Source: Lepiota brunneoincarnata (Eukaryota; Basidiomycota; Agaricomycetes; Agaricales; Agaricaceae). From it: a stretch of 64,000 nt of DNA. Under the pieces are notes generated by a model. The model did no database searches. It saw only the letters and a list, made by a program, of their open reading frames with translations, and was not told the DNA's origin. The stretch lies in contig JAEBUN010000025.1 of assembly GCA_023014365.1 (NCBI GenBank), positions 620,001 to 684,000 on the forward strand, written 5' to 3'. Positions 1-64,000 of this stretch are shown one piece after another. A program made the position numbers and the translations under genes. Within the stretch, counting starts at the first letter, position 1, and each line of letters opens with the position of its first letter.

Positions 1-1250
1 GGTCATTTTGAACTTCAGGATCATCAGGAGGTGGCTGCCATGTACTATAGGTCACATGGGCCTTAGATGGAATGGTTAGCAGAGCTCTGGAAACACCTTC
101 CTAAAGAGGTATATAGCAGTAATGAAGCTGTTTGGTACAGCACCATCCAATACAAGATTGCAAGGTGGTTCAGGAGCTTTGATGCCTTGCATATGTCAAT
201 GCGATTCAGTGCAGATGGGAAGCCAGACCAGACAGCCCAGGTTGATTTCCTCATATTCACTATGTCAATTCAACAGTGATAGACATCCACTCTAAGGCTC
301 CCAAAGGGCTTCCACAGAACTTCTATGATGACATTTGGTATCACAGTCTGGATACAATTCAACAGGAGGTGCTTGATGCACAGCCTGAATTGGATCTCTT
401 ATTCCCCCTACCTATCCTTTGGTATGTTGTGTCAATATTATCAATAGCTACTCTCTCACACCAGAACCTGCAGCATTATAGAGTGATTCAAGCATGTTAG
501 GGCATGTAAAGACTGACCCTTGCCACTAAATCACCCTTCTTTGACCCCTCTTGGAAATAGTCACTACATGAAGAGCTTGTCATGATCCCTTTATTGCACT
601 TTAGGACACAAAGAAAGTGTTATATAGACATATACTTGTTACCTGCCATGCAACCTCCCACCCTTTGATGCCTCAATCATCCTTGAATAATTGTTCCCAG
701 TTGAATCCAGCCAGAGTTGCTGCTTTGGAATGGCTTTGTGAGGTAGAGCAACATTTACATGCAGATGCTCTGGGATGAATTTATGTCCCACTCCTTTCAA
801 TTTGTGGGTTCACCAGAAAACCATTCCATTATTGATTCATTCATCAAGCCCAATACACTACTCTTGGACATGGTCTCACCCAACAACTCCTTTGCCATGT
901 CCCATGAGAGTTGGTTGGACCAGGAGCATCAGATGGCTAGGGACTTTCTCAACCACTATGCCAATGATGGAGAACTTGCACCATGATTGAGCTGCTTGCT
1001 CTTGGAGATACAAGCAGACAAAATGCATTTGAATCAGCTAAAGCAAGGTGAATGGAAGAGGCAGAGAAATCTAGTGCAGGAAGTGAATCAGGTCAACCCT
1101 GGTAAGCTGTGTGCTAGTGAACAAATGGACCTAACTCATGCCTTCTACAGGGGAGTATATGGTGTCACCATTCTTGGCCATGGATCCCTGATTGATCATC
1201 ATTTACATTACCACACTCTCCATTTACCTGCTCTCTGGCACTAATATGCC
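1..1250 (+). pseudogene. unidentified coding relic
   Basis: Short plus-strand open stretches (67-279, 276-500, 759-986, 987-1244) follow one another and read like fragments of one decayed protein, separated by stops and frame changes. One stretch has a Trp/Phe-rich run around residues 9-40 (WKHLP, WYSTIQYKIARWF), and the next carries FYDDIWYH and a leucine-rich end. I do not recognise a family. The nearby CACTA relic on the same strand makes a transposon origin plausible, but this is inference. No intact gene is visible. Confidence 0.35.
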
Positions 1251-2512
1251 AAAATTTCGAATATACCCAGAAAATCGAATTTAATTGACTTATACCCTCG
1301 GAATTGAGGCAGAAACTCTTGATAACCCTTAGCAATAGGGAATAAGAGGGCCAGAACGAGTCCCAAGTTGCTGGCCAGGCAAGGAAATACCTAGGATGTG
1401 ACCCAAGGCCCTAATATGTCAACTCATTGGCAAAGGGATAATTAATGATTAATGGTACATCATGGGTATACAAACATTCCTAGCTACGTTTGTCTGAAGC
1501 CACAAACCAAGGGAAAATAGAGTGAAACTCAACAGTTTATGATCTGAGGGGTCACCTGGAGAAGGAACAAGGCTATCTGATTTATTCACTAAAGTTTAGA
1601 TGTCTGGAGGAGATTCAGGGAACTCCAGGAGACTAAAATGGAAGGAGCCAACCCAATTATGGTGCCAAAACATCAGATAACCTAGTTGGGAAATGGGCTT
1701 CAATCATGAAACATAGGGAGAACTGCCAATGGGGTGAGTAGGAGGATGCATCAGCCATATGATATCACTTAGAATGGAAAAGCTAGAAAGGAAAAGGATG
1801 TGTAAGCTATTCCTAAATATGTATGAAGCACTGCATGTATTAGTAGTATAAAATAAGGCCATCAAGGGGGGGGCAGGGCAAGCATTCTGCCAGGATTCTT
1901 TCCCCCCATCAATTACAGTGTTTAACATCTCATTTGACCATCTGAACATGCCTGTTTGTCTGTGGAGTGATTGCTTCCTAGCTAAGACATTCATGAATGC
2001 CCAAGAGATTGATTACTAGCTTGAGGACCACTTGTCTTGGTGATGTTTGTAAGGGGACACTCCAGACACCTCAGCAACACCTCCATTAACCCTATCGACA
2101 CCCCTGTGCCCTCCAATGCATTATATATCCCTCCCTTCAAATGCTCACACTGCAAACACAGCCAGAATACTCCATACACTCCCTCACTGTCCAGATAAAA
2201 CCCTCCCTCATTCCCTCTCATTCCTACAGACTCTAGACTATCATATTCACATCCCACATTCATTTCAACCACACCAGGCCTTGCGCAACCTAGAGACACC
2301 ACAGCTAAGCCTGGTTCGATTTATATTGATTATATAAGTTAGGTATATACATAGTTTTCGCCTGCAGGGGTTTCCTCATCCTATTCTCTTAGGATTTCCC
2401 TGCAGGTATGTGTCCTGTACATAACTCATAGTTTAATATCACTTAGGATTTCCCTGCAGTCGTTTCGGCTCCCCCTGAGCTGTCAAGGCCTCCCAGGTCG
2501 CCCTAACAATGT
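1251..2512. other. gene-free stretch, left flank of solo LTR
   Basis: No convincing coding region is seen. The stretch holds an 18-bp direct repeat (CTTAGGATTTCCCTGCAG near 2389 and 2442) and a 24-bp segment near 2014 (starting TAGCTTGAGGACCACTTG) that recurs near 3850, on the other side of the solo LTR. The LTR therefore landed inside an older repeat whose halves lie on both sides. Confidence 0.5.
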
Positions 2513-3810
2513 TGATATGCTGATTTCATGCCTATACATGAATTCCATACTCCGGAACAATTCTCTACATAGAATCATTGGCTATATCATTAAAGAACTC
2601 TATAGAGGATTGGTACTATGTCCCGTAGTAGCCAGTTCAACCGAATTGAGGATATTTGAGCCTTGGAAATGTTCAAACCAGTTCATTAGCAATAAGCTTA
2701 GTGAACCAAGCTATCAGAACGCTCTCTGGAGGGATTCAGGACTCTACATAGCCTATCAAATATACTCCAGTCGCATCAAGGGACCTTACAAGCAGTTTTC
2801 TGATGAACTCGGATTTGTTTGAACCTAAAGAATGTACATAGTGGCTGTTGCAGGTGTATTACGCCTATAGCGAGCTCAATAATGATGACCGGACCTCAGA
2901 ATGGAACGTCCAATGTTTGGGAGGCAACACCTGATGCCCAAAACCCTAGAAATATCAAAGACTCATAATTAATGAGTGCTTTGTGGGTCCCGGCACCTCA
3001 GCATACTGCCTAACTGAGATTAATTACAACGGATCAAGGGATTGTCCATCCGCTATACATTCTGATCATAATTGATCCAGAGGCTTAATGTGCTTGCGTG
3101 GATGCAGAATAATGCAGACAAGCACAGAACACATCTGGCTGGATTGCCATTTGTCAATCAGAGAAAAGCCCATAACCCAGGGTAAGGTAGAAATGCTGCC
3201 AAACCTTCCAAAATATTCTACAGTGCCTGTAACAATTAAGCTTATTGTTTCTATTTCATATTTACTATCTCTCATATGTATCTAAACAATATAAATACAG
3301 TTGTGCTTGTTCATGGAGAAGCAAGAGGTCTCACCCCTGCTTCCACACGCAAGTCTGCAAGCCATGATCAAGAATGGTTTCAGAGGACTATTTAGTGTGC
3401 ATCGTTAAGTGTGATTTCTTTGGTCATTGACCAACCCAGAGACAGAGACAGAGACAGAGAACAGAGTTTCAGAGTTCCAGAGTGCTAGAGACAGAGACAG
3501 AGACCAGAGTAGAGTTCAGAGACCAGAGACCAGAGACCAGAGACCCTGTGCTTTGAATTGACAGGGATTGTCCTTTCACTGTTGCACTGTATGGCTAAGA
3601 TAACTTCAACAGCTGTTCGTTAACCTCTAAAACACTACTCTCTTGAATTTCACTGTCAGAACGCACCCCCAGAACACCCCCAAAAGATGAAACTGTTCAT
3701 TATCTATCTCATACTACTTGTATTAGCTTAAGCTTATTGAATTTTGGCTAAGCTTAGTGAAGACAAGCCCTCTATCTATATAAAAACCCACGAACATTTC
3801 TACCTTTTCA
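2513..3810 (-). mobile_element. solo LTR (copy A) of the 1.3-kb Ty3 LTR family
   Basis: This 1298-bp block is the reverse complement of the blocks at 20049, 45966 and 54648. On the coding strand of the family (here the plus strand as printed) it begins TGATATGC and ends CCTTTTCA, giving the TG...CA ends of an LTR. It is flanked by ATGT at 2509-2512 and ATGT at 3811-3814, a 4-bp target duplication. No internal retroelement sequence is attached, so it is a solo LTR left by recombination. It contains a GAGACA-type simple repeat (about 3440-3545) and four TAAGCTTA palindromes. The strand follows the convention used here for the family: this copy lies opposite to the other three. Confidence 0.9.
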
Positions 3811-3814
3811 ATGT

Positions 3815-4130
3815 CTAGGATCCTAAGTGGTGATTGACTTCAGAAATTGAATACTAGCTTGAGGACCACTTGTCTTGGGGACATCTAGGATCCTAAGTGG
3901 TAGTCATACCTTCTTAGCTAGCCTGCCAGCTTGAGAACCATTCATCTAGGGGATGCTTAGGATTCTAAGTACTAGTGGTAGACTTAATCAGTGATTGAGG
4001 ACCATTGTCCAAATACATTAGGCTCCTAATTGTGACTTGTTCAAACTTTTGGGTTAGCTATGAGTAAAGTTATTCATGTGCTATCCTTGTTGACTTGAGA
4101 GCCATCTGTGAAATGAGTTAGATCTCTAAG
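3815..4130. repeat. degenerate tandem repeat, ~70-bp unit
   Basis: Units starting near 3815, 3886, 3959, 4020 and 4121 share a head like CTAGGATCCTAAGTGGT and a tail like AGCTTGAGGACCACTTGTC, with decreasing similarity. The tail also occurs near 2014, left of the solo LTR. The function is unknown. The stretch up to about 4400 shows no gene. Confidence 0.6.
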
Positions 4131-4416
4131 TTAACAAACTCTTTATCCTTGAACTATTAGCAAGTAAAGTTACTTGCTCACTAGTTCACAATTTGTTGAG
4201 TACTACTATTGTCAAGTGATGATAGAACAGAACTCGACTTTCGCACCATCATTCTCTGAGTTTGATAAATTTCCGAGCTCCATGAACTTAGCATTCATGA
4301 AAGGTGTACACTCCTTCTCACTAGCTTGAGTGTATTGAGCATGCCTGTAACCTTACCTGGGGACAAAAACCAATTACCTTTTCAGTGCCTCACAGAACCA
4401 TTGCAGCTTCTATCTT

Positions 4417-7400
4417 GTGGCATTCCAGTTATTTCAAAATATTTTACTCCAGTCAAATGATACCCTTGCTGGCCATGTGTCTTCAATCCCCAAGATGGTT
4501 GAGCCACTCACCCACCACTTGAATATCCAGCCAAAGTCTTGTCCTTATATATGCTGTCCTCACTGCTTCTGCCTCTATGAGCCCAATGACAAGTACCCCA
4601 AAAATTGCACTCACATTGAGGCTCCTGGAGAACAACTGTGTGGTAGCACACTGCAAGATCAGGGAACAAACAAGCCCAAGAGGGAGTATGTCATGCACGA
4701 TTTCAAGGATTGGCTTGCTCAACTTTACACCCACCCTGGCATGGAAGAGCTCCTCAATAGCAGCAATCTCTCTTCTCCCACCCCTGAAGTGATGGCAGAT
4801 ATATGGGATGCTCCCACTCTCAGGGATTTCAAAGGACCAGATGGGAAGGGTTTTGTATGGAGCAGTGGGACTGAGGGCCACTTAATTTTTGGTCTCAATT
4901 TTGATGGGCTCAACCCATATGGGAACAAACAGCCTGGGAAACAGGTCACAGTCAGTGTCTTGTATCTGACATGTCTCAATCTCCCTCATACAATATGGAA
5001 TTGAATGGAAAACATCTTTCTTGTTGGGATCATCCCTGGCCCAATGAAACCCTCCCTAACTCAGATAAATCATCTCCTAAGGCCCCTCATTGATGTACTC
5101 CTGGAGCTTTGGAATGTTGGGATATTTCTTAGACATACCCTGCTGTTCCCAGCTGGCAGGAAAGTTACAGCTGCTCTCATTCCCCTTATCTGTGACCTAC
5201 TCACTTTGAAGCAAGTGGCTGGTTTCAGAGCCCACAGCTGCATGCACTTTTGTTCACATTGTCAATTGACACTTGATGACCTCCTGAATCTTGATTTTCA
5301 GTTGTGGAAGCTGTGCACCAAGGAAACCCATATCAAGAGAGCAAAAGCATGGAAAAATGCTTCAACCAAGCTTGAGCAGGATGTCATATTCCAAAAATAT
5401 GGGATACAGTGGTCAGAACTGTTATGCTTGCCATATTGGGACCCCACATCATTCATTGTGATTGATTCAATGCACCTCTTCTTCTTAGGCCTTTTTCATC
5501 ACCATGCTATCAATGTCTGGGGGATGGATGCAAAAATGATGGATGGTGAGAGCAAGACCTACCAAGCACTGAGGGAACTGATTGCTGAGGAGGAAATGTG
5601 CTAAGCTCATAAGGCATTCTCAGATGGTGTTTTCTCTAACTACAGGGAATGCAAAAGAATACCCTTGTCCATTTATGCTCAGAATTGAAACTATGGTTTG
5701 GTGGACACAAATGCAACCTAGTAGTAAATCTTTGCACAGTAAATATCTGTACAATTTTCACTGGTAATTTGCTCACATTATGCAATACAGGGAATCCCTC
5801 CCAGCTGATCACCCTACACTCAACTACATACCTCCTCAACAATCAACTGATCCAATCCTCACCCCCAAACCAGCTCAATTTAACTCCTGAGTAGGTCTGA
5901 ATTGGGCTTATAGTTTTAGTACATCACTGATATTATATAGCACCTTATTGCTGCTGTTCTAGACCTTACTTTGCCCACAACAACCCCACAACCAACCTCC
6001 TGTTTAACCAATGACAGCCAACCATTGGTTCTGATGACCCAGAAGATTACCAGCTACTGGGACTTTGTGAACAAAACAATGATTGTAGGACTCAGGAAAA
6101 TGCTGCTCATCCAACTTCTTGAAGCACAGGGAGTCTCTGAAAATTTGAAGTCTCAGACTAAGGCAGAGCTAGTCAAGCAAGTGCAGATGATGGTATGCTG
6201 TTGGGAACAGTCAATCTCAATTAGGGTATTGATACTACACAGTAAAAGAACCAGAGAATCATTGGTGAGGATGAGAAACTCAAAGATCCTACTTTATGTT
6301 GCCAGGGGTACCACCATACTCTCTCACAGGCAAATAGTTTTGGGTGGGCACAGCCACCAGCAGATGAAATGGAACTGGAATTCTAGGAGATGGCCTGAAT
6401 AGAGCCTATTGCAGAAACAAATGTGAGTTCTATTCTAATGTTCTTAGTTTGCCTTGCCTGATGAGTTCAGCCTTGTCAGAACACTTCCAAGCCCCTGGCA
6501 CTCAATATCCCTTGTCTACTGAGGCTCAGAGAGCAACTGAAGACATGCATCCTGGGCAAAAACACCATTGCAGAAATTAGAAAAGACATGTCCAGATTGT
6601 CTCTTCCATCATGGGTTTCAAAGGGTCCTGCTTATCCTGGTCAAGCAAAGGGCAATAAACTATATGCTGATCAATGGTAGTATTTTATCATCAACCTTCT
6701 GATCATGCTGACACACTTGTGGGGCTTCAAGCCCAAAAACAGCCATAAATTCAGGATGCTGGAGAATTTTTTCTATTTGATCAGTGCTATCAAGATTGCC
6801 TTGATGTGTGCTATCACCAAAGAGCACATTGCTCTGTATGAAGACTACATATACAAGTATCTATTGACTTTGATAGAGCTCTATCCTGGTTTTCAACTTA
6901 CACCCATCCATCACATTACCTTACACTTGGGGGAGTTTTTGTGACAGTTCAGTCCAACACATGGCTGGAGGTGCTTTGCATTTGAGAGATATAATTACCT
7001 ACTACAACAATCATCTACAAATAAGCTATTTGGTTTGTCCCATATTTGCCGGTCAACACATAACATGTCAACTCATTCTTCAACAGGTCAAATGAAGGAA
7101 CAATGTTCAAGAAATTCTGCATGGTGCAGAATCTACATGTTCTCCTTAATGCTTCACAGCTTCCCAAGCAGCTCTGCCCCCTCATCAACAAGTTCAACCA
7201 GACCTTTGATAGTGATATTTGGGATACACTCCAAAGTGAGGATCTGACAAATTACCAAGGTGATGGTGACTCCTAGTCTGGGGGTGCTACAGCTCTACAA
7301 GGGAGTGCATATCACTTATTGGTTGCATGGGTCAATCAAAACCTTAGTTGCAAAGTCACCAAAATTCCCCAGATTGCAAAACAGTGTAATGTTGTGCACA

Positions 7401-7870
7401 GTAATATTTTGTATCAGGTTTCCCACTGTTCAGTTCAGAACAGCCAGGTTATGTTTCACTGGGGTGGCTCTGATACATTTAGCTGGGGTGCAGGCCTCAT
7501 CAACATGATTTTTGATCATGAGCTTGAAATGACAGGGGGAAATCATTTGACAAGCACATTCCTCCTCATTGAGCCCTATAAACCAGCAGTCCTTGATGCT
7601 GACAGTGAAACATGCATGCTCCCATGGGTGTTTTATTGGGATGCATGGTTTTCATCCATACTGGGTCAACTTTTTCACAAACAAGTCACACAACCTGTTC
7701 TTGTACATGTGGATCAGATTCTTAGCCATTTTGGTCATGCATTGACCGACTATTGTGACAGCTCCAGACATGAAATTTTCCAGGCCATTCTGCTTGAGAA
7801 AGTAAGACCAAGTGCATCATTTGTGACTCAAATAACTGAATCTTGTTCAGTAGACCCTATTTGTGCATAG
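4417..7870 (+). pseudogene. decayed CACTA-type transposase (Transposase_21 family)
   Basis: Fragments in order match the fungal CACTA/Transposase_21 protein. At 4417-5004 there is an N-terminal cysteine cluster (CPYICCPHC) followed by the region ending in DGLNPYGNKQPG and NLPHTIWN. At 5005-5604 come the conserved IIPGP, the LRPLIDVLLELW run, a CSHC-type cluster and YWDPTSFIVIDSMH. At 6705-7010 is the histidine-rich HHITLHLGEF and FAFERYNYLLQ region, and at 7319-7870 the C-terminal domain. The first two pieces are in adjacent frames across an in-frame TGA (5002-5004). Later pieces are separated by stops and frameshifts, and 5605-6700 is badly decayed. The catalytic region is incomplete, so the element is dead. 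CACTA terminal repeats were not found. The family call is from recognised motif order. Confidence 0.8.
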
Positions 7871-10800
7871 AATAAGTTCGTTTGGAGGGTCCATGTATAC
7901 CCTGAATACCATATATGTATTAGCTATTTTATTCCTTGGTGTAAAACACAGCAACTGAGATGAGCTGCACACTAAGGATGGGATGTGTTTGGTTTGTCAG
8001 GCACTTCTTTACTCCTAAAAGGTAAACACTGGTTACTCATTCATCAACAAATAGATTCACAACACCCACCACTTCAAGGGCATTCATTCCTAACAACATT
8101 TTCCACATCAATGGTGCAAGCACCCCAGTTTTTATGCTGAAAACTACATGGAAGACTCTTGAAGATTTGATGGTGAGTTTTCAAGAATCACACTCCTCAC
8201 TGTCCCCAAAGCTGATGCTATGAATGACAAGATACCCTCAGATCACTCCAGCTGCACAGCATGCCCACACTCGACTGGAGAATCCTCAGGGAGTAACTCC
8301 TCTAAGAATTGAATGTGGAATCTCAGAGAATCTACACAAGTTCCTACCATGAATTATGCTCCCCCAAACTAATAATACCTTGCCATCAGTCATATCCCCT
8401 GGATCCACAGTGTACCTCTGGTATGTTCCCTGCATTGACAATCAATACTTTCTCCAGGTCAAGTTCACACATGTTTTCTGCAGATGAAATCCAGACAACT
8501 TTCTTGTGTGTGATCTCACCAACCAACTAATTTCATGGATTCTAATGGATTCTCCTGTACTCAGGGTCATATTTAGAAAAGTGTTCCAAGATCACACTGA
8601 TTTTTGTACAATGACAATAGCCTCTGTTTCCACCAGACTGTGAAGATTCCAAGGGGTTTTGCTGTAGAACCTGCCACTGATCAGCTCAGAATCACAAGGA
8701 TTCCAAGGTGATATTTTCTACCCATAAACTATAGCCTCCTAAGCTGATGTCTTGACCAGCAAGATATCCACAAGTCATATCAATCTTGGCAAACACTCAA
8801 CCAGCCCAATGTCAGATATTTCCTGATTCTAGCTGTCCAACTTCTGGAGGTGTCAGATGTGCCTGCTGGGCCTCTCTGTTTGGATCCATGGGGTGCTCCT
8901 TGGCTCTGAAACAAACAAAGAGAAGAGGACTAAAGGAATGTCAATGCTTAATTCAGATTCTCAAATAATCTGCAAGTTCTTGCATATGAACCATTTGAAT
9001 TTTCCTCCTTGCAATCAGGATCATGCTGGCCCAGCCCCAGTAGGCATGCCAGCCTATCTTTTGCAGTGTGCAGACACTGTTGTATTGAGACCCTAAATAC
9101 ATTACACTTACCACAGAATCTAGATGAATCTGAAGGGCTCTGCCAGATGGAATACACAAACAGTAGACATGGACTTGTAAGTCAATCATTAGAAGACTTT
9201 GTTCAATCCTTACCTCTTACCTCTCACATCTTGCCTCTCACCTTTTGTCTCTCACCTCTCATGTTTTCTCTTGCCTCTCACCTCTCACCTCTCACCTCTT
9301 GCCTCTTGCCTCTCACCTCTCACCTCTCACCTCTCACCCTCTCACTCTCATCTCTCACCACCCAACCACAATGGTGCAGCATATTGCCAGGAGGCCTGTT
9401 GAATCTCACCCCCGACCATTCAAGGTAAGTAACTGTTTGGTATTCGATTGTGATACATACTCATGGAATGGTTCCAGCACAGACACTGCATGGAGGTCTA
9501 CATCAATCATCGCTGGATTAAAGCAGCTTTCCAGTGGTACAACTATATATCGAGGAGGATTGTTGGAGTGGTAAGTTCTAGGTCCCTGAGATCAGCATAA
9601 ATATCTAATTGCCTGGGCAGTGGAGACAGTTTTGCATCGGTGGTATGATTATTACTGACCATGACAGGGAGAAAAGGGTACATGCATTGGCTGAAATCTG
9701 AAGGCTGTTTGGTAGGTAAGTACAATGTCTCATTTCCTGTAGGGATAAGATTATCTGACCTTCGTTGATCTTTCAGATAGATTTCCTTCAGATAATGTAT
9801 ATGGAATCCTACCCATGCCTCCCATTTTTGTCTGACAAAGAGAAGGGGAATGGACATTGTGAGTTTCCCTGATGTCATGCTCTGAGTGAGTGTGCGCTAA
9901 ATGTATCAACCACCTATCAGACAAAGCATTCATAGATGAGGATACCCAGCAATTTTCTCTCTGTCACAGTTGGAAATGGCTCCAACCTGCTCCAGGCAAG
10001 TACACCCCTAGCTCAACAATCCATGTATCATTTGTGTAGTACATGATCAACATTCACCCCCTGAATCATGACAAATCTGAGCAATTACCACTGAATTGCA
10101 CAGAAGCCCAGATGCATATAACTCCCCCATCTATTGCTTGCCAGGATGCTACCACCCAGGTACAGATCTTATTAATGTCACTTCTCTAGCCACACTAATG
10201 TATCTCCCAGAGCCTTGCTCAAATTCATGTTTACTGGCATGAATACCACTACTGTCCATTCACTCAAAACTGATGACAGAATTTATGACTTCAGCACTAA
10301 ACAGTTCTGGTGAAGTATTTTTCACATAGTGAGACTGTGTATTCAATATTCCTTGTACCTTTCCATGACCTTATTCTGAATATACAGTGACATTTTGTCA
10401 CAATTTTATTTTAATATTGCTTCAGGCCTACCAAAACCATATCATAGCTTTAACATGGGATTGCCGAAATGCATGTCTTTCAGTACCTCTCAAATTTAGA
10501 AATACTAGTCCAGCTTGTTTTTTTTGTATATACCTTAAACCTGATCCTGATAAGGATTTGATATGCCACCTGCATTATTAAGAGTATATTTTGCATTAAT
10601 TTTGTGAAATTATATTTGATAACTCAAAAAAAGTATATCTGATATCCCATTTGACATACCAGAATATTCTTTATGATATGTATTTGATATGTTATGTGGT
10701 TTATCAGATTCATGCTCAGGTTATAAATAAAATATTATTTTAATATGCCATTTGTCTTATCAGTTCACTGGTGCAGTGAATAAAACAAGGGTTTGGATTC

Positions 10801-10927
10801 ACTCCCATGAGACAAAGAGCTGAGCACGACATAGGCTAGCAACCCCCTCGACTGCGTGTATATAGCTAGGCACATGGAGATATCATATAGTATCACAGAA
10901 AGGATCGCAACCAAGTTGTGGTATACA
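7871..10927. other. gene-poor DNA
   Basis: Only short open frames occur, none with a recognisable domain, and composition becomes AT-rich towards 10.4-10.75 kb. Apart from the minisatellite at 9213-9361 I see no supported gene or element. Some of it may be the decayed 3' part of the CACTA element. Confidence 0.5.
9213..9361. repeat. CTCACCT-type minisatellite
   Basis: About twenty imperfect copies of a 7-10-bp unit (CTCACCT, CTTGCCT, CTCACCCT variants) lie in tandem. The long Ser/Pro/Leu/Thr open frames across it (9009-9428, 9199-9402) are products of this repeat and not genes. Confidence 0.9.
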
Positions 10928-13900
10928 TCAGACGCCGTAGTGTACAAACGGCACCCGCGAATGAAGTGACGCCTCGCTGGACCCCCACAGCTCCTTCATG
11001 CCTTCATGCAAAGCTCGTGCCGCACGTTCACTATTCGGTTCCCCATCAGAAAGTAGGCGCTTGTAAACATTTTCAGCAACATCTGGAGCCACTTCGTCGG
11101 GTATTGACCACGTCGTTCCAATGACACTCCGATATCCTGCTCCCAGCATGGCACCGGTAATATGTACCGCCTCGTCTGATATGTCCTCGTCTCCAGTCGC
11201 TGTTTCGCAAGCCGACAGAAAGGCGAAGTCGGTGTTAGGAAATGGTCTGGAGATGATATCTGTGATCATTAAACGCCCATCATGGAGGCAGAAGCCACTC
11301 TGCGTAGGTTCTTCCGCATCCTGAACTGCGTGACATGCAAGGTGGATCCAGCTGCTGGTTTCCATATCGGCCAGCACTCGCTCTCCAGTCGCCTGTTCAT
11401 TCTGAAGCGCTTTGAATATCCACTTCGAGTCTTCAGGGAAATGTCTGCTTATTCTCGCCATTTCTGCATTGACTCCTGGAAGTGGATTGAGACCCGGTGT
11501 GTTGGCCATGGCGATGCCGGTAAGTCGTTTGAATGGCTTCTGTTTTACCTCCCTCGCTTCCAGCAAGGCATTGACCGTCGGGGTATACGATGACACAACA
11601 TAGCTGGATGTCTCATCCCTTCCTTCTGCACCTTTGCGACCTGCGGCATGGAGCGGAAAGAAGGTGAGGGGGCCCGTCGGACACCACCAAATACGAGGGG
11701 GGTGTAGAGAGCCCGATCCCCCTGTCTAGAACTGATGTTAGTGGATATAATCTGCTGCTGCAACGAGTGATCCTTACGATCAAGCCCAAACATTGAAGAA
11801 TTGGATGTACGATGCTTGAATAGAGTTTTTCAAGAATCATAACTAGGCGTGAGCCCTTCATTGGAAGTGGCCCACCGGCACGGTCGTCCCTCCGAGAAAC
11901 TTGAGTGTTTGCAAGATATAGCCTCAGAGATTTTTGCGTCTTCTCCACGTCCTCATAACGAAGCTCAGTCAACGGGATATGATATACGTTGTCTCTGCCT
12001 CGTTCAAGTACCAAAGCATCGCAACGGCGTTGATGGACGTTGATGATAACCACAGGTCCTGACTCTGCAGCTTTCTTCAGGGTAGAGATTTTTTTCGGCA
12101 AAAGGAAGTCTTCAAAGTCTGGAAGCGATCTAATCGTTTGCAAAAGGGAATCCCACTTCTCTGCGAGGCGATGGTGACGCTGGGTTTCTTCCTCAAGGGA
12201 TCCACTGGCACTGACGGCTGACCTCGTCTGTTGCCCCCGAATGGCTGCATGCCGAAGTTCATGTGAGACTTGCGTGAACTCGATGCAGATGTCGGGATGT
12301 GCTTGACGGAGGTCGACAATGGAAGTGCGGAGATTGAATAGCTGATTCCAGACGACTGAACGCCCTTCTTCAAGCCACTCTAGAGCAAGATCCGTTTTAC
12401 CAACGTCAAGGGCAAACGCGGCTGCATCCCTCGGAAGATCACCAATCTTACTGAGCTGTGAATGGCGCGTAGCGATAGGATCTCCGACCCAAGCGATTTG
12501 TGGAATGAGATCCATGGCTCGACGGTACGCACCCATGGCAGAAGTTGGGTCGCGATCGGCGACAAGGCGAGCCCATCGTTGACACGCCGAGGATCGTATT
12601 GAAGGTGATCCAACATTTGAGGTCCCCGCTGACCTGAAGTGTGAAATGGCCTCCTCCAAGCTATCAGGTGCTTGGGTACGGCGAAATCGACTCTCGTAAG
12701 AGGTCCCAAGGTTGTAGAGCCGCTCTGGCTTATGGACATGGCCATCTGGAGTGAGCGACGCCGCCTGATGGTAGCTCTTGATTGCCTCGTTGAGGTCGCT
12801 AAGCGTCCCTGTATGCAGGAACCGACTCTCAAAGGAAATCCCGAGGTTGTTAAGCCATGCTGGCTTGTTGGCAAGCCCATCTGGGGTGAGAAGCACAGCC
12901 TGCTGATTGCTCTTGATCGCCTCCTCAAGATCACTGAGCACTTTCGTGCTCTCAAATCGACCCGCGAAGGAATTCCCGAGGTTATTGAGCCATTTCGGTT
13001 TGTCTGGATGTCCCTCCGGGGTGAGCGACACGGCCTGCTGATGATTTTTGATGGCCTCTTCGATGTCGCTGAGCTTCCCCATGGACCGAAATCGGCTCTC
13101 AAGGGAATTACCAAGGTTATTGAGCCACGCTGGTTTGTCGGGATGTCTATCTGGAGCAAGCAACACTGCCTGCTTTTTATTCTTGATTGCCTCATCGCGG
13201 TCGCTGAGTACTCCCCTATGGCGAAACCGACTCTCGAAGGAAATGCCAAGATTATTGAGCCGCCCTGGCTTATCAGCGTCTCCATCTGAGGTGAGTAAGA
13301 CGGCCTGCTGTTGGTTCTTGATTGCCTCCTCGACGTCGCTAAGTCTCTCTGTGTACTCAAAACGACGTTGGAGGGAAACACCGAGGCTGTTGAGCGACAC
13401 CGGCCTGTCGGCATGTCCATCTGGAGTGTGCAACAGACCCAGCTCCTGATTCGTGATCGCCTCCTCAATATCGCTGAGCATTCCTGTGTGCTCGAAACGG
13501 GTCTGTAAGGAGATCCCAAGCTTGTTGAGCCGCAGCGGTTTGTCATCGTCCCCATCTGGGGTGAGTAACACGGCCTGCTGGTTATTCTTGATCGCCTCCT
13601 CGAGGTCACTGAGCATCCCTGTGCGCTCAAACCGAGTCGCAAAGGAACTGCCGAGGTTGCTGAGCCACTTTGGTTTGCCGGCATGCCCAGCAGGAGTGAG
13701 CAACACGGCCTGCCGTGTATTTTTGATAGCTTCGTCAATATCGCTGAGCATTCCTGTATGCTCAAACAGAGTCTCCAAAGAAATCCCGGGGTTGCCGAGC
13801 CACGCTGGTTTGTCAGGGCGCCCATCTTCAGTAAGTAGCACCGCCTGCTGATTATTCTTGATTGCGTCCCCGAGGTCACTGAGTATTCCCGTATGGTCAA

Positions 13901-14103
13901 AACTGCAGGGAAATCCCGAGGTCATTTAGATACCCCGGTTTGTTGGGATGCCCATCTGGGATGAGTGATACGGCCTGCTTATGATTCTCGATCGCCATAT
14001 CGATGTCGTCAAGCGCCCCAGTGCGGTCGAACCGGTTCTGGAGGGAAAGCCCCAGGCCGTTGAGTTTCTTCACTTCATCTGCCCTCCATGTCCGATATCT
14101 CAC
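10928..14103 (-). pseudogene. TPR-CHAT protein (caspase-like CHAT domain), one frameshift
   Basis: Exon A runs 13925-11778 and exon B 11725-10928, joined by a 52-nt phase-0 intron (11726-11777, GTAAGG...TTCTAG). About 980 residues are encoded. The N-terminal half has nine to ten 45-residue TPR-like units (LSD-EEAIKN-QQAV-LTPDG---KP-WLNNLG-S---RFE). The C-terminal part is a CHAT domain, with IWWCPTGPL and PLHAAG across the intron join, then WIHLACHAV (catalytic His) and FLSACETATGD (catalytic Cys), and the closing VPFVHYGV. CHAT is a caspase-like peptidase fold, and TPR-CHAT proteins are expanded in mushrooms; a role in cell death or immunity is only inferred. A further TPR unit lies upstream in another frame (14103-13897). 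The reading breaks near 13907 by a small deletion after LGISLQ, so the 5' end is frameshifted. The true start lies upstream near 14.2 kb and was not resolved. Confidence 0.85.
12700..14040 (-). repeat. 135-bp tandem array encoding TPR units
   Basis: The DNA repeats every 135 bp (for example the LNNLG-encoding segment near 12842 recurs near 12977). Central units are close to each other, which suggests recent unit duplication or gene conversion. Long open frames on the opposite strand and in other minus frames (for example 506 residues at 12380-13900) are shadows of this array. Confidence 0.85.
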
Positions 14104-14218
14104 TCACCAGCTCGTAGGCCTGGAGAAGGCTGTCCAGGAGACAGGGACCCCAGTGCGCCCCTGAAGCATGCGTAGAAAACAGACTAACGCAACATTCCAG
14201 TTGGTGCGTTCGCCCATG
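14070..14218 (-). repeat. inverted duplication, copy 1 (5' part of TPR-CHAT gene)
   Basis: About 150 bp, read on the minus strand, match 17497-17648 read on the plus strand. The shared segment includes GTCATGGGC, CTACGCATGCTTCAGGGG and GCCTACGAGCTGGTGAGTGAG, and covers the region just upstream of the TPR array. This copy keeps CpG at sites where the other has TpG or CpA, so it is the better preserved one. Confidence 0.85.
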
Positions 14219-14219
14219 A

Positions 14220-14312
14220 CCCTTCTTTCTGATCATCGAGCATGCAGGAGATCTGTAGGTGAAAAGGGACAAGTATCAGATCTCCTGCATGCTCGATGAT
14301 CAGAAAGAAGGG
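14220..14312. repeat. perfect 36-bp inverted repeat (hairpin), 21-nt loop
   Basis: The left arm 14220-14255 and the right arm 14277-14312 are exact reverse complements, with a loop at 14256-14276. The arms contain overlapping palindromic cores (TGATCA, GCATGC, AGATCT). The hairpin starts two bases beyond the inverted duplication copy at 14070-14218. Perfect arms suggest a recent fold-back event. Confidence 0.95.
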
Positions 14313-15650
14313 TCTGCCCACCGAAATCAAATGAAGATCACCATCAAATTTCTCTTGAGGCGGTTGTCACAGGTTGCCGCCCGTGGACTCTGGAACGTGG
14401 CTTTCCCAAGGACAATTAGACAGAAGGAATGAAGAGAACAAGCAATCCATCAGATAGGTTACCTTCTGCTAAAGGTTGGATTCCCACAGCCGATTGCAAA
14501 ACGGATATGGACAATCAAATACCCCATGAGTCACGTTTGGGGCTCGGTAGGGCCCAACAATTGACTCGCATCAATAGCCGTGCTGAAATACGCTATCAGT
14601 TCGTCTCTGTGTTGCTCATTACACTTTAGCTGATGTCGCCATTATGTCACGCTAATTCCCAACGAATGCCTCAGGCGGCTTGCACCTGATTTGGTCTGCA
14701 AGCCAGCTCCGGCTAGAGGCTGCAGATTGCTTCCATTTTGGTGGACCGCCTGTAGGCTAACCCCACTTATGCAAACAGGGCCTAAGTGATTTCCACATCA
14801 TGTGTAATACCATGGGGCCGTTCGGCCAAGAACTGGCGTTTTGTGGGGCCTCCAATTTCCAACTGCTGTATCCGTTGCCACCGGACCTGAACACACTACC
14901 ATGTTGGACCCACGCCCTACAGTATATAGCTGGTGTGGTCCTCAAGCACCATGTAATTGTCAACCGACAACAAGTTGTCACTGCCCTTTTACCTCCAAAA
15001 TTCTGTCCTAACAGACAGAGCCGGACCATCTCTAAGCTCAGCCACCAATTAAGCAACCGAACACGAGGCCAATATGCAATCAAGTACTTCCGACGGATCG
15101 GGGGTATGCTTAAATGTCCTGATGTCCTGGCCACCATTACTAATGCGAATCGGGACCCCTACCATCGGTCAGCGCAAAAGCGCCGGTGAGCCAAGCAGCG
15201 TATGGCTGAACTTATCTATATTCCTGCCTATTTTTCCTGATGATAGTCCGACCCGCAGGGAGGAAAGGGAAAACAAGCCGCCAGCCCCTCAAAAAAGCCA
15301 GGAAACAGGTAGGAGAAACATTCTGCATTTGGAGAGGGGAGACAACTAACTGCTTACTTCGTGGTTTGGTAGCAGTGAACCTAATGTATCTCTGAACTTC
15401 TGTGTGTCCAAATCATTGTTGCTGACTTGGGCGATAGGCTACTGGGAGTTCGGATGGGGGACTGGAGGCTCGAGTGAGTATGACTGAATCTATCGCTACT
15501 CCCATCCATGTTTCCTCACGTTGACGACCTAACAGCGTAATGCATATTGGGACAATTTTTTTGGTAAACCCAAGTGGATGAAGGATGGCAATGGCGGATA
15601 ACCACGAGGAGGGACAACGATGGAGTGAAGAGGGGGTAGGGAGGGTAAAC
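14313..15650. other. no supported gene
   Basis: Overlapping open frames on opposite strands (plus 14800-15189, minus 14757-15137) have no recognisable domain and cannot both be real. I see no intron-consistent gene model. Confidence 0.45.
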
Positions 15651-15658
15651 GGACAAGA

Positions 15659-16391
15659 TAGGGTTCTGTCAAAAATTCAGTATTTGCAAACATGGTTTTT
15701 AAATGCGGTTTACAAACCGTTTATAAACATGTAAGAAATTCATGGCCAGAATGGACCGGTTTTTAAAATGTAAGAAATTCAAAAGGCCGTGGGACTTTTC
15801 CAGTGATGTTATTTGACCGCCAAACAATAGCCCTAGTCAGTGGACCACGTGAAACTCGAGCCTTGATCACTGATTTTTGATATCTCAGCGCCTCTTCCCA
15901 CTATGATGACGCCTAACACTGATGTGCCAGCTCGTCTCGATCGCTTGAGGTTTCTTCTTGCCAACCTACCTACTGAACTCCCGGAGCCACCATTGTCTGA
16001 CTCGCTCTATGCCTCGTTTCTTGACTTTCAACTGGATGCAGACTATCTTGAGAAAACGGGAGACGAAGTAGCCACCATGGGAGAACAGTTTGAGGGTATT
16101 TTTGGCTGGAAGTCCAGAACGACCAGTGATGGCATCATTCCAATCCTCGAACGTGGTGAGGCGGTTTCGGCTATTCATACTGTCCTTCAGCGGTTCTACA
16201 GCAAAAGTGGGGTTGGTAGATAATCTTTTAAAAACTTCGAAACAATTATAAACCATGGTTTTCAAACATTTCTTACATGTTTTTAATGTAATAAATTCAA
16301 GGTTTGTAAACATGGTAAACAATTGGGTTCAGCTTTGGTGATGTTTGTAAACATGGTAAGAAATTCGCTGGGAATTTCTGACAGAACCCTA
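15659..16391. mobile_element. non-autonomous hAT-type DNA transposon
   Basis: The 733-bp element is bounded by terminal inverted repeats TAGGGTTCTGTCA...TGACAGAACCCTA (about 19 of 20 bases match when extended by AAATTC). Both sides carry the 8-bp direct repeat GGACAAGA (15651-15658 and 16392-16399). An 8-bp target duplication with a TAGGG-type end is the hAT signature. Subterminal regions hold several copies of TGTAAGAAATTC-like and AAACATGG-like motifs in both orientations, a typical transposase-binding layout. No transposase is present, so the element must be mobilised in trans. Confidence 0.9.
15903..16223 (+). CDS. hypothetical 106-aa ORF inside the hAT element
   Basis: The ORF starts with ATGATG and ends in TAG, filling the middle of the hAT element between its subterminal repeats. 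The product is acidic at the start (PARLDRLRFLLANLPTELPEP) with mixed helices, and no domain is recognised. It could be a captured host exon or a remnant of the N-terminal part of a hAT protein. Base composition differs from the AT-rich ends around it, which favours capture. Expression is unproven. Confidence 0.4.
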   Translation: MMTPNTDVPARLDRLRFLLANLPTELPEPPLSDSLYASFLDFQLDADYLEKTGDEVATMGEQFEGIFGWKSRTTSDGIIPILERGEAVSAIHTVLQRFYSKSGVGR

Positions 16392-16399
16392 GGACAAGA

Positions 16400-17496
16400 G
16401 TACCCACTATATGAACTACTTACAATGTGGTTACCATAAGGTGTCAGGTACATCAAATGTTGGCATTCCACCAGTTCCTTGGTTCGCTCCTGTCTTGTAA
16501 TAGTCCTTTGGCCTCTGCGCCTGCTATGCACTGTTTGCGGAGTGTTCCTCCCTCTCTGGGTCAGTGTGCCTGACTGCCCTTCAGTTGCTGACTTTATGTG
16601 GTGAGCTCCACTTGTTTGGGACAGCCACTCGGCATCCAGTTTGGACTATGGAGAGTCCACAATATTTACTCTCGTGGTCGCTACCATCATTGAATGCGAT
16701 CGACACATGTTCAAGGGGTGAATAGATTGCACTCCACACGGCCATCTCCCTCCTACCCTTCTATGCTGCCACTCACCCTAACAAACCCCCTTTCTAGCTC
16801 AAGATCACGTCTCCCGTGGTTGCTTCCACTGACTCCTCACATTTCCCAATATGACAAACAATACATGGTTCTGTCCTAATCTCCTTACCCACCCATCTGC
16901 CATGCCTTTTTATCAGAAAAGTCCTTGGTACTGGATCCAGTCCCCTTCAGTCTCACAATCATACTCACTCACTATCCTACAATGGCGGCCACAATCTGCT
17001 AGTTTTTCAACACGCTCTGCCAGCCGCAGTGCTGTATACAAAGATCAAGCAGACCTACTGGGGTATCGAGAGCTCTCTTCCCATGAATGAGGGCACAGGA
17101 CATTGTGCATACCCTACTAGGACCATTGCTACGCATTGCTTAACCCTCTCCCAAGGTATGTTGTAATTTGGCATGGCACCCAGTGTATTATTGAGACATG
17201 TCCCAGATCTCCATCCCAATTTCCCGCTCCTTTTTGGAAATGTCTTGCAGGCAGCCAAGGTCTATGTCACCAATGTCACAGTGGGCTTGGACAATCCTGG
17301 CAAGGACAGGGAGCTGCTCGGGGTCATTCACACAGAATTGGATGATGAGCGGCCGATTGATGGTTGGGTCACCCCACAACTTGGGTTGAAGTTATTGTCG
17401 TGGTAGGTTTTGTTGGATTTTGTTGTGAATATCTGCAGGTGAGCTGGGTGAACAGTGGATTCTGGTTGATGGAAAGGGATGGCTGACTTGGCACCA
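16400..17496. other. no supported gene
   Basis: Only short frames are present, with stops and no recognised domain. It is probably relic DNA. Confidence 0.45.
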
Positions 17497-17648
17497 GTCA
17501 TGGGCAAACACACCAACTGGAATGTTGTGTTAGTCTGTTTTCTACGCATGCTTCAGGGGTGCACTGGGGTCCCTGTCTCCTGGACAGCCTTCTCCAGGCC
17601 TACGAGCTGGTGAGTGAGATATCAGACATGGAGAGCAGATGAAGTGAT
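17497..17648 (+). repeat. inverted duplication, copy 2 (decayed)
   Basis: This is the inverted partner of 14070-14218. Differences are mainly CpG in copy 1 versus TpG or CpA here (GGCGAACGC to GGCAAACAC, GTTGCG to GTTGTG, GGGGCGC to GGGGTGC). It is a non-functional 5' fragment of a TPR-CHAT-type gene. Confidence 0.85.
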
Positions 17649-20048
17649 GCACCAAGTCGCTTTGATCTCTGACTCTGGAATAGTCAACTGAGGGGTGGGA
17701 TGGAGTGAGGTAGTGTGGGGGTAGATGATTGTTACTGGCCACCGATTTATGCCAGTGACAATCTGGGAATTCTACAAGTATTGAAAAGTTGATAACACTC
17801 AACAATGTACCTTGAGAGGCGCTTGCCACGGCAGAAGCCGTTCTGACCAGCTGATTCTAAGATTGAGCAGTTCATTCTCCCACTCTGCTTACTCAAGAAT
17901 CGCCAGTTGAGTGCAATCATCTTCAAGTGCTTGCTCTCGTCCATCTCTACAGTCCAATATTCCACTCAACTTCCCCTCCACTAATCCACCTCAACCCACT
18001 CATGCACATTCAGGACCTACTAGGTCCAATGACTCTGTAACCAGAGATGAACACAAGCCTGTGCCGATTCCTGACAGCATGCATGTGGAGATTACCCCTG
18101 AGAATTTGCAGGGTTATGTGGGCCTGCCTGTGTGGACCTCTCTATTGCCTTTCTTACATTAATTGAATCTAGAATAGATATAGGTGTTTGTAGGAGAGAA
18201 GTCAATATGGTGTTTTGTAACTTAGTATTGTCCTATTTTACCCCTCTCCTTTGTATCACAGATCATTATATATGGCATGATATGGATGAAATGCACAGAG
18301 AGAACACTCATGGCAGGTCACTGGGTAGACTGAAATCAAGGGGACCTTTTTCACTGCTGGGCATGGACTAGAGTGTAAGCATCATTCAGCTCTCACCTGA
18401 GACCTGTCAGAATCAGTCCTATGGACAGGGGGTACAAAAGAATGACTATAAGAATCTGTTTTGTTTGTACACTCAATACCCATCACATGTTTTAGGACAA
18501 AGTCTGTCACAATAAAAGGATCTGTTCATGATACAGATCAACCTAAAAGATCTGGGATCTGTTGCCATGACCAGGATAGAATTGGTTTATTGTCTCTATA
18601 CCTATAATTGATGTTATATGCTAATCTGATTCTATTGAGTAATGTGCCTAATCTACAGATTATGTCACCAAAATTCAGAATTGGCAGCCTCTACAGATTG
18701 AATGGCCCACATGCGGGCCATCAATTCTGTACCTTGTACCAGTCCTGATTTGTAGATACAATCAGTGACCTGGACAGGTTGTAGAATAGTGTCTGATTAA
18801 TGTATTATATCTATTGTTGGGAAGGAGACAATAGACCAATCCTATTTCAGTCATGACAACAGACCCTAAACCTTTGAAGTTTGTCTGTGCTACATACAGA
18901 ACCTTTCATTGCTGCAGGCTCTGTTCTAAAATATGTGATGGGTACTGAGTATACAAATGAAACAGATTCTTATAATTATTCTTTTGTACCTCCTGTCCAT
19001 AGGACCGAATGTGGCAGGTCTCAGATGTCTTTCAGGTATAAACCTTTGATACCTTTGCACTTAGTGTACTCCAGTGTTGTTTATAAGTTCAGTCATAGGA
19101 ATTCACTAAGATATCATATGTTATGCTGTCCTTTGCCTGTGGCAAGGAACTTTGTTCAGTAATCAAGTACAGAGGAATCAGGGTAGTGAGCTGCCTGGCA
19201 TGACATGTTGAACCTCTGATCTGTGGCTCTTTCATGAGTATAATGCCTATCATTAAAGTCTTTTGTTTGGTTGAGAATGATAGCTTTCAAATTGCCATCC
19301 ATTAAAGTATCCGAGTTGGAGCTAAGCCTTTTTTCAATAAACAGAGCTGGTGAAGGTCTGTTGTTGCCAGCAACAATGCAGTTCTTTGTTATATCGCTGC
19401 ATAGGACCTGTACTGTATCTTCAATGGATCTGGGAAGACACTGTCCTTAGTCCTTGAAGTGAAGGGAAAGAGTAGGTTTTTTACTTTGTATCACATTGTT
19501 TCATTGTCTCACTCTTGATCCAATCATCAAGTCCACAAAAAATAAAATATCCATTTTCTTCTTTCTTTTGGAACAAGTCACCTGTGTGGAGGTTTCTGTT
19601 GTTGTGTGAATGCAAATGAGGCTGTAGCAGATCCGGAGAGTCTGGGAAGATAACAAATTCATAAAGTTGAATAGAATTGATAGGTTCAAATGTATATGAT
19701 ATAGGGGAGAGGGGATGGATCAGGTGAGAGTGTTGTCCGAGTTTGGATGTCATTAGCAAGCCTATTTTTTTTTTTTTCGAGAAAGTGTCAATTTGGGGGC
19801 TTTCATTTGGGAATTTTGTTGCCTACCACATTCTGTATTTGTGTAGGTATTCTATTTTCATTTCCCCTTAGCAAAATAAAATAAAATAGAAAGAAGTGAG
19901 AGCAAGTCTACAGACCATCAATGGGATGTGATTATCATAACTCCAATCTTCATCCTCAGATGGCTCTTGGAGCAATTTGAGAAGTCCTGGGTTCTGTTGC
20001 ACAGCTTTCATATGCATGGAAAGAAAGGCCAAGAATAGAGCCAACCGG
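17649..20048. other. relic DNA, no intact gene
   Basis: The stretch is AT-rich with short frames only. It holds the Lon-like fragment near 18.1 kb. An A/T run lies near 19766. Nothing else is supported. Confidence 0.45.
18040..18150 (+). pseudogene. fragment resembling mitochondrial Lon protease
   Basis: The translation contains IPDSMHVEITPENLQGYVG-PVW. This resembles the linker just before the proteolytic domain in fungal mitochondrial Lon, where VHVRITPENLKDYVGPPV is conserved. The match ends abruptly after about 30 residues, and neither the ATPase nor the Ser-Lys protease domain is present. It is a captured or leftover exon fragment. The call is from memory of the family. Confidence 0.55.
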
Positions 20049-21348
20049 TGAAAAGGTGGAAACGTTCGTGGGGTTAAATATAGATAAATGGCTTGTTCTC
20101 ACTAAGCTTAGTCGAAATTCGATAAGCTTAAGTTAATACAAGTAGTATGAGATAGATAATGAACAGTTTCGTCTTTTAGGGTGTTCTGGGGGTGCGTTCT
20201 GACAGCAAAATTCAAGAGAATAGTGTTTTTAGAGGTTAACAAACAGCTGTTGAAGTTATCTTAGCCGTACGGTGCAACAGTGAAAGGACAATCCCTGTCA
20301 ATTCAAAGTGCGGGGTCTCTAGTCTCTGGTCTCTGGTCTCTGAACTCTGTTCTCTGTCTCTGTCTCTGTCTCTAGCACTCTGGAACTCTAAACTCTGTTC
20401 TCTGTTCTCTGTCTCTGTCTCTGGGTTGGTTGACGACTGAAGAAATCACACTTAACGATGCACACTAAGTAGTCCTCTGAAACCGTTCTTAATCACGGCT
20501 CACAGACTTGCGTGTGGAAGCGGGGGTGAGACCTCTTCCTTCTCCATGAACAAGTGCGACCATATTTATATTGTTTAGATACATGCAAGAGATAGTAAAT
20601 ATGAAATAGAAAACAATAAGCTTAATTGTTACAGGTACTGCAGAATATTTTGGAAGGTTCGGCAGCATTTCTACCTGGCCCTGGGTTATGGGTTTTTCTC
20701 TGATTGACGAATGGCAATCCAGCCCGACGTGTTCTGTGCTCGTCTGCATTATTCTGCGTCCATGTGAGCACGTTAAGCCTTTGGATCAATTATGATCAGA
20801 ATGTATGGCATATGTACAATCCCTTGATCCGTTGTAATTAATCTCAGTCAGGCAGTATGCCGAGGTGCCGGGACCCACAAAGCACTTGTTAATTATGAGT
20901 CTTTGATATGTCTAGGGTTTTGGGCATCGGGTGTCGCCTCCTGAACATTGGACATTCTGTTCCGTGGTCCAGTCATTATTATTGGGCTCGCTATGGGCAT
21001 AATACCCCTGCAACAGCCACTATGTACATTCTTTAGGTTCCAACGAATCCAAGTTCATCAGAAAACTGCTCGTAAGGTCCCTGGATGTGACCGGAGTATA
21101 CTCGATAGGCTATGTAGAGTCTGGAATCCCTTAGGAGAGCGTTCTGATAGCTTGGTTCACTAAGCTTAGTGATAATGAGCTGGTTTGAACACTTCCGAGG
21201 CTCGAATATCCTCAGTTTGGTCGAACTGGCTACTACAGGACATAGTACCAATCCTCTATAGGGTTCTTTAATGATATAGCCAATGATTCTATGTAGAGAA
21301 TCGTTCCGGAGTACGGAATTCATGTATAGGTGTGAAATCGGCGTATCA
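20049..21348 (-). repeat. LTR copy B (3' LTR of the minus-strand Ty3 element)
   Basis: A 1300-bp block, printed as TGAAAAGG...GTATCA on the plus strand, so TG...CA ends. On its right (the internal side for a minus-strand element) lies the purine tract AGGGGGAGA (minus strand), as expected of a 3' LTR. The left flank is CCGG and the right TCTC, so it is not a clean solo LTR. It has four TAAGCTTA sites and a CTCTGT-type simple repeat near 20320-20425. Confidence 0.9.
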
Positions 21349-21359
21349 TCTCCCCCTAA
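21349..21359 (-). promoter_or_regulatory. polypurine tract of the minus-strand Ty3 element
   Basis: The minus strand reads TTAGGGGGAGA directly before the LTR start TGATAC. This is the standard position of the primer for plus-strand DNA synthesis. The same TAGGGGGAG core recurs on the same strand at 32330-32339 and 33434-33443. Confidence 0.85.
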
Positions 21360-22813
21360 CCAATTGCTGACTGTCCTCAGTCATTATCTCCTTCAAATTT
21401 GCAGTATCTGAGTCTCTCTGATACGCTCTATGTTCTAGAATGTTCACCAGCTTCGAGAGTAGCATACTTTCGCTAAGCTTATTCCAAAATGATGTCATGT
21501 CACCGAGTTTAAATGTATAGATCAACTTCTTGTTGCTATAGCCTAAATTTTTATCTCGTTATTGGGTCTTTTAAAAGTCCCAAGGTCTCGTTTCCTCTCT
21601 TTCGTTCTCCCTCTCACTTCTTACTCGTCTATTTTCATCTCAACTTCCAGTCTTCTACACCTGCCCACAGCAACAATGGACAGAAACATGCGCAGCAACA
21701 AGAGAGCTCGTCATGATGAAGATTCAGATTCTTCCTCTAGTAAGCAATGTTCATTTTACTGTTGTCCTTGTCTTGCTAACACTGTCTTCAGACTATACTG
21801 AGCCAAGGAGCGCCCTTATGGCTCCAGGAAACATGTCTTCTCCTTCAATCATGCAATGTAAGTCGTGTTTTTCCCCCATTCTCGTTGTCATCACTCATGT
21901 TTTTTCTCTGCTTTTAGGTCTCACTATTCGCCTACCAGTGCGTCACAACCTCCTGCCTCAATGGGAACCACCAGCACCACATACTAGGAGGACTAGAGGA
22001 GGGTGAGGAGCTTGAGGAGCTTGTGGAAATCGTCAGGTGGGTGTGGCAAGGACCCCTCCTCCACCATACTCTCCGCCCTGCGAAACCAACTCCTCTGCCG
22101 GCCTCTCCCTTGGCCACTCCAGTGCCAAGATGCATGATTTCCATCACGTCGTTGTGCAATCCAACTGACGAGCGCTCTGCTGGATTTTCCGCAGAACCCT
22201 CATCAGGTATCCCTATTGGCAGGCCCTCTGGTGGATTATCCACAGAGGCTTCGTCCAGTTCAATGTCGCTGCCCCCTCTCACCATCTCTCTGCGCACCCT
22301 GGACAAGGAAGACTTGCTGGTGCTCCCTCCCCTGGGTATTGCATCAGGTTCGGAGGTGCCAGGCCCTTCAACAAACCAGCCTTCTTCCCCCATACTCTCT
22401 TCTGCTACTTCAATGCGTAAGCTTAGTCGTTTTCATGATATATTTGTTCTTTCCGCTGACTTCTGCTTTAGCGCATATACCAGCTGCCTTTAAAGGCAAA
22501 CAGAGGGCAAAATCATTGACGCCACCCCCTCTCCCCTTATTCCTGGCAGGTTCTAACTCGTCATTGTGTTCTCCAGTCCCTGAGGTCTCTCAAGCTGACC
22601 TCTTTAAAATCTTTAGCTAGTCCTCTTCTCTGGATGGGCAACATGTGCTGGCTTTGCCTAGGTGCCCAACACCATCACCACCTCACTTAGCTGGTGCTCC
22701 AGTCGAGTCTCCTGCAAGCGCCGTGGAGATTTCACCCTCTCCAGACCTGGAACTTCTCCTGGAGCCATCTCCCGTTCCACAGGAGCCGGCATTTGTTTTT
22801 CAGGACTCACTTC

Positions 22814-23512
22814 TGTTATGAACAGCCCAGACCAGGGAGGAACAAGAATTACTGTTCGACTTTACAAGATGGGTACAGGAGACTACAGACCAATTACGGG
22901 CACAAGAATACGAAGACGAGGAAGGGGAATATTACACCGCCATGCAGGACCTGGCGAGAGAAGCAGGAATGGAGATAACCTTGGAGGATATATTGGAATA
23001 CCCCGAAGACGAGGAAGATAACCATGGATCAACCGACCCAACCTCCGATGCGGATGGAAGCACCGAGAGAATGGAGAGCGAGAACGAAGAAGACTCCATG
23101 GAGATACAATCGGGAGAAGGAGATTATGAGTCAGAGGAAAGCGATGGAACATCGCACAGCAGTAGCGAGAGTACTGACTCATTGTAATATAAATAACGCT
23201 AGGATGCCATCAGCCAGGATGTGCATCATGGTCAGGACTGCGCACGACCAGTAGAACAGCCAAGTAACCTATAACGAGTATATAGCACCTCATAGGTATA
23301 TAAGGCCTGTACAAGTAGAGATTAAAGCCTCAAGCTTTAATCTTGTTAACAGCGGTCGTTTACCTCTCTGCCTTAACTTGGCGTCTTCCCTCGTTATCTC
23401 ATTGAGCGCGATCCACTAAGCTCTATAAGGCCAACCGTCTCGGACACCTTGTAGAGTGATTGAAGGCCGTCTCCAGTTATCCTCGGATACAGAAGGAGCA
23501 CGGATCATAACA
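22814..23512 (+). repeat. 5' LTR of the chromovirus
   Basis: 699 bp with TGTTATGA/TCATAACA inverted ends. It carries a TATA box near 23297 and the region that pairs with the primer site. It also contains the same acidic coding sequence as the end of ORF3b, but one extra G near 22840 breaks that frame in this copy. Confidence 0.95.
23297..23343 (+). promoter_or_regulatory. TATA box and predicted RNA 5' end for self-priming
   Basis: TATATAAG (23297-23304) lies 35 nt before AAGCTTTAATCT (23332-23343). That 12-mer is the perfect complement of AGATTAAAGCTT at the primer site. A start at about +30 to +35 from TATA would put the 12-mer at the RNA 5' end, as in Tf1 self-priming. The 12-mer also pairs with GATTAAAGC just upstream of it in the DNA. 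The arrangement is kept in the 3' LTR and, around the 12-mer, in the decayed copy near 50265. Confidence 0.7.
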
Positions 23513-23514
23513 TT

Positions 23515-23526
23515 AGATTAAAGCTT
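23515..23526 (+). other. primer-binding site, self-complementary type
   Basis: AGATTAAAGCTT starts two bases after the 5' LTR. It has no TGG start as expected of a tRNA 3'-end site, and is fully complementary to the predicted start of the element's own RNA. Confidence 0.7.
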
Positions 23527-24439
23527 CCTTTGGACAACCTCCATCGTACACCCCGTGGTATCGGTACGCCTTGTCGCTACCCTTCCACACCGGCAGACGA
23601 TACGCTTTATCGCTATCCGAGTGCCAACCGTATCTGACGACACGCCTTGTCGCTGTCCGGTGATACACCCCCGTAGAGCAGGCCACCATACCCTCTGCAC
23701 CCTTGGTCAGACGCACCGAAAGCGTTGATAGGTCATCCACACCTTTAAGTGTTGATTGGGATAACGCACCCGTAAGCGTTGTATACAGGTCATCCGCACC
23801 TTCAAGCGTCGATTGGGATAACGCACCCGCAAGCGTTGTTTATTCACCCTCACCTTCACCTTCGACTTCTTCCCTCTTCACCCTGTCTACAAACCGAAAC
23901 GACCCCCTTGCCACCGACTACGAAGAATCCAACAGTTCTGACTGGTCGACAACCGACTCCGAACCCGACTTCACACCCCCTCCACCACGGACCCTAAAAA
24001 GAAAACAAAACCTATACCCCTCACTCGTTCACCCTCTGGTTCCGCACCGTACCCTACACAACCTACCGAGAGAGTTCAACGTCGAACAGAAGACCCAGGA
24101 TACCCAGCACCCCCAGCATCAGTTCTTCAATCCCTACCTAAACAACCACCACCTGAAAGAACTGCCACCTCTACCCGCTCAAAGCTCGGGGAGCCGATTC
24201 ATAGAACATCTACCCCATCCTCCGGTCCTCAACCCTCAACAAGTACAAGAACTAGCGACAACACTTCGCAACAGAAACCCCCAAGAACATTCTCACCCCT
24301 CACATCACCACTTGGATCACCGGTACACTCACCGCCTCGATCCAGTTCCCCTGTACAATCCGAACCATCCGAAGTTAGCCCCACTACCGGGTCTATTCAC
24401 ACTTCCGACGAGGAATCCACAACCTCTGACATTAACAAT

Positions 24440-25564
24440 ATGGCCTCCTCCGCAAAAATCAATACACCCCCAACCTTTAATGGAGAGACCGACTACTTCC
24501 GCCTCTGGAAGGATGCAGTACAACTATACATCGATGCAAAGCCAGGAGCCTTTTCCGATGACAAGACCAAGATACAATTCGCCCTTTCATACATGTCCAC
24601 CGGCCCCGCCGCAACATGGAGAGGAGCATTCTTGGAATCAAACAAAGAACTTGATGGAAGCCAGACCCTTCCGACATGGAAGAAATTTCTCGAAGGACTC
24701 GATACATCCTTCGCCCCAAACAATGTCCCCGCCGATGCAATGGACAGAATCCGCCACCTCAAACAGAATGGACGATATATCGATGATTACATATCCCAGT
24801 TCCAGATACTTGCCTATCAGGCCGACCTTGGAGATGGAGTGGCGGCGGTCAACTATTTCAAGAACGGGCTGGATCGCCCCGTCGCAATCAAGACAATTAG
24901 CCTCAATCCAGGAAACAAACTCAGCGACTGGTTCAAGCAAGCTCGAACAGCATATCAAATACTACAAACTCAACGCGACTATATGCAAACTCGAGGAACT
25001 CCCTCGTTTTCAACGACTTCGCGCACTCGCCCATTTAAAGGGAAAAGAAATGCTTTTACGCGCCGTGTCCCACTGCCCTATCAAGCAACAGACCCTAACG
25101 CAATGGATATTGACCAACTCGCCGAAGCAGTCTACAACCTCGACTTTGAGGACGAGCCAGATCTACTCGCCGAGGAAGCTGATGAAGACGAGGAGACCGA
25201 AGAAGACAGACTCCACCAGTTGGTACAAGAACGCACCCGCGAAGCCCTCAATGCAATCCTCACGGACGCCCAAAGAAAGGATCTCAAAGAAAAGAGATGC
25301 TTCAACTGCCGCAAGACTGGACACTTCGCCCGCGAATGCCCCATCAAGAAGACAATATATCGCCGATCCGAACTACCCCGCAATTTGGATGCCAGAAACC
25401 GGTCAAATGCGATATCCAGAAGAAGACAAGCAAGTTATAGGAAGAAGAATTCCCTATACAACATACTAGAAGATGCAACCGACGAAGAAGTCGAGGACAT
25501 CTACGAACATTTTGCAAATGAATCCAACCACCCAGATGCCCCTCTGGTTAAGGATTTTGCCTAA
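24440..25564 (+). CDS. gag: chromovirus Gag
   Basis: 374 residues from the ATG at 24440. The central part matches retrotransposon Gag (FNGETDYFRLWKDAVQLY, the W-R-G-FLE segment, and F-LGLD-like turns), then an acidic stretch, then a CCHC zinc knuckle CFNCRKTGHFAREC around residue 292. Gag forms the particle and binds RNA. The frame stays open about 500 nt upstream of the ATG with a Pro/Ser-rich sequence but no other ATG, so the start may lie further up if non-ATG starts or splicing are used. The stop TAA 25562-25564 overlaps the open pol frame, which is one base back, at GATTTTGCCTAAG. A -1 shift on UUU there would join Gag to Pol; this is inference. Confidence 0.85.
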   Translation: MASSAKINTPPTFNGETDYFRLWKDAVQLYIDAKPGAFSDDKTKIQFALSYMSTGPAATWRGAFLESNKELDGSQTLPTWKKFLEGLDTSFAPNNVPADAMDRIRHLKQNGRYIDDYISQFQILAYQADLGDGVAAVNYFKNGLDRPVAIKTISLNPGNKLSDWFKQARTAYQILQTQRDYMQTRGTPSFSTTSRTRPFKGKRNAFTRRVPLPYQATDPNAMDIDQLAEAVYNLDFEDEPDLLAEEADEDEETEEDRLHQLVQERTREALNAILTDAQRKDLKEKRCFNCRKTGHFARECPIKKTIYRRSELPRNLDARNRSNAISRRRQASYRKKNSLYNILEDATDEEVEDIYEHFANESNHPDAPLVKDFA

Positions 25565-28500
25565 GGAGACTAGCCACCACGTCTAGCCCTCCACAAAGAC
25601 CTCCTTCCCTTTCCTATTCACAAAATGATATTAATGTTGTAAAGTTACAGGAATCGTCAGCACGCGTAATACATCTACCCTGTCGAATCCGAAAACACAA
25701 GTTCACTAAGGAAGGACCCGAAAGCGTGGAACTACTCGCCCTACTCGACTCAGGAGCAGCAGGAAACTTCATTGACCCCGGAATGGTCAAACAACATTCA
25801 TTCAAAACAACACCCCTCGATCGACCCATCGAAGTACGAAATGCCGATGGATCTGTTAACGAAAATGGAACAGCCACCCACTACACGACCCTCAACCTAA
25901 TGGTTAACGGAAAGAATATGGAGATCAAACCAAAAGTAGTCTCCCTCGGAAGCCCAAGACTCATCCTTGGATTCCCTTGGCTTGCAGAACACAACCCAGA
26001 CATCGACTGGGACGCCAAACAACTACGCTGGAGAAACGAACGTTGGGACAACACTATATTCCGAGAACTCATCCAATCCATGGAACCCGATTGGATCTAC
26101 AACGACCAACTCAACCACATCTCCACACTAGAGCCCACAAGCTTCGAAGAAATCAACTTCAAAGCCTCCGCATCACAATTCCTCGCCGTACAACACGGAG
26201 AAAAGAAAAACGACGACCCAAGAAAAGTCGTACCCACGGAATTCCACGAATACCTCCCAGTATTTAGCAAGAAACAAGCCGAACGATTCCCCCCACAACG
26301 ACCATGGGATCACAAAATTGAACTCAAGGAATCATTCAAACCAATTGCCATGAAGTCCTACCGACTCTCCCTCAATGAAGAAAAGGAACTCGACACGTTC
26401 CTAGAAGAAAACCTTCAAAAGGGATACATTCGACCATCCGAATCGCCAATGGCATCACCTTTCTTCTTCGTAGGAAAGAAAGATGGAAAACTACGCCCCT
26501 GTCAAGACTACAGGTACCTCAACGAGCATACCGTCAAAAATGCATACAACCTCCCCCTCATCTCTCATATTCTCGACAAACTTCGAGGATCAAAATACTT
26601 TACCAAACTCGACGTACGAGCAGGATACAACAACATCCGCATACGCAAAGGAGATGAATGGAAAGGAGCCTTCAGGACACCCCGAGGATTATTCGAACCC
26701 ACGGTTATGTTCTTTGGAATGTGTAACTCCCCAGCAACATTCCAAACCATGATGGACTCATTATTCCGAAAACTCATCGACAATGGAGGAGTAATCGTTT
26801 ACATGGACGACATCCTCATTCACGCAAAAACAAAACAAGAACTTCGACGCCTCACAAGAGAAGTACTCAAGATACTCAAGAACAACGATCTATACCTCAA
26901 AACCGAGAAATGCGAATTCGAACGACAACGACTCGAATATCTAGGAGTTATTATCACTCCCGACTCAGTTTCGATGGACCCAGCAAAGCTCAAAGGCATC
27001 GCTGAATGGCCAACACCAACTACCCCGCGCGACGTACGAAAATTCATAGGATTTTGCAACTTCTATCGAAAATTCATACACCAATACGCCACATGGGCAA
27101 AACCTCTCAATGCCCTAATGTCCAAAACCAAGAAATTCGAATGGACAGAAGAATGCCAGAACGCCTTCGATACTCTCAAGAGAAAATTCCAAAGCGAACC
27201 AGTATTAATGGTCCCCGACCGAGACAAACCCTTCGAAATCGAATGCGACGCATCACTATTTGCATCAGGAGCAGTCCTACTTCAACGCGACAACAATGGA
27301 GTTAAACACCCAGTCGCATACTTCTCAAAAGGATTCTCACCAGCCGAACGCAACTATCATTGCTCCGAACAAGAACTCTTCGCCATTATCCGAGCACTCA
27401 AAGAATGGCGTCACCACATAGAAGGATCATCACACAGGACCATCGTATGGTCAGATCACGACAACCTTCGCCGCTGGAGAAAACCTGAAGACCTCAGCAG
27501 AAGACAAGCCCGATGGATTGCCTACATGCAACGATTCGACATCGAAATCCGACATATCCCTGGAAAGAAAAATGGACCAGCAGATGCCCTTTCCAGACGA
27601 CCCGATCATGAACCCAAGACAAGAGACAACAAACAGGTCGTTGCACTCCCTGACAAATTCTTCACCTCAGAACAGCCACAACATATCCATATTATCGACG
27701 AAAATACTAAACAGGAAATAAAAGAGCTGTGGAAGAAAAAGAAACAGACCGACATCGCCCAAGAAGATGACTCAGGACACCCACGTGTTCAAGGAAAACT
27801 ATTTATACCACAAGATTTACACCTCAGACGCCGCTTACTGCAAAGAGTACATGACTCACCCACCGCAGGACACCCTGGAATCGCAGAAACAACTAGGAAA
27901 CTCCAGGAATACGCCTACTGGCCCGGGATGCGATCATTTGTCAAAAACTACGTCAAAGGATGTGGTGCTTGCCAACAATACAAGATCAATCGCCACCCCC
28001 TAAAACCACCGCTTCAACCTATCCCTGGACCCCGTTCTACCCGTCCATTCTCGAACATCTCGATGGATCTTATCACAGACCTACCCCCGGACGGACCCCA
28101 TGATTCTATACTGGTCGTGGTCGACCAGCTTACGAAGGGGATAATTCTAGAACCTACTGCGAAAACCGCCAACGCGGACAAGATCGCCGAAATTCTTATC
28201 AAACGGCTATTCTCTAGATTTGGCCTTCCCGAGAAAGTTCTCAGTGATCGCGACCCCAGATTCGCTGCCAAATCCATGAAAGAATTCTACAAACAACTCG
28301 GAATCGAAACAAGCACTCTCTACCGCCTACCACCCCCAGACAGACGGACAAACAGAGCGATTCAATCAAGAAATAGAACTCTACCTTGGCATCTATTGCT
28401 CATCGAACCCGAACAAATGGGTAAAGGCACTCCCACTCCTGGAATATGTCCACAACTCGAAAACACACGCCGAACACCAACATACCCCATTTGAACTCCT

Positions 28501-29119
28501 CTATGGATCAAGCCCCAAAGGATTTCCGACCTCCGAGGAGCCAACGAACATTCCAGCAATAGGAGAGAAGTTTAAATACCTCGCCAAGATACGCCAAGAA
28601 GCCCAAGCTGCGCATGAACAAGCCAGACTAAAAATGGCTGCAAGATATAACCGGCCAGATATCAATCTAAAAGTTGGACAGAAGGTTTGGCTCGACAACC
28701 GCAACCTCCCAATTCAGTACGCCTCAAAGAAACTGGCCCAACGCCGAGAAGGTCCCTTCACCATAACAAGAAAACTCGGACCTGTTACCTATGAACTAAA
28801 ATTACCCATCAAATGGAAGATCCACAACAAGTTTCATGCGAGCCTCCTAATGCCTGCAGAAGAGAACGACACACATGGGGAATACAACACAGCCCCACCA
28901 CCCGACCTTGTAAATGGAGAAGAAGAATACGAGGTCGAGTCAATACTGCGCCACAGAAAATTCCGGAACAAGTATCAATTCCTAGTCAGATGGAAAGGAT
29001 ACCTTCCCACCGAGGATTCCTGGGAGCCAGAAGCGAACCTGGAGAACGCCAAGGAAGTCATTGAAGAATATAAAAGGGCTCACAAACTAGACAACCCCAC
29101 CAATGACCCAACCACCTAA
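25555..29119 (+). pseudogene. pol: chromovirus Pol: protease, RT, RNase H, integrase, chromodomain; one frameshift
   Basis: The open frame starts at 25555. Domains in order: aspartic protease (LLDSGAAGNF, near 25740), reverse transcriptase (KLDVRAGYNNIR, then YMDD near 26800), RNase H (IECDAS, then SEQELFAI, then SDH), integrase zinc finger (HPGI ... CGACQQ, 27860-27975), and the catalytic core with Asp near 28065 and Asp in SDRDP near 28245. Near 28315 one extra base shifts the frame; the other frame then runs unbroken through the catalytic Glu region (TDGQTERFNQE) to a chromodomain (YEVESILRHRKF ... YLVRWKGY-like, 28930-29075), stopping at 29119. Chromodomains steer integration to chromatin marks. 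Everything but the single insertion looks functional, so it is a very recent break or a sequencing error. Confidence 0.9.
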
Positions 29120-30317
29120 CACTCGAGCAACCACTCCAGACCTCCCAGAGCCAGACAACGATGGACGCCTTCTCATCCGGGAAAGAATCATATCCCTGGC
29201 GAACCGCGTCACAGGAAATAGCCAACCTAACCCTGCCACCGATACCGCTGACGACCAACCAGACAGGACCAACAGTCCTTATATCATCCGGCATACCTTC
29301 CTTCCCTCCAACCAACCCGAGATACGATCCATCCTTTTACACGAAGTTCCCTTTCATACTACCGGAACCCGTCTTAAACGCAGTCCAGCGATGGTACCCC
29401 TGGTCGACACCTGCTGGAAGACATTTACTGCTCTTCTGTATCACAAGCGCCTCGTCCACGACCGAGCAACAGAATTCGAAAAACTATGCGCCACTATTCT
29501 TTCTAGCGCAACAGAGGAACAGGACCGCGACACCATTTCTGCCATGTTATCAACCGCTCTCACCGAATTCCCGTTCGAGAGTCCGATCCCAAGCCCGAGC
29601 AATGGAAGCGGAAGTCAGGACCGCCCTATCCTACCTATCGGGACCACCACCCAACCTTCCAACCCTCCCATGGTGGATACGAGTAACCAACCATCAAGTG
29701 TTGTACAAGCTATATCTGCTTCTAATGACGCCCCCATCGGGACTACCACCACTCACTTATCCACCACCCGAACTCGCTGCAATTGCTGCCGTCGATTCGG
29801 CCATATCAAAGCAGGATGCCCGCGCTACCAATGTCGATATTGTCGAAAGATTGCCCCAGGCCATTACGAGAAGCACTGCGAGAGAAACCCTTACCAGCAT
29901 CAACCCGCAAGTATGGTACCTGGCCTGTATCGCCGCCCACGAGGAATACCAAGCAGAGCTCGATCCCTCACACGCGAAACCACAAACAACAATATTCGAC
30001 ACATTGTTGCAAGCACCGAGCAGCGCCCCGCTTCAGCCAGACCCCTCCGCACCCGAATTCAAAATGCCCCCGTCGTCATTCCGACCACCAACGCCACCAC
30101 CACATCTGCTAGTGGAAGCCACCGACTTCCTGAATCGATCTTTCGGCGCACCCGCCACCATTCACTCCAGAGAACCCATCGTCATCGACCTCACCCAAGA
30201 CCCGCCATCCCCAGACCACCAAGCTACCGAAGCGACTCCCCAGAACCCGACCCATACTTCGACTGGGACCCCATCGCCGAATCAAACATTACAGGAGAGC
30301 CTGTCGGATTATACTGA
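29103..30317 (+). CDS. chromovirus ORF3a: double zinc-knuckle protein, overlaps ORF3b
   Basis: 404 residues. The ATG overlaps the pol stop (29103 versus 29119). The middle carries CX2CX4HX4C (CNCCRRFGHIKAGC) followed closely by CX2CX6HX4C (CRYCRKIAPGHYEKHC), near residues 223-255. This is an RNA- or DNA-binding style of module, distinct from the Gag knuckle. The C-terminus is Pro/Arg-rich and then ends DWDPIAESN...GLY. The older copy at 48479 keeps the ATG, the first knuckle partly (His to Tyr nearby changes) and a similar C-terminal motif. Its role is unknown; position after integrase is where some elements carry an accessory or env-like gene, but no signal peptide or membrane segment is seen here. 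Confidence 0.65.
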   Translation: MTQPPNTRATTPDLPEPDNDGRLLIRERIISLANRVTGNSQPNPATDTADDQPDRTNSPYIIRHTFLPSNQPEIRSILLHEVPFHTTGTRLKRSPAMVPLVDTCWKTFTALLYHKRLVHDRATEFEKLCATILSSATEEQDRDTISAMLSTALTEFPFESPIPSPSNGSGSQDRPILPIGTTTQPSNPPMVDTSNQPSSVVQAISASNDAPIGTTTTHLSTTRTRCNCCRRFGHIKAGCPRYQCRYCRKIAPGHYEKHCERNPYQHQPASMVPGLYRRPRGIPSRARSLTRETTNNNIRHIVASTEQRPASARPLRTRIQNAPVVIPTTNATTTSASGSHRLPESIFRRTRHHSLQRTHRHRPHPRPAIPRPPSYRSDSPEPDPYFDWDPIAESNITGEPVGLY

Positions 30318-30732
30318 GGATATGTCTGATGAGGACATCAGACCTTATGAAGGGGATAATGTTATGAACAGCCCAGACCAGGAGGAACAAGAATTACTGT
30401 TCGACTTTACAAGATGGGTACAGGAGACTACAGACCAATTACGGGCACAAGAATACGAAGACGAGGAAGGGGAATATTACACCGCCATGCAGGACCTGGC
30501 GAGAGAAGCAGGAATGGAGATAACCTTGGAGGATATATTGGAATACCCCGAAGACGAGGAAGATAACCATGGATCAACCGACCCAACCTCCGATGCGGAT
30601 GGAAGCACCGAGAGAATGGAGAGCGAGAACGAAGAAGACTCCATGGAGATACAATCGGGAGAAGGAGATTATGAGTCAGAGGAAAGCGATGGAACATCGC
30701 ACAGCAGTAGCGAGAGTACTGACTCATTGTAA
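29161..30732 (+). CDS. chromovirus ORF3b: overlaps ORF3a in another frame and runs into the 3' LTR
   Basis: 523 residues from ATG 29161 in a different frame from ORF3a; 29161-30317 is open in both. The N-terminal three quarters is Pro/Thr/Ala-rich with a helical middle (WWIRVTNHQVLYKLYLLLMTPP, then repeated Ala/Glu stretches). The last 124 residues are encoded by the 3' LTR and are strongly acidic (FDFTRWVQETTDQL, then EDILEYPEDEEDN, then Asp/Glu/Ser runs). In the decayed copy the LTR-encoded part stays open (49698-50117) and differs near its end by a 9-bp, frame-keeping change, which hints at past selection on the protein. The function is unknown, and no domain was recognised. Confidence 0.6.
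   Translation: MDAFSSGKESYPWRTASQEIANLTLPPIPLTTNQTGPTVLISSGIPSFPPTNPRYDPSFYTKFPFILPEPVLNAVQRWYPWSTPAGRHLLLFCITSASSTTEQQNSKNYAPLFFLAQQRNRTATPFLPCYQPLSPNSRSRVRSQARAMEAEVRTALSYLSGPPPNLPTLPWWIRVTNHQVLYKLYLLLMTPPSGLPPLTYPPPELAAIAAVDSAISKQDARATNVDIVERLPQAITRSTARETLTSINPQVWYLACIAAHEEYQAELDPSHAKPQTTIFDTLLQAPSSAPLQPDPSAPEFKMPPSSFRPPTPPPHLLVEATDFLNRSFGAPATIHSREPIVIDLTQDPPSPDHQATEATPQNPTHTSTGTPSPNQTLQESLSDYTEDMSDEDIRPYEGDNVMNSPDQEEQELLFDFTRWVQETTDQLRAQEYEDEEGEYYTAMQDLAREAGMEITLEDILEYPEDEEDNHGSTDPTSDADGSTERMESENEEDSMEIQSGEGDYESEESDGTSHSSSESTDSL
30341..30359 (+). promoter_or_regulatory. polypurine tract of the chromovirus
   Basis: GAAGGGGATAA lies directly before the 3' LTR start TGTTATG at 30360, and within ORF3b. 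Confidence 0.75.
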
Positions 30733-31057
30733 TATAAATAACGCTAGGATGCCATCAGCCAGGATGTGCATCATGGTCAGGACTGCGCACGACCAGTAGA
30801 ACAGCCAAGTAACCTATAACGAGTATATAGCACCTCATAGGTATATAAGGCCTGTACAAGTAGAGATTAAAGCCTCAAGCTTTAATCTTGTTAACAGCGG
30901 TCGTTTACCTCTCTGCCTTAACTTGGCGTCTTCCCTCGTTATCTCATTGAGCGCGATCCACTAAGCTCTATAAGGCCAACCGTCTCGGACACCTTGTAGA
31001 GTGATTGAAGGCCGTCTCCAGTTATCCTCGGATACAGAAGGAGCACGGATCATAACA
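30360..31057 (+). repeat. 3' LTR of the chromovirus
   Basis: 698 bp, the same as the 5' LTR apart from one missing G. It encodes the acidic end of ORF3b (to 30732). It is followed by target duplication ACTTC at 31058-31062. Confidence 0.95.
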
Positions 31058-32623
31058 ACTTCTGGCCTCACCGTCTCCTGTCCCTTCTTGTTTGCCTAGC
31101 CTGGTGGTTCCGGAGATCCCTCAAGAGTCTCCTCATGCTGGCCCATCACATCAAAAACGTGTCCTTTCGTCCAAGAAGAGTTCCAACACGCGGACGAAGA
31201 AATACGTTCCCCAAGCTCGCTTTCAATGCTCTGAGGCTGCCATTATTCGGGACCATGGATACCGCCACCCAGTCCCGCTCTTTTGTGAGGACTTTCCTAG
31301 GCTGCTGGCAGCTAGCCAGCTTTCGGTACGTTTTCCAAGTTTTCTTGTGTTTCCTTACTGAAGGTTTTGACATCTACCCCAGTACGTGCCACCTCGGTCT
31401 TGGTGTCCTTCCTGCGCTGCTCGTAAGTTGGAGTGTGAGCCTCTGGGCAAGGGTAAGAAGTGTTGCAGCTGCGACCTCTATAATTACCCCTGCACCTTCG
31501 CAGACCATCCGCAAGTCTCGGCTGGCATTGCAAACGCCCTAGTCACATCTTCACTGACCAGTGAATACCATAAGTTTCTCTGTTCACTATTTTTCTCTTC
31601 TTATTCTCTTTATTTTCTAGATCTGGCCGCGTTTGCACGTGTTGTGTCCTCCAGCTTGGTCAGCCTGGAGGCGAACCGCGTCGCTTACGAGGCTTCAGCG
31701 TTTCACCACCGTCAGGTGGTTTATCAGTTCGTCCAGGAAATGCAAGCTACCCGGACGGCCCTGGAAGGTAACAACGTGGCATTCGTCAAGATGGGGATGG
31801 CCGACTCCATTGAAGACATCAAGGCGTTCTTTGAGTTTGCCAACAACTTTCCGGGAGTCCCAACATATGAAGAATTTGAGGAGCTCAAATCACTTCTCTT
31901 CCTCACTTTCCTGATAACTCAGGATCCAGAGTCTATCTTGGAGGACTTAAACTAGCCACTCCCCTTTTATACCTTTATCTCTTGAATGTAACATCCTATT
32001 TTGTCCTGTAGATACATTCACAACTAAAGATTCTTGTCTCTTGGTATCTTTCTGAGTGAAGCTTGATGCCCTTCTGAAGACCCTGAGCTAAGCTAAGGCT
32101 TCCAGCCGCTTATACACTCATCAGATATTTCTCTGATACTTCTGCGATGCCTATTGACACCTCAATGCGCCATGATCCGCAACGCGTAGTGATCCGCAAC
32201 GCGTAGCGACCCAGCTCATCCGCTCCGGTTTACTTACAAGCCTGAACCAGCCTGTCCACAATGTTCGAAAAAGCTCTTCATGAAAAAGCTTGCGTCAAAC
32301 TGTCAAACTGAAGTGCCCCTTGGGACCCATCTCCCCCTAGCCAAATTGAAATTGGTGCCCTCACCATTCCATCAGAATCCCTGTGCACACTGATAACCGC
32401 AAGACCCTGGCAACGTGTTACCTAATAAGGCAACTGTGGTTCAGCAAGTCTGTTGAAGGCTGGCTACTCAAGATTACAGGTTTCCTAGGCCTCTCAGGTC
32501 ATAAGCTTAGGGTGGAGGGTGCTCTTCATCCACTCGTTATGATTCATCATCACTGCCAACAGCCTTTTCTTATAAAAAGCGAGGGAGTGACATCTCATTC
32601 TAGCAGACACCCTTCGCAAGAAA

Positions 32624-34010
32624 ATGGCTTCTTCTATCCCCCATCTCCAGGTTGAGCTCAATGATCTCATCAGCAATGCCAAAGGTTGTCTTCAGCGCCT
32701 GCAAAACGGTCAAGTCGCTCGTCCCCTCGTCGAGAAGGCTCTCCTTGCGTTCGACGCTCCTGGGGTATGTCTATTCGTTCCATGCTTCTCTCGCCGTTTC
32801 TAAATCATTTCTAGTCTGCTTATATTGAAGCGTTATCGGAGGATAATGAGGCTATCAAGCTTCATGTCAACCAGGACTACGTCTTCCGTATCTGCAAGCT
32901 CTACGAAATTTACCAAAACAACTACCATTTGTCTTATGAGATGCCTGCTATCTATAAGGCGCTCTCTGAATGCTGTAGCCGCATTAATCGCGTTCGCTCT
33001 GAGGAATCCCACAAAACCAGAACCGAAGAGGCTCAGAACCCATCGTCCATGACTGGCTCTACTTCCTCCAATGTTGCCGAAGGCTCTGCTGTCCCCAAAC
33101 GCGTAAGCTTAGCGTTCTTTTGGCTCCAATCATCTTCTCATGTATAAGCTTAGCCTCACAAAGGTCGCAAGGCCCCTGTCTCTGCTGCTGTTGTGGTAGA
33201 CACTGATACCGAGCTTGCTGAGAGTATGACCAGTGCTTCCAACTCCCAAGCAACCGGTGCTGACATGGTAATATAGCTGCTTCTCAACCTATTACATTGG
33301 CTGAGATAATTGCTTGCCTTCAGGACATGATGGTTGATGAGGAGGTCTCTCAAGCTATCGTCGAAGAGGTTCGTGTAGTCTCGCCTTATCGCAAGCGTCG
33401 TTTGTCTACCTCTGACATGGTGCGCCAGCTCTACTCCCCCTAACCACTGATTCTGACTTCATCCTTTGCTAGGAGGCCGTCAAAAAGTCCTCCTCGTCTA
33501 AAGGCACCGTCCATCTTCTTCCCTATTGTCAAGTTCCCAATATGAACACTAAACACTGCTGTTATGCCCTGGGCTGAACAGATTCTAGCCAAAGCCAATG
33601 CCAATACTGCCAAGCATGCCCGTACCAAGTTTACTTCCGATGAGCGCACCTTTGCAGGCTTATCTGGTGGGCAATTTCTCACTTCTATTCGCTAAGCTTA
33701 ACGGTTCTGACACTTCTCCCAGGCAGCTCATTTACTCCAGGAACTCCAAAACCTTCTGTCTCACTCTCACGACGAGTATGAGTCCGAATCTCATGGTGAT
33801 GATGCTCGGTCAGTCAAATGTGACCTCAATTTGCTCAGCTGGGACTTCATCGATGCTATTCCCTCACTTGAAGCCAACTTAAAGAGGTTCCAATTCCTCA
33901 TTCAAGAGTGCATCCATCTCAAAACCCTTTTGCGCACCTCTCCGACTTGGACAAGTCCTCCCCTGCTTAAGCTTAACGCTTTTACAGTCCCCAGGATAGT
34001 TTTCCTTTGA
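32624..34010 (+). pseudogene. antisense cargo gene B (unknown family), several introns
   Basis: Starts at ATG 32624 (MASSIPHLQVELNDLISN...). Clear introns: about 32765-32814 (GTATGTC...TTTCTAG), 33103-33153 (GTAAGCTTAGCG...ATAAGCTTAG, palindrome copies at both splice sites), about 33269-33324, and about 33421-33472 (containing CCCCCTAAC as branch region). The exons between encode an alpha-helical, Leu/Glu-rich protein (YEIYQNNYHLSYEMPAIYKALSECC) with a Ser/Thr-rich linker and a basic segment (YRKRRLS). After 33540 the frame shifts at least once, then another helical exon runs 33724-34010 to TGA. It converges with the integrase reading frame of the host element, whose stop is at 34047-34049. 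No domain was recognised. It was probably functional before decay. Confidence 0.6.
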
Positions 34011-34860
34011 TAAGTAGATAGTTCTGTCCACAATATCAGGTTTTTTCTATCCCTCCAACTCTTCTGGCTCCCATCTGTCACTAGGCTCATCCTCAGTAGT
34101 CTCCTCCAGGGTCTTCAGTCCCTCTGGCAACAGATCTAACAACTCTTGTAACTCCAGCAGCAACGGCATATGTTTTCTGGCTAAGTAGGGAATTACTCTG
34201 AACGCCACCACTTTATTCTGCCATACAGAACCATCCAACTCTGCCAGGATATATGATCCTCCCTTTGATCTAGATATGACCACCATGGGTCCTAGATACC
34301 TGGGTTTCATCTTCCTGTCTGCTGAGCTCTCTATAGCTGTGTTTCTCACTAATACTAAATCTCCTGGGCTGAAGCGATAATCTTTTATCTTATGCGCTGC
34401 TTGTCGTTCCATCTCCCAAGCCTTGCTAAGCTTAGTGTCTGAAACATGCTGACGCACCTCCTCAACATGCTGAACATGTTTTGCCAAAGCCTGAGCTCGG
34501 TATCCTATCAACTCGGCCGTGGTTAAGTACTTATTCGGTAGTTGTACTAGCCAAGTGGCCTCTTTGACATCCAGAGGTAGCGTCAGGTGCGCTCCGGTTA
34601 CCAGAAAGTACGGGGAACACCCCATTCCTTTTCTAATGGTTATCCGATCTGCCCACATAACGTGCAGTAGGTGCCAATACCACTTTTTGACATCTCCATC
34701 TGTAGCTTTGTACAACATTTGCCGCACATCCCAGTGGGCTCTCTCAATAATCCCGTTTGCTTTGGAATTGTAAGGAGATATCATTACTCCTTTTATCCCA
34801 TATTTTTCTTCCAGCCATCGAACAGCTTTCTTAAATGGAGAACCGTTGTCCGTGACAATC

Positions 34861-34911
34861 TGAAAGAATACAAGTAATACGTTAGCCTCAGATACTCGTA
34901 TGCACGAGAAC
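34861..34911 (-). repeat. spliced LTR-end fragment beyond the 3' LTR
   Basis: The fragment equals the last part of the LTR (minus strand) with exactly 53 nt missing between GAGGCT and AACGTA. The missing segment in both full LTRs starts GTAAGT, has CTTAC 17 nt before its end, and ends TAG. This is a standard small fungal intron. A further 17 nt (34912-34928) joins it to the 3' LTR. It looks like an extra reverse-transcribed strong-stop piece made from spliced RNA. Confidence 0.85.
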
Positions 34912-34928
34912 TAATAATATTTGTTACC

Positions 34929-35258
34929 TGAAAGAATATGAGTAATACGTTCTACACAGGCATTTGTAAGTATTAAAGGAATATATGAATGGTAGACCAC
35001 TTACAGCCTCAGATACTCATATGCGCGAGAACTGAGGCTGACGGTTCACAGCTACTGTATTTAAGGTAAAAAGAGACAATAAAGAAAAGTAGATAATAGT
35101 CTGGGCAGTGCATTGGCTACCGATCATGTGGGGGAAGAGGAATGGTAATGGGAGTAAAGGACCCATGCCTACGTGGATGAAACGGAACGCTGTGTGTCCA
35201 AGCGATCAATGCTTGGACCGCCGGTTGTTGTCCTCATAGAGCGTTCGGGATTCCAACA
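34929..35258 (-). repeat. 3' LTR of the copia element
   Basis: 330 bp with TG...CA ends, containing the 53-nt intron unspliced. Confidence 0.95.
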
Positions 35259-35265
35259 CTCCCCC

Positions 35266-38200
35266 TCAAACGGCGGAGAGGCCTAGCTCATTAGCGAAGT
35301 GTTTGACCTTGAGGGAGGGGAGCGCCTTCGTGAAAATATCGGCAACCATGTCTTCCGTTGGGCAATAAATAAGCTGAGTCTTGCCTTCTTCAATAACCCA
35401 ACGAATGAAGTGATAGCATATATCAATGTGTTTGGTGCGGGCATGGTACTGGTGATCTTTGGCGAGAGCAATGGCTGATTGATTGTCGGACAGTAGGGTT
35501 GTGGTAGGGAGTGAGGAATTGAATATCTGAGAGATGAGTGAGTGCAACCACAAAGCTTCCTTAGTGGCATGCATCACACCCACATATTCAGCCTCCGTAG
35601 TCAAGAGAGCAACTATTTCTTGACGCTTTGCACTCCAGGAGACGGCTCCACCATTGATGAGGAATGCGTAGCCAGAGGTTGCATGACGGTCCTCAGCCAT
35701 ATTCCCATCAGTGTCGGTGTATCCTGTAAGGTTCTCCCCGACTCCGCCATAAATTAGCCAGAGATTGCATGTACCTTTTAGATAACAAAAAACATGCTTT
35801 ACCGCTTCCCAATGAACTTCTCCCGGATTTTTGGAGAATTTCAATAGTACTTGCACAGCGTAGGCAATATCTGGCCACGTTCCGAGGGCTGCATACATGA
35901 GCGTTCCCACAGCCTCTTGGTAGGGGACCCTGGCCATACGAGTGATGTCGATAGTAGAGGTTGGTGATTGGTTGGATGTGAGTCGTAAGGAGGGATCCAT
36001 AGGAGTACTGATGGGTTTGAGTTCTTCAAATCCAAAACGTCACAGAGAGGAGTCAATATACGAGCACTGAGACAACATGAGTTTACCATGCTCATGATCC
36101 CTCTTCAGTTCAATACCTAGCAACCAGTGGATCTCTCCTAGATCCGTAATCTCCACAAAATCAGAAACTCGCTCCTTAATCCACCTGATGACCTTTCCTA
36201 AGTCCGCTATGAGTGTACAGTCATCAACGTGTACAAGAATGATGATGAGGTTAGGAGTGGTCTTGAAAAATACACTATGGTCCACCTCGCAGCATTGAAA
36301 ACCCATGTTGTCAACTAAGATTTCACAAAGTCGTTGATACCAGTGACGGCCTGACTGTTTGAGCCCATATAACATCTTCTTCAGCAGGCAAACATGATTG
36401 GGGTGAGCAGGATTGGTGAAACCAGGTGGCTGACGCATATAAACGGTCTCCGTAAGATTGCTGTTCAAATATGCACCCTTAATATCAATCTGGTGTATTT
36501 CCATGTTGCGTGCTGCAGCTATGGCAAGGACGGTTCGGATTGAGGCCAATTTTGCAACAGGTGCAAATGTGTCAAAGTAGTCGACCCCTGGGACTTGTGA
36601 GAAGCCCTGTGCAACCAGGCGGGCCTTGTAGTGGACGACATTGCCTGAGGCATCTCGTTTGGCTTTGTATACCCACTTGGATCCAACAACATTGACTCCA
36701 CTCAGCAGATCAACAAGTTCCCACGTTCCCGACTTCTTCAACATTGCCAGCTCTTCTTCCATCGCTGTCTTCCATAGGCTCCAGTCCCCTCTGCCCTTTG
36801 CTTCTTTGAAACTCCCTGGCTCCAGACCCTCAGCCTCTTCCATTTCCACCGCAAAAGCATACACGTCTTCCCATTCAACTTCCTCTGCCAAAGTGACCGC
36901 TTTACCTTCAAGCACATCTTGGGCTTTTCTGCTCGGGTTCCGGACACGTTGCGATCGGCCAGAAAAGGCACCTACTACAGATGGTTCATCATCATTGGCA
37001 GTGTCCTTCACCTGAGGGACAGCAGGCGGATCAATTGTCGCAGTCGATAAAGGGATAGGGGGGGTAGCCACAGCAGTGGTGGGCGCCTCATTAGTGGGCA
37101 CCTCGTTAGTAGCAGGTTGACCGGTCAGTGATACTGCACCTGGAATCTCGCTCGCTGGTTGCCCCTCCCCCTTGAGATTTCCATTCCCTTCACTAACGAA
37201 ACAGGAGTTTCATTCAACCCTTATAGCTCCTGTATCTGGATGCCAGATCCTAGAGCCGTTGCTCTCAGCGTCGTACCTGACCCAGCGGCCCTTTCTTGTG
37301 CGGCATCCCAACTTGTCCCCTTTTTCCTGGTGTACCCACACCTCAGCACCCCACTCCCGCATGTTTCCCAGGTCTGGTTTTTGTCTATACAACACTTCAA
37401 AGGGAGTCATTCCTTTTACGGCCTTTGTGCCGGTCCTGTTCATCAACCAAATGACATGTGATACTGCCTCTGCCCACAGGTACTTCGGGAGTCGACTGGC
37501 ATGAAACAATGCCTGAACACGTTCAAGGATGGTACAATTTTGGCGCTCAGCCACACTATTATGTTGGGGTGTGTCATGAACGGTGAGTTTAGCCTGAGTT
37601 CCCCTGGACTTCAGATATTGCTGGAACTCACTACTTGTATACTCGCCACCCCTATCAGAATGCAGGACCTTAATGCGTGTGCTGTGCTGCGTCTCACACC
37701 AAGCCTCAAAGGCTTTATACGCTCCAAAGACTTCATCCTTTGTCGCCAAAAATTCAACGCATGTCCATCGTGAATAGTCGTCTGTAAAGGTAACGTAGTA
37801 GCATCTCCCTTTTCTGGTGTTGAACTGTGCTGGTCCCCATACATCGGTGTGGACCTCCTTTCCAACGTTGGCTGCTCGCTCTCCCCCTCGGACCTTTGCC
37901 ACCGGAAGTTTTGTAGCTTTGGCAAATGCACATGAGTCGCAAAACATGTCTGTTGAGCCATCCGCATCCAAACTCAAGCCAGTGACTAAGCCATCCTGCA
38001 CAAGCTTGCAAGCTGCGGTCCCAGAAATATGCCCAAGGTGACGGTGTATCATATCTAGGGTGAGTGGTTCGCCAACCACATTTACTTCATCACCATCCCT
38101 GACCAGCTTGTATAGCCCCTTCTCGTTCTTGGGAATTTCTGCCACTCGAGCACCTTCAGGATTACGGACAATGCATTTTCCATTTCCAAATGTCACAGTG

Positions 38201-39525
38201 AAATCAGCATTGTCTAGATGGCCAACTGAGACAAGTGTGTATCCAGCTGCTGGTGAATAAAGGACTTCACTGAGTTGTAGTTGCGAGGCAGAGATACCGT
38301 TCAGAACATTTAGAATGACTTCGCCCTTTCCAACAGCGCTGAAACATTGTTTATTTGCAGCTTGTAGCAGTCGTGGTGGGATGGCTTGGAAAGTGCTGAA
38401 CATATCGCGATAGGGGGATATGTGCCTTGAGGATCCAGAGTCAATGACTTCGACTCTTGTTGTGGTACGATCTTCGGTAACCTTCCCAACTTCGATTTCC
38501 TCATCCTTCTGTGTCACCAATAGGGCTTCATCAACATCTAAGTCGTCTTCCACTGCCATTATCTCCACAACATCATCCTCAGCATCCAAGACAATGAACG
38601 ACTCATCATCATCCACATCCTCAACAACATTTGCTCCACTAGCTTTTGGCTTTGGATGTGCCTGGACAGTCTTGTCCCCTTCAGCCTTTCCCACATTTGG
38701 GCATTCCCATTTCCAGTGCCCAATTTCGCCACATTTGTGGCATTTCCCTGGCTTCTTCCCCTTTTTTCCCCCATTCTCAACTCCCAGAGCATCATCACCG
38801 CCATCAGCCTTAGAGCCACCGTGCACTCTAGCTGCGTGGGAACGCTCCCACTCATCACTTATCATCGTGATCAAGACGTCAGGCTTGATTGTGTAATTGA
38901 GGTTTGCATGGAGACGTGCAGCTGATAGTTGGGCCAATGCATATGAAGATAACCACCTAGGTAAGGATTGTATTACTGTGCTGCGATAGTCGTCATTGCT
39001 GATCTTCACACCGACAGAAGTCAGCTCAGCGCATTTTGAACGAAGTTCTCCTAGGAAGACCCTGACATCCCCCCTTTCTGGGCAATGTGCTGTCATGAAT
39101 TCACAACACATCCGTGCCTGTGAGAAGGCACCCTTGTAAGTATATTCCTTTTCGATAGCATTCCACATTTCCTTTACGCTCTCCAGGTCCGCGATGACGA
39201 TCAACATCGAGTCGGGGATGCGTTGCATGATTAAGGAACGAGCGATGGACTCATCTCGCTCCCAGCTGTGGACGTCATCAATGCTTGGTATGTGGGGAGG
39301 GGCATCCTTCATAGGTCCCTCACCGTCTTTTCCCTTTTCGCTAGCCGGTCTTGCTGTAAATATTCCTTGTGTGAAGACTGGATGCTTCACACTTCCGTCG
39401 AAGTGTCCCCATAACCCTTTTCCTTGGACAGCTGCCCTGAAGCACAGCCTGAAGATCGCCCAATTCGATCCCGACAAGTCCAGCTTTGGTACAGAGGAGG
39501 GTAATATGTCATTTACGTTTGCCAT
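35266..39525 (-). pseudogene. copia Gag-Pol polyprotein with two in-frame TGA codons
   Basis: One reading frame starts at ATG 39525 (Kozak ACCATGG; another in-frame ATG at 39540 lies inside the primer site). In order: Gag; CCHC knuckle CHKCGEIGHWKWEC (near 38720); protease VIDSGSSRH (near 38445); integrase with H-H ... CDSC finger (near 38050-37930), HTDVWGP and HSDRGGEY (catalytic Asp residues) and NSVAERQN (catalytic Glu); reverse transcriptase with the copia-type VHVDDC; RNase H (GYTDTDGN, then TEAEYV, then SDNQSAI) to the stop at 35266. The order protease-integrase-RT-RNase H defines Ty1/copia. Stops at 37210-37212 and 36040-36042 are both TGA in the same frame; the first follows IRVE, the second follows DSSL and precedes RFGFE, so both fit Arg CGA to TGA. 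Otherwise it is continuous. Confidence 0.92.
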
Positions 39526-39529
39526 GGTA

Positions 39530-39544
39530 GCGGGGCCCATAACC
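39530..39544 (-). other. copia primer site, initiator-tRNA half type
   Basis: The minus strand reads GGTTATGGGCCCCGC directly after the 5' LTR. This is the complement of the anticodon stem-loop of initiator Met tRNA (GCGGGGCUCAUAACC) with one mismatch. Priming by an initiator tRNA cleaved in the anticodon loop is known for copia and Ty5. Confidence 0.75.
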
Positions 39545-39874
39545 TGAAAGAATACGAGTAATACGTTCTACACAGGCATTTGTAAGTATTAAAGGAATAT
39601 ATGAATGGTAGACCACTTACAGCCTCAGATACTTGTATGCACGAGAACTGAGGCTGACGGTTCACAGCTACTGTATTTAAGGTAAAAAGAGACAATAAAG
39701 AAAAGTAGATAATAGTCTGGGCAGTGCATTGGCTACCGATCGTGTGGGGGAAGAGGAATGGTAACGGGAGTAAAGGACCCATGCCTACGTGGATGAAACG
39801 GAACGCTGTGTGTCCAAGCGATCAACGCTTGGACTGCCAGTTGTTGTCCTCATAGAGCGTTTGGGATTCCAACA
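39545..39874 (-). repeat. 5' LTR of the copia element
   Basis: 330 bp, differing from the 3' LTR at ten CpG-context transitions. It contains the same 53-nt intron. Confidence 0.95.
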
Positions 39875-42800
39875 CAATCTTCACTATACAGCCCCATCGG
39901 CAAATGATATCTTCAAATAACCACTGCACAATCAAACTAGCATTCTCTTTTCTCAAAGCTTTTGCCTCCATCCAGGATGACAGTCCACACCTTCCATGCA
40001 CAATGTAGCTACACCCATTAGAACTTGGTGTCATATGTAGCGTGTCCACATGTAGCACTTGGAATATCGATGGCGTGGGCGTTACTATTGGCGGCGTCTC
40101 GATGATCGCCTTTTGATTGCTGGCATAGATGGCACGATTGCACATACCAAGCTATGTCTCCTTCAACTTCCGGCCACCAGAACCTCTGCATTATAAGCTT
40201 AGTGGTTGCGTATATTCCTCTGTGTCCTAGGAAGTCATGGCTGGCTTGCAACATATACATACGCTGCTCCTTATCCACTACTAGCTGATGCTGACTGCTA
40301 GGACTCGTCCTATACAGTCTCCCCTCTTCATCCAAGAAGAAATGCTCCACCATATACTTAAGCTTACGCAGATCCGGCTCATCCACGCCTTCAGCTGCGC
40401 TACTGCCCCCTGTTTTCAGGAATTCCCTGACTTTGGGTATTCTTCCGTCTTGTATTCGCGCTGTATCTGTCCTACGCGATTCATCATATGCTTCCTCTAT
40501 CTTGGTCAACTTTTCCTCTTCGAAATCTGGCACTAGCCTGACATCCGTCATTAAGCTTAGTACTTGTCAGTGGTTTTCTGGGCACACTGGGTCTTCTATA
40601 ACCCTAAGCTTAGCCTGTTGTTCATCCAAGTACTCTTCCCGAGCTTGATCCAGCTCATACTCAAAATCATACACATCACATGCCAGACCCTGGGTGAAGC
40701 CAGAGCAACTGTCGATCTCATCACAGAAGGCTTCCAAGGGTAATGGATCTGCAGCCCCCGGATCTTCTTTGATCAACTTGAACTCCTCTCCCTCATCCTC
40801 GGATCCGTCGTTGAAACGACGGGCTGTCTCATCACCGGGATAGTAACGTCGTCTGGACAGTCCATCCAGCCCAAATGTCTTCCCTTCTTTGTGTACTAGC
40901 ATGAAGTGGAACGATCTAATGAAGTCCACCCAACGGTTTACAGTAGCGTTCGGGAGTTTTCCTGGGTTGTTTAACATCCCAAAGAGAAACTTCGCATCTG
41001 TTTCCACTACTAGATTTCTCGATCCCCACAATAAATATTTCTCCTGTTCCAGCACCATTCTTAAGCCACATAGCTCTTGCTTGGGCTGAGAATACCTCTG
41101 CTGTCTCTCGTCCAATAATATTGACCCAAACTTTGCATAATGTAGAAGCTTAGCGTCTTCTACATCTCTCTGATATATATAGTATCCCACCGCCCTCCAT
41201 GAGGTATCCACGGCTACTACTATGGGTTGTTTACTTGGAAATTCAGGGTTCCTGGTCGGGAAACAGCACTGAATCGCATCTTTCAGCTCCTGCTGCACTT
41301 TCCGTTCATTTTCTCCCTATTCAAACTCTTGTCCCTTCTTAAGCTTTTCGTATAGAGGTGCAGCAATGGCTATGAACTTTGGGATATGATTCCTGCAGCA
41401 CATAGCTGTTCCTAGAAAACCCCTTAGCTCTGAGACATTCTCGCAATCCCCCCATCTTAAAATTTTTCCAATGGTGTCTGTGGTGGGCAACTGTCCTTTA
41501 TAGGAGCATTCAAAACCCACTACGGTGATTTCATCAGCACAGATAGTCATCTTGGGCCCAGAGAAGGTTCCCCCTATGTATTTCATCCTCTGTAGAATCC
41601 TATTGACCATCTGCATGTGTTCCCATACAAATCATCGGATCCCTGGGTTCTTTTTCAACGTCTCTTCATTGCCATCTGGCAACTCATATCTGGTTTTCGG
41701 TCCTCTGATAGGTACATCATCTATGTATGGCATCGTGTATTCTGGTATCTCACTGGCTAGGATTGCTGTTACATCCTCATGAAATATAGGCACTGAATTG
41801 GTCCATCCCATAGGTAGCGTCACTAAGTGTAGTGCTCCAAAAGGCGTCTGGAATGTTGTTAAGTCCCGAGACGACTCAGCTAACAATTGCTCATCATATC
41901 CAACATACAGATCCAGGATGCCTCCACAAGCCCTGCCTGCAAAGTGCATCACCAAATCTTCTGTTGCTGGCGGCAGCCCTGAATGCGCTATTGTTACTCT
42001 GTTCAGCGGTTCCAAGCTGTGTACCAGTCTCAAACTTTTTCCATCTTTCTTTACCACACAGAACCATCTGGATCTATAGGATGAGTTCAACAGCTTGTAT
42101 ACACCAGCACTAATCTTTCTTTTTATAATGGCACAGACTTCATCATAGATTGCTGGTGGAATCAGAATGGGCTTTTCAACCCACGGAGTATGTTCTACCA
42201 TCGATATCTCGATCAGCGGGAAGAAATCTTCCCTAAAACATCCCTTTTCCTCATCTGTCCAGGCAAATGCCTTCTCTTGAAGCATCATGATGTGGTGCAT
42301 CAGCTTTCTTTCCTCTGGCCACAAGAAATCCCCTGCATGGGCTTTGTCCAGCTTAAGCTTACGCTCCTCAGTATATCTGCCTGTTGGGACAAACTCTGGA
42401 GGATGCATGCTAAGCTCAGGCATTTCTGCCAGCAGGTCCCCTTTTATTTCTTGTTTTATCCTGAATCTCTCTGGTAAATCACCCAACACTGGCCTCACTT
42501 TTAAGGCTACTGGTTTATATTTCTTCCCAGCCAGGCATTGTACCATATCTTCGTCATCTTCTTCTGTTTCGAAGACAGTTATTCCCTGGTCCTCTGTGCC
42601 CTGCACATTGGCTATGCATCCTAGGCACAATAATGCCGTCGCTTTATCTTCTTGTGGACAGTCCTCATTGTGTATGACTCGGTCAATGAACATTAGCTGT
42701 AGCTCGGCCTCTGAGAAGCTTCCTTTCGCTAAGCTTAGTGTTTGTGCAATGACAGGGCCCTTCTCATCATCATAGTCTATTATACAAGCCACCTCTCCTT

Positions 42801-43891
42801 GTCCCTTAGTCAACTCATCGAGGTTTCTTAAAAATTTTGACTGTTTTCTCTAAGCTTAAGAGGATTACACTCTCCTCAAGCATAAGTTGGCAACACAGCC
42901 CTTTCTCTGGTATTTGGGTCCGTAATAACCAAGGTTTGCTCGCCACTGGTGCTATTCCTGACTTCGCTAGCAGTCATTACATCAAACAGTCGTCCCAGCA
43001 GTACTCGATACACAGGGTTGCGAACTATGTGAACTTGCAAATAGATTGTAACTCCCCCACAGGTAAAGCCTATATTCTTTGCCAACCCACAAGTCTTTTC
43101 AACCTGCCCATTCACACTCTGCAAATTAATCGTAGTGTCTGGGTCCCAAGAAACTTGACATGCAATTGCTGCTTCCTGACTCATGGATATGATCTGTGAC
43201 CCACTATCTAGCAAGGCCTCTTCCTGCTGAATCCCATTTATCAGAGTTGGAACTACTCTCAACGGTTCGCATTCTTTAGCAATAAACACTTGCCGTCCCC
43301 TGTCTCTTCTAGGAAGTGACTCCAAGTACTGCATGATTGGATCCTGAGCTACCCAGGCCTGCATTGCCAAGCCTTCTCAGAGCACTGTATCATACTTCCG
43401 AGAGCTGTCTGCCAACTCCATTATCATAACCTGTACCGGCCCACTATTAATTTCCATATCTTCTGTATCATCTTCCAAGGGCCCAACTCCTGCTATTAAG
43501 CTTTGATTTGTGGGTACCCATTTTCTCATAATTTGCTCTCTATAAGTGTTCCTGTATAAAGGTGACAATGCTAAGAGTTCTCCATGTGATACTGAGGCTT
43601 CTCACTTCAATACCCTGCTGAGTACTTCCTCAACATCAACATTCCTCTCTATAGGGGCCTGGTGCTTATACACAGGCTCCTTCTTGGATGATTCCATCCT
43701 TCTGACAGGCAGCGGTGGTACCTCAACGACCAGGCACAGTGGTTTCACATTCCTATATAGTAATTCCCCTGCTGCTGCACATGGTGGTTTCTCCATTGTC
43801 TGCCCTATTTCCTCATTTTCTGATTCTTCTGATCGCTCGGAATCCGACGCGTCCTCAGGAGTCTGTCCTCTGGCGAAGGCAACCTTCTTCT

Positions 43892-45829
43892 TCAGAGCCA
43901 GCTCCTTCCTCGAACCCTTTGGAAACCCGACTCCAAGTTCCAAGTCTTCACACCACCCCTGGTGTCCAAATACTGGCTTGCCGAAGGCGTACCATCCATA
44001 AAACCACTAAGCTTAGCCTGTATCTGGGCTAATTGCTCGGCCAAAGACTGTATCTTGACATTATCATCCTTTCTGGTCATAAGCTTAACCTTTGGGGCAC
44101 TCCCAGCATGGATGGCAGCTGTTTCCAACATCTCCATGCGCTGCTTCAGACGGCAGATTTCTTCTTCTGCTGGCGACCTTTGGTTTTCTGACCTCAGGAA
44201 CGCTTTCTGTGCAAACACTGCTGCCGCTGGCACTTGCGGTAACTCAGGCTCAACCTCCGGCAGTTCTGGTACCTGAACAAAGAGTTGTCCCTTTGTTGCA
44301 TAGTACTTCGCTACTTTCTCTTTAATAGGCCCTTCTCCTCGAGGGATACTCGAGCCGTCTCCCATATATATTTTGTTCCCTTCGACTCTAATTCGGCTGG
44401 CTTGTTTATCCACCTCCATGTCCAGGCAGAATAACCAACTATGCCCCAATAACCAACAGTAGAAACACTTGTGATCGGAAAGCAACCCTGCCAGCCCACT
44501 TCCGGTATTTCTCTGAGCATGATTATAGCTGGCATGATTATGTCTGTCCTTTGCCAAACTCTCTAAGTATGATTTTAAAGTATGCCCCTGGATATTCATG
44601 AGGTCCTTAAGCTCAGCGAGACTGCCTGCCATCTGCGAGACTTCATCCTGAAACTTCTGCTTTAAGCTTTGCAGCTCTCGCTTTACTACAGGGTCATAAG
44701 TCCCTGTTCCAAACGTCGCAGGTGGATGGCTCATCGATGCCAAGTTCACTGGCCTTGAATCCTGATGAAGGGATCGCATAAGTGTTTTGCCAATCGAAAT
44801 TTTGATGGCTTTATCCATAACAATCCTCCAATCATAGGGGTCCTCTTCACGTAAATCCTTTGCAGTTAGTGCCGACCCATTGCTCACGGTTCTATGTGCC
44901 CTGGTGATCGCTAATCTCGCATTGAGTATGTCCTGGAACATGGAGTCCAGTGCGCTCATAAATAACTCAACTAGCTCTCGGTTTGAGACTACCGCCGGCA
45001 ACTTCAGGCACTTCTCTGCTTCTAGAATGAATCGCCTTTTGAAGTCCAAGACTCTATGCTCCTCATTCATCACAATGCCTCTACTCTCTGTGCAGAGTTC
45101 CCTCAATCGTCGCACTGAGCCCTGCTCAGCTGCCACAGTCTCGGGATACTCTTTCTTCAATCTCTCTACAAAGCCTGTCCAGCTTCCTGCTGGGAACTCC
45201 GCAAAACTCATCCACTCTTCACAGATATCCTGGTCCACATATGACACTGCCCAATTTATCCTTTCTGCATCGTCCATCATCTTCGTTATCGTGAAGAGCC
45301 GTTCAAGTGTCCAGAGATAATTTCTCAATGTCTGTGGTTTTGATGCATCCCATCTGGGAGCATTATTGCTAAAGGGAATTGGCATACGCTCGTGTCCCAT
45401 TTTACTAGCTGTAGTCATTGTAGATGGCATAGTTTGGTTTGTCTGTACAGTCGGAGTTGACTGTGATATCTGTGGTACTGTAGAGGCACCAGGAGGGTTC
45501 GTATGAAACGAGTTTTGGTTTGTAAACGCTAAGCTTAGCGTAGGAACGGTCTGACCGTCCTGGCTTTCGGTGTGCAGAATCTGCGCTATGTTGCGAGCTA
45601 AGGCTGGAAGCCTTATAGTAATTCTGGGAGCAGTAGAGATCGGCGGTGTGACTTCTCTTGATACTGCAACTGCTAAACTGCTCGCTGTGCTTGCAGTTAT
45701 AGAACTAGTAGGATCTTTTCGCTTTCGAGAGGTACTAGCGGCGATGAGGCCTTCAGAACCTTCTGGATGATTAGAATTCCGAGTAGTTCTCTGTTTTGGG
45801 GGGTCAACCTTCCTGAGACTGCTCTCCAA
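43892..45829 (-). CDS. gag: Gag of the minus-strand Ty3 element
   Basis: A 645-residue open frame. The first third is Ser/Thr/Pro-rich. The middle is the retrotransposon Gag core (LRNYLWTLERLF, INWAVSYVDQDICEEWMSF, W-GFVERLKKEYPE). A CCHC zinc knuckle CFYCWLLGHSWLFC sits near residue 455, and a helical tail with EEEICRLKQRMEMLET follows. It lacks an ATG near the upstream end (the listed start would be TTG); the first ATGs are near 45430, so the true start is uncertain. No internal stop is present, which makes gag the best preserved part of this element. Its 3' end overlaps the pol frame. The tract contains TAAGCTTA at 44008, 44080 and 45530, translated in different frames. Confidence 0.8.
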   Translation of the reverse strand: MESSLRKVDPPKQRTTRNSNHPEGSEGLIAASTSRKRKDPTSSITASTASSLAVAVSREVTPPISTAPRITIRLPALARNIAQILHTESQDGQTVPTLSLAFTNQNSFHTNPPGASTVPQISQSTPTVQTNQTMPSTMTTASKMGHERMPIPFSNNAPRWDASKPQTLRNYLWTLERLFTITKMMDDAERINWAVSYVDQDICEEWMSFAEFPAGSWTGFVERLKKEYPETVAAEQGSVRRLRELCTESRGIVMNEEHRVLDFKRRFILEAEKCLKLPAVVSNRELVELFMSALDSMFQDILNARLAITRAHRTVSNGSALTAKDLREEDPYDWRIVMDKAIKISIGKTLMRSLHQDSRPVNLASMSHPPATFGTGTYDPVVKRELQSLKQKFQDEVSQMAGSLAELKDLMNIQGHTLKSYLESLAKDRHNHASYNHAQRNTGSGLAGLLSDHKCFYCWLLGHSWLFCLDMEVDKQASRIRVEGNKIYMGDGSSIPRGEGPIKEKVAKYYATKGQLFVQVPELPEVEPELPQVPAAAVFAQKAFLRSENQRSPAEEEICRLKQRMEMLETAAIHAGSAPKVKLMTRKDDNVKIQSLAEQLAQIQAKLSGFMDGTPSASQYLDTRGGVKTWNLESGFQRVRGRSWL

Positions 45830-45945
45830 GGACGTTTTGGGTGACTTTACAGTCTTTGCTTGAACCTTTTTCTGCTTCGCAGGTGAAAGGCGGGCCAGTG
45901 TCCAAGTCTTTTGGTGTTTGTCTCATGAAATTCAACTGAAAACCC

Positions 45946-45963
45946 CCCTCGCGGTGGGCTCCA
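45946..45963 (-). other. tRNA primer-binding site of the minus-strand Ty3 element
   Basis: Two bases after the LTR end, the minus strand reads TGGAGCCCACCGCGAGGG. It begins with TGG, the complement of a tRNA CCA end. The printed plus strand looks like a tRNA 3' end (GGTGGGC acceptor, U73, CCA). The tRNA identity was not resolved. Confidence 0.75.
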
Positions 45964-45965
45964 GA

Positions 45966-47265
45966 TGAAAAGGTGGAAACGTTCATGGGTTTTAATATAG
46001 ATAAATGGCTTGTTCTCACTAAGCTTAGTCGAAATTTGATAAGCTTAAGTTAATACAAGTAGTATGAGATAGATAATGAACAGTTTCGTCTTTTAGGGTG
46101 TTCTGGGGGTGCGTTCTGACAGCAAAATTCAAGAGAATAGTGTTTTTAGAGGTTAACAAACAGCTGTTGAAGTTATCTTAGCCATACGGTGCAACAGTGA
46201 AAGGACAATCCCTGTCAATTCAAAGCGTGGGGTCTCTAGTCTCTGGTCTCTGGTCTCTGAACTCTGTTCTCTGTCTCTGTCTCTGTCTCTAGCACTCTGG
46301 AACTCTAAACTCTGTTCTCTGTTCTCTGTCTCTGTCTCTGGGTTGGTTGACGACCGAAGAAATCACACTTAACGACGCACACTAAGTAGTCCTCTGAAAC
46401 TGTTCTTAATCACAGCTCGCAGACTTGTGTGTGGAAGCGGGGGTGAGACCTCTTGCTTCTCCACGAACAAGTGCGACTGTATTTATATTGTTTAGATACA
46501 TGCGAGAGATAGTAAATATGAAATAGAAAACAATAAGCTTAATTGTTACAGGTACTGCAGAATATTTTGGAAGGTTCGGCAGCATTTCTACCTTGCCCTG
46601 GGTTATGGGTTTTTCTCTGATTGATGAATGGCAATCCAGCCAGACGTGTTCCATGCTCGTCTGCATTATTCTGCATCCATGCGAGCGCGTTAAGCCTTCG
46701 GATCAATTATGATCGGAATGTATGGTGTATGGACAATCCCTTGATCCGTTGTAATTAATCTCAGTCAGGCAATATGCCAAGGTGCCAGGACCCACAAAGC
46801 ACTTGTTAATTATGAGTCTTTGATATGTCTAGGGTTTTGGGCATTGGGTGTCACCTCCTGAACGTTGGACATTCCGTTCCGTGGTCTGGTCATCATTATT
46901 GGGCTCGCTATGGGTGTAATACCCCTGCGACAGCCGCTATGTACATTCTTTAGGTTCCAACAAATCCGAGTTCATCAGAAAACTGCTTGTAAGGTCCCTG
47001 GATGCGACCGGAGTATACTCAATAGGCTATGTAGAGTCCGGAATCCCTCTGGAGAGCATTCTGATAGCTTGGTTCACTAAGCTTAGTGATACTAAGCTGG
47101 TTTGAACACTTCCGAGGCTCGAATAGCCTCAGTTTGGTCGAACTGGCTACTACGGGACATAGTACCAATCCTCTATAGGGTTTTTTAATGATATAGCCAA
47201 TGATTCTATGTAGAGAATCATTCCGGAGTACGGAATTCATGTATAGGCATGAAATCGGCATATCA
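45966..47265 (-). repeat. LTR copy C (5' LTR of the minus-strand Ty3 element)
   Basis: 1300 bp, printed TGAAAAGG...ATATCA. It adjoins the primer site and gag on its left. At many variable sites it agrees with solo LTR D (54648) and not with LTR B (20049). Confidence 0.92.
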
Positions 47266-47968
47266 GCAATGATGGAGATTCCTGAGTACAGGTTCCACGA
47301 TCTGATGACACAGCAGTGGCAAGGGCACGTGATGCATTCGAGTTCTAGGGTGATTATTCAGTAGGCGATGAGGGTGGTGGTGGAGGTGAAGATGAAAATG
47401 AGTAGGTAGGCCAGGTCTTCTGGTGGGGAGAGGTTGAGGGACGTAGCAATGGCTACACAGAGGGGCAGTTTTCTTTCGTACATCGTTTTGAACAACCAGG
47501 GTACCTTGACACATTCAGTATGTCGGCAGAGCAGAGCAGGGTAGAGGGCGAGCAAGAGATAAGCAGCAGAGTATCTTAGTGTTTTGTTACCTGGGTTAGG
47601 GGTTCGCTCTTGAGTAGCACGGAGTTTGACACAGGATGTCTATACAGACTTGGTCCTGTCCTACTAAGCATGACTTGGAGACGACATAGCACTATAGTCC
47701 AGCCGGTTTTAAGGGCAAAGAGATATAGGAGGCAAGAATGTATAACACTAAGATAAGGATACAAGGTAATGTACTGTATCCTTATATACTTCTAAGTGTG
47801 GCTATATCTTTACTATAATGGTCCGGACCAGAGTAACTATGAGTCAGAGATAAGGAACGTGAGACATAAACTAAGAATAGTCCTTCTGATGTACACTACT
47901 GATGGTTTCATAGTGACATGGGAATATAAACTAAAAATAACTGTCCTTCTGATAAGACTTCTGATAAC
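47266..47968. other. gene-free spacer
   Basis: No supported gene. There is an 11-bp inverted repeat at 47753-47763 and 47775-47785 (ATAAGGATACA / TGTATCCTTAT), and short repeated segments (CCTTCTGAT) near 47880-47960, next to the truncated chromovirus. Confidence 0.45.
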
Positions 47969-50360
47969 ACCAAGAAGCTCAAGCTGCACATGAACAGGCC
48001 AGACTAAAAATGGCTGCAAGATATAACCAGCCAGAGATCAATCTAAAAGTTGGACAGAAGGTTTGGCTAGACAACCACAACCTCCCAATTCAGTACACCT
48101 CAAAGAAACTGGCCCAACACTGAGAAGGTTCCTTCACCATAACAAGAAAACTTGGACCTGTTACCTACAAGCTAAAATTACCCATCAAATGGAAGATCCA
48201 CAACAAGTTTCATACAAGCCTCCTAATGCCTGCAGAAGAGAACAACACACATGGGGAATACAACACAGCCCCACCACCCGACCTTGTAAATGGAGAAGAA
48301 GAATATGAGGTCGAGTCAATACTGCACCACAGAAGAATCCAGAATAAGTATCAATTCTTAGTCAGATGGAAAGGATACCTTCCCACCGAGGACTCCTGGG
48401 AGCCAGAAGCAAACCTGGAGAATGCTAAGGAAGTAATTGAAGAATATAAAAGGGCCCACAAACTAGACAACCCCACCAATGACCCAACTACCCAACACTC
48501 AAGCAACCACTCCAGACCTCCCAAAGCCAGACAACAATGGATGTCTTCTCATCCAGGAAAGAATCATATCCCTGGCAAACTGCATCACAGGAAATAGCCA
48601 ACCTGGCCCTGCCACCAATACTGTTGACAGCCAACCAGACAGGACCAACAGTCCTTATATCATCCAGCATACCTTCCTTCCCTCCAATCAACCCAAAATA
48701 CGATCCATCCTTTTACATGAAGTTCCCTTTCATATTACCGGAACCCATCTTAAACGCAGTCCAGCAATGGTACCCCTGGTCAACACTTGCTGGAAGACAT
48801 TTACTGCTCTTCTGTATTACAAGCGCCTCATCTATGACCAAACAATAGAATTCCAAGAATTATGTGCCACTATTCTTTCTAGTGCAACAGAGGAACAGGA
48901 CCACACTACCATTTCTGCTATGCTATCAACCACTCTCACCAAATTCCCATTCAAGAGTCTGATCCCAAGCCCGAGCAATGGAAGCAGAAGTCAGGACCGC
49001 CCTGTCCTACCTATCAGGACCACCACCCAATCTTCTGACCCTCCCATGGTGGATACAAGTAACCAGCCACCAAATGCTGTACAAGTTATATCTACTTCTA
49101 ATGACACCCCCACCAGGACTACCACCACTCACTTACCCACCACCAGAACTTGCTGCAATTGCTGCCATCGATTTGGCTATATCAAAGCAGGATGCCTGTG
49201 CTACCAATGTTGATATTGCTGAAAGATTGCCCCTGGCCATTACGAGAAGCACTGCAAAAGAAACCCTTACCAACATCAACCTGCAAGTATGGTACCTGGC
49301 TTGTATTGCCACCCATGAGGAATACCAAGCAGAGCTTGATCCCTCACACACAAAACCACAAACAACAATATTTAACACATTGTTGCAAATGCCAAGCAGC
49401 GCCCCACCTCAGCCAGACCCCTCTGCACCCAAATTCAAGATGCCCCCGTCATCATTCCGGCCACCAATGCCACCACCACACCTGCTGGCTGAAGCCACCA
49501 ACTTCCTGAATTGGTCCTTCAACACACCCATCACCACTCACTCCAGAGAACCCCTTGTCATCAACCTCACCCAAGACCTGCTGTCCCTAGGCCACTAAGC
49601 TACTGAAGTGACTCTCCAGAACCCAACCCCTATTACAACTGGGACCCCATTGCCAAATCAAACATCATAGGAGAGCCTGTCGCATTATACTGAGGATATG
49701 TCTGATGAGGACATCAGACCTTATGAAGGGGATAATGTTATAAACAGTCCAGACAGAGAGGAGCTAGAGCAAGTATTCGACTTCACAAGATGGGTACAGG
49801 AGACCACAGACCAGCTACAAGCACAGGAATACAAAGACGAAGAAGGGGAATACTATAATGCCATGCAGGACCTGGTAAGAGACACAGGAATGGAGATAAC
49901 CTTGGAGGATATTCTGGAATACCCCAAGGATGAAGGAGATAGTTATGGATCAACCAATCTGACCTCCGGCACGGATGGAAGCACCGAGAGAATGGAGAGC
50001 AAGAATGGAGAAGGATCCATGGAGATAGGATTGGGAGAAGAGGATTATGAGTCAGAGGAAAGTGATGGAACATTGCACAGCAGTGGAATGGAGAATGAGG
50101 ACAGTGACTCATTGTAAGATATAAATAACAGTAGGATGCCATCAGCTAGGATGTGCATCATGGTCAAGACTGTGCAGGACAAGTAGGATAGCCCAATAAC
50201 CTATAACAAGTATATGATATCTCATAGGTATATAAATGCTTGTAAAAGTAGAGATTAAAGCCTCAAGCTTTAATCTTGTTAACAGCAGTCATTAACCTCT
50301 CTCTGCCTTAACTTGGCATGTTCCCTCATTATCTCATTGAGCGCGATCCACTAAGCTCTA
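47969..50360 (+). mobile_element. truncated, decayed chromovirus copy
   Basis: It aligns with 28591 to about 30970 of the intact chromovirus. It begins in the integrase after the catalytic core and keeps the chromodomain (48300-48450), relics of ORF3a (open 48479-49213, then stop) and ORF3b (48978-49598 and 49698-50117), and a 3' LTR from 49736 that stops abruptly at about 50360. Most differences are C-to-T or G-to-A at CpG sites of the younger copy. Both ends are truncated and no target duplication can be given. Confidence 0.9.
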
Positions 50361-51390
50361 CCACATAGTCAACCTACATTGTATTGAGCGAGTGGGACCA
50401 GCGAACGCATACACTGTATCGAGTGAATGGGAGCCAGCAGGCCCACTGGCTCTGCTACCTCACCATAAATCTTCATGCCCGGGTCTTATCCCATGGTCAA
50501 AGAGGTCCTAAGAGGTCAGGATCATGGGTACTAGAAATTCCGGGTTAGGGAGTGGAAAGCAGCAATCTGGGAGGGGTGGGCCGGCACAACCTAGATATAA
50601 CTGTCCTTCCATATTAGAATGTATGTGGAAAAGTGACAAGTATGATACATTTGCGAATGCCAGAAATATTGACAAATTGAATGTCGGATGTGATACATGT
50701 GCCAGACAATGGGGTGGCAAACAGCAGCATGGGTACTACAATGGTCCATATGATGGCACACCACCAGCCATACATTCTGCGAGACATAACTTGTGCTGAG
50801 GCCAGCTGGCAGTCGGCTGGCATTGTTTCAAGAATTGCCAGGATGTAAGTTGGCAAAATGTCAAGGGCAAAAGCCGATGCAACGTGCTGGGCAGGAGGCT
50901 AATGCTGGATGTGATAAATGTGCCAGAGGATGGGTTGGCAAAGGGCAGGAGGAATACCAGACCAAGGTCCATGGGGTCAAAGTGAAAAACATACATTGTG
51001 AGGAATGTTGGCTGTGCCGGGGCTGGCTGTGGTACACCAGTATTGAGTGAGGTTGTAGTGCTAGAATAGTGTAGTAGGTGCCTAGCGATCAACTGACATG
51101 GATAGTGAACATGTTTGGAATGTAAAGTTGATGAAGCCGAAATGAGTGGCACACATATTGCCGGTGTACCAGTCGTATAATTAATACATGGGCCGAATGC
51201 AGGGCCAACACTAAAACTGCCATAAAATGTGCCGAATGTATATGACACAGGATTCAATGAGCAGCAGGAAGGCTGCATGATAGCAAATAATCTGGAGTGG
51301 GAAAGAACAATATTACAATTTTAATATTTAACATAAGTAATTATGTTACTAGAGCTCAACATTGAGAGTGGGGAAGACCGCATGATGGAA
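50361..51390. other. no supported gene
   Basis: Open frames on both strands (plus 50524-50799 and 50793-51050, minus 50736-51278) lack recognised domains. A related segment (TGTGATA-ATGTGCCAGA--ATGGG) occurs twice, near 50689 and 50910, so this is repeated relic DNA. Confidence 0.45.
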
Positions 51391-52196
51391 TTATTGCCCA
51401 TTGTCAATATTTGAGATTTTCTGGGCGATATCTTCTTCAATGAGTTCATCGGCATGCTGGCGTAAGCTTAACAATCTTTTGTAGGCTTGGTCCTGGACAG
51501 TGAGCCGTTGCAGCTCTGAATGGTACAGCCTGTGTGCCGCATCCTTGTAACTCAGGCCGAGATGGTGTTGGAGGGCTTTGACTTCGGCATGCCTGGCAAA
51601 GAGCTCATGCTCCGAGAGGCTCTGGTGACACAGACATCAGGCAGGTAAGGGTCCTGAAGAAGTTTGGTAGGGGCTAGCGGCTTACCGGCACTGCCGGAGC
51701 CATTATGTTGCTGCGGCCTATTAGTCCATATAGTAGATCCTCTTTTGAAACCGGCTAACATAAAAACATTTAGCAAGATGAAAGCCAGATTGCTGGCAAG
51801 GGGGATGTTGCTATTGGGAAGGTGTCGGTGGGGTAGCATTCAGCAATTCGGTCAGGGCCAGCAACATTGGGCCCCTTTGTGGCAACGCATGGCCAGCAGC
51901 CATGCAGGCATTTTCGGCAGGAGCGCATGCATTGCCACCTAATTGGCACAATGAAGGTGCAGTGACAGACGTGCAATACAATGTATGTAGTGGGTCTTAA
52001 TGGAACAATAACATACCGTTGGTTTAATGTCCCAAAGGCCGAATAGTTCTTGCATCTCAACATTTTTGTGAGCAAGCTCAGCAGCATTAGTCATATAGCT
52101 GGGAACAAGAATATCTTGCATATTATTGTTTGCTGGATGTTTGGATGGCGATAGAGTGTCAAGTTGTTTGGTATTGACAGGTGGGAAAGGATTCAT
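51391..52196 (-). CDS. hypothetical gene of the KDZ locus, multi-exon, model incomplete
   Basis: The last exon, about 51629-51391 to TAA, encodes a helical segment (SLSEHELFARHAEVKALQHH, then YKDAAHRLYHSELQRL, ending IDNGQ). It is preceded by a CACCAG acceptor. The first exon, 52196-52017, encodes a Pro/Lys/Thr segment and a helical end (NAAELAHKNVEMQELFGLWD), followed by a GTATGT donor and an intron ending in ATTAG near 51939. The middle exons could not be phased without a stop, so there may be damage or further introns. A single TAAGCTTA sits at 51463. No family was recognised. It points away from the small gene at 52460. Confidence 0.5.
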
Positions 52197-52459
52197 GAGA
52201 GATGGCCGAGCGGAATGCCTCAGACAAAACAAGAGATATTGTTGTAGTGATTGGAATTGCAGCTATATCTGTATAAAATAAGGCAATTTTATGGAAGTTG
52301 GTGATTAGTAAGCATTGCGTTTTGGACTGATCACATGTCTGGGGTTGGAAATTTTTTCAGGCACATCCAAACAACACATTGTTTCCCTCGCATATTCCTC
52401 AGCCTATCAGAACATTCACGTTGTGTGATCAAACCTTTGTCGTCAAAGCTGTTTTTAAC

Positions 52460-52868
52460 ATGACTACACCCACCGCAAAGGAGATCACATTGGCCTTGGA
52501 AAAGTATGAGAGCAATGTCCGGCAGGCACTGCATAATGGCTGGGTCACAGAAATGATGGAGACATACCTGGAAGAGATGGTATGTAGTTCGTGCTAGAAT
52601 TATGATATTGCATCAATTGGCAAGCCACATACAGCAGAAGACATTCACACATACAAAAAGTAATGAGCCGGCAATTTGTGCCGCTTTCAAAAAACATCGA
52701 TTCCTCCTCAAATTCATTGTTGCCTGGCGTGGCCAAGGCAGCAATCCAACATTTAATATGGATCAGCTAAATGCACTTGAAAAATATGACAAGAAGGTCA
52801 CAAAGAAGAGTGCCGATAAAATGGTGCATGCCAATGAATTGTTTCTTGGCAGCACAGGATTTACTTAG
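52460..52868 (+). CDS. hypothetical two-exon gene, 117 aa
   Basis: Exon 1 52460-52579 and exon 2 52635-52868, with a 55-nt phase-0 intron (GTATGT...ATACAG). The protein begins MTTPTAKEITLALEKYESNV, is Lys- and helix-rich, and contains FKKHRFLLKFIVAWRGQGSN and LEKYDKKVTKKSADKMVHAN. Two similar LEKY-type helical segments are visible. No known domain. The model is clean, with start, intron and stop all consistent. It is followed closely by the Zn2Cys6 gene on the same strand and might be its 5' part if the TAG at 52866 is secondary. Confidence 0.55.
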
Positions 52869-52954
52869 CCACACTTGGAAAAAAGCAGACGGGACAAGTC
52901 AGCGGACATTTGCAGGGACAAGGGGCTACGACCACCTCTGGCCAAGGTGATGCC

Positions 52955-55900
52955 ATGAAGGCAAACTCTGACCAAGTAATATTTCTAGGACCGATCGAGC
53001 CGGCACCAGGAACAAGTGCACAACCAGGCACCAACTTCACCGGCCCGCACAGTGAAGAGCGGGCAATGCAACGTGCTCTGCTGACAACATTCCGGAAACT
53101 TCGGCAGCTGGACGAGTCCGGCATGTCAGAGCACCAAGATTGGAAATGCCTGAAACATTGGTGGCGGGGCGAGCACATTGGGCTGCAGCATCAAGACCTC
53201 CAATTACTGTATTGTCGGCTGACACACTGAGCTCAACATCTGACTCCTACAAGCCGTCAGAATCACCGCCACCCCTTCCGTCAAACAACAAAGGCAAACG
53301 CAGAGCTGTGCTGCGCCACTGGGCCATTACAGATGTGGAAATGGATGGACCACAACAATCAAACAGGCCGCCACAGGCCCAACATAGGCTGGCAGTACCA
53401 CAAGGTAGCCGGCCCTGTCGCATTCCACAGCTGACCGGCCAGCTATTTGACACAGCATGCCGGCAATGTGTCCAAAGCAAGGTTCCATGTCAGATCAATG
53501 CCGGTGGAGGTGCCTGTTGCCACTGCAGGGTCAAAAAGGTCCAATGCACAAATTATGCAGGTGTTAGGCGGGGGGTTAATCGCAAGCAAGTACCAACACC
53601 TCTGCCACAGCGCCCTCTGAAACGGCGAAGGGGAATCAAAGAAGAAGAGGTCACAAAATGGGTCGATGTCAATACCAATGATGACAACCAATTGAATTAG
53701 ACAAATTCAGAGGACGAGACAAAGGCCGCAGCATGTCGGCAGGCTGCCGAGGTTGCGTTGTCAACGGCTGCAGCACAGGCATCAAGGGCCAACACAAAGG
53801 GGAAGGCCAGGGCCATGGAGGAGGCAAGTACCTCGGCACCGGCCGAAGCCATGGCACCCCATGGCAATGGTGCTGACTGCCCGGTGACCAGCCACCCCAT
53901 GCCAAATTTTCAGTGGGGGCCAGAAGATAATGAGGGATATGAAGAGGGTAAGCTATTACTAATCTCATGTGGAATTTATGTTCACTCACTCACAATGTCT
54001 ATTCAAGCCATGGGTTGGGTCCAAGAATGCTTGGATTATTTTGACCAGTGGCTGATCAAACATTTTAGCCATGCCAAGGGCAAACCACTCTTCCAGGCTG
54101 CACGGATTTTCACGATGGAGGAAAGTATGAAGGGCTTTTGCACTAGGCTGGACAAAATCCAAAGCTGGATCATTGCCGGAATGCTGGCACTCTTGCTGGA
54201 CTTAGAAAGTCGGGTTGGGAACTTGGAGAAATTGGTTGAGAGCCTGTCCCAGCAGGTTGGAACATTAGTCACAGGTGTCATGGGTGGCACTGGTATTACT
54301 GATGCTAGTTATGCTGGGGAAACAGGTGGAAATGCAGCCATGGCGATGGATATCAATGCCGGCCCATCAGGTGCAATGCCGGTCGTGCACCCTCCGGCCA
54401 TTAATCCCCCAGCCGCCGCGCCACACTCACTCTCACCAATCGATCTCACCACTGACCATGCAACAACTTTGCCGGCACACCAATGCCCCTCACCCCTGGC
54501 CTTGCCATGGCCACAATCCCAATCACCACCTGCATCGGCCATACTGCCACTGGCAGTACCTCAAGTTGAATTCCATGACCCAACCTGGTCCAATAGGCTA
54601 GGTGATCACACAATATTCTTGACATCGCAATCCGACATACCATGCGCTGAAAAGGTGGAAATGTTTGCGGGTTTTAATATAGATAAATGGCTTGTTCTCA
54701 CTAAGCTTAGTCGAAATTTGATAAGCTTAAGTTAATACAAGTAGTATGAGATAGATAATGAACAGTTTCGTCTTTTAGGGTGTTCTGGGGGTGCGTTCTG
54801 ACAGCAAAATTCAAGAGAATAGTGTTTTTAGAGGTTAACAAACAGCTGTTGAAGTTATCTTAGCCATACGGTGCAACAGTGAAAGGACAATCCCTGTCAA
54901 TTCAAAGCGTGGGGTCTCTAGTCTCTGGTCTCTGGTCTCTGAACTCTGTTCTCTGTCTCTGTCTCTGTCTCTAGCACTCTGGAACTCTAAACTCTGTTCT
55001 CTGTTCTCTGTCTCTGTCTCTGGGTTGGTTGACGACCGAAGAAATCACACTTAACGACGCACACTAAGTAGTCCTCTGAAACTGTTCTTAATCACAGCTC
55101 GCAGACTTGTGTGTGGAAGCGGGGGTGAGACCTCTTGCTTCTCCACGAACAAGTGCGACTGTATTTATATTGTTTAGATACATGCGAGAGATAGTAAATA
55201 TGAAATAGAAAACAATAAGCTTAATTGTTACAGGTACTGCAGAATATTTTGGAAGGTTCGGCAGCATTTCTACCTTGCCCTGGGTTATGGGTTTTTCTCT
55301 GATTGACGAATGGCAATCCAGCCAGACATGTTCCATGCTCGTCTGCATTATTCTGCGTCCACGCAAGCGCGTTAAACCTCTGAATCAATTATGATCGGAA
55401 TGTATGGCATATGTACAATCCCTTGATCCGTTGTAATTAATCTCAGTCAGGCAGTATGCCAAGGTGCCAGGACCCACAAAGCACTTGTTAATTATGAGTC
55501 TTTGATATGTCTAGGGTTTTGGGCATTGGGTGTCACCTCCCGAACGTTGGACGTTCCGTTCCGTGGTCCGGTCATCATTATTGGGCTCGCTATGGGTGTA
55601 ATACCCCTGCGACAGCTGCTATGTACATTCTTTAGGTTCCAATGAATCCGAGTTCATCAGAAAACTGCTCGTAAGGTCCCTTGATGCGACCGGAGTATAC
55701 TCGATAGGCTATGTAAAGTCCGGAATCCCTCCGGAGAGTGTTCTGATAGCTTGGTTCACTAAGCTTAGTGATAATGAGCTGGTTTGAACACTTCCAAGGC
55801 TCGAATATCCTCAGTTTGGTCGAACTGGCTACTACGGGACATAGTACCAATCCTCTATAGGGTTTTTTAATGATATAGCCAATGATTCTATGTAGAGAAT

Positions 55901-56627
55901 CGTTCCGGAGTACGGAATTCATGTATAGGCGTGAAATCGGCGTATCAGCGCCAATGAGAAGCCAGCAATGAATGATGCCTTACCACCATTAAGGCCGGCC
56001 TCGCCAGTGTCTGCCTTGGCAGCATCCCCCATTGCCACTACAGATGACAATATGCCAGCAAATTTTGTTGGGAGTTTGCCGAGATCGTCCTCAATGCCGG
56101 CAACCGCCTTTCAACTGGCAAGTCCTTCATCCCCAGCACCAGTGGCAACTTTGGCTGTTCCACCCACCATGTCTCCACCACCACTCCCCCCCCTCCCAGC
56201 AAACATCACTGCACCATCATCACCCAATGCCACCATATCACATTTCCCACTTGCTGGCCACCCATCCAGTGCCGATGTCTCTCTTCCCCCTCCTGTTCCC
56301 AGTGCCATGACCCCAGGGGTGCAATTAATTGCCCCTACCCTGGCACATTCCCAAGAGAATGTTATCATCCATCAAGCCACATCGTTGGAGCTGCATACTG
56401 GCACTCTCTCACGTCCTCGGACTCACTCACAGTCGCAAGCTGACCGTGATCATGGAAATATCGATTCAGCCAATTCCCCAGCATCCCTCCAACCCCTGAG
56501 ACGCAGTCCACGCTTAAGTAGCTCACCGGTGCCATCATTGGACACAAGTGTAGATACCCCACATCTCAAAAAACGCAAGGCATCTGGCAGCAATGACGAC
56601 CGGGTGCAACAAAAAGCTAGATCTTGA
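52955..56627 (+). pseudogene. Zn2Cys6 coiled-coil protein of the KDZ locus, split by solo LTR
   Basis: A first frame runs from ATG 52955 to about 53140, and then the main frame continues one base away (frameshift or missed intron). The main frame has a CX2CX6CX8CX2CX6C cluster (CRQC ... CCHC ... VQC, 53450-53550), the same GAL4-type spacing as cargo gene A, followed by basic PLKRRRG. A TAG at 53698-53700 interrupts it in frame. Then come an Ala/Ser region, an optional 60-nt intron (GTAAGC...TTCAAG), and a helical heptad segment (LDLESRVGNLEKLVESLSQQVG) that could dimerise. A Pro/Ser-rich tail is interrupted at 54647 by solo LTR D. Removing the LTR and one GCGC copy joins the tail in frame, and it ends with a basic LKKRKASGSN before TGA 56625-56627. 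The layout (zinc cluster, coiled coil, long tail) resembles a transcription regulator; the target is unknown. Confidence 0.75.
54648..55947 (-). mobile_element. solo LTR (copy D) in the Zn2Cys6 gene
   Basis: 1300 bp, TGAAAAGG...GTATCA, flanked by GCGC at 54644-54647 and GCGC at 55948-55951. No internal sequence remains. The gene's reading frame continues on the other side, so this is a clean insertion followed by LTR-LTR recombination. Four TAAGCTTA sites are present. Confidence 0.95.
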
Positions 56628-56780
56628 GATCTAGCTATCACATTGTATTTATCAGCTATTATTGTGTATCTTTCTTGGGATTTTTGATTTTTTGGACTTA
56701 ATTTTCCAAATATATTGCTTTGTCTTCCCTCAGTTGCCAGCTAGCCAAGTTACTTTACAACTGATATACCCTCCCCATTA

Positions 56781-58731
56781 CATCACTTATTGTGTTGTTG
56801 CTCCTGGGAGTGCCGCTGCTGCATTGAGGCTATAGATATGGTATATTGTTAGTAGGTATTCTGGGTATGCAGTGGTGAACATACCTGGATCGATTTCAAC
56901 AGGCGGCATCAAAGCAGGGTCAATGGCCAGTAATGGCCAGTACCCTGGACCTGCTGGGACTCTCACCGGGTGACTTTGAGGAAGCCCAGGCAGGGTACAC
57001 TGTGACTGCAAACACGGCACATGCTGAAGTATCGACAATACCGGCATGGCATATGTTGGTTCACCATTACTGGGACCGTTTGAGGGAATGATTGGTGAGA
57101 AGCCATTTGCGATCAATGTATTCATTGAAGGCTGATTGACAATGACCATGCCAGAATCTATGTTGTCTGCTGATTGATGCCAGCCTGATGTAAGGCTGCG
57201 ATTCCCATCTGGATTTGTAAGCTGGTGTCCGTCTGCCGAAAGCTCCTGTATAGGCCAATCGCCAGTTACTGGGTCAGTGGACTCAGCCTTTGCCGCATTT
57301 TGTCGTCCATATTGCCTTGACTCAATATTCCTCGTAATGGCCAGTAATGAGCTCATAGTCCCTGGATAATTTGCGGCATGAAATTCTCCATTTTGGTAAT
57401 AGGCCTGGAACCGGAACGCAGCTTTGGCACCATGCATCATTTGCTGTCCAATGATATGTTCAAAAAACTGCTGAATTTGAAGCTTTGGCATATTCCATGG
57501 GTCACATATTTTGAAGTTCCAAGGGATAAATTTATGTTGTACCAACTTCGGCCAATATTTCTCCAGCGTTTTGAATGGCACATGCCTTGCCCTCTGTGCC
57601 GAGGCCAATTCTACAAGTCTCCATAAGTTTTCCGGCATTTGAGCAAGGAATGAAAAACATACTGTAGTGGGTTGTGAGATAAGTCCGCATCATCTCCTCA
57701 AGCACATGCTTCTTCAATTCATTGATTGTGATAGTTGTTAACTGGTATGATGGGATTGCCATGCTTGCCACAGTCCCCAGCAACTGCGGCAATTGGTCCT
57801 TTTGCCGATGCAGCACCCCAACATATGAGGCAAACTCATTTTGCATCTTTTCCACAGGGCCCTTGTATGCCTTCACAAATGTCTCTGCTGCAACACCCAT
57901 AGTTAATGCCATCTCATCAAAACTGAAAACAGTTTCTCTTATCGTCCATAGGATTTCTGACATACATTGGCCACTCACATGCCTATCATCATCCGTCCAT
58001 CTGTGTCCGGAAATCCAAAAAATGTCATAGTGACAACTCCCATCTCCAACCAGCATTTCCTTGACCATTCCTTCATATGCTGTTGTGCTTGCGCAGTCAC
58101 AATCCTAGATATTCATAAGTTGAGGTCCTTGAACAGTAATTTCTAGTATGTACTGTCTTCTTATCTCAGGCTCATTGCCGTTGGTCTTGTATGATGTGAC
58201 ATATGCTGTGATTGCCCCCTTTTCCGATTTGTCCATGCGTTCATACACATGCTTGGCCGCCTTGGTACGAGTTTGAAAGTATTCCTTTGATCCCGGTCTG
58301 AGTTCATTGATGTTCAAGATTGCTTTCATCTCATCTTCAACTGCTGCCTTCTGTGTCTTCCAGACAGCTTGATTTCGGTTCATTGTGATCCCAGGTTTTA
58401 TTGTTCTGTTGGAGGTGTAAGGACGCCAATTGTTCGCAAGCCACTTCCCCAATGCCTGGTTAACTATCTTCAGAACCATTCACCAGAAAGGTATTCCATT
58501 ACTGCATACCTTGACACGCTTTTCCATCTCATCCTCTGCCAATGGGATCTCTCTGTTATGCGTCCAGTAGTTGAAGATATCGGGAAGAATTTGTGATTTG
58601 AAAATAATCCCTTGCTGTTCCGGCATAGTTTGCTTGCGGTAATTCTCTTTGTATTTTTGAATGACTCCCCATTCTGCAGGGGGATATTGGCAGTTGGCTC
58701 TGGGCTTCCTTGCTTTCTTGACAGTCTGCAT
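56781..58731 (-). CDS. divergent KDZ-neighbour gene, unknown function, apparently intact
   Basis: ATG at 58731 faces away from the KDZ start only about 120 bp off, a shared promoter region. Introns that keep the frame: 58456-58509 (GTATGC...ACCAG); one near 58098-58146 (GTACAT...ATCTAG); one near 57920-57980 (GTGAGT...TTTCAG); and one near 57615-57665 (GTATGT...TTGTAG). Exons encode a basic N-terminus (MQTVKKARKPRANCQYPPAEW), a Trp-rich region, an Asp/Gly-rich turn (FFGFPDTDGRMMIGI), a helical middle, then PFKTLEKYWPKLVQHKFIPW and ICDPWNMPKLQIQQFFEHI, and a low-complexity tail. An optional intron near the end gives a stop at 56781-56787. The total is about 600 residues. I recall similar uncharacterised proteins in Agaricomycetes but no function. 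No stop or frameshift was found, unlike in its KDZ neighbour. Confidence 0.7.
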
Positions 58732-58851
58732 GGTGATTGGATACAGTAAGAACAAAGGCCACAAGGGACCAAAGTTGATTTTTACTGCCATGCTGAGCAC
58801 ACGTGCACTCGCCTTTGCCCAATACCAACAAGATCGCCTTCTTTGGATCCC

Positions 58852-61800
58852 ATGGATTACCTGGTTGTGCCTCAGAAAATGTCGCAGAAACGCAAGCAAG
58901 GGAAACAGGATGGATGGGTCATTCAGGCTGCTGATGAAATGACTGAATTTTGGACATACAAAGAAATAACTGTGGAGACACTGCATGGACCGGTGGCAAC
59001 TAAAATTAAGGTCCCACTCCAGTCTGGGTTGGGCGCAAAACAAACAGGAAAGGATCGGCAAGGAAATGAAGTTTCACTCTCGGCTGAGACAGCCACACGA
59101 GGAATAGTAGATGACTTGGGTTCTGAATGTGGGAGGGATGATGATGATGATGATGTAACAATGGATGGCGGGTTTCCGTGCTGTGATAATGGTGATGAGT
59201 TTGATATTGAAGAGAAGAATGAACCGAGGCCGAATAAAGTAAGTTGATTTGCTTATGATCATCATGAGAAGGAGGAAGTCTAACCCCTGCAGCAACAACA
59301 CTGGATGGAAGAGTTTGTCAAACATGCCGATGGTCTAATGGCAGCACTCCTTGCCTGCGAAGCATTGCCTGGCAATGGCAAGTGTTGCAACTGCACTGAG
59401 GAGCAACAGGCAATTTGGCGATGCCGAGATTGTTTTGGAGCCAAGGTGCTTTGCCGAATGTGCATGAGGCACTCCTATTTCGGTGTTCCTCTGCACAGGC
59501 TGGAGCGGTGGACTGGGCGGTTCTTTGCCTCAGCTAGTGTGTGGGAGGTTGGAACATATATGATGGTGCCGCACAATGATGGCGGAGGAGACCTGTGTCT
59601 TATACTGAAAAATCACATAGACATGCTCGAGGTGGGTCAGGAGCTGAAGGATCATGCTGAGCAAGAAACATTGCGTGTGGGAACGGCGAGCAGAAATGCT
59701 GTCCTGTCCAACAGTTGGCCTCCGGCTCATAATGCTGAGCTGGACCATAATACTTTTCTGCTCAGCAATACCCAGGCTGATCCTGAAATTGAGGAAGGGT
59801 TATGCAGCTCAGATGAAGGTGGCATTGCTGATGAGGCCACAATGGGAATGGATGAAATGCAAATGGGGGAGTTTTCCAGAAAGCTGCAGGACCCAGCTTG
59901 AAGCGAACAGGACTTTGTCCCCTGAACTGATGCACTCGGCAATCAATATGTGCAGCTTATACACACAAATGGTATACACCATATTGCCTTGGTGACTTGC
60001 GCCTGCCGGAGGAGAGAGGACGCTATTGCCGATTTGATGTATTACTGTCTAGTGCCAGCCACATTCACACAATACCGTACTGTGTTCATGGCAGATGTTC
60101 TTGATGATTGTCGACTCGAGAATTTGGAATGCAAGGCCTCAGCATATCAATACTTCCAGAAGCTTCGCCGGCTTACTGCCCCCATGGCACCTGGCAAAGT
60201 GCCAAACTTGTATCAGGAACTGCTGTGAATGGCATGGTTGTGGCACTGGTTAAAAAAGAGAAAGTGGGCAGGCTATGGGCAGAGTTCATCGAAAGGAAGT
60301 CCAACAAGTGCCGGATTGCTTGTAAACTTTTGTCCAGCATGCCCCCAGCCTGGCATTAATCTGCCTCCCAATTGGAAAGAAGATTCAAACAGGTTAGTCA
60401 AGATTTGTCTATTTTGTCCTGCATATCATATTGATTGCAGTCTGGAGGTGGGCTTACCAGCGTTTCTTTGTTGCCAATGGCAATTTCAAGGCAGACCACA
60501 TTCAGCAAACCCATGGCACTTCTGATATTTGGCTGGCTGAAGGAGGCAGCATGTTTGCCACACATGCACAGTATCACAGCTTCCTCTGAGATGCAATTGA
60601 GATGTCCACAGTATGTTCACCGGCAGTACTTCCATATCCTCAAAAACATTTATTCGTGATGTGAATACAGAAGGCACCATGTGAGAACCACTTTCATGCA
60701 ATCGAACTTGCAATGGCTGGTTCCAAAGCCTGCAATGTTACCAGCATAGTAGCCATAGCTTGTGCTTGGCATGGATGCTTTGCACCAAATGCAATTGCTG
60801 ACTTGTTCAAGGGGGAGCAGCAAAAGAACATAGACTGGGTCTTTTTGCAATCTCTGGAAACAACCCACCTTGATCCAGAGCAAGGTGCCATGTTGATTTA
60901 TGACATTGCCTGCCAATATTTGGTCCATCTCCAAAAAAGAATCGGCCATCATCTCCTGAATGATCTGGTCGTTGACCAAGCCATTGGTCTCTTTCATGTG
61001 CATGGCCATAGACAGGAGTGCTTTTTCCGGTATGCGCCATCCTTCATCCCTGGCAGCGGTGGAGTGGCCAGTGAAATTCTAGAATCTTTATGGTCATCCT
61101 TAAATTCCATTTCACCAACTGTTCGTATGGCAACCTTGGCAAACCATGCTGAGACACTTGACGATCATGCCAGTGATTCAAACCACAAGAAAATGCTGAA
61201 CATTTGTAAGTCTACCTTGCCAGTCTGCTGATGCCATGCAAGCCCTAAGCCTCTGTTGAACAGCAATGGCATTATGTGCACGATATATCCAGGCGAACGC
61301 AATGGTGAAGAACACAACAGAATATTTCAGTTCATTGAGCAAAGGTATATGCAATCAGGATGTAGAGAAATGGACAGTGGCAATTCTGCATGCCGAGGCC
61401 TGCCTGAATAGGCTCTCCGAAAGCAATGGATATCTTGGCTGCACAAGATGGCAATGGAGGCCAGGGATCTCTACCCCCAGCAGCAGAATACACCCCAACA
61501 GAGGAGTGGATCCAGTCAGCAATTGATGCTGAAGAACACCAGTTTGTATTTCTCACATTATTTATGTTGCAAAGAAAATAACTGCTAACACACATGGCAG
61601 AGTTGAGCTTAGAGGGACCCTCTGAGGGCCAATGAACCCGGCTCAGGAGGACCTCGCAAAACAACTGCAACAGGCATTGACAGATGAGTTTGCCAGGCTT
61701 GTGACAAGGCAACAGCATCTGGGTATAACGCAAGGCAGTATGATTCCTGCCAATGACATTGATGTCTGGGATGTATTTGATGCCTTGGATGACGATGCCG

Positions 61801-62650
61801 ATAGTGTCACCGCACAGCCGGCAAACCCCAACGCACCTGACTCATTGGCAAATGGCACCCCACTGGAAAGGCAGCCTATTAGCATGCCATCCACATTTGA
61901 ATCCCCTAATGCAAAACTATGTTCCGTGGAATTATCCCTGCGCAAATCCCAAGCCCTGTGTCATCTCGAAAGCCTTTGCACCACAATTGCCGAAAAGTCA
62001 TTTCAATACTCCCACATATTATGGGTGGCCAGCCGCAAGCCAATTCAACTGCGAAGTCGCGCAGCCATCATTGCGCTCAATAATTGAATCGCATTTCATT
62101 GCTGTGTATATTCAAAGTGCCAGGCAGCAATGATTCGCTTGTGTGCTGATGCCTCGGTGTTGGCCCAGTTTCAGCCATTGGCCAGAGCTGATGTACAGTG
62201 CAGCACTGCCCTACTTAACACAAATGAGCTGGGATCAACTGCAGTCCACCTTTCATGGATATGGCAATCTCACTTTGCTGGAGACAATAAGTCTTCACCT
62301 GATGCACTAAAGGAATGTAAGTCCATAACTCTGCCCACACAACCTGGTCATTCCCTAGAGCAGAATGCTGACATGCCTTCCCAGTCCAACAGGTACATTG
62401 GCTTCATGCACGGGCACAGAAGCAACGGTGGGAGGAAGAATTTATTATGGTTCAATATGAAATGCAGTGGACAGTCAGGTACTTCCTTCATCTGCAGAAT
62501 GTGTGGATTGAACAGGACAGCGGTGATGCCAAACCTGCCAGTCCAGCAGCATATGCAGCCCAAAAAGTGGCAATGTGGGGCAAAATGGCGGCTCATGCCA
62601 ATTCTTCATTTAGTCAGGTGCTAGACATTGCCGATCATCCCGCACAATAA
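58852..62650 (+). pseudogene. KDZ (Kyakuja-Dileera-Zisupton) transposase with CxC2-type cluster, several TGA codons
   Basis: Starts at ATG 58852 and the first intron is 59239-59291 (GTAAGT...CTGCAG). The next exon has the KDZ-associated cysteine cluster (CCNC ... CRDC ... CRMCMRHSYFGVPLHRLERW, 59385-59510). Then come the KDZ hallmarks: HTNGIHHIALVTCAC, SAYQYFQKLRRLT, CPACPQPGINLPPNW, HIQQTHGTSDIWLAEGGSMF, GEQQKNIDWVF, LIYDIACQYL, GLFHVHGHRQECFFRYAPSF and SGGVASEILESLWSSLN (60900-61110), and the C-terminal VHWLHARAQKQRW and EMQWTVRYFLHLQ (62395-62490). The stop is TAA near 62650. Seven or more introns are implied. In-frame TGA codons at 59899, 59923, 60226 and 60587 and probable small frame problems make it a pseudogene. 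At 60226 the family has Arg, and all four fit CGA to TGA. KDZ proteins are RNase H-fold DNA transposases. Confidence 0.9.
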
Positions 62651-62778
62651 TGTTTTGGATACTTATTACAGCTACTGAATAGATATATATATACAGATTA
62701 TGATTCATCACATGACCGATTGATCTTTCTCTTATCAACCAAGTGATCTTGACCTTTGCCAAATTTTTCAACCACACA

Positions 62779-64000
62779 ATGCAGCAAACTTCTTCACATG
62801 CCCCAAGCGATGAATCTGACTCTGTCCCATCATCACAAGAGATCGTATCCTATTGTGACTCATGGCTCTGTGTAATATTACTTGCCATCCAAAATTCCAC
62901 TGGTGAGAAGGAAACATGGATTACCGAAGGCATAGAAAAAGAACTGGTATGTGTGTGATGATTGACATTTTCTCAGCTCATTCCAATTGTTGCCATTTGA
63001 TGTGATGTTAGCATTTCTCAATGATTGCCGTCGGCTTGGCCACGGCAAGCAGCCGATTGCTGAATGTGCCACCAGTTACACAATACCTGGCCTGGCACCA
63101 CCTAGACCCACACACAGAAAACGTGCTAGATCTGGCCATGCTTCTCTCCCTCAATGCCAGAAATCATCTGAGCCACCCAACTGGCACTACCCCAAGCTAC
63201 ATCACCGATTGGTGGGAACGTAACACAGCGCCGAGCAAGGACAATTTTATTAATGTTACAAATGTGACTGAATGCCTGGAGCATCATTACAAAGTGATGC
63301 AGTCGAGCTATGCTGTGGCCTCCTCCTATTCCACCTCAGATAAGTGCCCATTTGCACCCAAACCCCACCTCAACAAAGGGTGCCCCAGATGCAAAATGTA
63401 CCATGGTGCTGCCATGGATGTGCTCCATCAATTACATAGCCTCCAAATAAAGATACAGACTGCCGAGGCTTCTGCCGAGAACAAACAGCTCCTCGTAATG
63501 CGGCGAGCCTCTGCATTTCATCAGCTTCATGAGCAGGCCACTCTAAAGGAAACAGAAGTCCCATCGCTTGGGTATCAATCAGGTTCAGCTGACAGCAATG
63601 CACAAGGCAGCTTGCCAGCCGCGACACTAGCCACCAGCACCTCAAGCATAAAGGCCAGAGCTTCAGCAACAATGGTGGCCACATCACGACCTCAACAGCA
63701 CAAAACCCGGAATACTTCAGCGCCTGTGACGCTGAAGCCAATGCCTTCTCAAATCAAGGCCCCAACAAATTCTGAATTGGCTGAACGATTCAGGGAACAT
63801 TCAAGCACTGAGCACCAGCGGCTTCAGAGTGAACCATCACTCAAATGGACGTGGGGAGTGGATCTTGATAACAATGATATCCGGCAGATGCGCCATGCTG
63901 CCGACAATAATTACAAGGTCCCTCACTCTGGGTACGATTGTTCCCTCCGGCAAGGTCATTTCCGAGGAGAGGATTCCATAACACCTTCTCTCCCAGGCTC
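62779..64000 (+). CDS. hypothetical gene downstream of KDZ, partial at window end
   Basis: Exon 1 62779-62946 (MQQTSSHAPSDESDSVPSS...) is joined by a 65-nt intron (62947-63011, GTATGTG...GTTAG) to exon 2, which starts at 63012 and stays open for about 990 nt to the end of the window. The protein has a helical stretch (QYLAWHHLDPHTENVLDLAM), a Cys pair pattern (KCPFAPKPHLNKGCPRCKMY), a coiled-coil-like stretch (LHQLHSLQIKIQTAEASAEN) and an Ala/Ser/Thr-rich tail. No domain was recognised. The absence of stops over more than 300 codons and the clean intron make it real. It may belong to the KDZ element as cargo. Confidence 0.65.

Follow-up and report, generated by a model that had tools for sequence, protein, structure and literature searches.

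Antisense genes and a conserved, dispersed palindrome in a Ty3-type retrotransposon family of Lepiota brunneoincarnata

What do two intron-bearing genes do inside a fungal LTR retrotransposon, on the strand opposite to gag-pol and between integrase and the 3' LTR? We addressed this question at one locus of Lepiota brunneoincarnata, in a window of 64,000 nucleotides (the whole stretch of DNA that was analysed; contig JAEBUN010000025.1, positions 620,001 to 684,000). The element is a Ty3 retrotransposon on the minus strand, and its family is a high-copy one.

The element and its two antisense genes

The window element is laid out as follows.

20049..21348, minus: 3' LTR in the sense of gag-pol, reading TGAAAAGG...TATCA on the plus strand (BLAST to copies)
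21349..21358, minus: polypurine tract (PPT) adjoining the 3' LTR, TCTCCCCCTA on the plus strand (sequence)
21676..21739, plus: gene 1 exon 1, ATG at 21676
21792..21857, plus: gene 1 exon 2
21918..22416, plus: gene 1 exon 3; the reading frame of the window copy differs by one base
22472..22813, plus: gene 1 exon 4, first part, cut off by the nested element
22814..31057, plus: nested Ty3-type element (300-bp direct repeat, Pfam), outside the finding
31058..31325, plus: gene 1 exon 4, rest, starting with the duplicated ACTTC
31383..31569, plus: gene 1 exon 5, which encodes the six-cysteine cluster (cysteines at 31404-31493); in the window copy its donor is AT
31621..31955, plus: gene 1 exon 6, stop 31953-31955
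32330..32348: second, internal PPT-like copy between genes 1 and 2, 19 bp that differ at one position from the PPT flank in copy B1
32624..33970, plus: gene 2, six exons; the window copy has a broken frame
34047..34784, minus: C-terminal end of integrase (aligned to the last part of the pol ORF, 1206 aa long, in copy L013)
34862..39873, minus: nested Ty1/copia-type element within integrase, edges approximate, outside the finding
40018..43370, minus: broken pol with integrase H2C2, RNase H and protease stretches (Pfam)
43892..45829, minus: gag-region ORF, no Pfam family
45966..47265, minus: 5' LTR in the sense of gag-pol (match to the 3' LTR)

The LTRs have TG...CA ends and a PPT beside them, and short target duplications of 4 bp were found at two solo LTRs (GCGC and ACAT); the window element's own flanks (CCGG / GCAA) do not match each other. 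Protease, RNase H and, last, integrase (PF13975, PF17917, PF17921) follow the Ty3 order on L013 and lie in pieces in the window. RVT_1 itself gave no Pfam match on L013 or the window pieces, and the minus-strand ORF at 34047-34784 gave none of its own. The two LTRs of the window element mismatch at 63 of 1300 positions, and 54 of these 63 are transitions. The PPT lies at the same place in all ten copies of subfamily B. In this set, one LTR of B7 is represented by no more than 224 bp, and the B10 stretch covered one LTR.

An earlier note on this DNA had placed the end of integrase at 34047 and a PPT beside an LTR ending at 21348, with two plus-strand genes between them, and the sequence confirms all of this. 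The antisense region is about 4.4 kb once the nested element is removed, not the 5 kb claimed. Gene 1 is modelled with 584 aa, 6 exons and 5 introns of 52-57 nt, and gene 2 with 358 aa, 6 exons and 5 introns of 50-60 nt. All 10 introns have GT-AG borders in 10/10 B copies, as the note had proposed for the window. Its branch sites held up in half of the introns: YTRAY-like sites were found in 5/10 introns of copy B1, and the other five are without them. The introns are retained in element copies, probably because the genomic RNA is of the opposite strand to the two genes.

Both genes are dead in the window. Gene 2 has frame differences; gene 1 is split, has a frame difference and has lost the donor of intron 5. 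The split lies in exon 4, where the nested Ty3-type element (RT, RNase H and integrase domains by Pfam) is flanked by a 5-bp target duplication, ACTTC, at 22809-22813 and 31058-31062.

Exon 5 of gene 1 encodes a cluster with the spacing C-x2-C-x6-C-x8-C-x2-C-x6-C, the GAL4 spacing recognised in the earlier note. Zn2Cys6 (GAL4-type) clusters follow the rule C-x2-C-x6-C-x5-12-C-x2-C-x6-8-C. The six cysteines are invariant in 6/6 aligned rows, which include a second family and a solitary locus; four rows (element family and solitary locus) follow the rule, and the two rows of the second family depart from it with x7 in the first loop. Gene 1 nevertheless falls under the Pfam cut-off for Zn_clus, PF00172 (13.5 vs 21 bits, E 0.079), which matched 4/6 members at E up to 1 (best 0.016). 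Another family, zf-ChsH2, outscores it and is also below its cut-off (21.3 vs 23.2, E 0.00023, 2/6 members); for the whole protein the values are E 0.0024 for zf-ChsH2 vs 0.38 for Zn_clus. A profile search against solved structures gave six weak hits, the first being ribosomal S5 (E 1.3), not a zinc cluster, and the other five HAP1 (two), CYP1, PPR1 and GAL4 at E 2.4-8.2. For the window ORF 31386-31955 (exons 5-6), AlphaFold gave a model with a pLDDT of 39, too low to use.

For gene 2, no Pfam family gave a credible match (best E 0.062). Among about 5.8 billion proteins, no homologue was found at E 0.001 for gene 2 (6721 candidates) or for gene 1 (3307 candidates, residues 340-584 only scored), and pol had no match in viral contigs. 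The protein database does contain pol relatives from Agaricus, with 66-67% identity (67% in Agaricus bisporus), so genes 1 and 2 may lack homologues there through divergence or for want of annotation.

Presence across copies and selection on the genes

In all 10 B copies that were read, the two antisense genes sit between integrase and the 3' LTR; these copies had been selected through a match to gene 1, not at random. We also scored 40 of 171 candidate places chosen solely by their integrase. At least 39 of them have gene 2 no more than 4.5 kb away, and at least 35 have an exon of gene 1 no more than 6.5 kb away; these are lower bounds, since 75 of 150 gene 2 matches and 52 of the listed gene 1 matches entered the count. 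The possibility that other copies lack the genes, which the earlier note had raised, is thus not borne out. The family thereby matches the aORF-3R pattern, in which most copies carry one or more conserved ORFs antisense to gag-pol, placed between pol and the 3' LTR. Gene 1 is intact in 6/10 B copies and gene 2 in 8/10.

Between subfamilies, dN/dS is 0.14-0.33 for gene 1 and 0.13-0.45 for gene 2, where subfamily A is represented by L037 alone (5/7 A stretches of gene 2 match B1 partially or align badly; L033 and L039 have no match). For gene 1, A against B gave 0.26-0.33 (12 pairs), pairs within the older A 0.32-0.51 (6 pairs), and pairs within B 0.46-1.35 (15 pairs from 6 of the 8 B copies, differing by few changes, 11 to 44). 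This set excludes B3, B5 and L004 (frame differences), L003 (6-base length difference) and L008 (truncated). L044 against B1 gave 0.14 for gene 1 and 0.13 for exons 1-5 of gene 2, exon 6, in which B1 has a frame difference, being excluded. Alignment A1 omits L042 and the A copies. In gene 1, fixed A/B changes were 48 nonsynonymous to 72 synonymous, vs 159 (151 nonsynonymous, 8 stop) to 104 among private changes (4 A and 8 B copies; Fisher p 0.00025). These ratios indicate purifying selection on both genes between subfamilies, which means that propagating lineages retain them as proteins, and we regard it as almost certain that both are real and selected.

Could the genes be captured host genes, carried as functionless passengers? 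A relative of gene 1, 59-66% identical in exons 4-6 and lacking the 5' part, does occur at one near-identical locus pair (L040/L041), where 9.9 kb of each locus showed neither pol nor LTR nor motif. The earlier note's alternative, genes at host loci without the element, applies in this narrow case; otherwise the genes are family-wide. A second Ty3 family, whose pol is 64% identical where it was read, also has homologues of both genes. Presence across the family, this second family and the purifying selection between subfamilies all speak against passengers, which we consider very improbable. The same slight weight goes to the idea that the antisense transcripts act as RNA, pairing with genomic RNA and tuning via dsRNA silencing, with coding secondary. 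Excerpts of PMC7264820 propose such a role for plant elements, but it is at odds with the codon-level selection on both proteins.

A dispersed palindrome selected at the DNA level

The element also carries many copies of one exact 8-letter palindrome, TAAGCTTA (first letters are given for single numbers; the sites have no strand).

20103, 20123, 20617, 21161: 3' LTR
21474..21481: about 200 bp upstream of the gene 1 ATG
22418..22425: donor end of gene 1 intron 3
32502..32509: about 120 bp upstream of the gene 2 ATG
33104, 33145, 33693: gene 2 introns
33968 (to 33975): across the gene 2 stop codon
34427, 40194, 40359, 40552, 40605, 42354, 42730, 42851, 44008, 44080, 45530: gag-pol region
46020, 46040, 46534, 47078: 5' LTR

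There are 26 sites in the 14 kb element. With one LTR counted, 22 sites in 12,673 bp compare with an expectation of 0.21, and none of the 8-bp palindromes in 60 Markov simulations occurred more than 4 times; on these figures we reject chance as the source of the array. No such word was found in other parts of the window or in the two nested elements. The sites are single, dispersed and in differing contexts, not in repeats. Within the antisense genes, the introns (546 bp) hold four sites, and no site falls wholly inside the 2833 bp of exon.

The sites are strongly conserved. The window and the diverged copy B4 have 26/27 sites in common, and six A copies share 29/30 of the B4 sites. Between the window and B4, non-CpG columns changed at 1/216 in the motif, 28/552 beside it and 569/11,391 elsewhere (about 5%). 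CpG columns changed at 447/1572 vs the latter figure, which points to CpG decay in the copies, as for a target of silencing. Further comparisons gave 2/94 motif columns changed in L042, 2/88 in L043 and 3/152 in L044, vs 594/4900, 390/4159 and 536/7266 non-motif columns.

The coding context was informative. Six of the nine CTT codons in the pol ORF of L013 sit in TAAGCTTA, and at 4/7 pol sites the motif's leucine displaces the residue common to most of 60 relatives (60 of 120 were compared). Given these replacements of conserved residues, we reject amino-acid constraint in pol as the cause of the motif. The pattern indicates that TAAGCTTA is selected at the DNA level rather than the protein level, and the motif is very probably a selected protein-binding site.

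In the DNA read, TAAGCTTA is almost confined to the element family. Genome counts are 5370 for TAAGCTTA vs 419 for TTAGCTAA, a word of the same letters; 94 of the first 100 TAAGCTTA places have a neighbour within 2 kb, vs 2/30 TTAGCTAA places on C1. One of the 35 window sites falls outside family sequences, so no host regulon is apparent in the window. This counts against binding by a host protein (an activator, insulator or nuclear-positioning factor), with the antisense genes doing something else, such as capsid or cDNA transport. Su(Hw) on Drosophila gypsy is the model for host-protein binding of element sites. The weak zinc-cluster match of gene 1 favours a host binder, and so does the second family, which keeps both genes: its copies L045 (about 8 kb read) and L046 (1.9 kb read), which are interrupted or truncated, showed neither TAAGCTTA nor a sharp word of their own. 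Genes and array are therefore separable in the DNA read. On balance we think a host binder unlikely, though a serious competitor.

Alternatively, TAAGCTTA might serve the replication cycle (integrase or Gag binding, packaging, priming, cDNA nuclear import) and not transcription. Sites spread over the whole element, coding DNA included, would fit this; however, an exact palindrome suits a symmetric DNA binder, and the related second family seems to manage without it. We judge this role improbable. The avoidance of antisense exons, not introns, does not discriminate here.

Proposed role and comparison with known systems

Our main reading, to which we give a probability of about one half, is that the antisense genes are working parts of the element and that the TAAGCTTA array marks its own DNA for self-recognition. 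The six-cysteine protein of gene 1, with or without the gene 2 protein, would bind TAAGCTTA wherever it is placed; we slightly favour such binding by an element-encoded protein. GAL4-type clusters are known for CGG-type half sites, and TAAGCTTA is without them. The bound factor would switch the element on by opening CpG-methylated silenced copies, by activating promoters, or both. Four sites per LTR, and those lying about 200 and 120 bp in front of the antisense ATGs, could then feed back on both transcription units. Possibly, at somewhat less than even odds, the putative zinc-cluster protein finds and un-silences methylated copies in trans via the sites across LTRs, antisense introns and pol. 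That the effect would be mainly anti-silencing rather than plain activation is more tentative still. The earlier note had suggested a regulatory module: the genes do belong to the element and the conserved array makes regulation likelier, while the binding is something we infer.

Among open-licence papers, we found no relevant literature on TAAGCTTA or on fungal LTR elements with an antisense gene for a zinc-cluster protein. Ten of 12 papers sharing the palindrome's letters do so by coincidence, as far as their titles show. Antisense accessory genes are already known (Boty brtn, Retand, Grande); the dispersed, conserved TAAGCTTA array in the element is new.

Boty / BcGypsy1 of Botrytis cinerea has the antisense gene brtn (Zhao et al. 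2011, as cited in excerpts of PMC8365987 and PMC7264820), a fungal precedent where the earlier note had found nothing to match. Like the element here, Boty is a fungal Ty3-type LTR element with an antisense gene between pol and the 3' LTR (excerpt of PMC7264820). Compared by description only, it differs in having one named gene and an ascomycete host.

In plant Retand, antisense ORFs between pol and the 3' LTR are usual and some are predicted DNA binders, according to excerpts of PMC7264820 and PMC11963269. The aORF-3R elements Retand, Grande and RIRE2 thus resemble ours in their antisense ORFs, and Retand TRP28 is predicted to bind DNA, with a regulatory role proposed (same excerpts). Retand differs in having TRP28 instead of a six-cysteine cluster. 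The word 'intron' is absent from the main text of PMC11963269, whereas the genes here are intron-bearing. About half of Retand elements carry tandem repeats in the antisense region, and the excerpts of PMC7264820 and PMC11963269 mention no dispersed single palindrome. The same excerpts call the function of antisense accessory genes of LTR elements unknown. The family described here offers a concrete candidate, a putative DNA-binding protein with an explicit 8-bp candidate target selected at the DNA level.

HBZ of HTLV-1 is likewise an antisense gene for a nuclear regulator in a retroelement. HTLV-1 is a retrovirus, and HBZ is a bZIP protein, spliced, that starts in the 3' LTR. HBZ is named in excerpts of PMC11963269.

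VANC of Arabidopsis VANDAL21 gives sequence-specific anti-silencing by an element-encoded protein (excerpts of PMC5735166 and PMC10398659). As described there, a short motif is strongly enriched in one TE family, introns included, and rare in other TEs, and TAAGCTTA is likewise enriched in its family and rare elsewhere. VANDAL21 has an element-encoded binder, whereas here we infer one. VANDALs are not LTR elements, and their motifs, in the same excerpts, are mainly non-coding and grown as tandem repeats; the sites here are single, palindromic and dispersed, lie also inside pol and are not in repeats. The comparison may extend only to the way of working. If the element protein binds TAAGCTTA, retrotransposons would have independently evolved VANDAL-like, self-targeted anti-silencing, in a fungus with CpG decay. 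This would be a retrotransposon and fungal counterpart of VANC/VANDAL, undescribed in the open-licence literature searched.

Antisense genes across copies of the element

We searched the source assembly (55.6 Mb, 95 contigs) with a 1452-bp LTR-adjacent piece, which gave 160 first-look candidates; the best 40, once scored, yielded 42 matches. Ten copies of subfamily B (B1-B10), chosen by their gene 1 match, were examined over about 16 kb each. LTR, gene 1, gene 2 and integrase were found in identical order in all ten, one with just 224 bp of LTR. To escape selection by gene 1, an integrase piece was used as the sole query, and the best 40 of 171 candidates were scored. An opposite-strand gene 2 match lay within 4.5 kb of integrase at no fewer than 39 of these 40 places, and a gene 1 exon match within 6.5 kb at 35 or more; both are lower bounds, as the comparison used 75 of 150 gene 2 matches and 52 of the gene 1 matches listed. 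The antisense genes described in the earlier note are thus present in other copies of the element. Relatives of its pol with 66-67% identity were found in Agaricus bisporus var. burnettii, so the host probably belongs to the Agaricales.

Gene 1 encodes 584 aa in B1, in six exons with introns of 52-57 nt. Gene 2, also of six exons, encodes 358 aa where the frame is unbroken, and its introns are 50-60 nt long. Gene 1 is intact in six of the ten B copies and gene 2 in eight. The earlier note had reported GT-AG introns with branch sites. The first part was borne out, with all ten introns GT..AG and constant in length in 10/10 B copies, whereas YTRAY branch-like sites were found in only 5 of the 10 introns of B1. 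Donors at some gene 2 introns are weak (GTGCGC, GTGGGC). The introns are also kept in copies of the older subfamily A, though donors are mutated (AT) in several. The introns have therefore been carried through retrotransposition, as had been proposed.

Features of the element and its family in the window
20049-21348 and 45966-47265, minus strand: LTRs of the Ty3 element, 63/1300 positions mismatched between the two
22814-31057, plus strand: nested Ty3-type element within gene 1, duplication ACTTC
about 34862-39873: nested copia-type element within integrase
2513-3810 and 54648-55947: solo LTRs belonging to this family (duplications ACAT and GCGC), each with four palindromes

The antisense genes of the window copy, located between integrase and the 3' LTR, are both dead: gene 1 has been split and shows a frame difference and a lost intron 5 donor, and gene 2 has frame differences. 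The flanks of this element (20039-20048, 47266-47275) do not match (CCGG vs GCAA), a possible sign that recombination between copies brought its two LTRs together. All eight right flanks of B copies start with NCGN (CCGG, CCGC, ACGC, CCGT). Left flanks seen in older copies have CG, TG or CA at the corresponding position, the pattern expected after CpG decay, and the two solo LTRs have 4-bp duplications; integration appears to be CpG-centred. The stretch from gene 1 to gene 2 contains a second PPT-like copy (window 32330-32348, 19 bp, one mismatch to the PPT flank of B1), as though an older PPT and the LTR had been pushed apart by the arrival of the gene 1 block. Elsewhere in the window, minus-strand ORFs at 10928-13925 encode TPR repeats together with a CHAT domain and may represent a host gene of signalling or immunity type, and an imperfect inverted repeat lies at 18394-19027 (279-nt arms, 74% complementary, 76 nt spacing).

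Selection on both proteins

Between subfamilies A and B, dN/dS of gene 1 was 0.26-0.33 (four A copies by three B copies), compared with 0.46-1.35 within B (15 pairs) and 0.32-0.51 within A (6 pairs). Changes fixed between A and B were 48 non-synonymous to 72 synonymous, against 159 to 104 among private changes, where 8 of the 159 are stops (Fisher p 0.00025). In the further diverged copies L042, L043 and L044, values against B1 were 0.24, 0.18 and 0.14 for gene 1, and 0.45, 0.36 and 0.13 for exons 1-5 of gene 2. Gene 2 gave 0.34 for one A copy and 0.32 for the window copy. Propagating lineages therefore keep both proteins, and dead copies decay.

A palindrome dispersed over the element

The window element (13,973 bp) has 26 occurrences of the exact 8-bp palindrome TAAGCTTA and at most two of any other 8-bp palindrome. 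With one LTR counted, there are 22 occurrences in 12,673 bp vs 0.21 expected, and the maximum for any 8-bp palindrome in 60 Markov simulations was 4. Since one-mismatch variants number just 7, the word is nearly all-or-none. The window holds 35 sites: 26 in the element, 8 in the two solo LTRs and 1 elsewhere; no comparable word was found in the nested elements or other parts of the window. Genome-wide, TAAGCTTA occurs 5370 times and TTAGCTAA, a word of the same letters, 419 times. A neighbouring site within 2 kb was found at 94 of the first 100 TAAGCTTA places vs 2 of 30 TTAGCTAA places on contig C1. The gene 1 ATG is preceded by a site at about 200 bp, the gene 2 ATG by one at about 120 bp.

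The window copy shares 26/27 sites with B4. With CpG columns excluded, changes affected 1/216 motif columns, 28/552 columns directly beside them and 569/11,391 elsewhere. Across the aligned stretches of six A copies, 29/30 B4 sites are kept; L042, L043 and L044 share 9/11, 9/10 and 16/17. Changed motif columns in these three were 2/94, 2/88 and 3/152, against 12.1%, 9.4% and 7.4% elsewhere (p 0.0006, 0.009 and 0.004). The 1206-aa pol ORF of copy L013 contains seven sites, which hold 6/9 of its CTT codons and 6/11 of its Lys-Leu pairs. Four of them place leucine where most of 60 relatives share another residue (Glu or Asp in 52, Lys in 49, Gln in 48, Arg in 43). B4 has four sites within the 546 bp of intron of its antisense genes and one that spans the gene 2 stop; the 2833 bp of exon contain no complete site. 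Judged by these sequence comparisons, TAAGCTTA is selected as DNA.

Relatives of the antisense genes and a proposed role

A genome search for the related Ty3 family 2 (L045, L046) gave 14 matches from 13 candidates. Its pol is 64% identical over the stretch compared, its gene 2 relative 35% over 69 residues, and its gene 1 relative 23% (tblastn E 0.012), with introns, by eye, at the same two positions flanking the zinc exon. Because family 2 has relatives of both genes, the antisense pair is probably older than this Ty3 family. GACTGTCCTCAGTC, adjoining the PPT (window 21369-21382), is common to both families (L045). L045 is interrupted by a nested insertion with an ORF that is mariner-like by eye.

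At L040 (2283-3840) and L041 (2318-3875), two loci that are 97-99% alike and perhaps alleles, a relative of gene 1 was found whose exons 4-6 are open. The 5' part of gene 1, pol, LTR and palindrome were all absent there, and no element was found around them; this relative could be a derivative that was domesticated or left stranded. It is flanked by diverged duplicates of another stretch, and a nearby ORF is histidine kinase-like by eye.

The sites are exact and symmetric, scattered, specific to the family and kept at the DNA level, which calls for a sequence-specific binder that has to locate every copy of this element. The candidate is the element's own six-cysteine, GAL4-sort protein, selected as protein and encoded antisense to gag-pol. 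Its six cysteines are invariant across six sequences, including those of family 2 and the solitary locus. CpG columns were changed at 447/1572 vs 5% of other columns, a decay of the kind that methylation and silencing would be expected to leave. VANC of Arabidopsis VANDAL21 (PMC5735166) is a protein encoded by the element that binds a 9-bp motif; this motif is enriched in the VANDAL21 family itself, introns included, and methylation is lost. This system would be the nearest working model for the proposed role of protein and motif here. Given the family-specific array, the six-cysteine protein, the CpG decay and the VANC model, we put first self-recognition, in which the element's protein would act on TAAGCTTA in anti-silencing or activation.

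Against this stand family 2, where both genes are retained but the DNA read contains no array of this kind (no TAAGCTTA in L045 or L046), and the weak match of the zinc cluster to known profiles. Gene 1 scored 13.5 bits with Pfam Zn_clus, below its cut-off of 21; 4/6 members matched with E no higher than 1. A better score came from zf-ChsH2, likewise under its own cut-off. Against solved structures, five of six weak matches of the gene 1 profile were GAL4-type proteins, and the top match was a ribosomal protein.

Among known elements, the fungal Ty3-type element Boty of Botrytis has an antisense gene, brtn (PMC8365987), and antisense TRP28 proteins of Retand elements are predicted to bind DNA (PMC11963269). 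As far as the literature searched shows, the selected pair of intron-bearing antisense genes in a fungal element is new, and so is the selected palindrome array.
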